A stretch of DNA of 64,000 nucleotides from Pseudomonas sp. Q11. Lineage in GTDB: Bacteria > Pseudomonadota > Gammaproteobacteria > Pseudomonadales > Pseudomonadaceae. Each line of letters opens with the position of its first letter. Position 1 is the first letter of the stretch. The stretch is from assembly GCF_024494355.1 (NCBI RefSeq), contig NZ_JAKNQY010000004.1:62001-126000 (forward strand). The letters run 5' to 3'. Positions 1 through 64,000 of this stretch are shown here, in pieces. The notes below the pieces were generated by a model, which was not told where the DNA came from, made no database searches, and worked only from the letters and a program-made list of their open reading frames with translations. Both the position numbers and the translations under genes were made by a program.

Positions 1-1198
1 GACGCACGTCGATCACCTCTTCGCTGCCGATGGCCTGGCGACGCAGCTTTTCACTCACCGAACCCGGCGCCTTGCCGTAGCCGCCCTGCAGGTAGAGCTT
101 CACTTCGTTGGTGATGGTCTTGTAGCGCTCACCGGCCAACACGTTGAAGAACGCCTGGGTGCCGACGATCTGCGAGGTCGGAGTCACCAGCGGCGGGAAG
201 CCGAGGTCTTCGCGCACCCGCGGAATCTCAGCCAGCACTTCGTTCATCCGGTTCAGTGCGCCCTGCTCTTTCAACTGGTTGGCAAGGTTGGAAATCATCC
301 CTCCCGGTACCTGGTTGACCTGGACACGAGTGTCCACGGCGGTGAACTCGCTTTCGAACTGGTGGTACTTCTTGCGCACGGCGTAGAAGTACAGGCCGAT
401 TTCCTGCAACAACTCCAGGTCCAGCCCCGTGTCGAATTCACTGCCTTTAAGGGCCGCGACCATCGACTCGGTACCCGGATGGCTGGTGCCCCAGGCGAAG
501 CTGGAGATCGCGGTGTCAATGTGATCGGCACCGTTTTCGATTGCCTTGAGCTGGCACATCGCGGCCAGGCCGGCGGTGTCGTGGGAGTGGATGAACACCG
601 GCAACGATTGCTCGGCCTTCAGCGCTTTCACCAGTTCGCCGGTGGCGTACGGGGTCAGCAGGCCGGCCATGTCCTTGATCGCCACCGAGTCGCAACCCAT
701 GGCTTCCATTTGCTTGGCCTGCGCCACGAAGGCTTCGATGGTGTGCACCGGGCTGGTGGTGTAGGCGATGGTGCCCTGGGCGTGCTTGCCGGCGGCCTTC
801 ACCGCTTCGATAGCGACCCGCAGGTTACGCACGTCGTTCATCGCATCGAAAATACGGAACACGTCGATGCCATTGACGGCGGCCTTGGCCACGAACGCCT
901 TGACCACGTCATCGCTGTAATGGCGATAGCCCAGCAGGTTCTGGCCGCGCAGGAGCATTTGCAGGCGCGTGTTGGGCAGCCCCGCGCGCAGTTGGCGCAA
1001 GCGCTCCCACGGGTCTTCCTTCAGAAAGCGCACGCAGGCGTCGAATGTCGCGCCGCCCCAGACTTCCAGCGACCAATAGCCGACTTTGTCGAGCTTGTCG
1101 CAGATCGGCAGCATGTCTTCGGTACGCATGCGAGTGGCAAGCAGCGATTGGTGGGCGTCGCGCAGGATTGTGTCGGTAACAAAGATTTTCTTGGGCAT
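1..1198 (-). CDS. pycB: Pyruvate carboxylase subunit B / oxaloacetate decarboxylase alpha-like (3' end outside window)
   Basis: Carboxyltransferase subunit of the two-subunit pyruvate carboxylase (pyruvate to oxaloacetate, anaplerosis), cytoplasmic. The reading frame starts at the ATG complementary to 1196-1198, is preceded by a GGAGA-type ribosome site, and stays open to the window edge, giving about 399 residues. The N-terminus (MPKKIFVTDTILRDAHQSL) is the HMGL-like carboxyltransferase domain, with the TDTxLRDAHQSL metal/catalytic motif, followed by the conserved carboxylase domain. The C-terminal biotinyl domain with its lysine lies beyond position 1. It lies 102 bp downstream of pycA on the same strand, with a repeat in the gap, so it is probably co-transcribed. 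Annotation pipelines often name this family oadA. The absence of membrane OadB/OadG subunits next to it and the pycA partner favour pyruvate carboxylase. Confidence 0.93.
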   Translation of the reverse strand, partial: MPKKIFVTDTILRDAHQSLLATRMRTEDMLPICDKLDKVGYWSLEVWGGATFDACVRFLKEDPWERLRQLRAGLPNTRLQMLLRGQNLLGYRHYSDDVVKAFVAKAAVNGIDVFRIFDAMNDVRNLRVAIEAVKAAGKHAQGTIAYTTSPVHTIEAFVAQAKQMEAMGCDSVAIKDMAGLLTPYATGELVKALKAEQSLPVFIHSHDTAGLAAMCQLKAIENGADHIDTAISSFAWGTSHPGTESMVAALKGSEFDTGLDLELLQEIGLYFYAVRKKYHQFESEFTAVDTRVQVNQVPGGMISNLANQLKEQGALNRMNEVLAEIPRVREDLGFPPLVTPTSQIVGTQAFFNVLAGERYKTITNEVKLYLQGGYGKAPGSVSEKLRRQAIGSEEVIDVR

Positions 1199-1218
1199 TT
1201 CACGATCTCCTCATAGCG

Positions 1219-1295
1219 ACAAGCTGCAAGCTACAAGCGGCAAGTAAGAGCGAATCGGCTTTTACTTGCAGCTTGCAGCTTGGGGCTTGCCGCTG
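1219..1295. repeat. Imperfect inverted repeat between pycA and pycB
   Basis: The 102-bp gap between pycA and pycB is almost filled by AAGCTGCAAGCTACAAG-like units on one side (1219-1247) and their reverse complement on the other (1262-1295). Two 17-base segments pair at 15 positions. Such GCTTGCAGCTTG repeats are scattered in fluorescent pseudomonads. In the transcript it would fold between the two cistrons and could affect mRNA stability or subunit ratio (inference). Confidence 0.6.
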
Positions 1296-1300
1296 CTTAT

Positions 1301-2716
1301 TCATAAGCCTGCGTGGGCGGCAATGGCGGCGGCGATGGCCAGGGCCAGCTCTTCGGGTTTGCGCTTGATCGAGTAGTTGGTCAGCTCAGGATGGCTTTCA
1401 ACGAAGCTGGTATTGAACTGGCCACTACGAAATTCCGGGTTGCGCAGGATTTCCTGGTAATACGCGGCAGTGGTCTTGACCCCCTGCAGGCGCATGTCGT
1501 CCAGGGCCCGCAGGCCACGGTCCATTGCTTCTTCCCAGGTCAGCGCCCAGACCACCAGCTTCAGGCACATCGAATCGTAGAACGGCGGAATGGTGTAGCC
1601 GGTGTAGATCGCCGTGTCGGTGCGCACACCCGGACCGCCAGGGGCGTAATAACGGGTGATCTTGCCGAAGCTGGGCAGGAAGTTGTTTTTCGGATCCTCG
1701 GCGTTGATACGGAACTGCAACGCAAAACCCCGGTGCAGGATGTCTTCCTGCTTGACCGACAGCGGCAGCCCGGAGGCGATGCGGATCTGTTCGCGAACGA
1801 TGTCGATACCGGTGATTTCTTCGGTGATGGTGTGTTCCACCTGCACCCGGGTGTTCATCTCCATGAAGTACACCTCGCCTTCGGCGAGCAGGAACTCCAC
1901 GGTGCCAGCATTTTCGTAGCCCACGGCCTTGGCGGCGCGCACCGACAGGTCGCCAATGTACGCACGCTGCTCAGGCGTCAGTTGTGGGCTGGGGGCGATC
2001 TCGATCAGCTTTTGGTTGCGACGCTGGATCGAGCAGTCACGCTCGAACAGATGCACCACGTTGCCGAAACTGTCACCCAGGATCTGCGCTTCGATGTGCT
2101 TGGGATTGACGATGCACTTTTCCAGGAACACTTCGGCCGAGCCGAAGGCCTTGGTAGCCTCGGAAATGACCCGAGGGAAAGCCTGTTCGAGCTCTTCGCG
2201 GCTGTTGCAACGGCGGATACCCCGACCGCCACCACCGGATGTGGCCTTGAGCATCACTGGGTAACCGATGCGGTCGCCTTCGGTCAGGGCCTCTTCGATG
2301 CCCGATACGTTGCCTTCGGTGCCCGGCGTGACCGGTACGCCGGCCTTGATCATGCTGCGACGCGCCTCGGTCTTGTCGCCCATGCGGCGAATGACTTCGG
2401 CCGACGGGCCGATGAATTTGATTCCGCGCTCGGCGCAGATGTCCGCCAGCTCGGCGTTTTCCGAAAGAAAACCGTAACCGGGATGCAGCGCATCGCAACC
2501 GGTCTCCACGGCCAGGTTCACCAGTTTGCGCGGGTTGAGGTAGCCGGCCAGCGGATCGGCGCCGATGCTGTGGGCCTCGTCCGCACGCTTGACATGCAAC
2601 GCATGGCGGTCCGCGTCGGAATAGACCGCGACCGAGCGAATGCCCATCTCGGCGCAAGCGCGCACGATGCGGACGGCAATCTCACCACGGTTGGCGATCA
2701 GGATCTTTGTTATCAA
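1301..2716 (-). CDS. pycA: Pyruvate carboxylase subunit A (biotin carboxylase)
   Basis: ATP-dependent biotin carboxylase, which carboxylates the biotin on the partner PycB. From the TTG at 2716 the protein is 471 residues (ITKILIANRGEIAVRIVRAC), the usual length of the family. A GTG at 2746 would add ten residues without family support. Visible features are the N-terminal biotin carboxylase domain (IANRGEIA), the ATP-grasp glycine loop GGGGRGIR near residue 165, the conserved EMNTRVQVEHTITE segment near residue 290 and the C-terminal domain. Its neighbours are pycB downstream and divergent pycR upstream, the standard Pseudomonas arrangement. It resembles AccC, but AccC normally sits with accB elsewhere, so the partner argues for pyruvate carboxylase. 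Confidence 0.93.
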   Translation of the reverse strand: MITKILIANRGEIAVRIVRACAEMGIRSVAVYSDADRHALHVKRADEAHSIGADPLAGYLNPRKLVNLAVETGCDALHPGYGFLSENAELADICAERGIKFIGPSAEVIRRMGDKTEARRSMIKAGVPVTPGTEGNVSGIEEALTEGDRIGYPVMLKATSGGGGRGIRRCNSREELEQAFPRVISEATKAFGSAEVFLEKCIVNPKHIEAQILGDSFGNVVHLFERDCSIQRRNQKLIEIAPSPQLTPEQRAYIGDLSVRAAKAVGYENAGTVEFLLAEGEVYFMEMNTRVQVEHTITEEITGIDIVREQIRIASGLPLSVKQEDILHRGFALQFRINAEDPKNNFLPSFGKITRYYAPGGPGVRTDTAIYTGYTIPPFYDSMCLKLVVWALTWEEAMDRGLRALDDMRLQGVKTTAAYYQEILRNPEFRSGQFNTSFVESHPELTNYSIKRKPEELALAIAAAIAAHAGL

Positions 2717-2852
2717 TTGGAGGTTCCCTTGAGCCGGTGATACCACGACCTGGGAGGTTCAGGTCGACGCGTGACCAGATGTAACAATCGGTCGCAGCAC
2801 CACACTAGTCCTGGCTGTGGATTAACAAAAATGATTAATTATTGGGTCATGC

Positions 2853-2868
2853 ATAAGTAAAGACTTAT
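2853..2868. promoter_or_regulatory. Candidate PycR (LysR) operator
   Basis: ATAAGT-AAAG-ACTTAT, a perfect 6+4+6 inverted repeat, lies in the 189-bp intergenic region between pycA and the divergent LysR gene, 38 bp before the regulator start. The T-N11-A spacing is that expected of LysR-family sites. The surrounding 80 bp are AT-rich compared with the genes. Binding by PycR is inferred from position only. Confidence 0.45.
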
Positions 2869-2905
2869 AGTTGGCTCATCCGCCCCGACCCAGAGCCTAT
2901 AGAAA

Positions 2906-3868
2906 ATGCGTAAGTCATTGATGCGTATGACATTGCGTCAACTGCAGATTTTCAACGAGGTGTGCGACCTGAGGTCCTACAGCCGCGCAGCCGACGAAAT
3001 GTCGCTCACCCAGCCGGCCGTTAGCCTACAGATTCGATCACTTGAGGAGCTGATTGGCCAGCCGCTGTTCGAGTACGTTGGCAAAAAACTCTACATGACC
3101 GAAGCCGCCGAAGCCCTTCAACGCGCCAGCCGGGACATCTTCGGCCGCCTGGAAAACCTCGACATGCAGTTGTCGGACATGCAGGGCTCGCTGCAAGGCC
3201 AACTGAAGCTGGCGGTGGAATCCAGCGCCAAGTACTTCGTGCCGCATCTGTTCGCCGCCTTCAAGCGCCAGCACCCTGAGGTCAACCTCAACCTCACGGT
3301 GGTCAATCGCGGCCAGGTGATTCGAAGGCTCTCGGACAACCGGGACGATCTGGTGATCATGTCCATGGTGCCTCAGGACATGGGCCTGGAATTCCTGCCT
3401 TTTCTCAATAATCCGATCGTCGCCGTGGCGCCGCCTGACCACCCGCTGTGCCACATGGGCCCGCTGCGCTTGCAGGACCTTGAGCCGTATACGCTGCTGC
3501 TGCGCGAGCCGGGGTCAGGCACGCGGCTGGCCTGCGAGGAGTATTTCAAGGAGAAACGGGTGCATTTCACCCAGACACTGGAAGTGGCGTCGGCGGAGGC
3601 CCAACGCGAATGCGTGCTGGCGGGGCTGGGCGTGGCGCTGCTGACGCGCCACGCCGTAAGCCGAGAGCTGGTATCCGGCGCACTCATCGAGCTGCCAGTG
3701 GAGGAACTGCCGCTATACCGCAGTTGGTGCCTGGTACAAGCCAAGGCGAAACGCTTGTCTCCGGTGGCCCACGCCTTCCTGGCGTTCGTTCGCGGCGAAC
3801 GTGCTCAGATCATTGGCCTGGTTGGTCGTTTCGACGGGAAGCCGCCGGTGTTGCCTGCCAATAGTTGA
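2906..3868 (+). CDS. pycR: LysR-family transcriptional regulator PycR
   Basis: DNA-binding regulator of 320 residues, divergent from pycA. The N-terminal winged helix-turn-helix (about 8-67) shows the LysR pattern (LRQLQIFNEV, SRAADEMSLTQPAVSLQIRSLE). The LysR substrate-binding domain (about 92-300) follows. The first ATG at 2906 is used; ATGs 15 and 21 bases downstream are possible and would begin MRMTLRQLQ or MTLRQLQ. In P. aeruginosa the gene in this position is PycR, a LysR regulator described as acting on the pyruvate carboxylase genes. By analogy it controls pycAB and its own promoter. Its last 59 bp overlap, tail to tail, the small gene at 3810-4019. Confidence 0.88.
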   Translation: MRKSLMRMTLRQLQIFNEVCDLRSYSRAADEMSLTQPAVSLQIRSLEELIGQPLFEYVGKKLYMTEAAEALQRASRDIFGRLENLDMQLSDMQGSLQGQLKLAVESSAKYFVPHLFAAFKRQHPEVNLNLTVVNRGQVIRRLSDNRDDLVIMSMVPQDMGLEFLPFLNNPIVAVAPPDHPLCHMGPLRLQDLEPYTLLLREPGSGTRLACEEYFKEKRVHFTQTLEVASAEAQRECVLAGLGVALLTRHAVSRELVSGALIELPVEELPLYRSWCLVQAKAKRLSPVAHAFLAFVRGERAQIIGLVGRFDGKPPVLPANS

Positions 3869-4019
3869 ATTCTGCCGCGTCCGGAAACTCGCTGATTTCG
3901 GCCAGCAGCTGGCGCTGCTCACAGCGGTCTTCGATGGCACGACGGAACGCCATGCGGCGCTGGTCTTCCTGCTGACGACGGGTTTTGACGGCGCTGCGTT
4001 CTTCGTAGGACTGGGTCAT
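3810..4019 (-). CDS. PA3496-family small protein (putative envelope integrity protein)
   Basis: A 69-residue, highly charged protein (MTQSYEERSAVKTRRQQED). The segment AVKTRRQQEDQRRMAFRRAI followed by LLAEISEFPD is the hallmark of a short Pseudomonas family typified by PA3496, which databases call a putative envelope integrity protein; its biochemical role is unknown. It has no signal peptide or membrane segment. A GGGAG ribosome site lies 8 bases before the ATG. The 3' end overlaps pycR on the opposite strand. The tail after FPD (residues 48-69) is not conserved-looking and may be variable. Family assignment is from memory of the motif. Confidence 0.7.
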   Translation of the reverse strand: MTQSYEERSAVKTRRQQEDQRRMAFRRAIEDRCEQRQLLAEISEFPDAAEFNYWQATPAASRRNDQPGQ

Positions 4020-4137
4020 GTCGAGACTCCCAAGACGTATACGGGAGCTTTACGATGCAGGCACGCGATGACGGTTTGGCGGCACGTGCGTTACAGAACG
4101 ATGAATTCGGGCGAATGCCACTTACTCCCGCCGGGCC

Positions 4138-4292
4138 GTAGGAGCTGTGTAGGAGCTGTCGAGTGCAACGAGGCTGCGATCTTTCCCCAGACACTGAATC
4201 TCAAGCGAAAGATCAAAAGATCAAAAGATCAAAAGATCGCAGCCTTCGGCAGCTCCTACCGCAGTCGAGCGGGAGCAAGCTCCCTCGCCACA
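4138..4292. repeat. REP/BIME cluster with AAAAGATC tandem repeats
   Basis: The 301-bp gap before the HexR-like gene carries no gene. It contains GTAGGAGCTG twice in tandem (4138-4157), then an arm GGCTGCGATCTTT (4171-4183) whose complement AAAGATCGCAGCC lies at 4232-4244, followed by AGCTCCTAC. Between the arms GATCAAAA is repeated about four times (4211-4236). A fragment of another REP family, GGGAGCAAGCTCCC, follows at 4270-4283. These are Pseudomonas REP units placed between convergent or co-directional genes. Confidence 0.8.
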
Positions 4293-4320
4293 GAAGCCCC
4301 TCAACCTCTGGGCTCGGGAC

Positions 4321-5187
4321 TCAATCATCCAGCGCCTTCACCGATTTAGGTGACAGCCGCAAGCTGCGCAGGCTGCGCTTCACGCTCTTGAGGTGGTTGA
4401 CCAGGCTTGGGCCGCGCGCCATCGCAACGCCCATCGCCAACACGTCAATGACCACCAGATGGGCGATGCGCGACGTCAACGGCGTGTAGATTTCGGTGTC
4501 TTCATGCACATCGATGGCCAGGTTCACCGTCGAGAGCTCAGCCAAGGGCGTCTGGCTCGGGCACAAGGTGATCAGCGAGGCGCCGCTTTCGCGCACCAGA
4601 TTGGCGGTGATCAGCAAGTCTTTGGAGCGCCCCGACTGGGAAATGCAGATCGCCACGTCAGTAGGTTTCAACGTGACTGCCGACATCGCCTGCATGTGCG
4701 GGTCGGAATAGGCCGCCGCCGTGAGCAACAAACGGAAAAACTTGTGCTGGGCATCCGCCGCCACGGCGCCCGACGCACCGAAGCCATAAAACTCGACACG
4801 CTGGGCCTGGGACATGGCCGTGACGGCTTTTTGCAACGCCACCGGATCGAGTTTCTCGCGAACTTCCATCAGGGTATGCAGCGTCGTGTCGAAAATTTTC
4901 AGGCTGTAGTCAGCGACCGAATCGTCTTCATGGATGGCAAACTGGCCGAAGCTCGCACCCGCGGCCAGGCTTTGCGCCAGTTTGAGTTTCAGGTCCTGGA
5001 AACCCGAGCAACCGATGGCCCGACAGAAACGCACAATGGTCGGTTCGCTGATGCCGACGCTGTGGGCAAGATCGGCCATGGAGCTGTGCATCACGGCCGC
5101 AGGATCAAGCAATACGTGATCGGCGACTTTCAGCTCCGACTTGCGTAGCAGATGGCGTGACTGGGCGATGTGTTGCAACAGGTTCAA
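4321..5187 (-). CDS. RpiR/HexR-like transcriptional regulator
   Basis: A 288-residue MurR/RpiR-family regulator. The N-terminal helix-turn-helix domain is about 1-78 (LRKSELKVADHVL; VGISEPTIVRFCRAIGCSGF). The C-terminal SIS sugar-phosphate domain is about 120-260, with CISQSGRSKDL as the phosphosugar-binding serine loop. Homologues such as HexR sense 2-keto-3-deoxy-6-phosphogluconate and repress glucose catabolism (zwf, edd, eda). In P. aeruginosa an RpiR gene also follows pycR, next to a zwf paralogue; no zwf lies beside it here, so its targets may be elsewhere. A palindrome 44-62 bp upstream of the start suggests autoregulation. This may be a second HexR-type protein, so no symbol is given. 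Confidence 0.85.
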   Translation of the reverse strand: MNLLQHIAQSRHLLRKSELKVADHVLLDPAAVMHSSMADLAHSVGISEPTIVRFCRAIGCSGFQDLKLKLAQSLAAGASFGQFAIHEDDSVADYSLKIFDTTLHTLMEVREKLDPVALQKAVTAMSQAQRVEFYGFGASGAVAADAQHKFFRLLLTAAAYSDPHMQAMSAVTLKPTDVAICISQSGRSKDLLITANLVRESGASLITLCPSQTPLAELSTVNLAIDVHEDTEIYTPLTSRIAHLVVIDVLAMGVAMARGPSLVNHLKSVKRSLRSLRLSPKSVKALDD

Positions 5188-5230
5188 GGGACTGGACTCT
5201 TGTTATTGGCAGGTGCCGGGATGTAGCAAG

Positions 5231-5249
5231 CTTGTAGTTATACTACAAG
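5231..5249. promoter_or_regulatory. Palindromic operator, HexR/RpiR type
   Basis: CTTGTAGT-TAT-ACTACAAG is a perfect 8+3+8 palindrome 44 bp upstream of the RpiR-family start codon. It has the TTGT...ACAA ends and TGTARTNNNAYTACA form reported for HexR sites in gammaproteobacteria. Its position, overlapping the likely promoter, fits autorepression. No second copy was noticed in this window. Confidence 0.7.
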
Positions 5250-5326
5250 AGTTGGCTTTTTGCCCGCCCAATGCGAACTCAATCTCCCGGTTTCATGCCG
5301 CATGCGCGCCATGTAGCAACAGCGCG

Positions 5327-8200
5327 CTATAAAATATCCTTATTGGCCCATAGCAACGCGGCCAAGCCTTCGGCCTCAACCGGACGGCTGATGAGGTAGC
5401 CCTGGACTTCATCACATTGCTCGACTCTGAGAAATTCGAGTTGCTCAGGCCGCTCGACGCCTTCGGCCACCACTTTGAGCGACAACCCATGGGCCATTGC
5501 AATGATTGCCCGGGTAATGGCCGCGTCTTCGCTACCCTCCTTCAACCCACGAATGAACGCCTGGTCGATTTTCACGTAATCCACCGGGATGCGCTTGAGG
5601 TAGCTCAGGGAGGAATAGCCGGTACCAAAGTCATCGATCGCCAGCTTGACCCCGAGGTCGCGCAATTGCTGGAACGTAGCAATGATGTGCTCAACGCTGT
5701 CGAGCAACTGGCTTTCAGTCAGCTCCAGTTCCAGGTATTGCGGCGCCAGGCCGGTTTCTTCCAGCACTTGGCGCACCAGGCTGACCAGCTTGCCCTGGCG
5801 CAACTGATGCACCGACAGGTTGACCGACACCCTGATCGGCGCCAGCCCCTCACGCTGCCATTGGCACGCCTGCCAACAGGCCTGGCGCAACACGAACTCG
5901 CCGATCGGCCCGATCAGCCCGGTCTCTTCGGCCAGGCTGATGAAATCCCCCGGCGGAACCCTGCCCATGACCGGATGATCCCAGCGCACCAGCGCCTCGG
6001 CGGCATTCAGGCGACCGGTTGCCAGGCACAATTTTGGTTGATAAAAAACCTTCAATTGCTGTTCTTCCAGGGCCTTGCGCAGCTGATTCTCCAATTGCAG
6101 ACGCTCGAGCGTGCTGGCCTGAAGGCTGTCGGTATAGAACTGGAAATTGTTGCCGCCCAAGTGCTTGGCATGTTGCATGGCCATGTTCGCCTGGCTGACC
6201 AGCGTAGAGATTTCCCGCGCGTTGTCCGGCAACATGCTGATGCCGATCGAGGCACTGACCACCAGTTCGTGGCCCTCGATGGTGAGCGGCAGACGGAGCT
6301 TGGCGGACAATCGGGTCGCCACCCGCGCCAGGCTGGAGAGGTTGCCATAGGCATCGAACAGCACCCCGAACTCATCGCCGGATAAGCGGGCGATGGTGTC
6401 CGCTTCGGGCAACGCATTGATCAGGCGCCGGGCCATCTTCTGCAACAGTTGGTCAGCAACGTCATGGCCGAGGCTATCGTTGAGGAGCTTGAAACGATCC
6501 AGGTCGATATGCAGCAATGCCAGGCTGCGTCGTCCGCCCTGGCGCACCCGTTGGTGGGCTTCGTGCAAGCGCTCGCGGAACAGCGAGCGGTTCGCCAGCC
6601 CCGTGAGCTCGTCGTAATGGGTCAGGTAACGCATTCGCTCTTCGGATTCGCGCCTGGCCGAAAGATCGGCGAAGAAGCCCACGATATGGCTTACATTTCC
6701 CCGGGCATCGCGCACCACGTTCAGTTGCAGCCACTGCGGATACAATTCGCCATTGGCCCGAGCTTCCACCAATTCTCCCTGCCACGTACCGTGCTGTTTG
6801 AGCGCCTGACGAATGATCGGATAGTGCCGGCGAGCATCACGACTGCATGGCAGATCGACCACATTGCGCCCCAGCATGTCATCGATATTAAACCCGGTGA
6901 CCCGCGTGAACGCCTGGTTGGCGGCCAGCAGCGCGTAATGCGGGTCAAAAATCACAATGCCTTCGCTGGCGGCCTCGAAAACCGTGGCCGCCAATTGGCG
7001 CTGTTGCTCGAGTTCTTTACGGGTGCTGATGTCTCGCCGGGTGCCGACCATGCGCAGCACTCGGCCACTGGGGCTGCGCTCCACGGCCCGACCGCGGTCT
7101 TCGATCCAGACCCAATGGCCGTCGCCGTGACGTACGCGGTATTCGATCTGGTAGTCCTCGCTGCGGCCCTTGAGGTGCTCAACGAGGGCACGCTTGAGGG
7201 CAGGCACGTCTTGAGGATGCAGGCGCGGGGTCAGGTGACTGAGCATCGCTGTGATGTACTCGGGCTCCAGGCCGAACAGTTCCTTGAGTTGAGTGTGATG
7301 GACTTCGTCGGTCTGCAGGTTCCAGTCCCACAACCCCAACTCACTGGCCTTGAGTGCCAGGTCAAGACGGGCTTCGCTCTTGCTCAGGGCCTGGCTGGTC
7401 GCCTCCAGCTCGAGGCTGCGCTGTACCACGCGCGCCTCCAGCCCAACCTGGGCTGTGCGCAATTTTTCCTCGGCGCAGCGGCGTTGTTCAACTTCCCGAC
7501 CAAGCGCCTCGTTGAGCTGCGCGCTACGGGCTTGAGCCTGCTGCAAATGCTCGATCAGCGCCTGGTTCTGGAATCTGCGCAGCATGCCACTTTGTATCAA
7601 CCGGTTGACCTGCCAGGCGACCACGCTGAGCGAGACCAGTACGACCAGCCCGAGCCAGCCCCATCCGCGCTGCTGCTCATCACCGCCCCAGAAGAGATAA
7701 CCGATGGCCGGCAACAGGCACGGTAAGGTAAAGGACAAAAACGCCGGAAGGCTCACGGCATAGGCAACGCTGGCCGACAGGGTCGCTGCGCCTATCAGGC
7801 CGAATACCCAGGCTTGTTGCTCGAAGCTGTCAGTCGGAACCAGGGCGATGCCCGCCGCGGCCAATGTCAGGCCGGTCATCGCCGAGCCGAGCAAAAACAT
7901 TCGCAACCATATCGGGTGCGCCTGGCGGCTGGGTATCGCCGAATCGAAGGCCGCGACCTGAATAACTCGCAGCGCCACCAGCGACAGCAACCAGACCAGC
8001 CACACACTGACCTGAAAGTGACGCGAAGGCCCCCACAGCAACGCGGCGCAAACCAGACCGTTGACGAGCATGAACAGCGTGGGCAGCAGCGAGCCCTGAT
8101 ACAACAGCCTTGTGCGCTCGACCGCCATTTCCGTGGCGTACTGCTTACAGATGATCCTCGGCTCCACACAGGGGCCCGCCAGATCGGAATTTAGGGTCAT
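5327..8200 (-). CDS. Membrane PAS-PAS-GGDEF-EAL c-di-GMP signalling protein
   Basis: A 957-residue inner-membrane protein. Residues about 35-205 form six or seven hydrophobic segments. A predicted coiled coil (about 210-280) is followed by two PAS domains (about 280-400 and 410-520), then GGDEF (about 525-690) and EAL (about 700-950). The cyclase signature is SGDEF, a variant that can be active. The inhibitory I-site position upstream reads PEAD instead of RxxD, so product inhibition is probably lost. The EAL domain has EALVRW and DDFGTGYSS, as in active phosphodiesterases. It could therefore both make and degrade c-di-GMP; PAS domains suggest redox, oxygen or ligand input. A GTG two codons upstream (8206) is an alternative start. 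Homologues lie near uvrD in other pseudomonads. No cognate partner gene is visible. Confidence 0.9.
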   Translation of the reverse strand: MTLNSDLAGPCVEPRIICKQYATEMAVERTRLLYQGSLLPTLFMLVNGLVCAALLWGPSRHFQVSVWLVWLLSLVALRVIQVAAFDSAIPSRQAHPIWLRMFLLGSAMTGLTLAAAGIALVPTDSFEQQAWVFGLIGAATLSASVAYAVSLPAFLSFTLPCLLPAIGYLFWGGDEQQRGWGWLGLVVLVSLSVVAWQVNRLIQSGMLRRFQNQALIEHLQQAQARSAQLNEALGREVEQRRCAEEKLRTAQVGLEARVVQRSLELEATSQALSKSEARLDLALKASELGLWDWNLQTDEVHHTQLKELFGLEPEYITAMLSHLTPRLHPQDVPALKRALVEHLKGRSEDYQIEYRVRHGDGHWVWIEDRGRAVERSPSGRVLRMVGTRRDISTRKELEQQRQLAATVFEAASEGIVIFDPHYALLAANQAFTRVTGFNIDDMLGRNVVDLPCSRDARRHYPIIRQALKQHGTWQGELVEARANGELYPQWLQLNVVRDARGNVSHIVGFFADLSARRESEERMRYLTHYDELTGLANRSLFRERLHEAHQRVRQGGRRSLALLHIDLDRFKLLNDSLGHDVADQLLQKMARRLINALPEADTIARLSGDEFGVLFDAYGNLSSLARVATRLSAKLRLPLTIEGHELVVSASIGISMLPDNAREISTLVSQANMAMQHAKHLGGNNFQFYTDSLQASTLERLQLENQLRKALEEQQLKVFYQPKLCLATGRLNAAEALVRWDHPVMGRVPPGDFISLAEETGLIGPIGEFVLRQACWQACQWQREGLAPIRVSVNLSVHQLRQGKLVSLVRQVLEETGLAPQYLELELTESQLLDSVEHIIATFQQLRDLGVKLAIDDFGTGYSSLSYLKRIPVDYVKIDQAFIRGLKEGSEDAAITRAIIAMAHGLSLKVVAEGVERPEQLEFLRVEQCDEVQGYLISRPVEAEGLAALLWANKDIL

Positions 8201-8460
8201 AGGCACTGTTCTTGTTCTTATTCAGCGGAGCATGGAGAACCCGAAACATGCAGCGAGCATACACAAGGCAGCGGCCATCCCACACTGCCCAAGCTCATAA
8301 AAATGCTGAAAAAGTCGCTATTTCATTGGCTCGCATGGCCTTCAAGCGAGCCCCGCCAATGCTTGTGGCCCATGACCAACCGGTCATCACCGACCGGTCT
8401 TTTATCGGCTGGCGTAAAGCTCGGTTTGCCCGGGGTGCCGCCGCACCCTAGAATGCTCTG

Positions 8461-10644
8461 ATGCGCGATGATCTCTCCCTTCTGCTGAACTCCCTCAACG
8501 ATGCCCAACGCCAGGCCGTAGCTGCCTCCGTGGGTCGACAGTTAGTCCTGGCCGGTGCCGGCTCGGGCAAGACCCGAGTGCTGGTACACCGTATCGCCTG
8601 GTTGATCCAGGTTGAGAACGCCTCACCCCATTCGGTCCTGTCGGTGACTTTCACCAACAAGGCCGCTGCCGAGATGCGCCATCGCATCGAGCAACTGATG
8701 GGCATCAACCCCGCCGGCATGTGGGTCGGCACCTTCCACGGCCTGGCGCACCGCTTGTTGCGGGCGCATTGGCAGGAAGCCGGCCTGAGCCAGACGTTTC
8801 AGATTCTCGACAGCGACGACCAGCAACGTCTGGTCAAGCGGGTGATCCGCGAGCTGGGCCTGGACGAGCAACGCTGGCCGGCCCGTCAGGCCCAGTGGTT
8901 CATCAACGGCCAGAAAGACGAAGGCCTGCGCCCCCAACACATCCAGGCCAGCGGCGACCTGTTCCTGGCGACCATGCGCAGCATCTACGAAGCTTATGAG
9001 GCAGCGTGCCAGCGCGCAGGCGTGATCGACTTCTCCGAGCTGTTGCTGCGCGCACTGGACCTGTGGCGTGATCACCCGGGCCTGCTGGCGCATTACCAGA
9101 AGCGCTTCCGGCATGTGTTGGTGGACGAGTTCCAGGACACCAACGCCGTGCAATACGCCTGGTTGCGCCTGCTGGCCAAGGGCGGCGACAGCCTGATGGT
9201 CGTGGGCGACGACGACCAGTCGATCTACGGCTGGCGCGGCGCCAAAATCGAGAACATTCATCAATACTCTGCGGACTTTCCTGACGCCCAGGTGATCCGC
9301 CTGGAACAGAACTACCGTTCCACCGCCGGCATCCTCAAGGCCGCCAACGCCCTGATCGCCAACAATACCGGGCGCCTGGGCAAGGAGCTGTGGACCGATG
9401 GCAGCGAAGGCGAAGCGATCAACCTCTATGCGGCCTTCAATGAACACGACGAAGCGCGCTACGTGGTGGAAACCATCGAGAGCGCGCTGAAGACCGGCCT
9501 GGCCCGCAGTGACATCGCCATCCTGTATCGCTCCAACGCCCAGTCGCGGGTGTTGGAAGAAGCCTTGTTGCGCGAACGCATCCCGTACCGCATCTATGGC
9601 GGCCAGCGCTTCTTCGAACGCGCCGAAATCAAGAACGCCATGGCCTACCTGCGCCTGCTCGAAGGACGTGGCAATGATGCGGCCCTGGAGCGGGTGATCA
9701 ACGTACCGACTCGGGGCATTGGCGAAAAAACCGTCGAAGCGATTCGCGACCACGCGCGCCACAGCCATGTGTCCATGTGGGAAGCCATGCGCCAGCTGGT
9801 TGCCAACAAAGGCATGACCGGCCGCGCTGCCGGTGCGCTGAAGGCGTTCATGGACCTGATCGAAGACCTGGCCGCCAAGTGCGCGGACATGCCGCTGCAT
9901 TTGATGACTCAGACCGTTATCGAACAGTCCGGCCTGATCGCCTACCACGAGGCGGAAAAGGGCGAGAAAGGCCAGGCCCGGGTGGAAAACCTTGAGGAAC
10001 TGGTCAGCGCCGCACGCAATTTCGAGAACACCGAGGAAGACGAAGAGCTTTCGCCGCTGTCGGCCTTCCTCGGTCACGCCTCTCTGGAGGCCGGCGACAC
10101 CCAGGCCGACGAGCATGAAGACAGCATCCAGCTGATGACCCTGCACAGTGCCAAGGGCCTGGAATTCCCCTACGTGTTCCTGGTGGGAATGGAAGAAGGC
10201 CTGTTCCCGCACAAGATGAGCCTGGAAGAGCCGGGACGCCTGGAAGAGGAACGACGCCTGGCCTACGTTGGCATCACCCGCGCCATGCAGAACCTGGTGC
10301 TGACGTACGCCGAGACTCGGCGCCTGTACGGCAGCGAAACCTACAACAAGGTGTCGCGCTTCGTACGTGAAGTGCCCAAAGGCCTGATTCAGGAGGTGCG
10401 GCTGTCCAACAGCGTCAGCCGTCCGTTCGGCGGCGGCCAGCAACAGAGCTCCAGCAGTCTGTTTGGCGGCAGCGACATCCCGGAAACCGGCTTCAGTCTC
10501 GGCCAGACCGTGCGACATTCGGTGTTCGGCGATGGCGTGATCCTCAACTTCGAAGGCGCCGGCGCTCAGGCCCGGGTCCAGGTGAACTTCAGCGAAGGCA
10601 GCAAGTGGCTGATGCTGGGGTACGCCAAGTTGGAAGCGATCTAG
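8461..10644 (+). CDS. uvrD: DNA helicase II UvrD
   Basis: 3'-5' superfamily 1A helicase of 727 residues, acting in nucleotide excision repair and mismatch repair. Motifs seen in order are the Walker A loop GAGSGKT (about 30), TFTNKAAAEM (Ia), VDEFQDTN (II), GDDDQSIYGWRGA (III), EQNYRST (IV), LMTLHSAKGLEF (V) and YVGITRA (VI). The C-terminal tail with FGDGVILNFEG is the UvrD RNA-polymerase/UvrB-interacting region. Length and order match Pseudomonas UvrD rather than Rep. No convincing LexA box was found in the 254-bp upstream region, although ACCGGTC occurs twice there. A perfect REP pair follows the stop codon. Confidence 0.96.
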   Translation: MRDDLSLLLNSLNDAQRQAVAASVGRQLVLAGAGSGKTRVLVHRIAWLIQVENASPHSVLSVTFTNKAAAEMRHRIEQLMGINPAGMWVGTFHGLAHRLLRAHWQEAGLSQTFQILDSDDQQRLVKRVIRELGLDEQRWPARQAQWFINGQKDEGLRPQHIQASGDLFLATMRSIYEAYEAACQRAGVIDFSELLLRALDLWRDHPGLLAHYQKRFRHVLVDEFQDTNAVQYAWLRLLAKGGDSLMVVGDDDQSIYGWRGAKIENIHQYSADFPDAQVIRLEQNYRSTAGILKAANALIANNTGRLGKELWTDGSEGEAINLYAAFNEHDEARYVVETIESALKTGLARSDIAILYRSNAQSRVLEEALLRERIPYRIYGGQRFFERAEIKNAMAYLRLLEGRGNDAALERVINVPTRGIGEKTVEAIRDHARHSHVSMWEAMRQLVANKGMTGRAAGALKAFMDLIEDLAAKCADMPLHLMTQTVIEQSGLIAYHEAEKGEKGQARVENLEELVSAARNFENTEEDEELSPLSAFLGHASLEAGDTQADEHEDSIQLMTLHSAKGLEFPYVFLVGMEEGLFPHKMSLEEPGRLEEERRLAYVGITRAMQNLVLTYAETRRLYGSETYNKVSRFVREVPKGLIQEVRLSNSVSRPFGGGQQQSSSSLFGGSDIPETGFSLGQTVRHSVFGDGVILNFEGAGAQARVQVNFSEGSKWLMLGYAKLEAI

Positions 10645-10667
10645 AGATTCCGTAAGAAGTACCTTGC

Positions 10668-10757
10668 TGTGGGAGCAAGGCTTGCCCGCGAGGCGGTGGC
10701 ACATTCGACACAGATGCGTCAGACCGATCGCTATCGCGGGCAAGCCTTGCTCCCACA
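10668..10757. repeat. REP doublet (BIME) downstream of uvrD
   Basis: Two 24-base arms (10668-10691 and 10734-10757) are perfect reverse complements, starting TGTGGGAGCAAGG and containing CTTGCCCGCGA, separated by 42 bp. This is the standard Pseudomonas REP pair. The gap between uvrD and the next gene (10645-10956) otherwise holds only an unremarkable 200-bp stretch with the promoter region of the Tim44-like gene. Confidence 0.93.
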
Positions 10758-10956
10758 GGTATCTCTCTCCACCCCACATTCGTTTCCGACCGAACTTATT
10801 TCCTTTTCCTACAGCCCAAAGCGAACAAGCCTTCTTGCCAGGCTGAAGCTGAACCTCACCCGTCACGCAAAAGCCCGAAACACTCTGTCGCTAGCCAGCA
10901 ACAGTTCACCTGTGCAACATGGCGCGCGTGCTATCCACAAATGGGAATGCCCTTAT

Positions 10957-11832
10957 ATGAAACGTTTTCTTAGCATCGCCATGGCGTTGTGCATCGGCCT
11001 GACGATGGCCATCGACGCCAATGCCGCCAAGCGCTTTGGCGGTGGTAAAAGCTCGGGCGCTGCCCCGACTCACCAGACCAGCCAGATGGCCCCGTCCTCT
11101 GCTGCCGGCTCTACCGCGGCTACCGCGGGCGCTGCCGGTGCGGCTGGCGCCGCCACCAAGGCCAGCGGTGCTTCGCGCTGGCTCGGCCCCCTGGCCGGCA
11201 TCGCCGCCGGTGGCCTGCTCGCCTCCATGTTCATGGGCGACGGCTTCCAGGGCATGCAGATCTTCGACATCCTGATCATGGCGGTCATCGCCTTCCTGGT
11301 CTTCCGCTTCATTGCCGCCCGTCGTCGCAAGCAACAGGAGCAACTCGCTCCCGCCGGTCATGCGCCGATGCAGCGTGAAACGTTCGACCAGCAGCCTGCC
11401 GGCGGTTCGATCTTCGGCGGTTCGGCAGCACCCGTGGCCGCTCGTCCGGTGATCAACGCGCCAGCCTGGTTCAACGAAGAGCGCTTCATCGAAGCTGCGC
11501 GCAACCATTTCATGTCCCTGCAGCAACACTGGGATGCAAACGAAATGGACAAGATCTCTGAGTTCGTGACCCCGCAGCTGCTGGAGTTCCTCAAGCGCGA
11601 GCGGGCCGAACTGGGTGATGGCTTCCAGTCGACCTACATCGACAATCTGCAAGTACAACTGGACGGCGTCGATGATCGTGCCGACAAGACCATCGCCACC
11701 CTGACCTTCAGCGGTGTGTCGAAGGACTCGCGCTTCGACAAGGGCGAAGCGTTCAGCGAAAGCTGGAACATGGAACGCCCCCAAGGCGATAACCAGCCTT
11801 GGCTGGTGGCCGGTATCCGCCAGAACGGCTGA
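10957..11832 (+). CDS. Tim44-like domain protein, exported/membrane
   Basis: A 291-residue protein beginning MKRFLSIAMALCIGLTMA, a signal peptide likely cleaved after ANA. A low-complexity Ala/Gly/Ser segment (about 25-75) follows, then two short hydrophobic stretches (about 75-125, LAGIAAGGLLASMFM and FDILIMAVIAFLVFRFI). After a basic RRRKQQEQ stretch comes a C-terminal Tim44-like domain (about 165-290; FNEERFIEAARNHFMSLQQHWD). In mitochondria Tim44 links the import channel to Hsp70; the bacterial proteins have no established function and may be membrane or envelope scaffolds. The gene stands alone, followed by a strong terminator. The start is preferred over upstream in-frame codons because it gives the signal peptide directly. 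Confidence 0.85.
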   Translation: MKRFLSIAMALCIGLTMAIDANAAKRFGGGKSSGAAPTHQTSQMAPSSAAGSTAATAGAAGAAGAATKASGASRWLGPLAGIAAGGLLASMFMGDGFQGMQIFDILIMAVIAFLVFRFIAARRRKQQEQLAPAGHAPMQRETFDQQPAGGSIFGGSAAPVAARPVINAPAWFNEERFIEAARNHFMSLQQHWDANEMDKISEFVTPQLLEFLKRERAELGDGFQSTYIDNLQVQLDGVDDRADKTIATLTFSGVSKDSRFDKGEAFSESWNMERPQGDNQPWLVAGIRQNG

Positions 11833-11860
11833 TCCTTCCCCGCGTTTCGTATGTTGAAAT

Positions 11861-11886
11861 AAAACCCCGGCCCAGGCCGGGGTTTT
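11861..11886 (+). terminator. Rho-independent terminator after the Tim44-like gene
   Basis: AAAACCCCGGCC-ca-GGCCGGGGTTTT is a perfect 12-bp stem, 28 bp after the stop codon at 11832. The A/T ends make it potentially bidirectional. Confidence 0.93.
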
Positions 11887-11967
11887 CTATTTCGCGATTG
11901 CATCTATAGCGAGCTACTGTATAAACCGCTCCATATAAACCGCGCCATGAGAAAGAGGATCCCGGAC

Positions 11968-12375
11968 GTGGAAGAAATTATCGAACAATTGCGTGAAGCC
12001 AATGAACCCGTGCCGGTTCCACTGGAGTTGCCCGATGAAGACTTGCTGGTGGAAATCGAAGAGCAGCTGTTCATCGATATTCCGTTCGTATTCAGAGAGT
12101 TTTTACTGACGGTCAGCGATGTTGTCTACGGCGGCCTGGAGCCCGTGACCGTCACCGATCCGCAGTCCCACACCTATCTGCCAGATGTGGCCGCCAATGC
12201 CTGGGATGCCGGTGTCGACCGTAGCCTGATCCCGATCTGCCAGGACGGCGACGACTATTACTGCGTCGAAGAAGACGGGACCGTGGTGCTGTGGCAAGCC
12301 GAAGAAGAGCTGATTGCCGAAGAGACCTGGGAATCTGTCTGGCACTGGGCGCGGGACGTCTGGCTGGAGAGCTGA
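11968..12375 (+). CDS. SMI1/KNR4 (SUKH) family protein
   Basis: An acidic 135-residue cytoplasmic protein. The GTG at 11968 is chosen because AGAGGA lies 8 bases upstream; the ATG at 11947 lacks a ribosome site and adds seven residues. The SUKH fold is suggested by the early EIEEQLFIDIPFVFREFLLTVSDVVYGGLEPVT block and the late DGDDYYCVEEDGTVVLW and WESVWHWARDVWLES blocks. SUKH proteins are often immunity proteins to polymorphic toxins, but no toxin gene is adjacent. This orthologue sits beside the antiporter gene in several Pseudomonas species, so it may be a housekeeping member. The function is unknown. Confidence 0.8.
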   Translation: MEEIIEQLREANEPVPVPLELPDEDLLVEIEEQLFIDIPFVFREFLLTVSDVVYGGLEPVTVTDPQSHTYLPDVAANAWDAGVDRSLIPICQDGDDYYCVEEDGTVVLWQAEEELIAEETWESVWHWARDVWLES

Positions 12376-12396
12376 TCCGCCGGCGCCCCTCGCCGG

Positions 12397-14160
12397 TCAT
12401 GGCCCGGACGATTCCTTGTGATTGTCCAGGGTTTCCAGCAAAGCCACCTGCATCCGCGTATGCAGGCGGATAAACCAGCGCCAGAGCAACGCCGCCACAG
12501 CGGTCGCCACCACAGCAATCAACACCAGCAACTTGTTGGTCGGCAGGATACTGGCCGACAAGGCTGCCAAGAGCAGGAAAATCATCAGCAGCGAGAGAAT
12601 CGGGATCACTTCTGCGATCACCCGACGCACGCGCTGGGTGTGGCGACCGGCCATCTCCGGCTTCACGCCCATCTCCGCCAGCAGCATCGATAACGCCTTG
12701 AGCTTGCGATACGCAGCAATCAAAAACGGCAGCGACAACAATAACGCCCCGCCCCAGATCAGCGCTTTCTGCCAACTCGGGTCGCTGATCCAGGCTTGCA
12801 GATAAGCCGACATCTGTTCGGCAAAGTAGCCACCGGCGATAAAAATCGCGATGACCAGCGCCAGGTTGATGCCCACCTGCAGCAAAATCCGCCGGATCAT
12901 GGCGGCCACCAGCGCGCCCTCCCCTTGGGGTTGAATGCTGCGCAGCCACTCGCCATACATTCCCAGCACCCGCGACAACCGTTGTGGCATGACGGCAGCC
13001 AGCCTGACCGATAAAGGATCGGCGGCCCGGATCAGGTAAGGCGTCAGCAGAGTAGTCAGTACCGAAACCGCGACCGCTACCGGGTAAAGGAAATCGCTGG
13101 TGACCTGCAAGGTCATCCCCAGCGAAGCGATGATGAAGGAAAATTCGCCGATCTGCGAAAGGCCCATCCCGACTCGCAGTGAGGTGCGCCCGTCGTTGCC
13201 GGCAATAAAGGCACCGAGGCCGCAGGACAGCATCTTGCCCAACACCACTGCGGCGGTGATTACGGCAATCGGCCAAGCGTATTGCAGCAAAATCACCGGA
13301 TCGAGCATCAGGCCGATGGCCACGAAGAAAATCGCGCTGAACAAGTCGCGCACCGGCTCCACCAGCCGCTCGATTTTCAGCAGTTGCCGCGACTCGGCCA
13401 TGATCGCGCCGATCAGAAACGCTCCCAGTACCATGCTGTATTCCAGCTTTACCACCAGCAGGCAAAAGCCGAAACACAGGCCCAGCACGGTGATCAGCAA
13501 CATCTCGTCACTGTCGAACTTCGCCACATAAGCCAGCAGCCTCGGCACCAGCAAAATGCCGATCACCAGGGCGACAATCATGAATAATGACAATTTGCCG
13601 ACGGTGGAAAACACCTCGCCGGAGCTGACCGTACCGCTGACAGCGATACTCGACAGCAAGGCGATAATGCCGATGCCCAGGATGTCTTCGACGATCAAGA
13701 CCCCGAAGATCAACTGCGCAAAGCGCTCGTTCTTCATCTTCAGGTCATTGAGGGCTTTAACGATGATGGTGGTCGAGGAGATGGCCAGGATTGCCCCGAG
13801 GAACAACGAATCCATGGTGTTCCAGTCGAACCAGCGCCCGATTTCGTAGCCGAGCCAGATCATCAACACAATTTCGAGGAACGCCGCGATGAACGCCGTG
13901 GCGCCCACCTTGAACAACTTGCGCAGGCTGAACTCCAGCCCCAGATAAAACATAAGGAAGATGACCCCCAACTCGGCCAGGGTCCTGATCGTATCTTCGT
14001 CGTGGATGAAACCGAAGGGCGGCGTATGCGGGCCGATGATGAAGCCGGCAACGATGTAACCCAACACCACCGGTTGTTTGAAACGGTGAAAAAGTACGGT
14101 GACCAGCCCCGCTGCCATCATGATGATTGCCAAGTCTTGAATAAAGCTGATGGCATGCAT
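12397..14160 (-). CDS. CPA2-family cation/proton antiporter (Kef-type)
   Basis: A 587-residue integral membrane protein. The N-terminal Na+/H+ exchanger domain (about 1-385) has some 12 hydrophobic helices, including VLGYIVAGFIIGP and the conserved acidic helix FGVLIVEDILGIG. A second membrane region (about 420-560) has four or more hydrophobic segments and ends in a charged tail. No nucleotide-binding RCK/TrkA-N domain is present, unlike KefB and KefC. The likely role is K+ or Na+ efflux in exchange for protons; the ion cannot be told from sequence. It converges on the SUKH gene with 21 bp between stops, and its promoter region (14161-14416) is shared with the divergent thioesterase gene. 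Confidence 0.88.
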   Translation of the reverse strand: MHAISFIQDLAIIMMAAGLVTVLFHRFKQPVVLGYIVAGFIIGPHTPPFGFIHDEDTIRTLAELGVIFLMFYLGLEFSLRKLFKVGATAFIAAFLEIVLMIWLGYEIGRWFDWNTMDSLFLGAILAISSTTIIVKALNDLKMKNERFAQLIFGVLIVEDILGIGIIALLSSIAVSGTVSSGEVFSTVGKLSLFMIVALVIGILLVPRLLAYVAKFDSDEMLLITVLGLCFGFCLLVVKLEYSMVLGAFLIGAIMAESRQLLKIERLVEPVRDLFSAIFFVAIGLMLDPVILLQYAWPIAVITAAVVLGKMLSCGLGAFIAGNDGRTSLRVGMGLSQIGEFSFIIASLGMTLQVTSDFLYPVAVAVSVLTTLLTPYLIRAADPLSVRLAAVMPQRLSRVLGMYGEWLRSIQPQGEGALVAAMIRRILLQVGINLALVIAIFIAGGYFAEQMSAYLQAWISDPSWQKALIWGGALLLSLPFLIAAYRKLKALSMLLAEMGVKPEMAGRHTQRVRRVIAEVIPILSLLMIFLLLAALSASILPTNKLLVLIAVVATAVAALLWRWFIRLHTRMQVALLETLDNHKESSGP

Positions 14161-14416
14161 GGTGGGGCTCCCTGTTCAAATGACCCATCACAGAGCTGGA
14201 TAAGTCCGTTTCCCTTGTAGGAAATACCCTCGCAAGAGGCTTTTTGAAGGGTAACACCGCGACTTCCGACAAAAAGACAGTGCAATATATGGAAACAGAT
14301 CCACCGGGGCGTGACGGCTGCCACAGGCGCAGCGTCCCGATACTGGTAGTTTAAAACCTTCCAGCACCCGCAGAGGTGCCCTCCCCGAAATTGCTGCCTT
14401 GAACCGTGAGTACGTT

Positions 14417-14902
14417 ATGGAACCCGGAAACGCCCAGCTGTCGATGACGGTGTTGATGACCCCCGATATGGCCAACTTCTCTGGCAATGTCCACGGCGGC
14501 ACCTTGCTCAAATACCTCGACGAAGTCGCCTACGCCTGCGCCAGCCGCTACGCCGGGCGCTACGTAGTGACGCTGTCGGTTGACCAGGTGATTTTCCGTG
14601 AGCCGATTCATGTCGGCGAACTGGTGACGTTTCTGGCGTCGGTGAATTACACCGGTAACACGTCGATGGAAGTAGGCATCAAAGTCGTGACCGAAAATAT
14701 TCGTGAACGCTCGGTGCGCCACACCAACAGTTGCTTTTTCACCATGGTCGCAGTGGACGACCAGCGCAAACCCGCCGCCGTCCCGCCATTGCAACCGCAA
14801 AACAGCGAAGCAAAACGCCGTTACGAACAGGCCCAGCAGCGTCGGCAGATTCGCCAGGAGCTGGAGAGGCGCTATCAGGAAATCAAGGCGGACGGGCCCT
14901 AA
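14417..14902 (+). CDS. Acyl-CoA thioesterase, hotdog fold
   Basis: Hydrolyses fatty acyl-CoA thioesters in the cytoplasm; 161 residues. The N-terminal hotdog domain (about 8-125) has NFSGNVHGGTLLKYLDEVAY, where the D/E after the HGG helix is the catalytic acid of the YciA/BFIT type. A charged C-terminal helix (about 130-155; EAKRRYEQAQQRR) extends past the domain. The ATG at 14417 begins MEPGNAQLSMTV as in homologues. A TTG 18 bases upstream is possible but adds no conserved residues. It is transcribed divergently from the antiporter. Confidence 0.87.
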   Translation: MEPGNAQLSMTVLMTPDMANFSGNVHGGTLLKYLDEVAYACASRYAGRYVVTLSVDQVIFREPIHVGELVTFLASVNYTGNTSMEVGIKVVTENIRERSVRHTNSCFFTMVAVDDQRKPAAVPPLQPQNSEAKRRYEQAQQRRQIRQELERRYQEIKADGP

Positions 14903-14948
14903 CAGAAGGACCGCGCCGCCCGCTCGCGTCCACAGGGATTTGCGTTGA

Positions 14949-15821
14949 TCAGAGGCTGATCGGTACAGCTTCGAACCTTACCCTCGGATGGGTGATCCGG
15001 TCCTGGGCGCGGACCAGTTCCAGCTCGTAACTGGCACACGCCTGGGTTTCCAGCAGTACTTCATGCACGGCTGCAGCAGTGAATTCGAGCGCCGCTACCA
15101 GGCTATCTCCCAACAACACCCGTGCCAGGAACAGCCCCGACGTCAAATCACCCACCCCCACCGGATGGCGAGGGAATGCGAGTAATGGACGACGCAGGTG
15201 CCAGCTACCGTCGGCGGTAACCAACAACATTTCGAAGCTGTCCTGCGGCTTGCCGGGATAGGCCAGATGCTTGACCAGCACGGCCTTGGGCCCGCGGGCC
15301 AACAGCGAACGGGCCATGGCCAGGCAGTCCAGCAGCGACTGCGGCTTGCGTCCCGAAAAACTGTCCAGCTCCAGTTGGTTCGGGCACATGATGTCCGCCA
15401 CGCAAGCAGCTTCTTCCAGCAGGAAATCGCTCACCTCGGGCGCCACGATGCAACCCTTCTCCGGATGTCCCATGACCGGATCGCACAAGTAAAGGGCCTT
15501 GGGATTGCACGCCTTGATCCGCGCCACCCCGGCCAGAATCGCCCGTCCTTGGGCGGCGCTGCCCAGGTAACCGGAGAGCACCGCATCACAATTGCCCAGC
15601 TCGCCGATTGCTGCGATGCCCTCTACCAATGCCGGGATCTGCTCAGAGGCAAGCACGTCGCCGGTCCACTGTCCGTACTGAGTGTGATTGGAGAATTGCA
15701 CGGTGTTGAGCGGCCAGACGTTCACCCCGACCCGTTGCATCGGAAAGACTGAAGCGCTGTTACCGGCGTGACCAAACACCACATGGGACTGGATGGCAAG
15801 CAGATGAGGGGTACGTTTCAT
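14949..15821 (-). CDS. pdxY: Pyridoxal kinase PdxY
   Basis: ATP-dependent phosphorylation of pyridoxal to pyridoxal 5'-phosphate in the vitamin B6 salvage pathway; 290 residues, the usual PdxY length. The start at 15821 ([21 protein letters not shown]) is supported by GGAAAC upstream. An upstream in-frame start at 15854 adds eleven non-conserved residues. Motifs are [13 protein letters not shown] (substrate pocket), LCDPVMGH (about 130), VKHL, and [12 protein letters not shown] (anion hole and catalytic Asp) near residue 220. It converges on the thioesterase gene. Confidence 0.95.
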
Positions 15822-15940
15822 GCGGGATGTTTCCGTAAAACGAATGAAATTCAAGCCGCGCAGTATGCGACTAAACGCAACCTATACGACAGACCGGGGA
15901 CACAGTTAAGCTGACAGCAACTTGTAGGAGCACTTCGTTC

Positions 15941-16363
15941 ATGCTGACCCTTGGAAATATTTTCGTGCTGATGCTGTTGGCCACCGCCGGCGCCTGGCTG
16001 TGGCACAACCATGGCTTGCGCGAACGGGCCTTGGCGAGGGTCATGCAACATTGCGCCAACCTCAAGATCGAGCTGCTGGACGGCAACGTCGCGCTGAAAA
16101 AGATTGGGTTCGTCAAAGATGCCAGCGGACGCCGGCGCCTGGCCCGTATCTATAACTTCGAGTTCACCGTCACCGGTGAGTCGCGCCATTCGGGCACTAT
16201 TACCCAGTTCGGGGCCCACAGCGCGCAAATCGAGCTGGCGCCTTACCCAATGCCGTTCGAAGAGTCAGCGCCGACACCGATCGAGCCGGTCCAGACCAGG
16301 CCCAGGGCCGAAGTCATCGAATTGAGTCAGTGGCGCCAGGAACACAACAAGTGGAAGCCTTGA
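15941..16363 (+). CDS. DUF3301-family single-pass membrane protein
   Basis: A 140-residue protein with one N-terminal hydrophobic helix (MLTLGNIFVLMLLATAGAWLW). A cytoplasmic or periplasmic domain follows (about 22-105; ALARVMQHCANLKIELLDGNVALKKIGFVKD, then RLARIYNFEFTVTGESRHSG), which matches the DUF3301 pattern. The proline-rich tail ends in a basic motif. AGGAG lies 10 bases before the ATG. Its function is unknown. It converges on the COG0523 gene with only 12 bp between the stops. Confidence 0.82.
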   Translation: MLTLGNIFVLMLLATAGAWLWHNHGLRERALARVMQHCANLKIELLDGNVALKKIGFVKDASGRRRLARIYNFEFTVTGESRHSGTITQFGAHSAQIELAPYPMPFEESAPTPIEPVQTRPRAEVIELSQWRQEHNKWKP

Positions 16364-16375
16364 AGCAAGGCTGAC

Positions 16376-17341
16376 TCACGGGCACCGACAATTCGCCAGA
16401 CCGGCTTGTAGCGCTGCCGCGTCTTGAGGTTCACCAAAAATCAATTCGATCCGTGAGTCCTGGCGCCACTCGCTGGCCTGCCACTGCAGCGTCGCGCCCT
16501 CCAGCGCATTGGCTGAAACCCAGCCATCGGCGCTGTGGATAACCATCTTCGCCCGTTTCCAGCCCCAGCCTTGCAGCCAGCGCGTCAGCGTCACCGTGTC
16601 CAGTCGCTGACTCGGATGCCAGCGCCAGCCAATACTCCAGCCGCCTTCCTGTTGCTGATGCAGGCAGATGGGCGATGTCGGGTCGGTCCAGACGGCCGGC
16701 ATCTGTCCCACGTCCTTGGGTAGATTCACGTTATCCACAGCCCCGCTTCCGCGAGCCGCAAGACCTGGCAGTCGATCGATCGGCAAAGCAGCCTGTCGGG
16801 TCCAGTACAGCGCAATTTCTGGCAGTTGCGCGGTGATGCCCAGGCGTTCGGTTTCGCTCAGGTGTTCGGATTTGTTCAGCACCAGCAACCCGGCACTGGC
16901 CAAGGTTTGTCGCTGCGCATCGGGTAACGGCGTGCCATCCGCCATCGCGCGGGCATCCAGCACCAACACGCAAGGTTGAACCGCCAGCACGCCGAGCCAT
17001 GGCGCTTCGCTCAGTTGCCGCATCAGCTGCGCCGGATGACCCAGTCCGGAGGGCTCGATAAACAGCCGGTGCGGCCGCGCCTTGCGGAGTAAACGAGCGA
17101 GGCCGATCTGAAAAGGCGCGCCGTTGACGCAACACAAACAGCCCCCGGCCACTTCGCCCAGTGCGATACCATCGGCGGCCTGGGTCAGTAACGCCGCGTC
17201 CAGGCCGATTTGACCAAACTCGTTGATCAGCACCGCCCAGCGCTCATTCGCCGGGCGCTGTGCCAGCAATTGCTTGATCAGGCTGGTCTTGCCAGCACCC
17301 AAAGGGCCCGCAATGACGTGGGTGGGGATGTTCTGCAACAT
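16376..17341 (-). CDS. COG0523 (CobW/P47K) GTPase, putative metallochaperone
   Basis: A 321-residue G3E-family GTPase. The Walker A loop GPLGAGKTS lies near residue 12 and GGCLCC (the CxCC metal-binding motif) near residue 67. The guanine-specificity motif reads NKSE instead of NKxD, so nucleotide preference could be relaxed. The C-terminal CobW_C domain is about 215-315 (short for the family). COG0523 proteins deliver or allocate metals, often zinc. Here it borders a Zur-controlled island that includes a second, longer COG0523 protein. No Zur box was seen directly upstream: only 27 bp separate its start from the divergent gene at 17369. It might be read from the zigA-DUF1826 transcript across the opposite-strand gene. 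Confidence 0.85.
   Translation of the reverse strand: MLQNIPTHVIAGPLGAGKTSLIKQLLAQRPANERWAVLINEFGQIGLDAALLTQAADGIALGEVAGGCLCCVNGAPFQIGLARLLRKARPHRLFIEPSGLGHPAQLMRQLSEAPWLGVLAVQPCVLVLDARAMADGTPLPDAQRQTLASAGLLVLNKSEHLSETERLGITAQLPEIALYWTRQAALPIDRLPGLAARGSGAVDNVNLPKDVGQMPAVWTDPTSPICLHQQQEGGWSIGWRWHPSQRLDTVTLTRWLQGWGWKRAKMVIHSADGWVSANALEGATLQWQASEWRQDSRIELIFGEPQDAAALQAGLANCRCP
16534..16739. other. Pair of exact DnaA boxes inside the COG0523 gene
   Basis: TTATCCACA, the consensus high-affinity DnaA 9-mer, occurs on the minus strand at 16534-16542 and on the plus strand at 16731-16739, 197 bp apart and facing each other. Both lie within coding sequence. Function unproven. Confidence 0.5.
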
Positions 17342-17368
17342 AATCGGCGGCTTTCGATGGAGGTGAAC

Positions 17369-17722
17369 ATGCGGTTAATCGGCTGTTTGTTGTTGGCGCT
17401 GACGTCGAACCAGGCGCTGGCCCAGGCTTGTGTCGTGCATAGCCAGGCAGAACGGCTCGATGTGAAAGTCTGCCAGCAGAACCGCAATATTCCGCAGAAA
17501 CTGTTCGCCGACGGCTTCTGCCAGCCAAACCTTGCCGGACAAAAAGTCGAGGTACAGTACGTCGATCAATGCCCTGGCGGCGCGTTTGGCATCTGCAGCA
17601 ACGCCCAGGTCGCCAATATGCCTTACCGCCAGGATATTCACTATTACGGCGTGGCCACCGATGCAGCCTATCTGCAGCCGTTTTGTGAAGGAAAAAGCCA
17701 GGGCAACTGGCTCAAACCTTAG
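17369..17722 (+). CDS. Small secreted six-cysteine protein in the zinc island
   Basis: A 117-residue protein of unknown function. MRLIGCLLLALTSNQALAQ is a signal peptide, probably cleaved after ALA. The mature part of about 98 residues has six cysteines (an even number, so up to three disulfides), with QCPGGAFGICSN in the middle. This indicates an oxidised periplasmic or secreted protein. GGAGGTGA before the ATG at 17369 is an excellent ribosome site; further upstream starts are not supported. It is divergent from the COG0523 gene and overlaps the end of the DUF1826 gene by 4 bp tail to tail. Its location in a Zur island suggests a role under zinc shortage, but no own Zur box was found. Confidence 0.75.
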   Translation: MRLIGCLLLALTSNQALAQACVVHSQAERLDVKVCQQNRNIPQKLFADGFCQPNLAGQKVEVQYVDQCPGGAFGICSNAQVANMPYRQDIHYYGVATDAAYLQPFCEGKSQGNWLKP

Positions 17723-18369
17723 GCGAGCCAGTCCAGAGTGAGGATCAATCGACGTTGCCCCGGCGTCAGCTGCGGCGAGCGATGGATCAGGCCCATACCC
17801 TCATTGCCGTGCCACTTCTCGCCTTTGAGCAGCGCCACATCGCCGCAGGCAAGCTGCTGAACCGCACGCGGATCATCCGGCTCAGCCTCGGGTTGCCCCA
17901 GGCGTCGACGATCCATCGCGCCTTCCTTTAGCAACTGGCTGCCAACGCCGGCGTACGTGGTGATCAGCCGTACCGGCACATGGTCAACGTGAAAGCGCGG
18001 GCACATGGCCTTATCCAGCGTTCGCAGGCGCAGGCCGACACGTCTGGCACCCAGCAGGCAGGCAAACGCGCTGACCAGCCAGGCGACATCCGCGATGAAG
18101 CCTTCATAGCCATGCAGATCGCGAAAGCCTGCGGCGAGACCTTCCAGGGCCGGTTGAGCGTCCTCCTGCGGCAGATCGATCACCAGCGATTCGGCCAGGG
18201 GCTGATCCATGGAAAGCACCAGTGCCGCAAAATCGCTGATGTGCGCCGGCAACTGACGTTGCCAGACCGCCAGGTTGGTATCGTCGTCCAGAATTTGCGT
18301 CAGGATCCGCGGGGTATCGCCCTGGACCTGGCGTACCTGCACTTTCCGCTTCGGACTGGGCGCCAGCAT
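17719..18369 (-). CDS. DUF1826-family protein
   Basis: A 216-residue cytoplasmic protein with no signal peptide. The central segment (about 100-200) carries CPRFHVDHVPVRLITTY and, later, GDVALLKGEKWHGNEG and LIHRSP. The HxD...H arrangement recalls the double-stranded beta-helix metal site of 2-oxoglutarate oxygenases (inference). DUF1826 genes occur beside zinc-responsive COG0523 GTPase genes in pseudomonads. The ATG at 18369 overlaps the stop codon of the upstream GTPase gene (TGATG), indicating translational coupling; a GTG one codon earlier is possible. Activity is unknown. Confidence 0.8.
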   Translation of the reverse strand: MLAPSPKRKVQVRQVQGDTPRILTQILDDDTNLAVWQRQLPAHISDFAALVLSMDQPLAESLVIDLPQEDAQPALEGLAAGFRDLHGYEGFIADVAWLVSAFACLLGARRVGLRLRTLDKAMCPRFHVDHVPVRLITTYAGVGSQLLKEGAMDRRRLGQPEAEPDDPRAVQQLACGDVALLKGEKWHGNEGMGLIHRSPQLTPGQRRLILTLDWLA

Positions 18370-19577
18370 CACGCTGCGGCCTCCTCATGCCAGGGGCCGA
18401 ACGGGTCCGGCAACAAACGCCAACTGTCTACACCCTGGGCCATTTCCGCGTCACTGAGCAGGCAAGCGTCCAGTTCGGCGGTCAGTTGCGTGAAGTCGAT
18501 ATTCTGGCCGATGAATACCAGCTCCTGCCGGCAATCACCGGTGGCAGGAAGCCAGTTTTTCAGGATGGCAGCGGTACTTTCCTCATCTTGCGGCCATTGG
18601 CTTTTCGGCACGAACCGCCACCAGCGCCCGGCGAATCCATGCCGCATCAAGCCGCCGGCCTGGGACCAACTGCCCGCTTCTTCATGTTTGCTGGCCAGCC
18701 AGAAGAAGCCCTTGGAGCGCAGCAGCTTGCCATTGGTCCACGGACGGTCGATAAAATTGAAAAAACGCTGGGGATGGAATGGCCGGCGCGCCCGGTAAGC
18801 TGTCGAAGCGATACCATATTCTTCGGTTTCGGACACGTGCTCACCGCGCAGCTCCTGCAGCCAGCCCGGTGCTTGAGCCGCGCGTTCAAAGTCGAAAAGC
18901 CCTGTGTCGAGGATCTTCTCCAGCGGTACTTGGCCCATGACCATGGGAATAATGTGCGCCTGGGCGTTAAGCCGTTCCAGAATCGCGATCAACTCCTCCC
19001 GTTCGTGACGGCCGATCAAGTCGATTTTGCTGATCAGAATCACATCGGCGAACTCGATCTGCTCAATCAGCAGATCAGTGATAGAACGCTCATCTTCCTC
19101 CCCCAGGGTCTCGCCTCTTGAAGCAAGGCTTTCGGCAGCCTGGAAATCCAGCAGGAAATTTACGCCATCGACCACTGTCACCATCGTGTCGAGCCGCGCC
19201 ACATCGGCCAGGCTGCGGCCTTGCTCATCACGAAAAGTGAAGGTTTCCGCCACCGGCAAGGGTTCGGAAATTCCCGTGGACTCGATCAGCAGATAGTCGA
19301 AGCGGCCTTCCCTGGCGAGCTGGCCGACCTCTTCCAGCAGGTCTTCACGCAACGTGCAGCAAATGCAGCCGTTACTCATCTCCACCAATTTCTCTTCAGC
19401 CCGGCTTAGGGTGACATCTCGCTGGACTTCGCTGCCATCAATGTTGATCTCGCTCATATCGTTGACGATCACAGCAACGCGCAGGTTGTCGCGATTACGC
19501 AGGACGTAATTGAGCAATGTGCTTTTACCGGCGCCGAGAAATCCGGACAGCACGGTTACAGGGAGACGATTGGGCAC
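18369..19577 (-). CDS. zigA: Zinc-responsive COG0523 GTPase (ZigA type)
   Basis: A 402-residue GTPase metallochaperone. The GTG at 19577 begins [19 protein letters not shown] with AGGA 8 bases upstream; earlier in-frame starts (19592, 19622) add residues outside the family pattern. Motifs: Walker [16 protein letters not shown] (CxCC zinc ligands), [12 protein letters not shown] for guanine recognition, and a full CobW_C domain (about 260-385; [13 protein letters not shown]). ZigA-type proteins are induced by zinc limitation and are thought to move zinc to key enzymes. A Zur palindrome lies 100 bp upstream, shared with the divergent secreted-protein gene. It is coupled to DUF1826 downstream. 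Confidence 0.88.
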
Positions 19578-19676
19578 CAGGTATATCCTCATCGGGCGGG
19601 CCGCGCTGACGCTTGAGCGCATGTCGCGACTCTTTTCTTCAGGCTTGGGTTCGGTTCAGAGCCTATGTGCTTTTAA

Positions 19677-19691
19677 TGTTATAGTATAACA
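19677..19691. promoter_or_regulatory. Zur box, divergent promoter
   Basis: TGTTATA-G-TATAACA is a perfect 7+1+7 palindrome preceded by AA, matching the gammaproteobacterial Zur consensus core (AATGTTATANTATAACA). It lies between the zigA-type gene (100 bp from its start) and the secreted-protein gene at 19740 (48 bp from its start), so one site can repress both when zinc is sufficient. Confidence 0.9.
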
Positions 19692-19739
19692 GCCAAATTT
19701 AACCAGTCTCCGCTGCTCAACCAGTCTGAAATAAAAAGC

Positions 19740-20132
19740 ATGCGCAATTTCCTGAAACTCGTATTCGTAAGCCCGTTGCTGCTGTTGGCGCTGGATGCCT
19801 CAGCCCAAAGCCCTATGTTGGCGAACTGCACCCGCAGCGCGAATTTACTGGCCTGTGTTGACGGGCAAGGCAATACCTACAGCGTCATGACGGCCGGAAA
19901 CACCCTCTATCTGCGCGGATTTGAAGTGATTGGCCGGCGCTATTGGGCGCAAACAACCAGTCGTTATGGCCAACTGACGTTCTTTACCGGCGTAGCTTCT
20001 GATGGGGAGAGCTGGGTTGGATACAGTCGGCGCGTGGGCTGGACGACCATCAATCGCTTCTCGAGCTCGGGCGCAAGCACAGGGAAGTTTGTATGCAGCC
20101 GCATTAGCGGTTGCCAGGATTCACCACGCTGA
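19740..20132 (+). CDS. Small secreted protein, Zur-controlled, unknown function
   Basis: A 130-residue protein. MRNFLKLVFVSPLLLLALDASAQ is a signal peptide with an ASA cleavage site. The mature part (about 107 residues) is rich in aromatic and beta-forming residues (TLYLRGFEVIGRRYWAQTT; SWVGYSRRVGWTTINRF) and has four cysteines, two near each end, suggesting a disulfide-closed small beta domain. No family is recognised. The Zur palindrome 48 bp upstream indicates expression under zinc starvation. A parS-like site begins at the base after its stop codon. Confidence 0.75.
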   Translation: MRNFLKLVFVSPLLLLALDASAQSPMLANCTRSANLLACVDGQGNTYSVMTAGNTLYLRGFEVIGRRYWAQTTSRYGQLTFFTGVASDGESWVGYSRRVGWTTINRFSSSGASTGKFVCSRISGCQDSPR

Positions 20133-20148
20133 TGTTTCACGTGGAACG
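20133..20148. other. parS-like site A (ParB binding)
   Basis: TGTTTCACGTGGAACG combines the universal left half TGTTTCAC with the Pseudomonas right half GTGGAAC. It matches the general TGTTNCACGTGNAACA pattern except for the final base. It starts directly after the stop codon of the preceding gene. Confidence 0.7.
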
Positions 20149-20212
20149 GTTCGAGAACGATCACCGAGCGAAATGAAACTGCGTTCATAAAATAGTGCTG
20201 GCTGCATTTATT

Positions 20213-20225
20213 GTTATACTATAAC
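20213..20225. promoter_or_regulatory. Zur box upstream of folE2
   Basis: GTTATA-C-TATAAC is a perfect 6+1+6 palindrome (TG before, GT after), 31 bp upstream of the folE2 ATG. It has the same core as the box at 19677-19691 and would repress the folE2-znuCBA operon when zinc is sufficient. Confidence 0.9.
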
Positions 20226-20256
20226 GTATATTTTGTGCTTATGACGGACCTTGAAT

Positions 20257-21153
20257 ATGAACGCGTTAACTCTGCCGGACGTTGCTGCGCAGGCTTCGCG
20301 CCAGGCCCTGCCCCTCGATTGGGTAGGCATGTGCGGCATCGCGGTACCCGTACAGATCGACGGTCAGCGTCTCAACGCGATCGCTGATGCCGGTGTCAGC
20401 CTTGATGACGGTGAGGCCCGCGGCATCCATATGTCACGCCTGTACCTGGCACTGGAGTTGCTCGAAAACGAAACGCTGTCTCCCATGCTGTTACGCCGTA
20501 TCCTGCAGCAATTCCTCGACAGTCACGCAGGCCTGTCCCACGCCGCCTCGCTGGGCATTCGCACCGATCTGCTACTCAAGCGTCCAGCGCTGGTCAGCCC
20601 ACTGGCTGGCTGGAAGCGCTACCCAATCAACATCGAAGCCCACCTGAAAAATGGTGTGTTCCACGTGGAACTACACATTCAGATCCCCTATTCGTCCACC
20701 TGCCCTTGCTCGGCCGCACTCGCTCGTCAGTTAATCCAGCAGCAATTTGTAGACGACTTTGCCAATAAAGCGCTCGAGCACGCCGAGATCCTGGCCTGGC
20801 TAGGCTCATCAAAAGGCATCGTCGCCACACCGCACAGTCAACGCAGCACTGCCACCGTGAATCTGAGGCTGAACGCCGGCATCGACGAACTGCCGCTGCT
20901 GTCCATCATCAACGCAGCTGAAGCAGCCCTCGGCACGGCCGTACAAACCGCTGTGAAGCGGGCAGACGAACAAGCCTTCGCGCACGCCAATGGTCAAAAC
21001 CTGATGTTCTGTGAAGACGCCGCACGGCGGCTGAGCATGGCATTGAGGCGATCACCCGACATCGCCACCCTCGATGTGCGAGTGGTTCACGCCGAAAGTC
21101 TGCATGCCCATGACGCCGTGGCGCAAAGCCGTTGGGTCAGGGAGGCACTGTGA
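20257..21153 (+). CDS. folE2: GTP cyclohydrolase IB (FolE2)
   Basis: Converts GTP to 7,8-dihydroneopterin triphosphate, the first step of folate synthesis. Unlike zinc-dependent FolE it can use Mn or Fe, and in many bacteria it is induced by zinc limitation. It is 298 residues from the ATG at 20257; a TTG six bases earlier is possible. The family signature IPYSSTCPCSAALARQ (about 145-160) includes the active-site cysteine, and FVDDFANKALEHAE follows. A Zur box precedes it. Its stop overlaps the GTG of the ABC ATPase gene by 4 bases, so it leads the operon. A parS-like sequence lies within its coding region (20657-20672). Confidence 0.95.
   Translation: MNALTLPDVAAQASRQALPLDWVGMCGIAVPVQIDGQRLNAIADAGVSLDDGEARGIHMSRLYLALELLENETLSPMLLRRILQQFLDSHAGLSHAASLGIRTDLLLKRPALVSPLAGWKRYPINIEAHLKNGVFHVELHIQIPYSSTCPCSAALARQLIQQQFVDDFANKALEHAEILAWLGSSKGIVATPHSQRSTATVNLRLNAGIDELPLLSIINAAEAALGTAVQTAVKRADEQAFAHANGQNLMFCEDAARRLSMALRRSPDIATLDVRVVHAESLHAHDAVAQSRWVREAL
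20657..20672. other. parS-like site B inside folE2
   Basis: TGTTCCACGTGGAACT contains the complete 14-base palindrome GTTCCAC-GTGGAAC of Pseudomonas parS, flanked by GTG and ACAC, which extends the symmetry. It encodes the residues VFHVEL of FolE2, so the site is embedded in conserved coding sequence. Confidence 0.78.
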
Positions 21154-21818
21154 TTCGTTGCCAGGCCTTACGCTGGGGCGCCCCCGGCCAACCCCTCACA
21201 CCCCCGCTGAACATAGAGCGGCCCGCGGGGAGCCTGACGGCCATCGTCGGAGCCAACGGTTCAGGTAAAAGCAGCCTGTTGAAAGTGCTGGCCGGTCTGC
21301 AAAAACCTTTATCCGGTAAAGTCGCCCTGGATGTTCCACGTCGCGGCAGCGTCTCGTTCCTGGCGCAACAGCAACATCTGGACCGGCAATTTCCAATCAG
21401 CTTGCAAGAACTAGTGGCGGCGGGATCCTGGGGTAGCAGGCACACGCTGGCCATGCGCCGCCATCGATTGAACGCCGTACTGCAAGACTGGGCTTTGGAT
21501 GGCCTGGAGCATCGCTCGTTGATGGCGTTGTCGGGAGGCGAGCTGCAACGCGCCCTTCTCGCCCGCTTGAGTCTGGCCGAAGCCCCCCTGCTGTTGCTCG
21601 ACGAACCCCACGCGGCCCTCGACGAGCAAGGTCAGGCGCTATTGTGGAAACACATCCATGGCTGGCACGCCGAAGGCCGCACCCTGGTGGTGGTTTGTCA
21701 TGACCTCGCTGCGGTGCGCCAACATATTCCCCATACGTTACTGGTCAGTCACACCGGCTGCACACTGGGCCGCAGTGTTGATTTGATTGCCCAACAACAA
21801 CTCACGCAGGTGGCCTGA
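21150..21818 (+). CDS. znuC: Zinc ABC transporter ATPase (ZnuC-like)
   Basis: A 222-residue ATP-binding subunit, starting at the GTG at 21150 that overlaps the folE2 stop; GGGAGG lies just upstream. Motifs: Walker A GANGSGKSS (about 36), Q-loop FLAQQQ, signature LSGGELQRALLARL, Walker B LLLLDEPHAALDEQ and the switch histidine in VCHDL. It energises import with the permease and binding protein encoded next. Because a canonical znuABC normally lies elsewhere in Pseudomonas with zur, this is probably a second, starvation-induced importer; the symbol is used in the family sense. Confidence 0.88.
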   Translation: MIRCQALRWGAPGQPLTPPLNIERPAGSLTAIVGANGSGKSSLLKVLAGLQKPLSGKVALDVPRRGSVSFLAQQQHLDRQFPISLQELVAAGSWGSRHTLAMRRHRLNAVLQDWALDGLEHRSLMALSGGELQRALLARLSLAEAPLLLLDEPHAALDEQGQALLWKHIHGWHAEGRTLVVVCHDLAAVRQHIPHTLLVSHTGCTLGRSVDLIAQQQLTQVA

Positions 21819-22684
21819 TGCTCGCGGCCGCCCATCTCTGGCAACCCTTTCAGGAATTTGTCTTCATGCGCCGGGCGCTACTGGGCGGCCTGGTATTGGC
21901 GTGCAGCACGGCACCGCTTGGCGTGTTTTTGATTCTGCGACGCATGAGCCTGATCGGCGACGCCGTTGCTCACGGTATCTTGCCCGGAGCAGCCTTGGGT
22001 TTCTGGTTCGCCGGGCTGAGCTTGCCAGCCCTGACGCTGGGCGGCCTCGGTGCAGGCTTGAGCATGGCCGGGTTGGCTGCCTGGATTACCCGTCGCACCG
22101 GCCTGCGGGAAGACGCCAGCCTGGCGGCGATATATCCCATTTCCCTGGCCGTCGGCGTGTTGATTCTCGGTATGGCCGGCAAACGCCTGGACTTGCTTCA
22201 CCTGTTGTTCGGCTCTGCACTGGCGGTAGATGGCCCGACCCTCATCGGCATGCTCTGGGTTTCAGGGATCAGCCTGGTCGCCATGGCACTGATTTACCGA
22301 CCGCTGTTGCTAGACACCCTGGATCCTCTTTTCCTGCGAACCGTCAGCCGGCTGGGCCCTTTGGCCCATGGCGTGTTTCTGACCCTGGTCGTCTTGAACC
22401 TGGTCATCGGCTTCCAGGCCATCGGCGCGCTGATGGTGGTCGGCCTGATGATGTTGCCTGCTGCCGCTTCACGATTCTGGAGCCGCCGTTTGCCGGTTCT
22501 GATGGGAGTCGCGGCGCTGCTTGGATGTCTGTCGGTGTGGCTCGGGCTGCTGTTGTCATTCCACTTCTCGCTACCCAGCGGGCCGGCCATCGTACTGGTG
22601 GCGGGCGCGTTTTATCTGCTGTCCGTGGTGTTCGGTCCGGTACACGGTTTGCTGCGCCGCCCGCCTTTACTCACATCCCAATGA
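21818..22684 (+). CDS. znuB: Zinc ABC transporter permease (ZnuB-like)
   Basis: A 288-residue ABC-3 family permease with eight or nine hydrophobic helices. Conserved features include the N-terminal FMRRALLGGLVLACSTAPLG block, MSLIGDAVAHGILPG (the EAA-like ATPase contact) and the late AIGALMVVGLMMLPAAASRF. The ATG overlaps the previous stop (TGATG), giving tight coupling with the ATPase gene. It belongs to the folE2-znuCBA operon. Confidence 0.92.
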   Translation: MLAAAHLWQPFQEFVFMRRALLGGLVLACSTAPLGVFLILRRMSLIGDAVAHGILPGAALGFWFAGLSLPALTLGGLGAGLSMAGLAAWITRRTGLREDASLAAIYPISLAVGVLILGMAGKRLDLLHLLFGSALAVDGPTLIGMLWVSGISLVAMALIYRPLLLDTLDPLFLRTVSRLGPLAHGVFLTLVVLNLVIGFQAIGALMVVGLMMLPAAASRFWSRRLPVLMGVAALLGCLSVWLGLLLSFHFSLPSGPAIVLVAGAFYLLSVVFGPVHGLLRRPPLLTSQ

Positions 22685-22695
22685 GGTGTTTCCCG

Positions 22696-23571
22696 ATGCG
22701 CGTTCTGCTCGTGCTGTTCAGTCTGATGCTGTCCTTATCCGCATCTGCCGCCGAAAAGCTCCAAGTGGTGACCAGCTTCAGCATCCTTGCCGACATGACC
22801 CAAGAGGTCGGCGGCGAGCATATCCAGATCACCAACCTGGTGGGGCCGGACGCGGATGCACACACCTACGAACCCACGCCGGACGACGCCAAGGCGTTGC
22901 TCAGTGCCAAACTGATCATCAAGAATGGTCTGGGCTTTGAACCGTGGCTGGATCGCCTGGTCACCAGCACCGAAACCAACGCACCGGTGATCAGCGCCAG
23001 CCGCGGCGTTATTCCTCGTTCGCTGGATGAAGAGGGCGAGACCGTCCCCGACCCGCATGCCTGGCATAACCTGGCGAACGCCGAGCTGTACGTCAGGAAC
23101 ATCAGCAAGGCGCTGGAAACCGCCGACCCGACCAACAAGGCCGACTACGAACGCAACAGCCAGGCATATCTGAAAAAGATCTATGCGCTGCTCGCCGATG
23201 CCAAGGCCAAGCTTGGCGCCTTGCCACCGGGAAACCGTAGAATCGTGACGTCCCACGATGCCTTCGGTTACATGGGCCAGGCCTATGGCATCGAGTTTAT
23301 GGCGCCACAGGGTCTGTCCACTGAACGGGAGCCCTCGGCCGCCGATGTCGCGGCGCTGATTACCCAGATACGCAAAGCGAAAGTAAAAGCCGTGTTCATG
23401 GAGAACATCAAAGACGCGCGCCTGCTCAAGCAGATAGCGGCTGAAAGCGGTGCGCACATCGGCGGCACGCTGTATTCCGATGCGCTCGCGACCAGCGGAC
23501 CGGCCAGTACCTTCATCGGACTGTTCGAGTACAACCTGAATACGTTGTACGACGCATTGAGCCGGCCATGA
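22696..23571 (+). CDS. znuA: Zinc/manganese ABC transporter solute-binding protein
   Basis: A 291-residue periplasmic metal-binding protein (cluster A-I). The signal peptide (MRVLLVLFSLMLSLSASA) is cleaved before AEKLQVV. Likely metal ligands are the His of DADAHTYEP (about 60), the His of DPHAWHN (about 120), the His of TSHDAFGY (about 185) and the Asp of LYSDAL (about 265). The long His/Asp-rich loop typical of E. coli ZnuA is absent, so it may be closer to AztC or PsaA-type proteins. GAGGTG precedes the ATG at 22696. Zur control of the operon favours zinc as substrate. Confidence 0.88.
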   Translation: MRVLLVLFSLMLSLSASAAEKLQVVTSFSILADMTQEVGGEHIQITNLVGPDADAHTYEPTPDDAKALLSAKLIIKNGLGFEPWLDRLVTSTETNAPVISASRGVIPRSLDEEGETVPDPHAWHNLANAELYVRNISKALETADPTNKADYERNSQAYLKKIYALLADAKAKLGALPPGNRRIVTSHDAFGYMGQAYGIEFMAPQGLSTEREPSAADVAALITQIRKAKVKAVFMENIKDARLLKQIAAESGAHIGGTLYSDALATSGPASTFIGLFEYNLNTLYDALSRP

Positions 23572-23595
23572 TCTGCAAGCGCCCTTGAACGAACG

Positions 23596-23646
23596 TCTGT
23601 GGAAGCAAAGCTCGCTCGCGATGCGCACGAGCCTTGCTACCACAGA
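23596..23646. terminator. REP-like hairpin between convergent genes
   Basis: Arms of 13 bases (23596-23608, TCTGTGGAAGCAA, and 23634-23646, TTGCTACCACAGA) pair at 12 positions, and GCTCG/CGAGC inside extend the stem. It is a degenerate REP unit between the convergent metal-binding-protein and DUF3617 genes and probably ends transcription from both sides. A T-run is lacking. Confidence 0.55.
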
Positions 23647-23676
23647 TCAACCCGATTATGTACGCCAGAGCGGGAT

Positions 23677-24198
23677 TCAAGCCCTCGGCTTGACCGTCCC
23701 GCAATCCTGCCCCAACCACACGGCGCGAGTGTCCAGGCTGCCGTTCTGCTGGATGCCGGTGGCATTGAACGTGCCGTTGACCTGGGTCGTGAACTCCCGA
23801 TCGCTCTGGAATGTCGCGACCCCATTGCCTTGGGCTTTCGGGCAACTGAAACGAAACTTCCACTGATTACCGGTGCGATCGGTGATCTGCTGTTTGCACC
23901 CCGATTGCGGGTCTTGCAGCGGAATATCATTGGTCTGGACCTGTTCCGGGGTCAGGCATACGCGAATACCCTTTCCGCCCATGGTGATGCCCTGCTTTTC
24001 CAGCATCGCCCGTTGTTCCGGGGTTATCTGGTTTTGCAGTTGGCCAAGAATCAGTTGCAGGTCTGGCAGATTCTGATTGTCGACCTTCATATTGCTTGTA
24101 GTCAGTTCCCACAAACCTGGTTGAAGCATCTGCGCCTGAGCGGCCACAGAAACCGACAAACCCACCGTCAGGGCCAAACCCAGCAGACAAACTTTCAT
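23677..24198 (-). CDS. DUF3617-family periplasmic protein
   Basis: A 173-residue exported protein. The signal peptide MKVCLLGLALTVGLSVSVAAQAQ is followed by the DUF3617 opening MLQPGLWELTTSNMKVDNQNLPD. Later come GIRVCLTPEQVQTNDIPLQD, GCKQQI, FRFSCPKAQ and a final DCGT. The four or so mature cysteines could form disulfides. GGAG lies 8 bases upstream of the chosen ATG. The family is common in proteobacteria and has no assigned activity. Confidence 0.85.
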   Translation of the reverse strand: MKVCLLGLALTVGLSVSVAAQAQMLQPGLWELTTSNMKVDNQNLPDLQLILGQLQNQITPEQRAMLEKQGITMGGKGIRVCLTPEQVQTNDIPLQDPQSGCKQQITDRTGNQWKFRFSCPKAQGNGVATFQSDREFTTQVNGTFNATGIQQNGSLDTRAVWLGQDCGTVKPRA

Positions 24199-24339
24199 CA
24201 CAAGCACTCCAGAGGACAGGTGGCCGTTAGACGTCACCTACAGGCTTCGGTTCAGGCTCGACAGGCGTGAATTAAATAGCGACATCCGCCGTGGAACATG
24301 GTCTGTTAAGCATTGAAACTTCAGGAGCAAGGCTGCCCC

Positions 24340-25779
24340 ATGGATTACTTCGGCCCGCATGTTTTCGGTTACCTGATCGCACTGCTTCACACTTTGGGTT
24401 CCATCGCCGCCGTTCACGCGGTGCTTACGGTACGGACCGCTCAGGGTTCCATCGCCTGGGCCCTGTCGTTGGTATTTATCCCCTACCTGACGTTGATTCC
24501 CTACCTGGTTTTCGGCCGTAGCACCTTCGATGGCTATATCAAGGCGCGCCGGCAAGCCAACGAAGAAATGCGCAAAGCCGTCTCCGAGCTGAACTGGCGG
24601 CCATGGGTCGAAGAAGCCCTCACCGCCCGTGCCTCTCAGGCCTACGCCTCGTTACGGGCGATGCCCAAGCTGGGGCGCACGCCGTGCCTGGCGAACAACC
24701 AGGTGCGGTTGCTCATCAATGGCTTCGCCACATTCGAGGCGATTTTCGAGGCCATTGATAATGCCCGGCAAGCCGTGCTGATTCAGTTTTTCATCATCCA
24801 CGACGACCGCCTCGGTCAACGTCTGAAAACGCTGCTCTTGAAGAAAGCGGCTGAAGGCGTCGCGGTGTATCTCCTGTACGACCGCATTGGCAGCCATTCC
24901 CTGCCCCACCGCTACGTCCAGGCGCTGCGTGATGGCGGCGTCCATGTCAAAGCGTTCGCCACCCGTAGTGGCTGGCTCAACCGGTTTCAGGTCAATTTTC
25001 GCAACCACCGCAAAATCGTCGCGGTGGACGGCGTTTTGGGCTTTGTCGGCGGGCATAACGTGGGCGATGAATACATGGGTGAAAAGCCGCCCTTGGCGCC
25101 GTGGCGCGATACCCATGTAGAAGTACGCGGGCCCGTCGTGGCGAGTATGCAAGAGTCGTTTGCCGAAGACTGGTTCTGGGCGGACCGTTCATTGCCACCG
25201 CTTATCCTGCCGGACACGTACCCTGACGACGGTGTGCTTTGCCAGTTGCTGGCCAGCGGGCCGGCCGACGCGTACGAAACCTGCTCACTGTTTTTTGTCG
25301 AGGCGATCCATGCGGCCAGCGAACGAGTCTGGATCACGACGCCGTACTTCATTCCTGACGAAGCGGTATTCGCTGCGTTGCGCCTGGCGGTATTGCGTGG
25401 GGTGGACGTGCGTATCCTGCTGCCCTCACGGCCGGACCATAAGGTCGTCTACGCGGCGTCGAGCCTGTACGCGTTCGAAGCAGTACGGGCCGGGGTACGG
25501 GTGTTTCGTTATGAGCCGGGCTTCCTGCATCAGAAAGTCGTGCTGATTGACCGTGAAATCAGCGCCATCGGCAGCGCCAACCTGGACAATCGTTCGTTCC
25601 GACTCAACTTCGAGGTGATGTTACTGACCGTGGATATCTCGTTCGCCACAGAGGTCGAACAGATGCTCGAGAACGACTTTGCCCAAGCGCTGGAAATCGA
25701 CAAACAGGAAAGCCGGGAGACCCACCGCCTGCAGAAGATCGGCATGCGGATCGCCCGGCTTATTTCCCCGATACTCTAA
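24340..25779 (+). CDS. cls: Cardiolipin synthase
   Basis: Joins two phosphatidylglycerols to cardiolipin at the inner membrane; 479 residues. Two N-terminal membrane helices (about 5-25 and 38-58) are followed by two phospholipase D domains. The first HKD motif is [10 protein letters not shown] with GGHN downstream (about 220-240); the second is [10 protein letters not shown] with GSANLDNRS (about 395-420). The ATG at 24340 gives the family-like start [18 protein letters not shown]. An in-frame TTG at 24313 is not supported. It converges with cfa after a 15-bp gap, an arrangement of membrane-lipid genes also known in P. putida. Confidence 0.94.
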
Positions 25780-25794
25780 GCGGCTAACATCTGG

Positions 25795-26982
25795 TCAAGG
25801 GGTGTAGATGTCATCGCGAGTCCAGGGCAGTTCATGGCTGCCATCGGCATGAGCCTTCACTGCCAGGATCTGGTGCAGATTGATCCAGCCCTTGGCGAAT
25901 GCGTAGGCGCATCCGGCCAGATACAGGCGCCAGATCCGCAGCGCCTGATCCGGTACTTCTTTGGCGGCGGCCTCAAGGTTATCTTCCAGTCGCTCACTCC
26001 AGTGATCGAGCGTGCGGGCGTAATGCATGCGCAGGCTTTCCACATCGACAATCTCCAATCCCGCTTCGCTGATGTGGGCGGAAATCATCGACAGGTGCGG
26101 CAGCTCGCCATTGGGGAACACATATTTCTCAATGAATTCGCCCGCGCCCCGTCCGACCGGGCGGCCGTCGGTGTGCTTGGCGGTGATGCCATGGTTCATC
26201 ACCAAGCCACCCTCGCGAACCGCACCGAATAGCGTCTTGCAGTACTGCTGAAGGTTGGCGTGGCCGACGTGCTCGAACATGCCGACGCTGACCACCTTAT
26301 CGAAGCGGCCGTCCTGGGGCAGGTCCCGATAGTCGAGCAACTGCAACTCCACTTGGTCCTCCAACCCCTGCGCCTTGACCCGTTCCCGAGCGAGGGTCAG
26401 TTGCGCCTGGCTGAGGGTAATGCCGAAAACCCTGACGCCAAATTCCTGGGCCGCGTAGCGGGCCAAACCACCCCATCCACAACCCACATCCAGCAGATAA
26501 TCATCCGGTTGCAGACGCAGCTTTCGACACAAGTGGCGAAACTTGGCTTGCTGGGCTTGCTCGAGGGTTTCGCTGCCCGTCTCGAAATAGGCACAGGAAT
26601 AAGCCATGTCACTGTCGAGCCACAGCTGATAGAACGCGTTGGAGAGGTCGTAATGATAGGAAATCGCCTTGGCATCGGTTTCCTTATCGTGAACTGAACG
26701 CACCGGTTGATGCGCGCCATCGTCTTCCACCAGTGCCTGACTCAGTTCATCGCAGACTCTAATGACTTCGTTGATCGAACCTTCGAGTTCCAGCTTGCCT
26801 TCTACAAACGCCGCACCCAGCGCGCTCAGACTGGGGTGGGTGAATTGCGCGACCATTTGTGGGTCCTTGACCACGATCGTGACGCTGGGATCGGCACCCA
26901 ACGTAAATTCATGGCCGTCCCAGAGCCGCAATCGAAGCGGTAAGTGCAGATTCTGTAAGGCCGGTGGAAGTTGCGCGAGCAT
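25795..26982 (-). CDS. cfa: Cyclopropane-fatty-acyl-phospholipid synthase
   Basis: SAM-dependent methylene transfer to cis double bonds of membrane phospholipid acyl chains; 395 residues. An N-terminal lipid-binding region (about 1-105) is followed by the methyltransferase domain. The SAM loop is LLDVGCGWGGLARYAA (about 170). The conserved SVGMFEHVGHANL and MNHGITA blocks and the active-site AGCAYAFAKG near the C-terminus are present. In pseudomonads such genes are induced in stationary phase through RpoS. A 16-bp palindrome sits 14 bp upstream of the start, in the leader or promoter. The ribosome site is weak. Confidence 0.95.
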   Translation of the reverse strand: MLAQLPPALQNLHLPLRLRLWDGHEFTLGADPSVTIVVKDPQMVAQFTHPSLSALGAAFVEGKLELEGSINEVIRVCDELSQALVEDDGAHQPVRSVHDKETDAKAISYHYDLSNAFYQLWLDSDMAYSCAYFETGSETLEQAQQAKFRHLCRKLRLQPDDYLLDVGCGWGGLARYAAQEFGVRVFGITLSQAQLTLARERVKAQGLEDQVELQLLDYRDLPQDGRFDKVVSVGMFEHVGHANLQQYCKTLFGAVREGGLVMNHGITAKHTDGRPVGRGAGEFIEKYVFPNGELPHLSMISAHISEAGLEIVDVESLRMHYARTLDHWSERLEDNLEAAAKEVPDQALRIWRLYLAGCAYAFAKGWINLHQILAVKAHADGSHELPWTRDDIYTP

Positions 26983-26996
26983 GAGGTATCCCCTTG

Positions 26997-27012
26997 TTTC
27001 AGACGTCTGAAA
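26997..27012. promoter_or_regulatory. Perfect 16-bp palindrome upstream of cfa
   Basis: TTTCAGACGTCTGAAA is fully self-complementary, located 15-30 bp upstream of the cfa start codon. It could be a dimeric regulator operator or, in RNA, a small hairpin near the ribosome site. No regulator is assigned. Confidence 0.45.
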
Positions 27013-27162
27013 TGAGGTTAGACCATCCTAGAAAAATAGCAGACTATCGAATTTATAGCCTTTTTCTATCGCCTTCCAAATCTGCTGTTTAGACAGTAGC
27101 TGCTTGAAGTGGTACGTCCCCTGCGTAGCTGACTATGAGAATGGTTGGCGGAAGGACGAATT

Positions 27163-27178
27163 TGTTCCACGTGGAACC
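27163..27178. other. parS-like site C
   Basis: TGTTCCACGTGGAACC contains the full palindrome GTTCCAC-GTGGAAC preceded by T, the form described for P. aeruginosa parS. It is intergenic, unlike site B. Confidence 0.8.
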
Positions 27179-27239
27179 AAACTCATGGTCACGTTCCACC
27201 TATGCGCTCCACGGACGCTGGTAGATGTAATAGGTGAAC

Positions 27240-27248
27240 TTATCCACA
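27240..27248 (+). other. Exact DnaA box
   Basis: TTATCCACA, the high-affinity DnaA 9-mer, 62 bp from parS-like site C and 4 bp from a hairpin. Intergenic. Activity not shown. Confidence 0.5.
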
Positions 27249-27251
27249 ACA

Positions 27252-27278
27252 GGCTGGAAGCAAGGTTTGCTTCCAGCC
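27252..27278. terminator. Perfect 12-bp inverted repeat, likely terminator
   Basis: GGCTGGAAGCAA-GGT-TTGCTTCCAGCC is a perfect 12-bp stem with a 3-base loop, 25 bp beyond the stop of the minus-strand gene at 27303. GTTTTTA lies downstream on the plus strand. It probably ends that gene's transcript, although the strong T-run is on the other side. Confidence 0.6.
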
Positions 27279-27302
27279 GTGCCCGGTTTTTACAAACAAC
27301 GC

Positions 27303-29453
27303 CTAGCCAGCCGAAATCCGACCCTTGCGCTGGCGACGGCTGATCAGCCCCAGCCCCACCGCCACCACCACCAGGACACCGGCTATTTGCAGCCAAACCT
27401 TGTAGGGGCGCAATACCGAACGAATCGGCTCCAGCGCCTGGGTAACGTAGCGTTTGTCCGCATTGCCAAAATCAGGATAAGGACAGTGACGGCCAAAATC
27501 CCAGGCCCAGTCCACGTAAGGACCGTGCTGCACATAACGTTGATACAGCGCGCGTTGCTCTGCCAGGCTGGAGTTGTACCCCACTGCGGCACACAGCACC
27601 GCTGCAAACGCATGGCTGGTATGGGGCAGGTTATCGGCCGCCTGGCTCGCCAACGCCGTGGCGACAAAACGATAGTGATAACGCCCATCCGGTTGCGCGG
27701 CGCTGGCCTGCTGGCGTTGCCACTCGTCTTCGGTGATCAGCGGCCCAACCTTCAGTTTGGCGGGTTCAAGGCGATAGTTGCCGCCGAAGGTGGCGTAGTC
27801 CGGCGCCATCTCGTATCCGAGCAGTTCCATACCCTTGGTACGTGCGATCCAGGACGCATTGAAATACGCCTCGGCCCGTCGGGTGGGCCACCACCTGGAT
27901 TCGGCCTCCTGGCGCAACTGCCCATAGGCTCGGGCCTGGTTCTGTAGCTCGACGTTGTCGAAGTAGTCCGGCGCCTCGTCGTAGCGTCCCTCTCGTAGCA
28001 AGCGGCGCCCCAACAGGTTGCGCAGGTTCGCGGCCACCGGCAGTTGCAGGTAATTGTCGCGATCTTGCTGGCTCAACGGCGGCACCGCCGGGACTTGAGC
28101 GTCGACGTACTGCTTGAGTTCGTCGACTGTCAGCACCCGCTCAGCGACCGTGGCGGCGTCATACCAATAAAGGCTCTGGCTGCGGTAGAGCTGATCGAAG
28201 GCTTGGAGATAATCGCCTCGTTGCAAGGCCAGGATCGCACTTTCGCCTTCGACCCGACACTTGGGTTGCACCGACTCGTAGTCCCAATCCGGCGTGCGTC
28301 GCTCGCCCCACGACTCGTCTTTTGGAAACGCCTGTGCGGCTTTGGCATAAGCCGCTGCCGCGGCGCCTTTGTCACCGTCGCGCACCGCCAGTTTGGCCCG
28401 CAGCCACCAGGCCAGCCCGCTGTCGCCAGCCTTTTCCAGGAACGCCTTCGCGGCGGCATAATCGCCTTGTTGATAATTCACCGCCGCCAGGCGGTCGGCA
28501 TTATCGAGGCTGTCACGGGTGCTGGCTTGCAGCAATTTGACCAGCCGTTTCTCGCCGGGCGGTTGTTCACCGAATGACCAGCCGATACGGCTGAGCAACG
28601 AAGCGGTGATCAGTTGTTGCACTGCCTTACCTTTGAGCAGGCGCGTCAAGTGCTCGTCCGGCTGCTCGCTCAGGTCACCGACCAATTGCTTCAACGAGCT
28701 GTAGCCGACCTCGGAGCCCAGCAGATTCTGGCTGGCATAGAGTTCAATGGCACTGTTCCAATCGCCACGGGTATAGGCAACCCGGGCTTCTTCGCCGAGG
28801 CTGGCGACACCCAGCTCCAACGGATCGCTGAAGCCACTGATGCTCAACTGACGAGCCTGACGGAATGCCTCTTGAGCCTGGTCCAGCAATACTGCCGGTT
28901 CACCGCTGCCCGCCTCGGTACTCATGGCGAACAATGCTCGCCCCTCGGAATACGCGGCCCAGGTGCTACGCAGCCGGCGCTCGTGCGCCGGCAACGCGAG
29001 TAACTGACGGAACCAATCGACCGCCTGCGCATGCTCGCCGGCGTTGAAGGCCGCCGCGCCGATCGCGTACAGCCGCAGTTCGGCAGGCAAATTGGCCGCT
29101 TCAGTGGTGACCTGCTGGACGTCGGTCAGCGCCCGCAAACGCTCCACCACCGCTTGCTGCGGCGGGGTCAGGCCAAGCTGTTCGGCCTTGTTGCGTTGTT
29201 CGACGTAGGCAGGCAAATCACCGTAGCGGTGATCCGGCTTGCCCGTCGCCTCGGTGGCCGGCTTGAGCCCGGCAATTGCGTGGCCGAGGCGACTGATCTC
29301 GAAGCGAAAGCTGCCTTCGGGCAAATCCGCCAGCGATTGGCTACGGTTATCCAACAGGCGCATCGGGAAATCCGGTCCGCAGGCCAGCACCTGGCCCACC
29401 GGCAGGCTGAGGCTCAGGCAGAGCAGGCGACTGGGCCACTTACGGGTGAACAT
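27303..29453 (-). CDS. Large exported repeat-containing envelope protein, unknown function
   Basis: A 716-residue protein starting at the ATG at 29453, with GGAGG 7 bases upstream. An N-terminal signal (SRLLCLSLSLPVGQVLAC) precedes GPDFPMRLL; VLAC could be an atypical lipobox. The body (about 110-620) is helical and rich in alanine, with TPR/Sel1-like pairs (AFNAGEHAQAVDWFRQLLAL; YQQGDYAAAKAFLEKAGD; GDKGAAAAAYAKAAQAFPKD). Near the C-terminus are one membrane helix (VWLQIAGVLVVVAVGLGLI) and a basic tail. It is probably a periplasmic protein anchored in the inner membrane. The start lies inside the end of the upstream DUF3142 gene (14-bp overlap), so the two are coupled and probably work together. 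No family function is recognised. Confidence 0.8.
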   Translation of the reverse strand: MFTRKWPSRLLCLSLSLPVGQVLACGPDFPMRLLDNRSQSLADLPEGSFRFEISRLGHAIAGLKPATEATGKPDHRYGDLPAYVEQRNKAEQLGLTPPQQAVVERLRALTDVQQVTTEAANLPAELRLYAIGAAAFNAGEHAQAVDWFRQLLALPAHERRLRSTWAAYSEGRALFAMSTEAGSGEPAVLLDQAQEAFRQARQLSISGFSDPLELGVASLGEEARVAYTRGDWNSAIELYASQNLLGSEVGYSSLKQLVGDLSEQPDEHLTRLLKGKAVQQLITASLLSRIGWSFGEQPPGEKRLVKLLQASTRDSLDNADRLAAVNYQQGDYAAAKAFLEKAGDSGLAWWLRAKLAVRDGDKGAAAAAYAKAAQAFPKDESWGERRTPDWDYESVQPKCRVEGESAILALQRGDYLQAFDQLYRSQSLYWYDAATVAERVLTVDELKQYVDAQVPAVPPLSQQDRDNYLQLPVAANLRNLLGRRLLREGRYDEAPDYFDNVELQNQARAYGQLRQEAESRWWPTRRAEAYFNASWIARTKGMELLGYEMAPDYATFGGNYRLEPAKLKVGPLITEDEWQRQQASAAQPDGRYHYRFVATALASQAADNLPHTSHAFAAVLCAAVGYNSSLAEQRALYQRYVQHGPYVDWAWDFGRHCPYPDFGNADKRYVTQALEPIRSVLRPYKVWLQIAGVLVVVAVGLGLISRRQRKGRISAG

Positions 29454-30633
29454 TAGAACCTCCTTGGTCAATTTTCGTACAGCGCGCCCAGCCAACGGCA
29501 CGCTGGGCGCCGGCGGCCAGGCGGCCTTCCTGAATGCGGGTGAAGGTAAGCAGTCCGGGAGTTTGTTGCAACGTGTACCCCGCCAGCGCATCGGCACCGT
29601 CGCAGGCGCCAACGACCAAGGTCAGGCGTTGCGGCCAGGGGCTGTCGAGATTGCCCTGGTTAACCAACGCAATATCGTAAAGCCCGCCCTGTTCGTGCAC
29701 ACGCAAGGCCAGGCGACCGTCCAGGCTGTCTCCCCGCGCAACGGCGCCGAGAGTGGTCAAGCTCCAGGCACGTCGGTCATCCGCCAGCGGCAGGCGAAAC
29801 CAGATCAGCCCGGCCAGGTGTGTCGGCGGCTCGGCCCCCAGTTCCGCTACCAGCCCAGCCACTTGCTGCGGATCAGCCAGCAGCTCACGACGCTCGCCGC
29901 CTTGATCGATCGGCACTTCGCTTTCCACCACCGGCCCGCCACTGTCCTGGGTCAACAGCGCCACGCCGTAGGCTGGCAGGGCCAGATAGAACGGTCGCGT
30001 GGTCACACCACTCCAGCGTTCGGCCCAGCGCAAAGCCTGTTTCGGGTCGAACAGCCCCTGCCGGGGATCACTCACCGCGTGGACCTGCAACACACTGCTG
30101 TCCACCGTCTGCAGCAGCCCTGGCAGCGCAGGGCTGTCGAGCCAGGCCGGCAGCGCCGTGATGCTCAGCCCCAGCGTGGCGGGTAGGGTTTGCCGTAATC
30201 GGCTCAAAAATGCGCCGTAGGCAGGCAGCCGTGCATTGCCGGCGTCGTGGTCGATCTCTACCCCCACTGGGACCAAGCCCTGGGCTTGCCAGTCGCTCAG
30301 CAGTTGCTGGATCTGCGCGATCACATCGTCCTGATCCAGAAATTTGAGCTGACCGTCCAGGCGTATCACTGCGATCAGCGGTCGACCGTCAGCCTTGAGC
30401 AGTTGCGGATCGATCCGTGCGCGGCTCCAGCCGGCCCGGGGAAAGGCCTGCAAGGCAAGAATGCGCAGGCTGGAAAAATCCCTATGACTTTGCCGCAGCG
30501 CCGGCGCGTGGGCCGGCGTCCACTGGCGCTGCCAGACATAGAGTTGTTGATCGAGAGCCGGGGCCGGGGACTGTTCGCAGCCGCTTAAAAGCAATGCGGC
30601 AAAGGTCAGCGATAGCCGGAAAAGAAAAGCCAT
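29440..30633 (-). CDS. DUF3142 lipoprotein
   Basis: A 397-residue lipoprotein: LLLSGC is a canonical lipobox at about residues 15-20. The following domain (about 30-280) has alternating strands and helices resembling a TIM barrel: FSSLRILALQAFPR, RPLIAVIRLDGQL, GLVPVGVEIDHDAGNARLPAY, LGLSITALPAWLDS, RPFYLALPAYGVAL and LAGLIWFRLPL. The GVEIDHDAG acid cluster is where glycoside-hydrolase-like barrels carry catalytic acids. A beta-rich C-terminal part (about 300-390) may be a sugar-binding or sandwich domain. It overlaps the downstream large envelope protein. Activity is undetermined; a polysaccharide-related role is inferred. Confidence 0.82.
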   Translation of the reverse strand: MAFLFRLSLTFAALLLSGCEQSPAPALDQQLYVWQRQWTPAHAPALRQSHRDFSSLRILALQAFPRAGWSRARIDPQLLKADGRPLIAVIRLDGQLKFLDQDDVIAQIQQLLSDWQAQGLVPVGVEIDHDAGNARLPAYGAFLSRLRQTLPATLGLSITALPAWLDSPALPGLLQTVDSSVLQVHAVSDPRQGLFDPKQALRWAERWSGVTTRPFYLALPAYGVALLTQDSGGPVVESEVPIDQGGERRELLADPQQVAGLVAELGAEPPTHLAGLIWFRLPLADDRRAWSLTTLGAVARGDSLDGRLALRVHEQGGLYDIALVNQGNLDSPWPQRLTLVVGACDGADALAGYTLQQTPGLLTFTRIQEGRLAAGAQRAVGWARCTKIDQGGSNVHP

Positions 30634-30712
30634 GGAATTTCAGCCCCCAAAAAAGGCAGGCAGATTAACCCCTCCCGCGCCAGCCACAAATGAATTCATC
30701 CCCAGTACCCTG

Positions 30713-31528
30713 TCATTCAGGCTTGCGCGCAATAATCACCTGACTCTTAGCCACTACCGCATCCAGCGCCTGCTTGATCTGCGCGCCGCGGGGCGAATTG
30801 AGCACCGCTTGCCAGGTGTCTGCCCAATGGTTGAGCAACGGGTGGTCGGCGTTGCTGAAATCGACTTTCGCTTCCCAGAACAACAGCATCCACATCGACC
30901 AGTAGAAACCGTACTGGCTGTGACTCAACACCTCCAGCCCGGCCTCACTGACCATCGCCTTGAACTGCTCTTCACTGATGATGCGAATGTGATTGGGCTT
31001 CCGGAAATACTCCGGCGCGGCGATGTCTTTTTGCAGGTCTTCGGAGCTGGGGTGCGGCACGCTCAACAGGTACAGCGCGCCGGGCCGGCCGACCCGTACC
31101 AACTCGGCGAGAAACTGTGCCGGGTCGTCGACATGCTCAATGACTTCCGTGGACACCACGCGGGTGACCGTCGCATCGGCAATGGGCAGGGGGTTGCAGT
31201 CGGTCACATGGCATTCGACGTCGCGCGCCGGAGTGTCGCTCAAGCGCTGGCGGGTGGCCTCGACCTTGGTCGCGTCGATGTCGGCGATGATGATCTTCGC
31301 CCCGCGCATGCCACAAAAATGCACGTTGCCACCGTCGCCGCAGCCAACGTCCAGCAACGTGTCTTCAGGTGCAACCGGGAAACCGCTGAACAGCTCTCCG
31401 GTTTGCTGATTGAACCAGCCGCTGAGCATCGCATCGTGCAGCCCGAGCATATAGGGGTCGACCTTGTCGGCCGCTGGCGTTGCGGGCGCGGGCGTGCCCG
31501 TGGTGAGTTTCTTCAAAAGGCTCAGCAT
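30713..31528 (-). CDS. SAM-dependent methyltransferase, CPA-associated
   Basis: A 271-residue class I methyltransferase. The SAM loop is TLLDVGCGDGGNVHF (about 58-70), then the acid IIIADIDATK, and STEVIEHVDDPAQFLAELVRVGRPG. The C-terminus ends AKSQVIIARKPE. It is clearly paralogous to the methyltransferase at 32673-33548, with the same LHDAMLSGWF opening and the same end motif. By position it corresponds to the PA5459-type gene beside the A-band cluster of P. aeruginosa. Likely substrate: a terminal sugar or precursor of the rhamnan (inference). Its start overlaps the acyltransferase stop by 7 bp, making it the last gene of the five-gene minus-strand operon. Confidence 0.85.
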   Translation of the reverse strand: MLSLLKKLTTGTPAPATPAADKVDPYMLGLHDAMLSGWFNQQTGELFSGFPVAPEDTLLDVGCGDGGNVHFCGMRGAKIIIADIDATKVEATRQRLSDTPARDVECHVTDCNPLPIADATVTRVVSTEVIEHVDDPAQFLAELVRVGRPGALYLLSVPHPSSEDLQKDIAAPEYFRKPNHIRIISEEQFKAMVSEAGLEVLSHSQYGFYWSMWMLLFWEAKVDFSNADHPLLNHWADTWQAVLNSPRGAQIKQALDAVVAKSQVIIARKPE

Positions 31529-32676
31529 GAAGGGGCTCCAGAGACGGGAAGGACAGGACGGGCGGCACGCAGGCGTTCAACCAGTTGAGTACCGCGATCG
31601 CGCATGGGCATTTCGACCATCCGGTAGTTGAGTTCGCTCAACAGCCCGATCAGCGTCAAGGCACAGGCAAGGGCCAGCCAGGGATCGCTCGCCACGTCCG
31701 GTGATCCCAACGGGGCGAAACGAAACCACAGTTCGCGCAGCAGGAAAAACACCGGGATGTGAATCAGATAGATCCCATAGGACCGGCTGCCAACCCAGGT
31801 CAGCGCGGTTTTCAACGGGCTGCGGGGCAGCAGGTAGTCCCGGTCATAGGAGGCGACCCACACCAGCACGGCGCTGAGCAGCGCGATGACTCCGAGACGG
31901 TAGAACGACAGATTGAAGCGTTCAGTGGCAATCCACGCCATCACGCCCCCCAAAACGATGATCAGCAACATCCCCGCTCCGGGCCAGCGCAGCCATCTGG
32001 GTTCGAACCGCCCGTACCCGTGCCGCAAACTCCAGATCGACAGCAGCACGCCGAGGGCCAGGGCGTCTGTGCGGATCACCGAAAGCCATACCGCACGCCA
32101 GGTGAAAAACTGTACCAGCACCACCGCCAGCAGCACCCAGACCAGATACCGGCGCGAGACGAACACCAGCAGCGGCAGAATGAAATAGAACTGCTCTTCC
32201 AGCGAGAGCGTCCAGTACACAAAGCTCGCACCATATTCGTATCGCATGAATGCATCGGCAAAACGCAAATTGGCGAATTGCAGAAAACCGGCCAGGGTCG
32301 CCTGTACGTTGGCTTGCACACTGCCAAACGCACCGGAGCGATTGAAAAAAAACGCCGCCAGCAGCATCAGCAAGAGCCAGAGCCACGCCGACGGCAGCAA
32401 GCGAAACGCCCGGCGAATCCAGAATTCGCGGGCGGTGGCCCAGAACTGCCGAGAATTGTCACAACCACGCAGTTGCGGGATCAGACTGCGACCAATGACA
32501 AAGCCCGATATCGCGAAGAACAGATCCACGCCCCACCACAGCTGGAAGCTGCCGGAAAGAGCCGCCAGACGCGGCCATCCGCCAGGAAACGGCATGCCTT
32601 GAACGTGATGGAACAGCACCCCCATCACCGCAACGGCGCGCAACAACTCGATGTCCATGATTCGCTGGCTGCTCAT
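31522..32676 (-). CDS. Acyltransferase 3 family membrane protein
   Basis: A 384-residue integral membrane O-acyltransferase (OafA/NodX type). It begins MSSQRIMDIELLRAVAVMGVLFHHVQGMPFP, with the ELLRAxAxxxVxxxH catalytic-histidine motif, followed by WWGVDLFFAISGFVIGRSL. About ten hydrophobic helices follow. Members O-acetylate surface sugars from cytoplasmic acetyl-CoA. Placed between two paralogous methyltransferase genes and overlapping both (4 bp and 7 bp), it is probably part of CPA or LPS decoration. Confidence 0.9.
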   Translation of the reverse strand: MSSQRIMDIELLRAVAVMGVLFHHVQGMPFPGGWPRLAALSGSFQLWWGVDLFFAISGFVIGRSLIPQLRGCDNSRQFWATAREFWIRRAFRLLPSAWLWLLLMLLAAFFFNRSGAFGSVQANVQATLAGFLQFANLRFADAFMRYEYGASFVYWTLSLEEQFYFILPLLVFVSRRYLVWVLLAVVLVQFFTWRAVWLSVIRTDALALGVLLSIWSLRHGYGRFEPRWLRWPGAGMLLIIVLGGVMAWIATERFNLSFYRLGVIALLSAVLVWVASYDRDYLLPRSPLKTALTWVGSRSYGIYLIHIPVFFLLRELWFRFAPLGSPDVASDPWLALACALTLIGLLSELNYRMVEMPMRDRGTQLVERLRAARPVLPVSGAPSC

Positions 32677-33548
32677 GCTGAGCTCCGGGTGGCAGGATCA
32701 GGTTTGCGGGCAATGATGACCTGGCTCTTGGGCATGAATTGATCGAGGACCTGCTTGATCGCCAGGCCATCGGGTCGCGTCAGCAAGTCCTGCCAGACGC
32801 TCGCCCAGCGCTCCATCAGCGGCGGGTAAGGCGCCTGGATCTGGTCACGCACCGCACCCTCAAGGTTCCGGCCGGCCGCCCGTTCGCTGGCCCAGAAAAA
32901 AATCATGCCCATGACCCAGAAAAAGCCGCTGGCCTGACGATGCTCGATGACCAGTCCCGCGTCCTCCACTAATGCAGCGAAGCGTTCGGCACTGAAAATC
33001 TGCACATGGTTGGGAGACTGGAAATAACCCGGCGGCGCGATGCCTTGCTGTAGATGCTCGCCCACCGGGGCCGGCACGCTGAGCAGGTACTGCGCCCCTG
33101 GCCGGCCCATGCGCACCAGTTCGGCCATGAACGGCTCGGGTTGATCGACATGCTCGAGCACTTCCATGCACACGATTTTGTTGGCGCAGCCATCGGTCAG
33201 AGGCAGCGGCAGGCTATTGCTGACCAGGCCCAGAAACGGTGCTCTGGTTTGAGCCTCGACCTGCCGAGCCAGGCTGCGCACCTTGTCGTATTCGCTGTCG
33301 GTAAAAATCACCGAAGCGCCTTGGCGCATTGCAAACAAGGTCGCCACGCCCTCCCCGCAACCGACGTCCAGCAAGGTGTCCTGGGCCGTGATAGCGAAGC
33401 CTTTGAGCAGTTCGCCGCTGTCATTGAGAAACCAGCCGTCGAGCATTGCATCGTAGAGGCCTGCGTCACGGGGCGACACGGCGCCAGTCGATGGCGGCGC
33501 GGCGGGTTCGACGGGTGGCCTGAGCCACGCCAGCAACCGCCCGATCAT
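32673..33548 (-). CDS. SAM-dependent methyltransferase, CPA-associated (paralogue)
   Basis: A 291-residue class I methyltransferase with the SAM loop TLLDVGCGEGVATLF (about 57), CMEVLEHVDQPEPFMAELVRMGRPG and the ending KSQVIIARKPD. The N-terminal block GLYDAMLDGWFLNDSGELLKGFAIT aligns with GLHDAMLSGWFNQQTGELFSGFPVA of the methyltransferase at 30713-31528, so they arose by duplication. A proline-rich stretch (about 10-20) differs. It overlaps the glycosyltransferase and acyltransferase genes by 4 bp each. Two related enzymes in one operon may methylate two hydroxyls or act on different sugars. Confidence 0.85.
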   Translation of the reverse strand: MIGRLLAWLRPPVEPAAPPSTGAVSPRDAGLYDAMLDGWFLNDSGELLKGFAITAQDTLLDVGCGEGVATLFAMRQGASVIFTDSEYDKVRSLARQVEAQTRAPFLGLVSNSLPLPLTDGCANKIVCMEVLEHVDQPEPFMAELVRMGRPGAQYLLSVPAPVGEHLQQGIAPPGYFQSPNHVQIFSAERFAALVEDAGLVIEHRQASGFFWVMGMIFFWASERAAGRNLEGAVRDQIQAPYPPLMERWASVWQDLLTRPDGLAIKQVLDQFMPKSQVIIARKPDPATRSSA

Positions 33549-34837
33549 GGTTGCTGCGCGTTCCGGCGACGCTCGAAAACCTGTTCAAAGAACGCCCGTA
33601 GATGCTGCTCCGCGTTGGCCTGGCTGCAGAACGTTTCCAGACTCCGCACGGCATGGGCCGACATCCGGCGATAGCGCTCGGGGTCGTTTTTGGCCACGTC
33701 ATAGCTGGCGCGATAGGCCGAGCACAGCGAGTCCCAATCGGTGACATAGCGCAGGGTACGAAACGCTGCACGGGGGTCGTGGGGCCAGGCAGTCAGTTCC
33801 TCGGTGCAATCGACGACAAAGGCATTGTCGTGGTCGATGTAATCGGCCATCGCCGTGTTCAAGGGTGCAATTGCCGGCCGGCCACAGGACATGAACTCCA
33901 TCAGCGGCAAGCACTGCCCCTCGCCGTAGGAGCAGTTGACCACGTAGCGAGTGGCCTCCACCAACCGCTCGTAGTCCGCGTCCGCCAGGTAACCGTGGAT
34001 CAGCACGATGCGGCAGCGGTATGACTGGTTCTTGTAGACATGGTGCAACATGTCGTTGAGCGCGGCGGTGACGTCGTGGTGGGTCAGCTTGAGCACCAGC
34101 GTTGCGTCAGGAACGTCGCGGAACGTCGCGCAAAATGCGCTGATCATGTCCTTCCAGTTCTTGCGTCCGTCGTAAGGGTTGAAGACCGATGTATACACCA
34201 CCCCGTCCAGAAGCAGCTCGCAATCCTCGGCCGGAGCGTCAAAAACCAGCGGTGTACCGGCCTGGTGCGCTGGTGGGCCGTAGGGCCGCAGGTCGGCGGT
34301 GCGGCTGTCGATCAACAGACCGCGCAATTGCAGTCGCATGTGATCGACCGTGGGTCGCTGGGCCAGCATCGCGCCGCGAGCGGCAAACCGGTCCCAGACC
34401 GGTGCGGCAATGGCGACGATGGGAAAATCGACACCCATGACTTCCCGCACAGCGTTGACAGTGAAGCTGGAATGGGTAATCGCCATACCGGTTGCCCCAA
34501 GGACCACCCGCCAGTCGTGCCGTGGTTCACCCTGCCAGCTTTCGGTCGGGATGGTGCTGAACTCCCAGGCGAAGACCGGAACGGTCGGGCAGGTATAGTC
34601 GGCGGCGGTGCGATGGGGCGGTGAAAAGGACAGGAAGACACAATCCTCACCACGCTCCAGGCAGTCGGCGTATAGCTGATCGACTTCTTCTTCCGGCCGG
34701 GTCACTTCAATGACGTGCCCCAGCCGCTCCAGTACGGGACGAAACTCCTTGAGCACAAAGTAATAGCTGTATTCGGGCTTGCCGAGGTTCTCAAGAATGT
34801 TGCTCTGGTTGGTTTCCGAATAAACAATGATCAGCAT
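33545..34837 (-). CDS. Glycosyltransferase, CPA-associated
   Basis: A 430-residue enzyme with a GT-B-type fold. The start at 34837 (MLIIVYSETNQSNILENLG) is the only one that fits: it lies within the end of the upstream paralogue, and longer frames read through that gene. The C-terminal half has YTSVFNPYDGRKNWKDMISAF, TLVLKLTH, IVLIHGYLADADYERL, VVNCSYGEGQCLPLMEFMSCGRPAIAP. The last block, with E in GEG...PLMEFMSCG, is the GT4 nucleotide-sugar motif. It is a paralogue of the protein at 34831-36426. Homologous position in P. aeruginosa: PA5456. Probably adds a terminal or branching sugar to CPA; donor unknown. Confidence 0.85.
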   Translation of the reverse strand: MLIIVYSETNQSNILENLGKPEYSYYFVLKEFRPVLERLGHVIEVTRPEEEVDQLYADCLERGEDCVFLSFSPPHRTAADYTCPTVPVFAWEFSTIPTESWQGEPRHDWRVVLGATGMAITHSSFTVNAVREVMGVDFPIVAIAAPVWDRFAARGAMLAQRPTVDHMRLQLRGLLIDSRTADLRPYGPPAHQAGTPLVFDAPAEDCELLLDGVVYTSVFNPYDGRKNWKDMISAFCATFRDVPDATLVLKLTHHDVTAALNDMLHHVYKNQSYRCRIVLIHGYLADADYERLVEATRYVVNCSYGEGQCLPLMEFMSCGRPAIAPLNTAMADYIDHDNAFVVDCTEELTAWPHDPRAAFRTLRYVTDWDSLCSAYRASYDVAKNDPERYRRMSAHAVRSLETFCSQANAEQHLRAFFEQVFERRRNAQQP

Positions 34838-36426
34838 GATGCGGCACCCACCTGAGGCAGCAGCGGTGCGTTTTCGGTGCAGCCTTGCGGGGCCAGGAAA
34901 TCCACCAGGCGCTGCTGCACCGGGGCAAAACCGCAATAGCGGCGCATGCGCTCGCTCGCCGCGACGGCCATGGCCTGATAGGCCTGGGGCTGATGCCGAG
35001 CCATGGCGTAGCTCTGCTGGTAAGCAAGTTTCAACGACCCCCAATCGGGCCGATGGCGCAGGGTGCGGTACAAAATGCGCGAATCTTCCGGCCAGATGGT
35101 GGGCTCATGGCTGGACTTGACGATAAAGGCCACCTCGGTATCGATGTAGTCGCCCATTGCCGTGTGGTCTGGCGCGATGGCCGGGCGCGCGCAAGACATG
35201 AACTCCATCAGCGGCAGGCACAAGCCTTCGCAGCGCGACGCATTGACGTAAAAACTCGCCGCACCGTACAAGCGGGCGAATTGTTCGTCCTCCAGATAGC
35301 CATGCATCACCACTACCCGACAGCGGAACGGCGATAGCTGAGACAGCAGCGTGAGCAATTCGACGTAATAGGTCGACAGGTCGTTCTGGGTCATTTTCAG
35401 CACCAGCGTGGCGTCCTCGACGTCCCGCAGCGCCCAACAGAATGCCGTGATCAAGTGATGCCAGTTCTTGCGACCGTCATCGGGGTTGAACACGCTGACA
35501 TACACCACCCCGCTGACTTCGGTTTCCACCACCCGACGGGTGTCCGGCAGAACCGCCTGGGGATGTTCCGCTGGCGCCGGTTCTGGAGTTGGCTCGGCGA
35601 TACCCGGCACAGGCCGCGCCGGCCCTCTCACCACCCGGCTCACCAAAATGCGTACCTGCACGGGCACCAGGTCGCGAACCGCTTCGCGATACCAGCACAA
35701 CAGGTTGTGCTTGATCAGCCACAACGGCCCTTGGGCAGCCTTTGCGGTCACGGCGCGCAACACTTCGCGCAGGTAGTGCCGGGAGATGAAAGCGCGGCGC
35801 CGCCACGTCAGGGCTCCAGGTTCGATGGGCGCCCTCCCCGATGCCGCTTCGGTAAGCGGAGCGATCAAGCCATCTGCCGACAGCCCAAGGGGGCGGCTGT
35901 CGATAATGCAGCCCTTGATCTGTAAGACCGTCCCCGGGTTGACCGGTGTAATGGGGTATTGCTCACGAACCGCGGCGAAGCGTTCCCACAGTGGAGTGGG
36001 CAAGACCAGCACCGGGAAATCCTCGCCCAACGTGCGACGGATCGCCTCGGCCGTGTGACTGGACAGGGTAATCACCCGACCATGGCGCGCCAGCGTACGG
36101 CTCCAGTCATGCCGCAGGTCGTCATCCCAGTGCTCGGCCGGGATCGAGTCGAACTCCCAGGCTACCACGCAGACCATGGGGCATAGCAGATCGACGGGCG
36201 TCTTGTGGGGCGGGGAAAACGAGAGGAACAGGCAGTCCTGCCCCGCCTGCTGCAACGTCTGATAAAGCGGATCGACCTCGGCGACCGACGACACCACATG
36301 CACCCGCCCCAGACTTTCCAGCACGGGGCGATAAGCCTTGAGCACGAAGTAATAACTGTACTCAGGGCGGCCGAGGCTCTGGCTGATGGAGTGGTCGTTT
36401 ACGTCCGAGTAAAGAATGAAATTCAT
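34831..36426 (-). CDS. Glycosyltransferase with central insertion, CPA-associated
   Basis: A 531-residue paralogue of the glycosyltransferase at 33545-34837. N-terminus LGRPEYSYYFVLKAYRPVLE and C-terminal blocks (FNPDDGRKNWHHLITAF; CEGLCLPLMEFMSCARPAIAP) match it closely. It carries about 100 extra residues in the middle (about 195-310): a basic, hydrophobic helix pair (RRRAFISRHYLREVL; LWLIKHNLLCWYREAVRDL) and a proline/glutamate-rich linker. The insertion may bind the membrane or a partner. It is the first gene of the minus-strand operon, divergent from rmd across 424 bp. Function inferred from context only. Confidence 0.83.
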   Translation of the reverse strand: MNFILYSDVNDHSISQSLGRPEYSYYFVLKAYRPVLESLGRVHVVSSVAEVDPLYQTLQQAGQDCLFLSFSPPHKTPVDLLCPMVCVVAWEFDSIPAEHWDDDLRHDWSRTLARHGRVITLSSHTAEAIRRTLGEDFPVLVLPTPLWERFAAVREQYPITPVNPGTVLQIKGCIIDSRPLGLSADGLIAPLTEAASGRAPIEPGALTWRRRAFISRHYLREVLRAVTAKAAQGPLWLIKHNLLCWYREAVRDLVPVQVRILVSRVVRGPARPVPGIAEPTPEPAPAEHPQAVLPDTRRVVETEVSGVVYVSVFNPDDGRKNWHHLITAFCWALRDVEDATLVLKMTQNDLSTYYVELLTLLSQLSPFRCRVVVMHGYLEDEQFARLYGAASFYVNASRCEGLCLPLMEFMSCARPAIAPDHTAMGDYIDTEVAFIVKSSHEPTIWPEDSRILYRTLRHRPDWGSLKLAYQQSYAMARHQPQAYQAMAVAASERMRRYCGFAPVQQRLVDFLAPQGCTENAPLLPQVGAASC

Positions 36427-36850
36427 GGCATCCCATCATGGAGCTGCCATCCCGGCGACTCCACCTCATGACGGTCGACTCACGAACCGCTCCGGCCAGG
36501 AGGCCGTTGCTCGTCGATTGTCTGCTTACCCGTCTCGTTCTTGTTTTTAGTGGCCCTTGCCCCGTGATTCGACTTGGAATCGACATCGCAGGGGTCGTGA
36601 CAGGGGCATTCTAACCACATCAGCCAAGGGTTCGTGAACAGGCGAATGAGAATAAACCGGCTATAAATATGAGAACTGACCGGTCACGGTTTGCGTGGTT
36701 GAAATTGCTTCGAAATTGGCACAGATTGGCAACCAAACAACTACAACAAAAATTTCATCTGGGCCGACTTTCGAATGGGTTTCTCCGAACTTACGGAAAT
36801 ATCCTACTCAGTTCCGCACCAGACGAAGTTTGCATCAAGAGGGCTGGTGC
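36427..36850. promoter_or_regulatory. Divergent promoter region of the CPA cluster
   Basis: A 424-bp intergenic region separates the minus-strand modification operon from rmd. The right half (36640-36840) is clearly more AT-rich than the genes (for example ACAACTACAACAAAAATTTC) and probably holds the rmd promoter and a leader of over 100 bases. GATTC/GAATC and TGCCCC/GGGGCA pairs at 36555-36612 could form a weak structure. No known operator was recognised. Confidence 0.5.
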
Positions 36851-38730
<1,880 letters not shown>

Positions 38731-38733
38731 GTC

Positions 38734-40176
38734 ATGCTCATTCCCGTGATTCTCTCCGGCGGTGCCGGGACGAGATTGTGGCCGGTATCCCGCGAGGGCC
38801 ATCCCAAACCCTTCATGATCCTGCCCGACGGCCAGTCGCTGCTGGGCAAGACCTACCGACGCGCCGCAGGGCTGTTCGACGGTCGGGGCGACATCGTCAC
38901 CGTGACCAATCGCGAATACTACTTCCAAAGCCGTGACCACTATCAAAGCGCCCACGTAGAACGCCACCGCGGTCACTTCGTACTTGAGCCTGCAGGTCGC
39001 AACACCGCGCCGGCCATTGCCGCAGCCACTCTCGCGGTGCAGGCCCTGCACGGTGACGACACGATCATGGTGGTGATGCCCGCCGACCACCTGATCCGGG
39101 ATGAGGCCGCCTTCAAGGCTTCAGTGGAGCATGCAACGCAACTGGCCAAAAACGGTCACCTGGTGACATTCGGCGTGCTGCCCACGACACCGGAAACCGG
39201 CTTCGGTTATATCGAACGAGGTAAGCCCCTGGATACCAAAGGCGCTGCCAAGGTCGTACGCTTCGTCGAAAAACCCGACTTGCAAACCGCAACACACTAT
39301 CTGGAAAGCGGCCGGTTCCTGTGGAATTCGGGCATGTTCTGCTTCTCGGTCAAAACCCTGCTGGCTGAATTGCAAATTCACGCACCGCAGTTGCTGGAAC
39401 AGGCTCGCGCCTGCGTGACAGCGAGCACCGCAGTAGAAACCTCAGGTTGCGTGCAACAGGAACTGTCCGCGGTGCATTTTGCCGAAATGCCGGATATCTC
39501 TATCGACTATGCCTTGATGGAGCGCTCCAACAACGTCGTGGTGATCCCCGCCACATTCGACTGGAGCGATATCGGCTCCTGGAGCGCTGTCGCCGACCTG
39601 GTACCCGCCGATGCACAGAACAACCGCGTCAGCGGCGAAGCGTTGTTCATCGACAGCCAGAACAACTACGTCCAGAGTGAAGGACGCTTGGTGGCCGCGC
39701 TGGGCGTGGAAAACCTGATCATCATCGATACCGCCGATGCGGTGCTGGTGGCTCATGCCGACCGTGCCCAGGATGTTCGCCGCGTGGCCCGGCAGCTCAA
39801 GGACAAGGAACACGAAACCTATCGCCTGCACCGCACGGTCAGCCGCCCTTGGGGCAGCTACACCGTTCTGGAAGAAGGCCCGCGCTTTAAAATCAAGCGC
39901 ATCGTGGTCAAACCCGGCGCGTCGCTGTCGCTGCAAATGCACCATCATCGCAACGAACACTGGGTGGTGGTCGAAGGCATGGCCAAGGTGACCAACAACG
40001 GCGCGGGCTCGCACCTGGTTGCCAAGAACGAGTCAACGTTCATCCCCGCCGGCCACAAGCATCGCCTGGAAAATCCCGGCGTCATCGACCTGGTGATCAT
40101 CGAAGTCCAGAGCGGTGAATACTTGGGAGAAGATGACATCGTGCGCTTCGAGGATCACTACGGCAGGGCCGTCTGA
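38734..40176 (+). CDS. wbpW: Mannose-1-phosphate guanylyltransferase / mannose-6-phosphate isomerase
   Basis: Bifunctional enzyme giving GDP-mannose for the rhamnose branch; 480 residues. The N-terminal nucleotidyltransferase (about 1-285) has GGAGTRLWPVSREGHPKPF, VMPADH and FVEKPD. The C-terminal cupin isomerase (about 330-470) has RPWGSYTVLEEG, SLQMHHHRNEHWVVVEG with metal-binding histidines, and STFIPAGHKHRLENPG. Paralogues such as AlgA and PslB have the same architecture; the CPA operon position identifies this as WbpW. Its stop overlaps the wzm ATG (TGATG). Confidence 0.94.
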   Translation: MLIPVILSGGAGTRLWPVSREGHPKPFMILPDGQSLLGKTYRRAAGLFDGRGDIVTVTNREYYFQSRDHYQSAHVERHRGHFVLEPAGRNTAPAIAAATLAVQALHGDDTIMVVMPADHLIRDEAAFKASVEHATQLAKNGHLVTFGVLPTTPETGFGYIERGKPLDTKGAAKVVRFVEKPDLQTATHYLESGRFLWNSGMFCFSVKTLLAELQIHAPQLLEQARACVTASTAVETSGCVQQELSAVHFAEMPDISIDYALMERSNNVVVIPATFDWSDIGSWSAVADLVPADAQNNRVSGEALFIDSQNNYVQSEGRLVAALGVENLIIIDTADAVLVAHADRAQDVRRVARQLKDKEHETYRLHRTVSRPWGSYTVLEEGPRFKIKRIVVKPGASLSLQMHHHRNEHWVVVEGMAKVTNNGAGSHLVAKNESTFIPAGHKHRLENPGVIDLVIIEVQSGEYLGEDDIVRFEDHYGRAV

Positions 40177-40973
40177 TGTTGCTGACCTTGCACCGCGCGC
40201 TGTGGAGCTACCGCGGTTTCGTCCTCGGCAGCGTCAAGCGCGAGTTTCAGGCGCGCTATCGCAACTCGTTGTTCGGCGCGTTGTGGACCGTGCTCAATCC
40301 GCTGTCGATGATCCTCGTCTACACCGTGGTTTTTTCCCACATCATGCGCGCCCGCCTGCCGGGGGTGGACGATGGCATGGCCTACAGCGTCTACCTTTGC
40401 GCCGGGCTGCTGACGTGGGGGTTCTTCGCCGAGATCACGACCCGCAGTCAGGGCATGTTTCTGGAAAATGCCAATCTGCTGAAGAAGATCAGCTTTCCCA
40501 GGATCTGCCTGCCGGTGATTGTGCTGTTCAACGCCGGGATCAACTTCGCGATCATCCTCGGTCTGTTTCTCGGTTTCCTGTTGATCACCGGCCGCTGGCC
40601 AGGGATGACGTTGCTGGCGCTGGTGCCATTGCTGGCCCTGCAAGTGATGTTCGCCGCCGGGCTGGGCATGTTGCTGGGGATTCTCAACGTGTTCTTTCGC
40701 GATGTCGGGCAACTGTTCGGTATTTGCCTGCAATTCTGGTTCTGGCTAACGCCCATTGTTTACCCGATGACCATCCTGCCGCCGTCGATCCAGCAACTGC
40801 TGGCCCTCAACCCCATGACAGCGCTGATGCAGAGTTACCAGAACCTGTTTCTCTACAACCAGTGGCCAGTCTGGAGTTCGCTGACACCGCTGCTGGTCAT
40901 CGGACTACTGATGTGCGTCACCGGTTTGCGAATGTTTCGACGGCGCGGCGGTGAAATGGTGGACGAACTCTGA
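40176..40973 (+). CDS. wzm: O-antigen/CPA ABC transporter permease
   Basis: A 265-residue ABC-2 type membrane subunit exporting undecaprenyl-linked rhamnan across the inner membrane. It begins with a cytoplasmic amphipathic segment (LWSYRGFVLGSVKREFQARYRNSLFGALWTVLNP, read at positions 5-40), typical of Wzm. Six hydrophobic helices follow. QARYRxSxLGxxW is the polysaccharide-export permease signature. The wzt ATG overlaps its stop. Confidence 0.95.
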   Translation: MLLTLHRALWSYRGFVLGSVKREFQARYRNSLFGALWTVLNPLSMILVYTVVFSHIMRARLPGVDDGMAYSVYLCAGLLTWGFFAEITTRSQGMFLENANLLKKISFPRICLPVIVLFNAGINFAIILGLFLGFLLITGRWPGMTLLALVPLLALQVMFAAGLGMLLGILNVFFRDVGQLFGICLQFWFWLTPIVYPMTILPPSIQQLLALNPMTALMQSYQNLFLYNQWPVWSSLTPLLVIGLLMCVTGLRMFRRRGGEMVDEL

Positions 40974-42238
40974 TGGGGCATTTACGCGTCAGTGGCCTGG
41001 GCAAGGCCTACAAGCAGTATCCGAACCGCTGGAGCCGGTTGTTCGAGTGGCTGATTCCCTTTTCCCGCCCACGTCATCAATTGCACTGGATCCTGCAGGG
41101 CGTCGATTTCGAGATCCAGCCCGGGGAAGCTGTCGGCATCGTCGGGGTCAACGGCGCAGGCAAAAGCACGTTGCTCAAGATGATCACCGGCACCACCCAA
41201 CCCACCTGTGGGCACATTCAACTGCGCGGCCGCGTCGCTGCGTTGCTGGAGCTGGGCATGGGGTTCCACCCGGATTTCACAGGCCGCCAAAACGCCTTCA
41301 TGGCCGGCCAGTTGCTGGGCATGCAAGTGGAGGAAATCGAATCATTGATGCCTGAGATCGAGGGTTTTGCCGAAATCGGCGAGGCCATCGACCAGCCGGT
41401 ACGCACCTATTCCAGTGGCATGCAAATGCGCCTGGCCTTCAGCGTCGCCACGGCCCGCCGCCCGGATATCCTGATCGTCGATGAAGCCCTGTCGGTGGGT
41501 GACGCCTACTTCCAGCACAAAAGCTTTGAGCGCATCCGCAGTTTTCGCAAGGCCGGTACGACGCTGCTGATCGTGTCCCACGACCGCTCGGCGATTCAGT
41601 CGATCTGCGACAGCGCCATCCTGCTGGAGCACGGGCGCATGGCCATGCATGGCAAGCCGGAAGAGGTGATGGATTATTACAACGCGATGCTGGCCCAGCG
41701 CGAGGGTCAGATCGTCCGCCAGGAGATGCTCGCCAACGGCCAGGTACGCACTATCTCCGGCACCGGCGAGGCCGGCATTGTGGATGTACAGTTGTTGAAC
41801 AGTCAGGGCCAGTCGGTGGAAGTGGCCGAAATCGGCCAACCGATGGTGTTGCAGGTGCGGGTCGAAGTCCGCCAGGACATTGAGCGGCTGGTGCTGGGTT
41901 TCCTGATCAAGGACCGCCTCGGCCAGCCCATGTACGGCATCAACACCCATCGCCAGGATAAAGCCGTGACCGACCTCAAGGCCGGCGAGCACGTCACCTT
42001 CCGTTTCAGCTTTGACATGCGCCTGGGCAAGGGCAATTACTCCGTCGCGCTAAGCCTGTCCCGGCTGGATTCGCACCTGGACCGCAATTTCGAATGGCGC
42101 GACTACGGGCTGGTGTTCCACGTCATCAACAATCGTCAGGAAGATTTTGTCGGCTGTTCGTGGCTTCAGGCCCGTACCAGCATCCAGCGCTCGGCAATAC
42201 CCAAGGCCGAAGAACTGACGCAAAAGGAACTGCCATGA
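40973..42238 (+). CDS. wzt: O-antigen/CPA ABC transporter ATPase with C-terminal sugar-binding domain
   Basis: A 421-residue ATPase. Walker A is GVNGAGKST (about 64), signature YSSGMQMRLAF, Walker B DILIVDEALSVGD and switch His in SHDRSA. The C-terminal Wzt_C domain (about 260-405; VAEIGQPMVLQVRVEVRQD) is a beta-sandwich which in the O8/O9a systems recognises the finished, terminally modified O-chain. That makes the divergent methyltransferase genes relevant: the cap may be the export signal (inference). It overlaps wbpX by 4 bp. Confidence 0.95.
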   Translation: MGHLRVSGLGKAYKQYPNRWSRLFEWLIPFSRPRHQLHWILQGVDFEIQPGEAVGIVGVNGAGKSTLLKMITGTTQPTCGHIQLRGRVAALLELGMGFHPDFTGRQNAFMAGQLLGMQVEEIESLMPEIEGFAEIGEAIDQPVRTYSSGMQMRLAFSVATARRPDILIVDEALSVGDAYFQHKSFERIRSFRKAGTTLLIVSHDRSAIQSICDSAILLEHGRMAMHGKPEEVMDYYNAMLAQREGQIVRQEMLANGQVRTISGTGEAGIVDVQLLNSQGQSVEVAEIGQPMVLQVRVEVRQDIERLVLGFLIKDRLGQPMYGINTHRQDKAVTDLKAGEHVTFRFSFDMRLGKGNYSVALSLSRLDSHLDRNFEWRDYGLVFHVINNRQEDFVGCSWLQARTSIQRSAIPKAEELTQKELP

Positions 42239-43602
42239 CTCGCCTGCTGATGGAGTGCACCTACGTGTATGAACATCCCAGAGCCAATTCCGGGATTCAG
42301 CGCGTGGTGCGCAACGTTATCCGCGAACTGCCGGCCACAGACGCAGCGCACGAATGCATCCCCGTCGTCATGCTGCAAGGCAAGTTGTATGAAGTGAAGA
42401 GCCTCGCCCCACTGCCCTCCAGGGGGTTGGATCTGGTCAGCCTGCGGGTACGGCTGGAGCAGTTCGCCAGTCTGTTCTGGCTCAAACATCGGACGCTTGA
42501 ACGGCGACGCCCCTTCAGCCAGTCGCGCTGGGCACGCCGCGTGTTGTACGTTGGCTGCCGGCTGTTTGCCCTGGGCTTTCTGAGCATTCCGATCCGGGTG
42601 CTCGATCGCTTGCTCAAATGCCAGCATGTCCCAACGCGTTGCGTGCCCCTTCAACATCGGGCCGGCGATCAGCTGGTGCTGCTGGACTCTTCCTGGCACG
42701 CCGACTTCTTTCCTCTGGCCGAACAGCTCAAGCACGATGGCGTCGGGATCATCTCGGTGATCTACGACCTGATTCCCCTGACCCACCCGCAGTTCTGCGA
42801 CGCCGGGCTGGTGAAGGTGTTCAATCATTGGTTCGACTGGATTGCCCGCACCGCTGACGGTTACATCGCGATCTCCAGCACCATCCGTGACCAGGTTCGC
42901 CTGGAAATGGAGCGGCGCGTTGGCAAACAGCAGGTAAGTGAGCGCTGGTTCGACTATTTCCACCTGGGCAGCGAGCTGGATTTGGTGGATGCCACCAGCG
43001 CCATCGACAGCAAACTGTTGCGAGTATTCACGCAGCCCGAGCCGGTGTTCCTGATGGTCAGTACCATCGAGCCGCGCAAGAACCACGCTTACCTGCTCGA
43101 TGCGTTCGATCGCGCCTGGGCCGCCGGCTCCCGGGCACGATTGTGCATCGTTGGGAAAATCGGCTGGAAATGCGAGGCCCTGATCGAACGTATCCGGCGC
43201 CACCCGCAACTCTACAGCCGCCTGTTCATGTTCAACAACCTCTCGGACCATAGCCTGGAACATGCCTACCAACACGCTACGGCACTGGTATTCCCGTCCT
43301 ACGTGGAAGGCTTCGGCCTGCCTTTGGTGGAGGCCATGCAACGCGGCTTGCCGGCGATGGGCAGCGACATCGAGGTGTTTCGGGAAATCGGTGGTGAATT
43401 CATGGCCTATTTCAATCTAGAAGATCCCCAGAGCCTGGCAGACCTGGTGACCGGCATGGAAAACAGCGGGATTTTCCCGGCCAGTCGTCCCCTCGACCAA
43501 TGGCAATGGCTGAGCTGGCGCCAAGCCAGTGCGCAATTGGTGGAGCGAATCGAGCGACACCTTGATGAAGTGATCCTCGACAGGGAAACAGCATGCGGAT
43601 AG
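42235..43602 (+). CDS. wbpX: CPA rhamnosyltransferase WbpX
   Basis: A 455-residue GT4-family glycosyltransferase. The ATG at 42235 overlaps the wzt stop and gives MTRLLMECTYVYEHP. The N-terminal half has RANSGIQRVVRNVI and, centrally, VIYDLIPLTHPQF. The C-terminal half has MVSTIEPRKNHAYLLDAF and PSYVEGFGLPLVEAMQRGLP, the E-x7-E retaining GT motif. In P. aeruginosa WbpX, WbpY and WbpZ together build the D-rhamnan trisaccharide repeat. It overlaps wbpY by 10 bp. Confidence 0.9.
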   Translation: MTRLLMECTYVYEHPRANSGIQRVVRNVIRELPATDAAHECIPVVMLQGKLYEVKSLAPLPSRGLDLVSLRVRLEQFASLFWLKHRTLERRRPFSQSRWARRVLYVGCRLFALGFLSIPIRVLDRLLKCQHVPTRCVPLQHRAGDQLVLLDSSWHADFFPLAEQLKHDGVGIISVIYDLIPLTHPQFCDAGLVKVFNHWFDWIARTADGYIAISSTIRDQVRLEMERRVGKQQVSERWFDYFHLGSELDLVDATSAIDSKLLRVFTQPEPVFLMVSTIEPRKNHAYLLDAFDRAWAAGSRARLCIVGKIGWKCEALIERIRRHPQLYSRLFMFNNLSDHSLEHAYQHATALVFPSYVEGFGLPLVEAMQRGLPAMGSDIEVFREIGGEFMAYFNLEDPQSLADLVTGMENSGIFPASRPLDQWQWLSWRQASAQLVERIERHLDEVILDRETACG

Positions 43603-44723
43603 CTCTCAACGCCCGGATTCTCCAGGCGCCACGCACCGGCATCGGTCATTACGTGGCGGAACTGGCCACCGCCCTGGCCCAGGAGCCGGATGTGCAGTTG
43701 TCACTGTTCCACGGCTGGGGCTGGAGCTCGCAGTTACCGCAGGCGGCCACGCCAGGTTATTCAAGGCTTTCACCTTTGCTGCGACAGGTGCCGGGGGCCT
43801 ATCGGGCGAGGCGCTGGCTGGAACAGAAACGCTTCGACCAGGGCCGTTCCCGCGCCATCGACCTGTATCACGAACCGAGCCTGTGGCCCCTGGCCTTCGA
43901 AGGGCCGACGGTGATGACCCTGCATGACCTGACCCATCTGCGCTACCCCGAGACACAACCGCCGGCACGACTGAAAGAGATCGAGCGACGGCTGAACCGG
44001 GCGGTGGAACAGGCACAACTGATTTTGACCGACTCGCAGTTCATCGCCGATGAAGCGCAGCAGCATTTCGGCCTGCCCGCCGAACGCCTGAGGGTCGCCC
44101 CGCTGGGCGTCGCGGCGCGCTTCCATCCGCGTGAACCCGAGGTCATCGACGGGGTTCTCAAAGCCCATGGGCTGGAACCAGGTGGTTATTTTTTGTGCGT
44201 CGGCACCCTGGAGCCCCGCAAGAACCTGTCATTGGCCCTGCGTGCCCACGCCGGATTACCCGAATCCGTACGTCAGGCTTTTCCGTTGTTCATCGTGGGA
44301 ATGAGCGGATGGCAGCGCGCACAACTCAATGACGAGTTGAAAAGTGCCCTGGCTGGCGGTCATATTTGCCTGGCGGGTTACCTGCCCGACGAGCAGGTTG
44401 CCCAGTTGTTGGCGGGAGCACGGGCACTGATCTTTCCGTCGCTCTATGAAGGTTTTGGCCTGCCGGTACTCGAAGCCATGGCCAGCGGCACCCCGGTGAT
44501 TACCACCCGCTGCTCGGCGATGCCGGAAGTGGCCGGGGCGGCCGGCAATTATTGCGAGCCCGACGATCCCCAAGGCATGCGCGACGCCATGGACCGGTTG
44601 ATCGAAGATCGCCTGCATTGGCAGGCGTGTCGTGACGCCGGGTTGCAACAGGCGGCGCTTTTTTCCTGGCAACGGTGTGCAAAGGTGACCACCGACGCCT
44701 ATCGCCAGGTTCTGGGAGGTTGA
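43593..44723 (+). CDS. wbpY: CPA rhamnosyltransferase WbpY
   Basis: A 376-residue GT4-family enzyme starting MRIALNARILQAPRTGIGHY. Sugar-nucleotide motifs: VMTLHDLTHLRYPE, CVGTLEPRKNLSLAL and PSLYEGFGLPVLEAMASGTPVITT. Extends the D-rhamnose chain at the cytoplasmic face. Directly followed by wbpZ with no gap. Confidence 0.92.
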   Translation: MRIALNARILQAPRTGIGHYVAELATALAQEPDVQLSLFHGWGWSSQLPQAATPGYSRLSPLLRQVPGAYRARRWLEQKRFDQGRSRAIDLYHEPSLWPLAFEGPTVMTLHDLTHLRYPETQPPARLKEIERRLNRAVEQAQLILTDSQFIADEAQQHFGLPAERLRVAPLGVAARFHPREPEVIDGVLKAHGLEPGGYFLCVGTLEPRKNLSLALRAHAGLPESVRQAFPLFIVGMSGWQRAQLNDELKSALAGGHICLAGYLPDEQVAQLLAGARALIFPSLYEGFGLPVLEAMASGTPVITTRCSAMPEVAGAAGNYCEPDDPQGMRDAMDRLIEDRLHWQACRDAGLQQAALFSWQRCAKVTTDAYRQVLGG

Positions 44724-45854
44724 ATGCGAGTCCTGCACTTTTACAAAACCTATCTGCCTGACTCCATGGGCGGCATCGAACAGGTTATTTTCCAGCTGTG
44801 CGACAGCAGTGACCGATTGGGCATCGACAACACCGTGCTGACGCTGAGCAGCGATCCGGCCTCGGGCCCGATCAGCATCCGACAGCATAAGGTTCATCAG
44901 GCCCGGATGGATTTTATGCTGGCCTCCACCGGATTTTCCTACAGCGTTTTCAAGAAATTCCGCGAATTGGCGGCCGAAGCGGACGTGATCAATTACCACT
45001 TCCCCTGGCCATTCATGGACCTGGTGCACTTTTGCAGCGCGGTGAAAAAGCCCTACGTCGTCACCTACCACTCTGACATCGTGCGTCAGCGGCACCTGCT
45101 GAAGCTGTATCGCCCTCTGATGCGACGCTTCTTGAACGGCGCGGATCGCATCGTCGCGGCGTCGCCTAACTATGTGCATACCAGCGATGTGCTCAAGGAC
45201 TACCGCGATAAAACCCAGGTCATCACCTATGGCTTGAACAAAGCCAGTTATCCACAGCCTGACGCTGAACGCATCGCGCAGTGGAAGACGAAACTGGGCG
45301 AGCGCTTCTTTCTGTTCGTGGGGGTGATGCGTTACTACAAGGGCCTGCACATTCTGCTCGACGCCCTCAAAGGTGTGGATTATCCGGTGGTCATCGTCGG
45401 TGCCGGCCCGCTGGAGAAAGTACTGCATGCCCAGGCACAGGCGCTGGGCCTGCGCAACCTGCACTTCCTCGGACGTCTGGGAGATGAAGACAAAGTGGCA
45501 TTGCTGGAACTGAGCTACGCCATCGTGTTCCCTTCGCACCTGCGCTCCGAAGCTTTTGGCATATCCCTGCTCGAAGGTGCGATGTACGGTAAACCGATGA
45601 TCTCCAGCGAGATCGGCACCGGCACCAGCTACATCAATATCCACAATGAAACAGGCCTGGTGGTGCCGCCCAGCAACCCCGAAGCTTTCCGGGAAGCGAT
45701 GCGTACCCTGTGGGACAACCCGACACAGGCCAGGGAAATGGGCATCCGGGCCGAAGAGCGTTACCGACAGTTGTTCACCTCCGAGGAGATGGGCCGAAAA
45801 TGGCTGCAACTGTATGAGGCGTTGCTGGAGCAAAAGGCGCTTTCCTACGCGTAA
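44724..45854 (+). CDS. wbpZ: CPA glycosyltransferase WbpZ
   Basis: A 376-residue GT4-family enzyme (MRVLHFYKTYLPDSMGGIEQV; the GG loop follows strand 1). YVVTYHSDIVRQ, FVGVMRYYKGLHILLDAL and PSHLRSEAFGISLLEGAMYGKPMIS are the family blocks. In P. aeruginosa WbpZ adds the first D-rhamnose to the primer. It is the last gene of the plus-strand operon, followed by a hairpin. An exact DnaA box lies in its coding sequence (45248-45256). Confidence 0.92.
   Translation: MRVLHFYKTYLPDSMGGIEQVIFQLCDSSDRLGIDNTVLTLSSDPASGPISIRQHKVHQARMDFMLASTGFSYSVFKKFRELAAEADVINYHFPWPFMDLVHFCSAVKKPYVVTYHSDIVRQRHLLKLYRPLMRRFLNGADRIVAASPNYVHTSDVLKDYRDKTQVITYGLNKASYPQPDAERIAQWKTKLGERFFLFVGVMRYYKGLHILLDALKGVDYPVVIVGAGPLEKVLHAQAQALGLRNLHFLGRLGDEDKVALLELSYAIVFPSHLRSEAFGISLLEGAMYGKPMISSEIGTGTSYINIHNETGLVVPPSNPEAFREAMRTLWDNPTQAREMGIRAEERYRQLFTSEEMGRKWLQLYEALLEQKALSYA
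45248..45256 (+). other. Exact DnaA box in wbpZ
   Basis: TTATCCACA inside the wbpZ coding region. Isolated copy; may be chance. Confidence 0.35.
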
Positions 45855-45861
45855 CGCCAGT

Positions 45862-45896
45862 CCTTGAGGCGAGCGAATAACCCCCTCGCCTCAAGG
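45862..45896. terminator. Bidirectional hairpin between wbpZ and GST gene
   Basis: CCTTGAGGCGAG (45862-45873) and CTCGCCTCAAGG (45885-45896) form a perfect 12-bp stem with an 11-base loop between convergent genes. There is no long T-run, so efficiency is uncertain. Confidence 0.7.
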
Positions 45897-45911
45897 CTGC
45901 TCAGCGCATTT

Positions 45912-46538
45912 TCAAGCGTGCTGTTGCAACCCGACAGCCGTACGCGGCATGCCGACGAACCCGGGCAAGGCTTCGATCCGCCCCAGCCATGCACGTACGT
46001 TGGGGTAGTCCTCCAGCGACACATTGCCCTCCGGGGCATGGGCGATGTAGCTGTAGCCGGCAACATCGGCAATCGTCGCAGTGTCACCTGCCAGATACGT
46101 GCTGCTGCTCAAGTGTTGGTCAATGACTTTGAGCAGGCTGTGGGAACGGGCGATCACCTCCTCTGCGTTGTAAGGTGCGCCGAACACCGTAATCAATCGC
46201 GCCGAGGCCGGCCCCGCATGGAGCGGCCCAGCCGCCACCGACAACCAGCGCTGCACCCGGGCGGCGCCGACCGGGTCCGTTGGCAGCCATTGGCCCTTGC
46301 CATATGTTTGCGCCAGGTACACCAGGATGGCGTTGGAATCAGCCAGCACCCTACCGTCATCGTCAATGACCGGCACTTGTCCAAAGGCGTTAATAGCCAG
46401 GAAATCTGCCTGTTTGTGTTCGCCTTTGGCCAGGTCAACAAAAACCACCTCGACGGGCAACCCGAGCAAGGAAAGCATCAATTGAACGCGATGCGCGTGG
46501 CCGGAAAGCGGGAAGTGATAAAGCTTGATGGGATTCAT
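45912..46538 (-). CDS. Glutathione S-transferase
   Basis: A 208-residue cytoplasmic GST. The N-terminal thioredoxin-like domain (about 1-80) has [36 protein letters not shown] with the cis-proline, and [12 protein letters not shown] with the glutathione-binding DS pair. The all-helical C-terminal domain (about 90-200) has [25 protein letters not shown] lies 7 bases before the ATG at 46538. The LysR gene upstream on the same strand probably regulates it. Confidence 0.9.
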
Positions 46539-46637
46539 GGTCGACTCCGCTGCAAGTGACGCCATCAGCAGAACGGCGTCGATGAGGTCATCTTCCGCCT
46601 CAACTGAAGACTAGAGAATCACCCGAATATGCAATCC

Positions 46638-46660
46638 ATTGTTTCAAGCAGAGAAACAAT
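46638..46660. promoter_or_regulatory. Inverted repeat upstream of the GST gene, candidate LysR site
   Basis: ATTGTTTC and GAAACAAT form a perfect 8-bp inverted repeat with a 7-base spacer, immediately after the LysR stop and 100 bp before the GST start. T-N11-A spacing occurs inside. It may be the regulator's operator or a short terminator. Confidence 0.4.
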
Positions 46661-46663
46661 GTC

Positions 46664-47566
46664 TCAGCCTTTCAAGGCCGGATGTTCGCGCAACGCACGA
46701 ACGGTAAAGTCAACAAAACTGCGTACTCGCGCCGGCGCCTTGCGCCCGCCCTGATACACCACATGGATCGGCAGGGGCGGCAGTTCGAAGTCAGCCAGAA
46801 CGATCTCCAGTTCCCCGTTGGCAACGTTGCCCGCCACCTGATAAGACAGGACCCGAGTCAACCCCAACCCCTGACAGGCCGCCGTGATTGCGGCCTGGTT
46901 GGCCGTGACCACCAGTCTCGGCGCGGGCCGCACAGAGAGCGGTTGCCCTGCGTCGATGAACGCCCAGTTTCTGATCTGACCGGTGGCCGATGAGGCGACC
47001 ACCGGCAGGTGCTCCAGATCCTGCGGGTGTGCGGGTCGGCCATGGCGAGCGAAGAGTTCAGGGGAACCGCAAACCACCCGTCGCACTTCACCAACACGCA
47101 CCGCGTGCTGGTTGCTGTCGGGCAACTCGCCAATGCGTACGGCGACGTCTATGCCCTCCTCGACCATGCTGACGATACGGTCCAGCAATAAGGCATTGAT
47201 GCCCACCTCGGGAAATTGCTGCAGGTAATCGACCAGCACCGGCGTGACAAATAACTGGCCGAACAGCACCGGGGCAGTAATCGTCAATTGCCCCCGGGGC
47301 TGGGCGTGACTGCCGACCGCTGAATCCTCGGCTTCCTGCAAATCAGCCAGAATTCGGCGGCAGTCCTCGAGAAAGCGCTGACCCGCTTCGCTCAGGTATA
47401 CGTTGCGGGTAGTGCGCACCAGCAAGGGCGTACCGATGCGTTGCTCCAACGCCGCCACCGCGCGCGTGACGCTGGCCGCCGACAAGCCCAGGCGCCGCGC
47501 CGCCGCCGAAAAACCGGAGTCCTGGGCTACGGCGACAAAAACCTGCATTTCCTGAAACCTGTCCAT
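46664..47566 (-). CDS. LysR-family transcriptional regulator
   Basis: A 300-residue regulator. The N-terminal helix-turn-helix (about 1-60) reads MDRFQEMQVFVAVAQDSGFSAAARRLGLSAASVTRAVAALEQ, the CrgA/AaeR-like subclass (PBP2_CrgA type). The effector domain (about 90-295) includes GQLTITAPVLFGQLFV and GIDVAVRIGELPDS. It lies 125 bp upstream of the GST gene on the same strand, its probable target. Effector unknown. Confidence 0.9.
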   Translation of the reverse strand: MDRFQEMQVFVAVAQDSGFSAAARRLGLSAASVTRAVAALEQRIGTPLLVRTTRNVYLSEAGQRFLEDCRRILADLQEAEDSAVGSHAQPRGQLTITAPVLFGQLFVTPVLVDYLQQFPEVGINALLLDRIVSMVEEGIDVAVRIGELPDSNQHAVRVGEVRRVVCGSPELFARHGRPAHPQDLEHLPVVASSATGQIRNWAFIDAGQPLSVRPAPRLVVTANQAAITAACQGLGLTRVLSYQVAGNVANGELEIVLADFELPPLPIHVVYQGGRKAPARVRSFVDFTVRALREHPALKG

Positions 47567-47768
47567 TTAGCCCCCGATGAGAAACCCTGATACAAGTTGG
47601 CTGCGCACCTCAAATCAGCGCAGCCCCGCCATTGTAGGGGCCGCGCCAGCGAACCACAGCGCAACGCAACCGGGCACTGGAACATCGACCCGATCAATTG
47701 CGGCTATGCTTGGTACCATCGAGCATACTTTCATGACAACTTAATGACTCGAACCATGACGTAGATCT

Positions 47769-47796
47769 TGTGGGAGCGGGCTTGCTCGCTCCCACA
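47769..47796. repeat. Single REP palindrome
   Basis: TGTGGGAGC (47769-47777) and GCTCCCACA (47788-47796) pair perfectly around GGGCTTGCTC, a single REP unit of the same family as the pairs at 10.7 and 58.7 kb. It lies 40 bp upstream of the sulfatase start codon. Confidence 0.85.
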
Positions 47797-47835
47797 GGTT
47801 GCGTGCCTGACTGGCGTCCATCGGAAGGCCCTTTT

Positions 47836-50037
47836 GTGACTGTTTTGTACCGCGGCTTCACCCCTCTCATCGCCCTGACCGGATGTGTATTGATCATCCC
47901 CATGGGCCTGCGTCTCGCGCTGGGATGGTCCGACCCGCTGGGCTATCTGTCGGACCTGGGCACTGGCGGACTGCTGATTGCCCTGCTTTACCGTCGCCCC
48001 TGGTGGCTGGCGCTACCTGTGTTGCTGGCCTGGAGCGTGTTGACGCTGGCCAACATCGAGCTGGTCAGCGCAGTCGGGCGCATGCCCACCCCCTCGGACA
48101 TCCAGTACCTGATCGACCCGCAATTCGTCGAAAACTCCACCAGCGGCGGGTTCGCCCACCCTTGGCTGGCAGCGGTCCAGCTGATAGCGCTGGCCGTTTG
48201 GCTGATGGTGCAATGGGTCAGCCGGCCGGATCCGGCGCCGCGCTTGCCACGCCACGCCTGGGCGCTACCGGTAGTGCTTCTGCTGAGCCACAGCGTGGTG
48301 CAATCCTGGCGGCCCAGTGAGGCAGACCAATGGAACCTGTTCAATCTTCCCCACCAACTCGTCACGGCGGCGGTTGCCGCCGGGCAGGATCGGACCCAGC
48401 AATGGCTTGAAGATGATGCAGTGGTTCAAAGCCCGTCCATGGAGGGTCTTACCCGGCTTGATCTTGACGGTCAAAAAATCCTGCCTGCCCCGGGCCGGGC
48501 ACGCAACGTCCTGATCATCACCCTGGAAGGCGTTCCCGGCGCCTATGTGGGCGTCAACCGTCAGGCCCTGAAAAGCAGCTATCAGGAAGACCTGATGCCG
48601 CACCTCAGTGCCTGGGCCCAACGCGGCATGAATACACCCGATTACGTCCTGCACAATCATCAGACCATTCGTGGCCTGTATTCGATGTTGTGTGGCGACT
48701 ACGACAAATTCGACGACGGCACGCCCAAAGGCGTCGAGATGCTGAACCTGACCCGGCGCAACCAGGCCTGCCTGCCGGCCCAGTTGCGCCGGAACGGGTT
48801 CTCTACGCATTTCCTGCAAGGTGCTGGCCTGCGGTTCATGGCCAAGGACCGGGTCATGCCGCACATCGGCTTCGACACGACCCTGGGCATGGACTGGTTC
48901 ACCAAGCCTTCCTATCTGGAGTTCCCTTGGGGCAAGGACGACAAGACATTCTTCGAAGGCGCGCTGGATTACGTCGGGCAACTGCAACAGGCAAAGAAGC
49001 CCTGGATGCTTACGCTGCTGACGGTGGGCACGCACCAGCCCTACTCAGCGCCGGATGACTACCTGCAACGCTACGACACCACCAAGCAGGCGGCTGTAGG
49101 TTACCTGGATGACGCGCTGGAAAGCTTCATGTCGGGGCTGGAACGCCAAGGCGTGCTGAAAGACACCCTGGTGATCATCACCTCGGACGAATCCCACGGC
49201 GTCGACGATGTGCGCCTGGCGTCATCCTGGGGTTTCAACCTGACATTGGCGCCGGAGCCATTGCCCCGGGTCAAGTCGGGGGTCTACGGTCATGTGGACC
49301 TGAGCGCCTCGGTCCTCGATTACTTCGGTTTCAAAGTCCCCAAGTCACTGTCCGGTCGCTCGTTGTTCAGGGACTACGCAACGGGCCGGGAAATCATGTC
49401 ATTCACCAACGGCAAGCTGCGCTATCACGACGGCAAGGGTACTTTCACCGAGTGCGATTTTCTGCAACGTTGTCGCTACTACACCAGTGAAGGTTTCATC
49501 ACGGACCGCGCCACTTACGGCGGACAATACAGCGGTCAACGTGCCAGGTTGATCAGCGCGCGGGCCACGGCCCTGGACCGCACCCTGCTCCGTACACCGC
49601 TCAATCAGCATTATCAGTTTGGCAGCACCGATAAAATCCCGCTTCCGGCCCAGATCACCAACGATTGGACCGACAACCTGATCGGCGCCCAGTACCTGGA
49701 GATGCCCAAGGGCTCACAGACCCGTGTCAGCCTGACCATCCGCGCCCTAGGGCCGGACAATGCAGCCTACATTTCCCTCAAGGCCAAAGAGTTCGAGCAG
49801 GACGTCGCGATGGACCTGCTAACAGAAGTGGCGGTGACGCCCGAACGGCCGCTGGTGATGAACATTCGTTTCGATAACCCGCAACCCCGCAAGGCCTTCT
49901 CTTTCCATCTGCTGGGGCACGGGGTGGGCGCCATCGAAATCAGTGACTTCAGCGTCGTGACCGAACTGCCGGAGCAGACGGAGCCGTCGGATTACCTGAA
50001 CGTCGTCCAGGAAGACAGTGATGCCCAGTCCAGTTGA
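47836..50037 (+). CDS. LtaS-like sulfatase-fold membrane enzyme
   Basis: A 733-residue membrane protein from the GTG at 47836, with GGAAGG 7 bases upstream; earlier starts would read into the REP unit. Four or five N-terminal helices (about 5-165) precede an alkaline-phosphatase/sulfatase domain (about 225-545). Active-site landmarks are VLIITLEGV (metal-binding Glu), HNHQTIRGLYSMLCGDY (catalytic Thr) and TVGTHQPY, then ITSDESHG (metal ligands). A C-terminal beta domain (about 590-715) is added. Relatives transfer phosphoglycerol (LtaS, OpgB) or phosphoethanolamine to envelope glycans or lipids. It stands alone; the acceptor is unknown, and proximity to the CPA cluster (2 kb) is only suggestive. 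Confidence 0.82.
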   Translation: MTVLYRGFTPLIALTGCVLIIPMGLRLALGWSDPLGYLSDLGTGGLLIALLYRRPWWLALPVLLAWSVLTLANIELVSAVGRMPTPSDIQYLIDPQFVENSTSGGFAHPWLAAVQLIALAVWLMVQWVSRPDPAPRLPRHAWALPVVLLLSHSVVQSWRPSEADQWNLFNLPHQLVTAAVAAGQDRTQQWLEDDAVVQSPSMEGLTRLDLDGQKILPAPGRARNVLIITLEGVPGAYVGVNRQALKSSYQEDLMPHLSAWAQRGMNTPDYVLHNHQTIRGLYSMLCGDYDKFDDGTPKGVEMLNLTRRNQACLPAQLRRNGFSTHFLQGAGLRFMAKDRVMPHIGFDTTLGMDWFTKPSYLEFPWGKDDKTFFEGALDYVGQLQQAKKPWMLTLLTVGTHQPYSAPDDYLQRYDTTKQAAVGYLDDALESFMSGLERQGVLKDTLVIITSDESHGVDDVRLASSWGFNLTLAPEPLPRVKSGVYGHVDLSASVLDYFGFKVPKSLSGRSLFRDYATGREIMSFTNGKLRYHDGKGTFTECDFLQRCRYYTSEGFITDRATYGGQYSGQRARLISARATALDRTLLRTPLNQHYQFGSTDKIPLPAQITNDWTDNLIGAQYLEMPKGSQTRVSLTIRALGPDNAAYISLKAKEFEQDVAMDLLTEVAVTPERPLVMNIRFDNPQPRKAFSFHLLGHGVGAIEISDFSVVTELPEQTEPSDYLNVVQEDSDAQSS

Positions 50038-50108
50038 ATGAAATCGCGCAGCCCATGACCAACGCCGCGCCTTACATCGTCCTGGGCTGAATTGATCAAT
50101 GAAGCAGA

Positions 50109-50702
50109 CTAACCCAGCAACCGATGGAGCTTGGCGTACTGCAACAGCATGATGGTCTTGCCGTCGCAGATATCGCCGGTTTCGATCATGCCCAGCGCCT
50201 TGTCGAGAGACATCTCCAACACCTCGATTTCCTCGCCCTCAGCTTCCAGCCCGCCGCCCTCATGCTGTTTATCCTCGTCGAAGTATTCGCCGACGAAAAA
50301 ATGCACGCGCTCTGTCACCGACCCCGGGCTCATGAATGCCTCGAACACCTTGCGTACATCCTGGACGATATAGCCGGTTTCCTCTTGGGTTTCCTTGCGG
50401 ATGCAGGTGTGCGGATCGTCGTTATCCAGCAGACCGGCACAGGTTTCGATCAACAGACCTTCGTGACCATTGACGAAGGCCGGGAAGCGGAACTGCCGGG
50501 TCAGCACCACGGTTTGCTTGGCCTTGCTGTACAGCAGGATGGTCGCGCCGTTGCCACGATCGTAAGTCTCGCGGGCCAGTTCGCGCCATTGGCCATCGCG
50601 GCCGAGGTAGTCGTAGGTGGTTTTGCGCAGCACGTACCAGTCGTCCGAGAGCACTTCGACTTTCTTGATGCGCACGCGATCTTTGGTGTTTGCCTGTGTC
50701 AT
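50109..50702 (-). CDS. nudK: Nudix hydrolase NudK (GDP-mannose pyrophosphatase type)
   Basis: A 197-residue cytoplasmic Nudix protein. It has the opening VEVLSDDWYVLRKTTYDYLG, then the Nudix box from AGLLDNDD to CIRKETQEETGYI (about 86-110), with RKETQEETG supplying the metal-binding glutamates. FMSPGSVTERVHFFVGEYF matches the NudK/ADP-sugar group. NudK hydrolyses GDP-mannose to GMP and mannose-1-phosphate, the same nucleotide sugar that feeds the CPA operon 10 kb away. Substrate remains a family-level prediction. Confidence 0.85.
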   Translation of the reverse strand: MTQANTKDRVRIKKVEVLSDDWYVLRKTTYDYLGRDGQWRELARETYDRGNGATILLYSKAKQTVVLTRQFRFPAFVNGHEGLLIETCAGLLDNDDPHTCIRKETQEETGYIVQDVRKVFEAFMSPGSVTERVHFFVGEYFDEDKQHEGGGLEAEGEEIEVLEMSLDKALGMIETGDICDGKTIMLLQYAKLHRLLG

Positions 50703-50797
50703 TCAGCCGTTCCATGTCCAGTGTCTGAAAGCGGCAGAGCGGCGGTAAAGGCCGACGGCCTGCCATGATTGAGGCAGGCTAGCAGAGGCCGGATCGA

Positions 50798-52267
50798 TCA
50801 CTCCAGCCCGGAGGCAAACACCTTGCCGGGGTTCATCAACCCGGCCGGATCCAGCGTGCGCTTGATGGCACGCATCAACTCGATCTCCAGCGGATCCTTG
50901 AAATGGGCCGCCGCTTCCGGCTTGGCTTGCCCCAGGCCATGTTCGGCACTGATGCTGCCATTGAAAGCGCTCGTCATCTGGTAGATGACCTGCATGATCG
51001 CTTGTTCCTGGGCCTTGAACGGAGCATCGGCATGGCCCAGCGGCTTGCTGATGTTGTAGTGCAGGTTGCCATCACCCATGTGACCGTAAGAAACAATGCG
51101 TACGCCGGGAAACTTCTGTTGCAAGGCGCTATCGGCACGCTCGATGAACGCCGGGATCTGGCTGACGGGCACGCTGATGTCATGCTTGAGGCTCGGACCT
51201 TCATGATTCTGCGCCTCGGAAATACCTTCGCGCAGAGCCCACAATGCCGCGGCTTGCGTCTGATTGCTGGCGATCACGGCATCGATCACCCACCCGGCCT
51301 CAAAAGCATGGCCCAAGCCGCTTTCAAGCAACGAGTCCAAAGGCGCGTCGGGCACCGTGTCGCGCAATTCAATCAAGGCGTACCACGGGTGCGGCCCTTG
51401 CAAGGGGTCACTGCAACCGGCCACATGGTCCAGGACGAACTCAAGGCTCTGACGCGACATCATCTCAAAGCCTGTCAGACGGTCCGCACACAGGCTGCGA
51501 ACATGGCCGATCAGGTCCACGGCCGCCTGCGGCGAGGGCAGTGCGACCCAAGCGGTTGCCGTGCTATGGGTGGCCGGAAACAACTTGAGCACCGCCGCCG
51601 TGATAATCCCAAGCGTGCCTTCCGAGCCAATGAATAAATGCTTGAGGTCGTAGCCGGTGTTGTCTTTGCGCAAGCCTCGCAAGCCGTGCCAGACCCGTCC
51701 ATCCGGCAATACCACCTCAAGCCCCAGAGTCAGCTCACGCATGTTGCCGTAACGCAGCACGGCCGTACCGCCGGCATTGGTGGCCAGATTGCCGCCCACC
51801 GTGCAACTGCCTTCGGCCCCCAGTGACAGTGGGAACAAGCGACCGGCCTGGCTGGCGGCTTCTTGCAACTGCTGCAGAATCACCCCAGCCTCGACCGTAA
51901 TGGTTTCATTGGCCAGGTCAATCTCGCGGATGCGCTTCATCCGGGTCAGGGACAACACCACCTGGCGGCCGGACGAATCCGGGATCGAGCCGCCACACAA
52001 TCCGGTATTGCCGCCCTGCGGCACCAAGGCAACTCGAGCGTCATGGCAGAGCCGCACCACCGCGGCCACTTCTTCGGTTGTGGCCGGGCGCACCACCAGT
52101 GCGGCGCGGCCTTGATAAGCGTTACGCCAGTCAGTCAGGTAGCTGTGCATAAGTTCAGGATCACGCACCAGCCCCGCCGCACCGACCACTTGCTCGATGC
52201 TTTGGATCAACGTGTCCCAGACCGTAGGGGCGAGATCGGCCGGAGGGAGAGGATTGGGGTTTTGCAT
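50798..52267 (-). CDS. FAD-linked D-2-hydroxyacid dehydrogenase (glycolate oxidase GlcD/D2HGDH family)
   Basis: A 489-residue flavoenzyme. The PCMH-type FAD domain (about 40-225) includes LVPQGGNTGLCGGSIPD, SLGAEGSCTVGGNLATNAGG and GSEGTLGIIT. The FAD-oxidase C-terminal domain (about 260-485) has YGHMGDGNLHYNIS (metal/substrate histidines) and SAEHGLGQAK. It resembles D-2-hydroxyglutarate and D-lactate dehydrogenases. It is encoded just downstream of tctA (81-bp gap with a hairpin), so it may oxidise the 2-hydroxyacid imported by the Tct transporter, or be transcribed independently. Substrate not determined. Confidence 0.85.
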   Translation of the reverse strand: MQNPNPLPPADLAPTVWDTLIQSIEQVVGAAGLVRDPELMHSYLTDWRNAYQGRAALVVRPATTEEVAAVVRLCHDARVALVPQGGNTGLCGGSIPDSSGRQVVLSLTRMKRIREIDLANETITVEAGVILQQLQEAASQAGRLFPLSLGAEGSCTVGGNLATNAGGTAVLRYGNMRELTLGLEVVLPDGRVWHGLRGLRKDNTGYDLKHLFIGSEGTLGIITAAVLKLFPATHSTATAWVALPSPQAAVDLIGHVRSLCADRLTGFEMMSRQSLEFVLDHVAGCSDPLQGPHPWYALIELRDTVPDAPLDSLLESGLGHAFEAGWVIDAVIASNQTQAAALWALREGISEAQNHEGPSLKHDISVPVSQIPAFIERADSALQQKFPGVRIVSYGHMGDGNLHYNISKPLGHADAPFKAQEQAIMQVIYQMTSAFNGSISAEHGLGQAKPEAAAHFKDPLEIELMRAIKRTLDPAGLMNPGKVFASGLE

Positions 52268-52294
52268 GACTGTCTCCGGGCGTTTTGAATACGG

Positions 52295-52325
52295 CTGCTG
52301 CAGCGCACATCGTGCGTTGCAGCAG
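52295..52325. terminator. Hairpin between tctA and the FAD dehydrogenase gene
   Basis: Arms of 14 bases (52295-52308 and 52312-52325, CTGCTGCAGCGCAC / GTGCGTTGCAGCAG) pair at 13 positions with a G-T wobble at the other, with a 3-base loop. It can attenuate or end the tct transcript before the dehydrogenase gene. Confidence 0.65.
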
Positions 52326-52348
52326 TGGAAGCGACCGAGTGAGGTGAA

Positions 52349-53869
52349 CTAGCTGCGCATCAGCTCGATGGCGGCACTTTTCTTGTGACGGATCACCGTC
52401 ACCAAGTGCCAGGAGACAGACGCCGCTGCCAGGGCCAGGAAGACCGCCGAGATCGGCGTGGTCAGGAAGCCGCTGAAGTTGCCATCCGAGAGCATCAGAC
52501 CGCGACGCAGGTTGGTTTCAGCCATGGGCCCGAGGATGAAGCCAATGATGAAAGGCGCAATCGGCAAGCCGCCCTTGACGAAACCATAGCCCAGCAGGCC
52601 GAACAGCAGCACCGCCCAGACGTCGAAGATCCGGCTGTTCAGGCCGAACGCACCGACTACGCAGAGCACCAGGATGATCGGCAACAGGATGTGCTTGGGC
52701 ACCGCCAGCAACTTGATGAAGATGCGCAGTCCGTAGAACTCCAGCACCAACATCAGCAACGAGGCCAGGATCAGCGCGGCAAAGATGGTGTAGACCAGCG
52801 ATCCCTGACTGATGAACAACAGGGGCCCAGGCTGGATGCCGTGAATCATGAAGCCGCCGAGCATCACCGCGGTGGTGGTGTCGCCCGGAATACCCAGGGT
52901 CAGCAGCGGAATCATCGCACCACCAATACCGGCGTTGTTTGCGGTTTCACTGGCAACCACGCCTTCGATGGAGCCTTTACCGAATTCTTCCGGGTGCTTT
53001 GAACGCTTTTTTGCCGCGATGTAGGAAACAATGTTCGAGGTGCCAGCACCGATGCCCGGCAGGATCCCGATGCCCAGGCCAATGAACGACGAGCGGGTCG
53101 CGTTCGGCAGTTGGCTGATGAACTCCTTGATTGAAAAACCAAAGCCCTTGACGCCCTTCATGCTGATGTTCTGCGGCTTGGCACGGTGACTTGAGCGGGC
53201 GCTCTCGGCGAATTTCAGCACTTCGGCGACCGCAAACATGCCGATCATGACGGTAAGCATGGCGAAGCCGCCGTTCAGGCTCGGCAGATCGAACGTGAAA
53301 CGCCGGATGGCTTCGACCGGGGCAATCCCGACGGTTGAAAAGGCAAAGCCCAAGGCGCCGGCGAACAGTCCTTTGACCAGCGAACCGGTGGACAGTGTGG
53401 CAATCAGGGTTAGCGAGAAAACGGCAATGGAGAAGTATTCATGCGGGCCGAAACTCAAAGCCACGTCAGCCAGGATCGGGGCGATAAACATCAACGCCGC
53501 AATGCTGAAAATCGTGCCGAGGAACGAGAACACCACGCCAATGCCCAGGGCTTTGACGCCCTGGCCCTTTTTCATCATCGGCGAACCATCGAACGTAGTA
53601 GCGATGGACGCCGGCGTACCCGGTATGTTGAGCAATATCGCTGAAATCAACCCTCCCGAGGTGGCGCCGACAAACAGGGCAACCAGCAGTGACAGACCTG
53701 TTGCCGGGCCCATCGAGTAGGTCAGCGGCAAGCACAGGGCGATGGCCATGGTGGCCGAAAGGCCGGGCACCGCACCAAAGACGATCCCCACAGCAACGCC
53801 GAGGGTGATCAGGACAAATACATAGGGCGTGAATACGGCACCAAAGCCTTGTTGCAGGAGCTCAATCAT
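52349..53869 (-). CDS. tctA: Tripartite tricarboxylate transporter, large membrane subunit TctA
   Basis: A 506-residue permease of the TTT family with about 12 helices. The conserved opening GAVPGLSATMAIALCLPLTYSMGP and the internal repeat GLGIGILPGIGAGTSNIVSY are the TctA signatures. The ATG at 53869 is used; a GTG one codon upstream is equivalent. It imports carboxylates with the help of the periplasmic TctC and small subunit TctB encoded upstream. 9 bp separate it from tctB. Confidence 0.94.
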   Translation of the reverse strand: MIELLQQGFGAVFTPYVFVLITLGVAVGIVFGAVPGLSATMAIALCLPLTYSMGPATGLSLLVALFVGATSGGLISAILLNIPGTPASIATTFDGSPMMKKGQGVKALGIGVVFSFLGTIFSIAALMFIAPILADVALSFGPHEYFSIAVFSLTLIATLSTGSLVKGLFAGALGFAFSTVGIAPVEAIRRFTFDLPSLNGGFAMLTVMIGMFAVAEVLKFAESARSSHRAKPQNISMKGVKGFGFSIKEFISQLPNATRSSFIGLGIGILPGIGAGTSNIVSYIAAKKRSKHPEEFGKGSIEGVVASETANNAGIGGAMIPLLTLGIPGDTTTAVMLGGFMIHGIQPGPLLFISQGSLVYTIFAALILASLLMLVLEFYGLRIFIKLLAVPKHILLPIILVLCVVGAFGLNSRIFDVWAVLLFGLLGYGFVKGGLPIAPFIIGFILGPMAETNLRRGLMLSDGNFSGFLTTPISAVFLALAAASVSWHLVTVIRHKKSAAIELMRS

Positions 53870-53878
53870 CACCGTCCC

Positions 53879-54361
53879 CTAGAAATCCAATAGACCGGCG
53901 GGCAGCAGCAAATCGAAGCCCTCACGGAAGATCACAAAAATCAAACCCGCTGAAACGACCGCGATCACGGCATAAAGCCCGTGCTTGACCTTCTGATCCG
54001 CGGGGGTCAACACAATGAATTGGGCGTAGAGGTAAAGCGTGGTCATGATCACGAAACCGACAATTTGCAGCAGCGCGGTGAAGAGCGTCACCAGAGCGAT
54101 GGATTTGATAACGGTCGGGTAATCGATCGACTCAGCGGCTTCGTCAGGCTCGACAGGTTCGGCACGTTGCTGGGGCAGTTTTCTCCAGGCCAGCAATTGC
54201 AACACACCCAACAGGCAAAGCGCGCCGGAGAGAATCCAGGGTACGAAAGCGGCGTCGACGAAACTGCGGCGCGGCAGGTTTGCGGTCAACAGCAGGTACG
54301 CCACACCAGCACCGAGCATCGCCAGGCCGGCGAACAATTCATTTCTTTTGTAGGTATCCAT
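53879..54361 (-). CDS. tctB: Tripartite tricarboxylate transporter, small membrane subunit TctB
   Basis: A 160-residue protein with four hydrophobic helices (about 8-25, 40-57, 88-115 and 130-155), the TctB fold. The ATG at 54361 has AGAGGA upstream; earlier starts would lie in the intergenic hairpin. Works as a complex with TctA. Sequence is little conserved in the family, so the assignment relies on topology and position. Confidence 0.9.
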   Translation of the reverse strand: MDTYKRNELFAGLAMLGAGVAYLLLTANLPRRSFVDAAFVPWILSGALCLLGVLQLLAWRKLPQQRAEPVEPDEAAESIDYPTVIKSIALVTLFTALLQIVGFVIMTTLYLYAQFIVLTPADQKVKHGLYAVIAVVSAGLIFVIFREGFDLLLPAGLLDF

Positions 54362-54396
54362 ACAGGATCCTCTTTCACTTGAAGGGCCGAGCAAAT

Positions 54397-54423
54397 GGGC
54401 GCTTACCAATACGGTAAGCGCCC
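54397..54423 (-). terminator. Intercistronic hairpin between tctC and tctB
   Basis: GGGCGCTTACC-AATAC-GGTAAGCGCCC is a perfect 11-bp stem with a 5-base loop, 18 bp beyond the tctC stop. It is not followed by a strong T-run, so it probably gives partial termination or 3'-end protection, letting the binding protein outnumber the membrane subunits. Confidence 0.7.
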
Positions 54424-54441
54424 CATCCTGTTTCCCAGGAT

Positions 54442-55413
54442 TTACTTGGCTTTACGCATCTCGTCCTTGAACTGCATGAAGTCGTCACGGGTCTTGGTCA
54501 GCGTAGCAATGGCTTCTTCGGTGCCCTGGAAGCTGACAGGCTGCTTGAAGGATTTCTTCAGCTCTTCAGCGTATTCAGGTTCTTCGGTGATTTTCTTCAT
54601 GGTGTCGGCCATTTTCTTGACGATGGCCGGGTCTGTGCCTTTCGGGAAAGCCACGATGTAAGGCTTGTCCAGGATCAGATTCACACCTTGCTCCTTGAAC
54701 GTCTTGACGTCACCCAGCAGCGCGTTGCGCTCTGCGTTAGGCTGCCCCAGAGCGGTCATCTTGCCACTGGCAATGTAGTCCTGGACCGAACCATAGCTGA
54801 TAGCACCCAGGTCGATGCGCTTGCCCAGCAAGGCCACCACTTTTTCCGAAACGGTGCCGCTGTCGACCATTTTCAGTTTGACGCCAGCCAGCTTCTCGAA
54901 CATCAACCCTTGCAGGTGCGAGAAGTTACCCATCTCGGTGCCGTAGGTGATGGTGCCTGGCTTGGCCTTGGCCTGTGAAATCAACTGATCGAGGGTGTCG
55001 ATGCCCGAGCTTTTGGCAGAGACGAACACCGCGCCTTTATCGACGCCAGCGATGCAGGAGACATCAAACGCATCAAAACGATCTTCCGACAACCCTGCCA
55101 CTTCGTTAACGATCATCTGACCGGTGTGGGTAAACAAAATGGTGTTGCCATCTGGCGCTGCGCTCTTGACCGCGTCAGCGGCAATGGTGCCGCCCCCGCC
55201 GGCCATGTTGGTGACGACCATGGACTTGCCAGTGAGCTTGGTGAAGTACTTGGCCATCATCCGCGCATTGAAGTCGGTATCACCGCCGGCGTTGGCAATG
55301 ACCACCACCTGTACCGGGCGTGTCGGCCAGTCGCTCGCATCAGCGGCAACGGCCGCTCCGGCGGTGAGGCTCAAGAAGGAAGCGACGAGAGAGGCGCATA
55401 GTGTTTTTCTCAT
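54442..55413 (-). CDS. tctC: Tripartite tricarboxylate transporter solute-binding protein TctC
   Basis: A 323-residue periplasmic binding protein of the Bug family. Signal peptide MRKTLCASLVASFLSLTAGA, cleaved near AVAADASDWP. Mature landmarks: WPTRPVQVVVIANAGGDTDFNARMMAKY, NMAGGGGTIAADAVKSAAPDG and YGTEMGNFSHLQG. The substrate may be citrate, tricarballylate or another carboxylate. The ATG at 55413 has GGAG upstream. It is the first gene of the operon; no TctDE two-component system or OpdH porin is adjacent. Confidence 0.92.
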   Translation of the reverse strand: MRKTLCASLVASFLSLTAGAAVAADASDWPTRPVQVVVIANAGGDTDFNARMMAKYFTKLTGKSMVVTNMAGGGGTIAADAVKSAAPDGNTILFTHTGQMIVNEVAGLSEDRFDAFDVSCIAGVDKGAVFVSAKSSGIDTLDQLISQAKAKPGTITYGTEMGNFSHLQGLMFEKLAGVKLKMVDSGTVSEKVVALLGKRIDLGAISYGSVQDYIASGKMTALGQPNAERNALLGDVKTFKEQGVNLILDKPYIVAFPKGTDPAIVKKMADTMKKITEEPEYAEELKKSFKQPVSFQGTEEAIATLTKTRDDFMQFKDEMRKAK

Positions 55414-55986
55414 TATTGTTCTCCAGAGATGCTGCCGTAGAAGGTGTTGGTGGGGAGTTGGGTGTGGGTGTCGCGAGGATGAATCGGGCGTACTACCAAC
55501 CCGCGCGCAGCGCCAATGCCAGACTGGAGCGCGGCAGGAGGGGAACGATGCAAGGAATTTAGTTGAGTCGAACAAGTATGGCTGTCTGAAAAGCCATGGA
55601 ACGCTTGGCTGGGATGCAGAAGCGGGAAGATATGCACCCTTCTACGTTTATGCAGAAAGGGCAGAGAGCGATGCTGATGAGCCGTCGGAGCGATTGGCAT
55701 AGCAGGGCCTGCGTTGCTTTATTATTTTATGTCATACGTTGTCGTACGACTTGGCCGATTATCGTCACCTAAAATAATTTTTGTCAACGCGGATATTTGC
55801 TGAACCAGCGAGAGAGAGGCGACATCGCCTCATGTTTACGCTTATGAGGAGAAATGCGGGGGTGAAGATCGGACGAGTGGCGCTCAGTGTTGCCGCTCAG
55901 GAGCCGGGTTCCGAATGGCGGCAACCGGTGACACCAGGGTGCAGAGGAGATGAAACCACCTCCGCCGCGACCCTGGCTGCCAGGGC
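55414..55986. promoter_or_regulatory. Intergenic region upstream of tctC with a candidate GntR-type operator
   Basis: No convincing gene is present in 573 bp. An AT-rich promoter-like stretch (TTTATTATTTTATGTC) runs at 55719-55734. Directly after it, GTTGTCGTACGACTT (55738-55752) contains the 10-bp palindrome GTCGTACGAC, with the form of FCD-type GntR operators. If this drives tctC, the leader is about 300 bases. No GntR gene lies in the window. Confidence 0.4.
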
Positions 55987-57819
55987 TTACTCCACTGTCA
56001 CAGACTTTGCCAGGTTACGCGGTTGGTCGACGTCAGTGCCCTTGAGTACGGCGACATAGTACGACAACAACTGCAGCGGGATCGTGTAGAGAATTGGCGA
56101 CAGGATGTCGTGGATGTGCGGCATGTGCACCACGTGAGTACCTTCACCATTGGTCATGCCGGCCTTCTCGTCGGCAAAGACAATCAGCTGGCCGCCACGG
56201 GCGCGCACTTCCTGCAGGTTGGACTTGAGCTTCTCCAGCAGCTCGTTGTTCGGCGCCACGGTGACCACGGGCATATCGTTATCCACCAGGGCCAGCGGGC
56301 CGTGCTTGAGTTCACCGGCCGGATAGGCTTCAGCGTGGATGTAGGAAATTTCCTTGAGCTTCAGGGCGCCTTCCATCGCCACCGGGAATTGCGCGCCACG
56401 TCCCAGGAACAGGGTGTGGTTCTTCTCGGCGAACAACTCGGCGATTTTTTCCACGGTGCTGTCCATCGCCAGGGCTTCGCCCAGACGGGTCGGCAGGCGG
56501 CGTAATTCTTCCACCAGTTTTGCTTCGACGCCCTCACCCAGGGTGCCGCGCACCTGGCCCAAGGACAGGGTCAGGAGCAATAAGCCCACCAACTGCGTGG
56601 TGAACGCCTTGGTCGAAGCGACGCCGATCTCACGGCCGGCCTGGGTCAGGAGGGTCAGGTCGGATTCGCGCACCAAGGAGCTGATGCCCACGTTGCAGAT
56701 CGCCAGGCTGGCGAGGAAACCCAGCTCCTTCGCGTTGCGCAGGGCGGCCAGGGTATCGGCGGTTTCGCCAGACTGGGAAATGGTGACGAACAGGGTGTCG
56801 GGTTGCACCACCACTTTGCGGTAACGGAATTCGCTGGCGACTTCGACCTGGCACGGAATACCGGCCAACTCTTCCAGCCAGTAACGAGCCACCATACCGG
56901 CGTGGTAGCTGGTGCCACAGGCAACGATTTGCACGTTGCGAACCTTGGCGAACAGCTCGGCGGCCTGTGGACCGAACGCCTGGACCAGCACCTGGTTCTG
57001 GCTCATGCGGCCTTCCAGGGTGCGTTGCACCACAGCCGGTTGTTCGTGGATTTCCTTGAGCATGAAGTGGCGGAATTCGCCCTTGTCAGCGGCCTCGGCA
57101 CCGTCGCGGTATTGAACGGTCTCGCGCTCCACGGCGTTGCCGTCGATGTCCCAGATCTGCACGCTGTCGCGGCGAATTTCGGCGATATCGCCTTCTTCAA
57201 GGTACATGAAGCGGTCGGTGACCTGACGCAGCGCCAACTGATCGGAAGCCAGGAAATTCTCCCCCAGGCCCAGACCGATCACCAACGGGCTACCACTGCG
57301 GGCCGCAACCAGCCGATCCGGCTGCTCGGCGCTGATCACCGCCAAGCCATAGGCGCCGTGCAGTTCCTTGACGGTGGCCTTGAGGGCCGTGGTCAGGTCC
57401 ATCAGCTCCTTGAGCTTGTGATTGAGCAGGTGGGCAATGACTTCGGTGTCAGTGTCGGAAGTGAACACATAGCCGAGTGCCTTGAGTTGCTCACGTAGCG
57501 CTTCGTGATTCTCGATAATGCCGTTGTGCACGACCGCCAGGTTGTCGGAGAAATGTGGGTGGGCGTTACGCTCGCACGGCGCGCCATGAGTGGCCCAGCG
57601 GGTGTGAGCGATGCCCAGGCGCCCCACCAGCGGCTCGGCGTCCAGCGCTTGCTCCAGCTCACTGACCTTACCTGGGCGTCGCATGCGCTCAAGCTTCTCG
57701 TCATTGGTAAACACCGCCACACCGGCGCTGTCATAACCGCGGTATTCGAGGCGCTTGAGGCCTTCGAGCAAGATTGCAGTGATGTTGCGTTCAGCAACGG
57801 CGCCGACAATTCCACACAT
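55987..57819 (-). CDS. glmS: Glutamine-fructose-6-phosphate aminotransferase
   Basis: Forms glucosamine-6-phosphate from fructose-6-phosphate and glutamine, the first step to UDP-GlcNAc; 610 residues. The N-terminal glutaminase begins MCGIVGAVA with Cys-1 (after Met removal) as nucleophile; RGYDSAG and HTRWATHG follow. Two SIS domains (about 280-420 and 455-595) carry CGTSYHAG and [15 protein letters not shown]; the C-terminus ends AKSVTVE, as required for the synthase site. It follows glmR with one base between stop and start. No ribozyme-like leader exists between them. Confidence 0.97.
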
Positions 57820-57820
57820 G

Positions 57821-58597
57821 CTATTTCTCCTGGCTGACAGACGCGCAGATCACATTGATCCCACGGGCCTGAATCTGATCGCGGGCCTCCACGGGCAGGC
57901 GATCATCGGTAATAAGGGTATGGACGCTGCTCCACGGCAGTTCCAGGTTGGGAATCTTGCGGCCGATCTTGTCGGCCTCCACCATCACGATCACTTCGCG
58001 GGCAACCTCAGCCATCACACGGCTCAGGCCCAGCAGTTCGTTAAAGGTGGTGGTGCCTCGGACCAGATCGATGCCGTCGGCACCGATGAACAACTGGTCG
58101 AAATCATAGGAACGCAGGACCTGCTCAGCGACCTGGCCCTGGAACGACTCGGAATGAGGATCCCAGGTGCCGCCGGTCATCAACAGCACCGGCTCATGCT
58201 CCAGCTCGCTCAGGGCGCTGGCGACGTGCAGGGAATTGGTCATCACCACCAACCCCGGCTGCAGACCGAGCTGAGGAATCATCGCCGCGGTGGTGCTGCC
58301 GCTGTCGATGATAATCCGCGCATGTTCGCGGACCCGCTTCACAGCGGCCTGGGCAATGGCTTGTTTGTATTTGGAAACGGCTTGCCCGTTATCAGCAACC
58401 AACTCCTGCGGCATGGGGACCGCGCCACCGTAGCGACGCAGCAGCAAGCCATTGGTTTCCAGGGCGGCGAGATCCTTGCGAATCGTAACTTCCGAGGTTT
58501 CGAAGCGCTTGGCCAACTTATCCACACTGACTTCGCCCTGCTCTTGAAGCAAGGCAAGGATGTTGTGGCGGCGCTGTGGTGTGTTGCGCTTGGACAT
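57821..58597 (-). CDS. glmR: DeoR-family regulator GlmR
   Basis: A 258-residue regulator. N-terminal DeoR helix-turn-helix (about 5-60): [39 protein letters not shown]. The C-terminal sugar-phosphate sensor domain (about 75-235) has [16 protein letters not shown] and [10 protein letters not shown]. In P. aeruginosa GlmR lies before glmS and controls amino-sugar synthesis and envelope-linked phenotypes. It is in a tight operon with glmS. One exact DnaA box lies in the coding sequence (58518-58526). Confidence 0.92.
58518..58526 (+). other. Exact DnaA box in glmR
   Basis: TTATCCACA, first of four exact copies of the DnaA 9-mer between 58.5 and 60.1 kb. Confidence 0.5.
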
Positions 58598-58697
58598 ATG
58601 GATAAGTTTCGATTCGAAAGATAACGTAACTAATCAAAACCTATTGAAGCGATATCGTCAAGGCGCCGGGAGAAAAATTCAGAAATCCGCTCATAAA

Positions 58698-58786
58698 TGT
58701 GGGAGCGGGCTTGCTCGCGAATGGGCCAGATCAGGCAATACAGCTTTACCTGACAGACCGCTTTCGCGAGCAAGCCCGCTCCCACA
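58698..58786. repeat. REP doublet (BIME) between glmR and glmU
   Basis: Arms of 23 bases (58698-58720 and 58764-58786) are perfect reverse complements beginning TGTGGGAGCGGG and containing CTTGCTCGCGA, separated by 43 bp. Same family as the pair after uvrD. It lies between the glmU stop (18 bp away) and the glmR promoter. Confidence 0.93.
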
Positions 58787-58792
58787 AGGAAC

Positions 58793-58891
58793 TGTGGATA
58801 ACTTCAGGGCTTCTTGATTTTCTCCGGGCGCTTCCAGCCATCGATATTGCGCTGCCGCGCACGGGCCACAGCCAGTTGGGACTTATCCACA
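58793..58891. other. Two exact DnaA boxes at the 3' end of glmU
   Basis: TGTGGATAA at 58793-58801 (minus-strand box, just after the REP pair) and TTATCCACA at 58883-58891 (plus strand, inside glmU). They are 90 bp apart in opposite orientation. Confidence 0.5.
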
Positions 58892-60171
58892 TCCTGATTG
58901 ATGGTTGACCCTGCTGCGGTGTTTGATCCATCACCGATGGTCACCGGCGCAACCAGCGAATTATTGGAGCCGATGAACACATCCTCACCAATGGTCGTCC
59001 GGTACTTATTGGCGCCGTCGTAATTACAGGTGATGGTACCGGCGCCAATGTTAGTACGTGCGCCGATTTCAGCGTCACCCAGGTAGGTCAGGTGACCGGC
59101 CTTGGCGCCTTCGCCCATATGGGCATTCTTGAGCTCGACGAAGTTACCCACATGGGCGCGGGCTTCCAGCACGGTACCCGGCCGCAGGCGAGCAAATGGG
59201 CCGGCGTCGCTGCTTTCGCCCATCACGGCGCCTTCGAGGTGACTGTTGGCCTTGATCACCACGCCTTTGCGCAGGGTGCTGTCCTTGATCACACAGTTCG
59301 GACCGATGACCACGTCGTCCTCGATGATGACCTTGCCTTCGAGGATAACGTTGATGTCGATGACCACATCGCGGCCGACGCTGACTTCACCGCGCACATC
59401 GAAACGAGCCGGGTCGCGCAAAGTCACGCCCTGGGCCATCAGGCGGCGGGCGGCGCGCAATTGATAATGGCGCTCCAGTTCGGCCAGTTGCCGGCGATCG
59501 TTGGCGCCCTGCACTTCCATGGCGTCCAGCGGCTGCTCGGTGGCGACCATTAGCCCATCGCTGACCGCCATGGCAATCACGTCGGTCAGGTAGTACTCAC
59601 CCTGGGCATTGTTGTTCGACAAGCGACTCATCCAGTCACCCAGGCGCTCAGCCGGTACGGCCAGAATCCCGGTGTTGCCTTCAGTGATCGCGCGCTGGGC
59701 TTCGTTGGCGTCCTTTTGTTCGACGATGGCGGTCACTTGGCCGTCGGCGTTACGCACGATACGGCCATAACCGGTGGGGTCGTCCAGCTCGACGGTCAGC
59801 AGGCCCAACTGTTGTGGAGCAACATGCTTGAGCAGGCGCTGCAAGGTGTCGACTTCGATCAGCGGCACGTCGCCGTAGAGAATCAGTACTGTCTCGGCGG
59901 TAATAAATGGCACGGCCTGGGCCACCGCATGGCCGGTCCCCAGTTGTTTATCCTGCAGGACAAAATTAAGGTCATCCGCCGCCAAGCGCTCACGCACAGC
60001 ATCCGCCCCGTGGCCGATCACCACGTGAATGCGCTGTGGATCAAGTTGCCGGGCGCTGTGGATAACATGACCGAGCATGGAGTTGCCGGCCACCGGGTGC
60101 AAGACCTTGGGCAGCGCCGAACGCATGCGAGTGCCTTGACCCGCCGCGAGGATAACGATTTCGAGAGACAT
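58804..60171 (-). CDS. glmU: Bifunctional GlmU, GlcNAc-1-P uridylyltransferase / glucosamine-1-P acetyltransferase
   Basis: Makes UDP-GlcNAc from glucosamine-1-phosphate, acetyl-CoA and UTP, feeding peptidoglycan and LPS; 455 residues. The N-terminal uridylyltransferase (about 1-228) has [20 protein letters not shown] and YGDVPLI. The C-terminal left-handed beta-helix (about 250-455) consists of hexapeptide repeats ([19 protein letters not shown]), with the acetyltransferase motif [25 protein letters not shown]. It lies between atpC and glmR on the minus strand. An exact DnaA box is in its 5' part (60057-60065). Confidence 0.97.
60057..60065 (-). other. Exact DnaA box in glmU
   Basis: TGTGGATAA, the reverse complement of the DnaA 9-mer; the last of the four copies in the glmR-glmU segment. 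Confidence 0.5.
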
Positions 60172-60232
60172 GACTGGCTACCAATCCTGGGTGGTCAGCG
60201 GCTGCGACCAGATGATGAGTGTCGGGAAAAGA

Positions 60233-60260
60233 AAAAAGGGTAGCCGAGGCTACCCTTTTT
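60233..60260 (-). terminator. Terminator of the atp operon
   Basis: AAAAAGGGTAGCC-ga-GGCTACCCTTTTT, a strong stem with A- and T-runs at both ends, 27 bp beyond the atpC stop. It works in either direction and separates atpC from glmU. Confidence 0.95.
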
Positions 60261-60286
60261 AATCAATCACACAAAAAGCGGACGGC

Positions 60287-60712
60287 TTAGCCGCCGAACT
60301 TCTTGCGGATCTGCTGGACGGTGCGCAGCTGGGCTGCGGCCTCGGCCAGACGTGCAGCAGCAGAGCCGTAATCGAACTCGGCGCCGCGCTCATGCAAGGC
60401 CTTCTCAGCAGCCTTGACGGCTTCCTGAGCGGAGGCTTCGTCCAGGTCGGCAGCACGTTGCACGGTGTCGGCAAGGACCTTGACCATGTTCGGCTGAACC
60501 TCGAGGAAACCACCGGAGATGTAAAACACCTCGGCTTCCCCGCCCTGCTTGATCAAGCGGATCGGACCTGGTTTCAGATTAGTGATCAGCGGTGCGTGAC
60601 CCAGAGCGATACCAAGATCACCCAGCTCACCATGCGCAACCACCATCTCGACCAGACCAGAGAAAATTTCCCCTTCCGCACTGACGATATCGCAATGGAC
60701 TGTCATAGCCAT
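60287..60712 (-). CDS. atpC: F1F0 ATP synthase epsilon subunit
   Basis: A 141-residue central-stalk subunit that couples rotation and inhibits ATP hydrolysis. The N-terminal beta sandwich (about 1-85) has [35 protein letters not shown] and [13 protein letters not shown]. The C-terminal helical hairpin (about 90-140) is rich in alanine. GAGGCAATCAG precedes the ATG. Last gene of the atp operon. Confidence 0.96.
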
Positions 60713-60757
60713 CTGATTGCCTCAACCTAAATTAGCGCCCGTTGCCGGGCGCCGGGA

Positions 60758-62161
<1,404 letters not shown>

Positions 62162-63022
62162 TTAAACCGCGGCAGCGCCGCCGACGATTTCCGAGATCTC
62201 TTGGGTGATCGCAGCCTGACGCGCCTTGTTGTAGATCAGTTGCAAATCACTGATCAGATCACCGGCGTTGTCGGTAGCGTTCTTCATCGCGATCATCCGC
62301 GCCGCTTGTTCAGCTGCGTTGTTCTCGACCACCGCCTGGTAAACCTGCGACTCCACGTAGCGGACCATCAAGCCGTCAAGCAGCTCTTTGGCATCCGGTT
62401 CGTAGAGGTAGTCCCAGTGGTGCTTGAGTTCCTGTTCCGGGGTCGCCACCAGTGGAATCAACTGCTCCACGGTAGGCTGTTGCGTCATGGTGTTGATGAA
62501 CTTGTTGGATACCACGGACAGGCGGTCAATACGGCCTTCCAGGTAAGCATCCAGCATCACCTTGACGCTGCCGATCAGATCATTGATCGACGGCTCTTCA
62601 CCCAGGTGGCTGATAGCAGCGACGACGTTACCGCCGAAGTTGCGGAAAAAAGCCGCACCCTTGCTACCAATCACGCACAGATCGATCTCGACGCCTTGTT
62701 CACGGTTTACAGCCATGTCCTTGACCAGGGCCTTGAACAGGTTGGTGTTCAAGCCACCGCACAGACCACGGTCACTGCTCACCACAACGTAACCGACGCG
62801 CTTGATGGCGCGGTCGATCATGAACGGGTGGCGATATTCCGGGTTGGCGTTGGCCAGATGACCAATTACCTGGCGGATGCGCTCCGCGTAGGGACGGCTA
62901 GCAGCCATGCGCATTTGTGCCTTGCGCATTTTGCTGACCGCCACTTTTTCCATGGCGCTGGTAATCTTTTGCGTGCTTTTGATGCTCGCAATCTTACTGC
63001 GAATCTCTTTTGCGCCTGCCAT
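62162..63022 (-). CDS. atpG: F1F0 ATP synthase gamma subunit
   Basis: A 286-residue rotor shaft. The N-terminal helix [36 protein letters not shown] and the C-terminal helix ([34 protein letters not shown], about 245-275) form the coiled coil inside the alpha-beta ring. [11 protein letters not shown] is the typical central motif. 27 bp upstream of atpD. Confidence 0.97.
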
Positions 63023-63072
63023 GTAACACCTATCAGGTTAGCAAGCGGGAGCCTTGCGACTCCCGCTGCGGC

Positions 63073-64000
63073 TTACCAGGTTTGGGTGGCCTTGAACTTC
63101 TCGATACCGGCTTTCATGCCAGCGTCGATTTCGTCATTGAAGTCACCCTTCACGTTGATCTTCGCCATCAAATCGGCGTGATCGCGGTTGAAGTAAGCAA
63201 TCAGCGCTTGTTCAAAGCTGCCGACCTTGGCGATTTCGACGTCAGTCAGGAACCCACGTTCAGCGGCATACAGCGACAACGCCATGTCAGCGATCGACAT
63301 CGGAGCGTATTGCTTCTGCTTCATCAGCTCGGTAACGCGCTGACCATGCTCAAGTTGCTTACGGGTCGCTTCGTCCAGGTCAGACGCGAATTGGGCGAAT
63401 GCCGCCAGTTCACGGTACTGAGCCAGAGCGGTACGGATACCACCGGAGAGCTTCTTGATGATCTTGGTCTGAGCGGCACCACCCACACGGGATACCGAAA
63501 CACCGGCGTTCACAGCAGGACGGATCCCGGAGTTGAACATGGCCGATTCCAGGAAGATCTGACCGTCGGTGATGGAAATCACGTTGGTCGGAACGAACGC
63601 GGAAACGTCGCCAGCCTGGGTTTCGATGATCGGCAGTGCGGTCAGGGAACCGGTTTTGCCGGTCACTGCGCCGTTGGTGAACTTCTCTACGTACTCTTCC
63701 GAAACGCGGGATGCGCGCTCCAGCAGACGGGAGTGGAGATAGAACACGTCGCCTGGGTAAGCTTCACGGCCTGGTGGACGGCGCAGCAGCAGGGAGATCT
63801 GGCGGTAAGCCACTGCCTGCTTGGACAGATCGTCATAAACGATCAGCGCGTCTTCACCGCGGTCGCGGAAGTATTCGCCCATGGTGCAACCGGAGTACGG
63901 TGCCAGGAACTGCAGCGCAGGAGATTCCGAAGCACTGGCAGCCACGATGATCGTGTTGGCCAGGGCGCCGTTTTCTTCCAGCTTGCGAACCACGTTGGCG
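63073..64000 (-). CDS. atpA: F1F0 ATP synthase alpha subunit (5' end outside window)
   Basis: The C-terminal 309 or so residues of the roughly 514-residue alpha subunit. The visible part starts after the Walker A loop and includes [21 protein letters not shown] (Walker B), [25 protein letters not shown] and the signature [17 protein letters not shown]. The frame stays open to position 64000, so the start codon and N-terminal barrel are beyond the edge. 50 bp separate it from atpG. Confidence 0.97.

Follow-up and report, generated by a model that had tools for sequence, protein, structure and literature searches.

Capping and export in described systems

In E. coli O8 and O9a, a methylated non-reducing end of the polysaccharide is coupled to export through the C-terminal domain of Wzt. 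The cap is the work of a single protein, WbdD, which joins a kinase and/or a methyltransferase to a coiled coil. Recognition of a finished O-polysaccharide by its ABC exporter is well studied for a few caps.

The P. aeruginosa PAO1 genes PA5455–PA5459 were reportedly studied for their part in CPA by Hao et al. in mBio in 2013, and Cairns et al. are said to have described a methyl rhamnan tip on the A-band polysaccharide in 2022. In order, these genes are taken to encode two glycosyltransferases, a methyltransferase, an acyltransferase and a second methyltransferase.

A passage of PMC5297154 describes PA5455–PA5459 as a five-gene operon and, citing Hao 2013, PA5455 and PA5456 mutants as devoid of CPA, PA5457 and PA5458 as dispensable (PA5457 mutants being CPA-positive) and PA5459 mutants as altered. 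The sequence-only reading of our locus held that no detailed biochemistry is known for these genes; that describes the enzymes fairly, but the dependence of CPA on the genes is in print. The excerpts of PMC11019553 (Jamshidi 2024) used here cover the structure, synthesis and immunogenicity of the tip. They report a tip of methylated D-rhamnose on P. aeruginosa CPA, an alpha1-4 linkage in its synthetic mimics and efforts to turn this methyl rhamnan tip into a vaccine antigen. In Aquifex aeolicus the cap is 3-O-methyl-mannose/rhamnose, and its reader is called analogous to O8 by the authors, according to excerpts of PMC9445017. We also drew on excerpts of PMC6804347, PMC10422930, PMC7065532, PMC3916391, PMC8319346 and PMC7168646.

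A five-gene module beside a CPA cluster

The window (the whole 64-kb stretch of DNA analysed) carries five module genes on the minus strand, identified as open reading frames with Pfam matches. GTa (34831–36426, 531 aa) and GTb (33545–34837, 430 aa) are GT4-type glycosyltransferases, MTb (32673–33548, 291 aa) and MTa (30713–31528, 271 aa) are SAM methyltransferases, and AT3 (31522–32676, 384 aa) is an Acyl_transf_3 membrane acyltransferase. The genes overlap by 7, 4, 4 and 7 bp in the order of transcription, GTa, GTb, MTb, AT3 and MTa, which matches PA5455 to PA5459. An intergenic region of 424 bp (36427–36850) separates GTa from the divergent rmd, so both the overlaps of 4–7 bp and the divergence proposed from the letters alone are confirmed.

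On the plus strand follow rmd (36851–37765, 304 aa, TTG start at 36851), gmd (37762–38730), a wbpW-type GDP-mannose pyrophosphorylase/isomerase gene named by order and general knowledge (38734–40176), wzm for an ABC-2 permease (40176–40973), wzt (40973–42238), wbpX for a glycosyltransferase of 455 aa (42235–43602), wbpY (43593–44723) and wbpZ (44724–45854). Gene names in this cluster go by order; gmd, wzm and wbpX also have Pfam support. Wzt combines an ATPase with a C-terminal carbohydrate-binding domain (Wzt_C, residues 261–398; PF14524, E 3.1e-36). A GT-GT-MT-AT-MT operon thus lies beside an rmd–wbpZ cluster, as in CPA loci of the PA5447–PA5459 type. The module is of the PA5455–PA5459 type, and its order mirrors those genes as had been claimed, judged by published descriptions and general knowledge rather than by comparison with P. 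aeruginosa sequence.

AT3-family proteins are marked by an Acyl_transf_3 domain, membrane segments and R-X10-H, and GT4 enzymes by a GT-B fold and EX7E; these motifs and the SAM motif LLDVGCG have established functional meanings. All are intact here: LLDVGCG in the methyltransferases, R-X10-H in AT3, which has six hydrophobic segments on a simple scale, and EX7E in the glycosyltransferases (EGLCLPLME / EGQCLPLME). By Pfam, both methyltransferases belong to class I (Methyltransf_11, E 5.5e-18 and 1.2e-11), AT3 to Acyl_transf_3 (E 1.1e-27) and both glycosyltransferases to Glyco_trans_1_4 (E 7e-9 and 3.2e-7). Both pairs are paralogous, as first suggested: MTa and MTb share 45.8% identity over 271 aligned residues and GTa and GTb 47.6% over 429, GTa having about 95 additional residues between its two halves.

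The GT4 assignment of GTa rests on its EX7E motif and Pfam, and that of GTb also on an AlphaFold2 model with a GT-B fold (mean pLDDT 88.6). Among the 50 Foldseek matches listed for this model are GT-B enzymes of many kinds (TM 0.40–0.59 by query length), and these give no clue to the substrate. Sequence searches of the PDB gave a best E of 0.016 for GTb and of 0.093, to unrelated lipases, for AT3. A Pfam scan of the module proteins found no kinase domain at E 0.001, and hence no WbdD-like kinase.

Module content across the genus

In 398 genomes of the genus, the module and WbpX are found together in 83 and singly in three; two of the three are incomplete assemblies and the other has a diverged glycosyltransferase pair. 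Two glycosyltransferases are present in 84 of 85 fetched loci (in the exception, G684, a contig end truncates the locus), and all 85 have one methyltransferase or more, so the module holds together beyond chance. MTb is absent from 25 of the 85 loci, AT3 from six and MTa from five. That no locus lacks both methyltransferases is, by our own arithmetic, near the expectation under independent loss and not significant. These natural losses agree with the published mutant phenotypes of P. aeruginosa, in which the glycosyltransferases are essential and MTb and AT3 dispensable.

The MTa and MTb labels were given by the best BLAST match to MTa or MTb of the window, since a midpoint-rooted methyltransferase tree did not split the two at the root; they are clear in core genomes and weak in deep lineages, where both lie near 50%. 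G013, counted as MTb-less, has two methyltransferases that are both nearest MTa, and the AT3 of G593 was scored present at only 35% identity. In G036, a single open reading frame joins GTb to MTb.

MTb presence follows the exporter

We compared gene trees for 65 genomes that have the full set of ten CPA and glycosyltransferase genes; 20 of these genomes are MTb-less. Genomes were left out as diverged or incomplete (G155, G013, G041, G093, G109, G659, G688, G652, G746, G747, G684 and G591) or because one of the ten genes is missing (G034, G053, G518, G715, G596, G112, G125, G619 and G699). Presence of MTb changes once on the wzt DNA tree, 4 times on wzm, 5 on GTb, 7 on GTa and 9 on wbpX, against 11 on wbpW, 13 each on gmd and wbpZ, 14 on rmd and 15 on wbpY; shuffled labels give minima of 12–14 and a mean of about 17. 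Protein trees agree. The comparison of module content with Wzt type, which the sequence-only reading had proposed as a check, is therefore positive. Since the polymer-gene trees also fall below the shuffled mean, part of the signal is ancestry.

Simple linkage is rejected as the cause, because the genes that separate the module from wzm–wzt, namely rmd, gmd and wbpW, do not track MTb. Low resolution of conserved genes is likewise rejected: wbpZ and rmd have diverged as much as wzt (mean p-distances 0.184, 0.192 and 0.185). The acyl group, too, is rejected as a part of the lock. AT3 is absent from five of the 65 genomes, and its loss requires five changes on 11 of 12 gene trees, wzt included, and three on the MTa tree.

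It is possible, but in our view unlikely, that the module builds a methylated tip that serves as a surface structure or terminator and is unread by Wzt, with MTb and Wzt associated through linkage or transfer of whole clusters. Besides the 11–14 changes in the intervening genes, DNA distances between the genes argue against this. GTa correlates at 0.56 with neighbouring rmd, at 0.85 with distant wbpX and at 0.83 with wzt. GTb, GTa, wzm, wzt and wbpX inter-correlate at 0.73–0.94 (WbpX with GTa and GTb at 0.85–0.89) and reach 0.45–0.67 with rmd, gmd, wbpW, wbpY and wbpZ. A partial Mantel test of GTb with wzt gives r 0.73 (p 0.0005); among the controls, rmd retains a small significant r of 0.15 with GTa and 0.25 with wzt. 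Polymer genes also follow four chromosomal genes (0.62–0.80) better than does the module–exporter block (0.50–0.57) in the 28 of the 65 genomes used for this control, and GST, a gene of the downstream flank, sides with the polymer block in the 15 usable genomes. With eight MTb-less members, the 28-genome set is too small for a label test (changes: chromosome 4, rmd 4, wbpW 3, wbpZ 3, gmd 5, wbpY 5, wbpX 5, wzm 3, GTa 3, wzt 2, GTb 2; shuffle minima 3–5). What an unread tip would explain is that the label changes twice on both the NBD and the CBD half of Wzt; with this equal tightness, and many other Wzt columns splitting along MTb presence, the lock is not specific to the binding domain.

We found no description of a match between MTb and exporter alleles in the open-licence literature searched. 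The genes are already known; their coupling to the exporter is apparently new.

Residues of the Wzt pocket

Contacts of the Aquifex 3-O-methyl reader include Asn313, His355, Trp362 and Val380, as given in excerpts of PMC9445017. In Aquifex numbering, all 75 genus Wzts compared retain the first three and 74 retain Val380, while Ala348 is Ser in all 75, His350 is Ser in 73 and Tyr233 is Asn in 70. Four residues are described as lining the methyl pocket, and the two variable ones, L311 and A359 in the window Wzt, follow MTb. The position matching Thr346 is Ala in 49 of 49 MTb-containing and Ser in 19 of 20 MTb-less genomes; position 300 is Leu or Met in 49 of 49 and Ile in 17 of 20. This count of 69 leaves out G746, G747 and G155 and the diverged G013, G041, G093, G109, G659 and G688; in G746 and G747 the Wzt is of a different type that lacks the Trp/His pocket. 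The exception at 346, G584, lacks MTb, with no remnant at the locus, yet has the pocket of MTb-containing genomes.

A tree of the five polymer genes yields 11 independent pairs that differ in MTb. Ser346 accompanies MTb loss in 10 of them, runs against it in none and shows no difference in one (p 0.002). Among 15 deeper lineages whose pocket can be read, the rule holds in 12 (misses: L151, G109 and G659), which is by our arithmetic not significant by itself; these lineages come from a mixed set of records and may overlap among themselves or with the 69. The Ala/Ser switch at 346 supports, at the level of sequence, a reading of the methyl mark by Wzt, and the position of two switching residues in the methyl pocket speaks against an unread tip.

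Modules without a Wzt C-terminal domain

The module is not always accompanied by a Wzt with a carbohydrate-binding domain. Five of 12 scanned module genomes of the genus (G034, G053, G518, G715 and G596) have no PF14524 match genome-wide, and in a Rhodospirillales MAG without a Wzt_C match the module lies behind a domain-less Wzm/Wzt; both cases fit an unread tip. L151 (Denitrificimonas) was rejected as such a case, as its Wzt_C lies about 4 kb past the fetched stretch. Since the module is kept in genomes without the domain, export reading is not its only use.

In four of the five genus genomes without a match, which belong to at least three lineages, the locus is eroded: it no longer contains rmd, gmd, wbpW, wzm, wzt, wbpY or wbpZ but retains the glycosyltransferases, MTa and wbpX, with AT3 in three and MTb in none. 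A counterpart of the GTa–rmd intergenic region is kept, with remnants of the rmd start by eye, and wbpX now lies behind it. Presence of the module in genomes lacking rhamnan genes had been named beforehand as evidence against the proposed cap; it is found here in weak form only, since a second D-rhamnose cluster, with a Wzt that has no C-terminal domain, is present in all four, and rhamnan need not be absent. The kept genes have dN/dS of 0.04–0.25, again as an unread tip would allow. Of 27 pair values, 21 lie inside the intact-locus range; the six above it (GTb two, wbpX three, AT3 one; highest 0.251) make some relaxation possible, and much of the divergence may be older than the erosion.

These loci suggest that the tip enzymes are usable apart from a reader. 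They also bring up a self-contained unit of module and WbpX for D-rhamnose glycans in general, tied to CPA by frequent co-location, which we think improbable. Such a unit would account for the close distances of WbpX to GTa and GTb, for the eroded loci, and for the second-cluster rmd', which occurs in 31 of 398 genomes and in none of the other 82 with module or WbpX. A lone glycosyltransferase pair in two gamma MAG loci, with no rhamnan genes recognised in the fetched stretch, points the same way. However, 27 of the rmd'-bearing genomes show no GTb match at the threshold applied, so the module is not required by the second cluster, and P. aeruginosa module mutants lose or change CPA in the passage of PMC5297154.

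Proposed role of the module

Our preferred reading, which we hold to be probable, is that the module builds and methylates a short tip at the non-reducing end of D-rhamnan CPA and that this tip is read by the C-terminal domain of Wzt in most species. Its computed basis is the co-occurrence with WbpX, the invariant glycosyltransferase pair, the lock of MTb to wzm–wzt, the pocket switch and the partly conserved Aquifex-type pocket; its published basis, in P. aeruginosa, is the need for the genes and the existence of a methylated tip. GTa and GTb would together assemble the tip, most likely by attaching D-rhamnose through a linkage outside the range of WbpX, WbpY and WbpZ. MTa, and MTb where present, would O-methylate tip sugars. 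AT3-family acyltransferases act on the far side of the membrane, and AT3 would add an optional acyl group, probably there. The tip would end elongation and, in most species, be bound by the Wzt C-terminal domain before export; MTb would alter the mark, so that the Wzm–Wzt allele must match. The bond made by each glycosyltransferase, the sugar and position methylated by MTa and MTb, chain termination and direct binding by this Wzt are what we infer.

GTa and GTb might instead build an adaptor at the reducing end that joins the rhamnan to its GlcNAc primer, leaving only the methyltransferases at the tip. The CPA-devoid PA5455 and PA5456 mutants would fit, as would one paper's figure legend with GlcNAc only in a PA5455 mutant and a review's figure legend naming a possible short sugar adaptor. 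Uncapped chains blocked in export would look CPA-negative too, however, and the GTa and GTb alleles track methyltransferase content and exporter, not wbpZ or wbpY. The GTb–MTb fusion in G036 argues in the same direction, and a tip linkage that differs from the reported backbone would need transferases of its own. We regard an adaptor as very unlikely.

Going beyond tip synthesis and reading, we offer a tentative extension to which we give somewhat less than an even chance. Pseudomonas CPA clusters would use at least two export codes, with tip enzymes, WbpX and Wzm–Wzt co-adapted and swapped among species as a matched set, across interleaved polymer genes that remain chromosome-bound. MTb would set the code and Wzt residue 346 read it (Ala the MTb tip, Ser the MTb-less one), and in several lineages a loose tip unit would serve a reader-less D-rhamnose polymer. 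If the coupling is real, mark and reader have been swapped many times by nature within one genus, two residues of a known pocket are open to direct testing, and PA5455–PA5459 gain biochemical roles, with the methyl rhamnan tip as presumed product.

Comparison with known systems

The initial interpretation, a methylated and acylated cap serving as export signal as in O8/O9a, is partly supported: the link of methylation to Wzt is supported, and the acyl part is not, AT3 being missing from six of 85 loci and outside the lock. Like PA5455–PA5459, needed for or affecting CPA in PAO1, the window module is a five-gene operon beside rmd–wbpZ, and the 3-O-methyl-D-rhamnose end piece of the A-band tip is, by analogy, its expected product. 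Unlike that operon, the module lacks MTb in many species of the genus and MTa or AT3 in some, and the excerpts on the P. aeruginosa system mention no match to exporter alleles.

E. coli O8/O9a has one capping enzyme, WbdD, whereas two glycosyltransferases, two methyltransferases and an acyltransferase are separate proteins here. The likeness to those systems extends in part to the pocket, which resembles the O8-analogous Aquifex reader; it fails for O9a, whose Wzt_C is without the Trp/His/Val pocket of the genus Wzts, and for the WbdD-like kinase. With Aquifex aeolicus WzmWzt (excerpts of PMC9445017; PDB 8dku), the locus shares Wzt_C and would share a D-rhamnose-rich polymer and a methylated end. 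The window Wzt keeps five of nine named Aquifex side-chain contacts (Leu300, Asn313, His355, Trp362 and Val380) and differs at Tyr233, Thr346, Ala348 and His350 and in most of the trap loop. The Aquifex mark is a single methylated sugar, whereas here it is presumably a methylated oligosaccharide.

The module and its neighbours

The five-gene operon (30713-36426, minus strand) is of the PA5455-PA5459 type and is ordered GTa, GTb, MTb, AT3 and MTa from its 5' end. The sequence-only reading had described five genes running in one direction, divergent from rmd, and this arrangement is borne out, with overlaps of 7, 4, 4 and 7 bp and 424 bp to rmd. The two pairs that it took for duplicates are indeed paralogous: the GT4-type glycosyltransferases GTa and GTb share 47.6% identity across 429 aligned residues, the methyltransferases MTa and MTb 45.8% across 271. 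Judged by sequence, all five predicted proteins, including the acyltransferase AT3, retain intact motifs, which we take to be marks of active enzymes. On the opposite strand, rmd, gmd, wbpW, wzm, wzt, wbpX, wbpY and wbpZ follow in series (some names assigned by order). A DUF3142 gene (29440-30633, minus strand) lies directly downstream of MTa; 57 of the 65 test genomes have it at the locus, and its evolution follows that of the polymer genes rather than the module.

Co-occurrence with WbpX and natural gene losses

Among 398 genomes of the genus, 84 encode a GTb relative (E of 1e-72 or better) and 85 a WbpX orthologue (1e-70 or better). Both are present in 83 genomes, leaving three single finds. 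Genome G652 has GTb without WbpX, is 86% complete and has a contig that stops before the expected wbpX position; G608 has WbpX without GTb and is 77% complete; G746 shows only WbpX at the threshold used and has a diverged glycosyltransferase pair at its locus. In G746 (L106) and G747 (L104), the rhamnan genes and module accompany a different Wzm/Wzt pair, whose Wzt is 33-35% identical and lacks the Trp/His pocket.

A class-wide draw of 369 genomes gave matches at 1e-10 only in the window's own genome and in G155, from another family. G155 has a GT-GT-MT arrangement with Wzm/Wzt (Wzt 65% identical), adjoined by two long glycosyltransferases with just 32-37% similarity to WbpX, and its gmd-like and rmd-like genes are located elsewhere in the genome. 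In the betaproteobacterium Collimonas sp. OK412 (L144), the fetched stretch holds the module and rmd to wbpX, all in one direction, which suggests horizontal transfer. In a Rhodospirillales metagenome-assembled genome (MAG; L164:6378-16688), the module immediately follows a domain-less Wzm/Wzt and includes two acyltransferase frames and a single methyltransferase. Two gammaproteobacterial MAGs have a lone GT-GT tandem (L162:10001-13515 and L163:2-3349); neither such a methyltransferase nor a rhamnan gene was recognised within the fetched stretches.

We counted gene losses in 85 fetched genus loci, namely those of the 84 GTb-match genomes and of G746. Two glycosyltransferases are present in 84 of the 85, the sole exception being truncated by a contig end. 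MTb is absent from 25 loci (including G013, which has two methyltransferases, each nearest MTa), AT3 from six and MTa from five; none of the 85 lacks a methyltransferase altogether. In G036, GTb and MTb are joined in a single 701-aa frame (L020:4340-6445, minus strand), a natural GT-methyltransferase fusion. According to a passage of PMC5297154, which cites Hao 2013, PA5455 and PA5456 are essential for the common polysaccharide antigen (CPA), PA5457 and PA5458 are not, and CPA is altered in PA5459 mutants. The natural losses agree with these phenotypes: the glycosyltransferases are indispensable, MTb and AT3 dispensable.

MTb and the exporter

METHYLTRANSFERASE content is locked to the exporter, as label-change counts on gene trees show. 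The test set comprised 65 genomes, 20 of them MTb-less, in which each of ten chosen CPA and glycosyltransferase genes is present; for the DNA tree of every gene we determined the minimum number of times that the label "MTb absent" must change. The exporter genes, the module glycosyltransferases and wbpX require 1 (wzt), 4 (wzm), 5 (GTb), 7 (GTa) and 9 (wbpX) changes, and the polymer genes 11 (wbpW), 13 (gmd), 13 (wbpZ), 14 (rmd) and 15 (wbpY). Smaller DNA trees give 7 for AT3 (60 genomes), 8 for MTa (61) and 13 for the flanking DUF3142 gene (57). Label shuffles (200 per tree) have means of 15.5-17.4 changes (minimum 10-14); the polymer genes lie below these means and so retain a measure of ancestral signal. 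Protein trees give 2 for wzt, 4 for wzm, 5 for GTb and 12-16 for the polymer genes. The label "AT3 absent" is not locked to the exporter, with five changes for five genomes on the wzt tree and five on all other trees holding AT3-less genomes except that of MTa (three).

DNA distances in the 65 genomes split the cluster into two interleaved blocks: GTb, GTa, wzm, wzt and wbpX intercorrelate at 0.73-0.94 and rmd, gmd, wbpW, wbpY and wbpZ at 0.66-0.91, with cross-block values of just 0.45-0.67. The 48 genomes holding all 13 genes show an equivalent split. GTa correlates at 0.56 with its neighbour rmd and at 0.85 with distant wbpX. Given polymer-gene distance, the partial r of GTb is 0.73 with wzt, 0.82 with wzm and 0.82 with wbpX (p 0.0005 each, the smallest value the test allows); control genes in the same test gave -0.07 to 0.25, with rmd significant. 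Four chromosomal genes (28 genomes) correlate at 0.62-0.80 with the polymer genes and at 0.50-0.57 with the module-exporter block. The tip enzymes, WbpX and the exporter therefore appear to travel together.

The Wzt pocket

According to PMC9445017, Aquifex WzmWzt exports a rhamnose-rich chain whose 3-O-methyl mannose or rhamnose cap it recognises through known contacts, and Leu300, Thr346, Ala348 and Trp362 of its Wzt line the methyl pocket. We aligned the window's Wzt with Aquifex Wzt and 75 genus Wzts. Asn313, His355 and Trp362 (Aquifex numbering) are conserved in all 75 and Val380 in 74; Ser replaces Ala348 (75/75) and His350 (73/75), and Asn replaces Tyr233 (70/75). Trp, His and Val of this Aquifex-type pocket are missing from the O9a domain.

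Two of the four methyl-pocket positions, 300 and 346, vary in the genus, and both track MTb. Residue 346 is Ala in 49/49 genomes with MTb and Ser in 19/20 without; residue 300 is Leu or Met in 49/49 with MTb and Ile in 17/20 without. The four genomes carrying MTb without MTa all have the pocket of MTb-bearing genomes. In G584, the exception among MTb-less genomes, the locus holds no remnant of MTb. In 11 independent pairs differing in MTb (five-polymer-gene tree), residue 346 is concordant in ten, opposite in none and without difference in one (p 0.002). Many other Wzt columns show the same split because the whole allele is shared, and the pocket residues are therefore candidate, not proven, readers. 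The rule that a single MT goes with Ser and a pair of MTs with Ala holds in 12 of the 15 deeper lineages whose pocket could be read; the misses are L151, G109 and G659.

The tip would be built by GTa, GTb and the methyltransferases acting together with WbpX, and in most species it would be read by Wzt, so that MTb and exporter would have to match. We infer the enzyme specificities, chain termination and Wzt binding in this scheme. As a guess, the chemistry would be explained most economically if the methyl group added or placed by MTb took the position at which a Ser346 would otherwise face a hydroxyl.

Uncoupled loci

Uncoupling, like coupling, is observed at the genome level. In four MTb-less genomes (G034, G053, G518 and G715), only GTa, GTb, MTa and wbpX are left at the locus, with AT3 in three. 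The rmd upstream region is still there, followed by remnants of the rmd start (identified by eye) and then wbpX. These eroded genomes represent at least three lineages, judged by gene trees, nearest relatives and, for three, a chromosomal tree.

All four have a second D-rhamnose cluster (L108-L111) with gmd', rmd', wbpY', wbpZ' and a 247-aa Wzt' without reader domain; Wzm' is recognised by BLAST in three. The genes lost are mostly those with a counterpart in this second cluster, and those kept have no closely related counterpart there. The kept genes have dN/dS values of 0.04-0.25, with 21 of 27 pair values inside the intact-locus range. Of the 398 genomes, 31 have rmd' (the four eroded ones and 27 without a GTb match), and it is found in none of the other 82 with module or WbpX. 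No match to the reader domain Wzt_C (PF14524) was found in the four eroded genomes or in G596. G596 (L075) carries all five module genes and a CPA cluster that is complete except for wzm-wzt, which are missing between wbpW and wbpX; it encodes a short Wzt elsewhere (L112). These uncoupled loci suggest that the tip is useful even beside an exporter that lacks a reader.

Comparison with known systems

Matched-set evolution and a loosened tip unit were not found in the open-licence literature searched. A figure legend in PMC7065532 gives GlcNAc only for a PA5455 mutant, and PMC10422930 places PA5455 changes in some pyocin-tolerant CPA mutants. P. fluorescens Pf0-1, an environmental laboratory strain, is reported in PMC6804347 to have a complete CPA cluster. 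In PMC11019553, alpha1-4 linked 3-O-methyl-D-rhamnoses serve as synthetic mimics of the P. aeruginosa tip, and strains mutated in genes presumed to be methyl rhamnan-related were tested. WarA, a c-di-GMP-responsive methyltransferase, lowers CPA chain length according to a review (PMC7168646). The locus itself, CPA with a PA5455-PA5459 module, is of a known kind, and the principle that Wzt reads caps is likewise already known.
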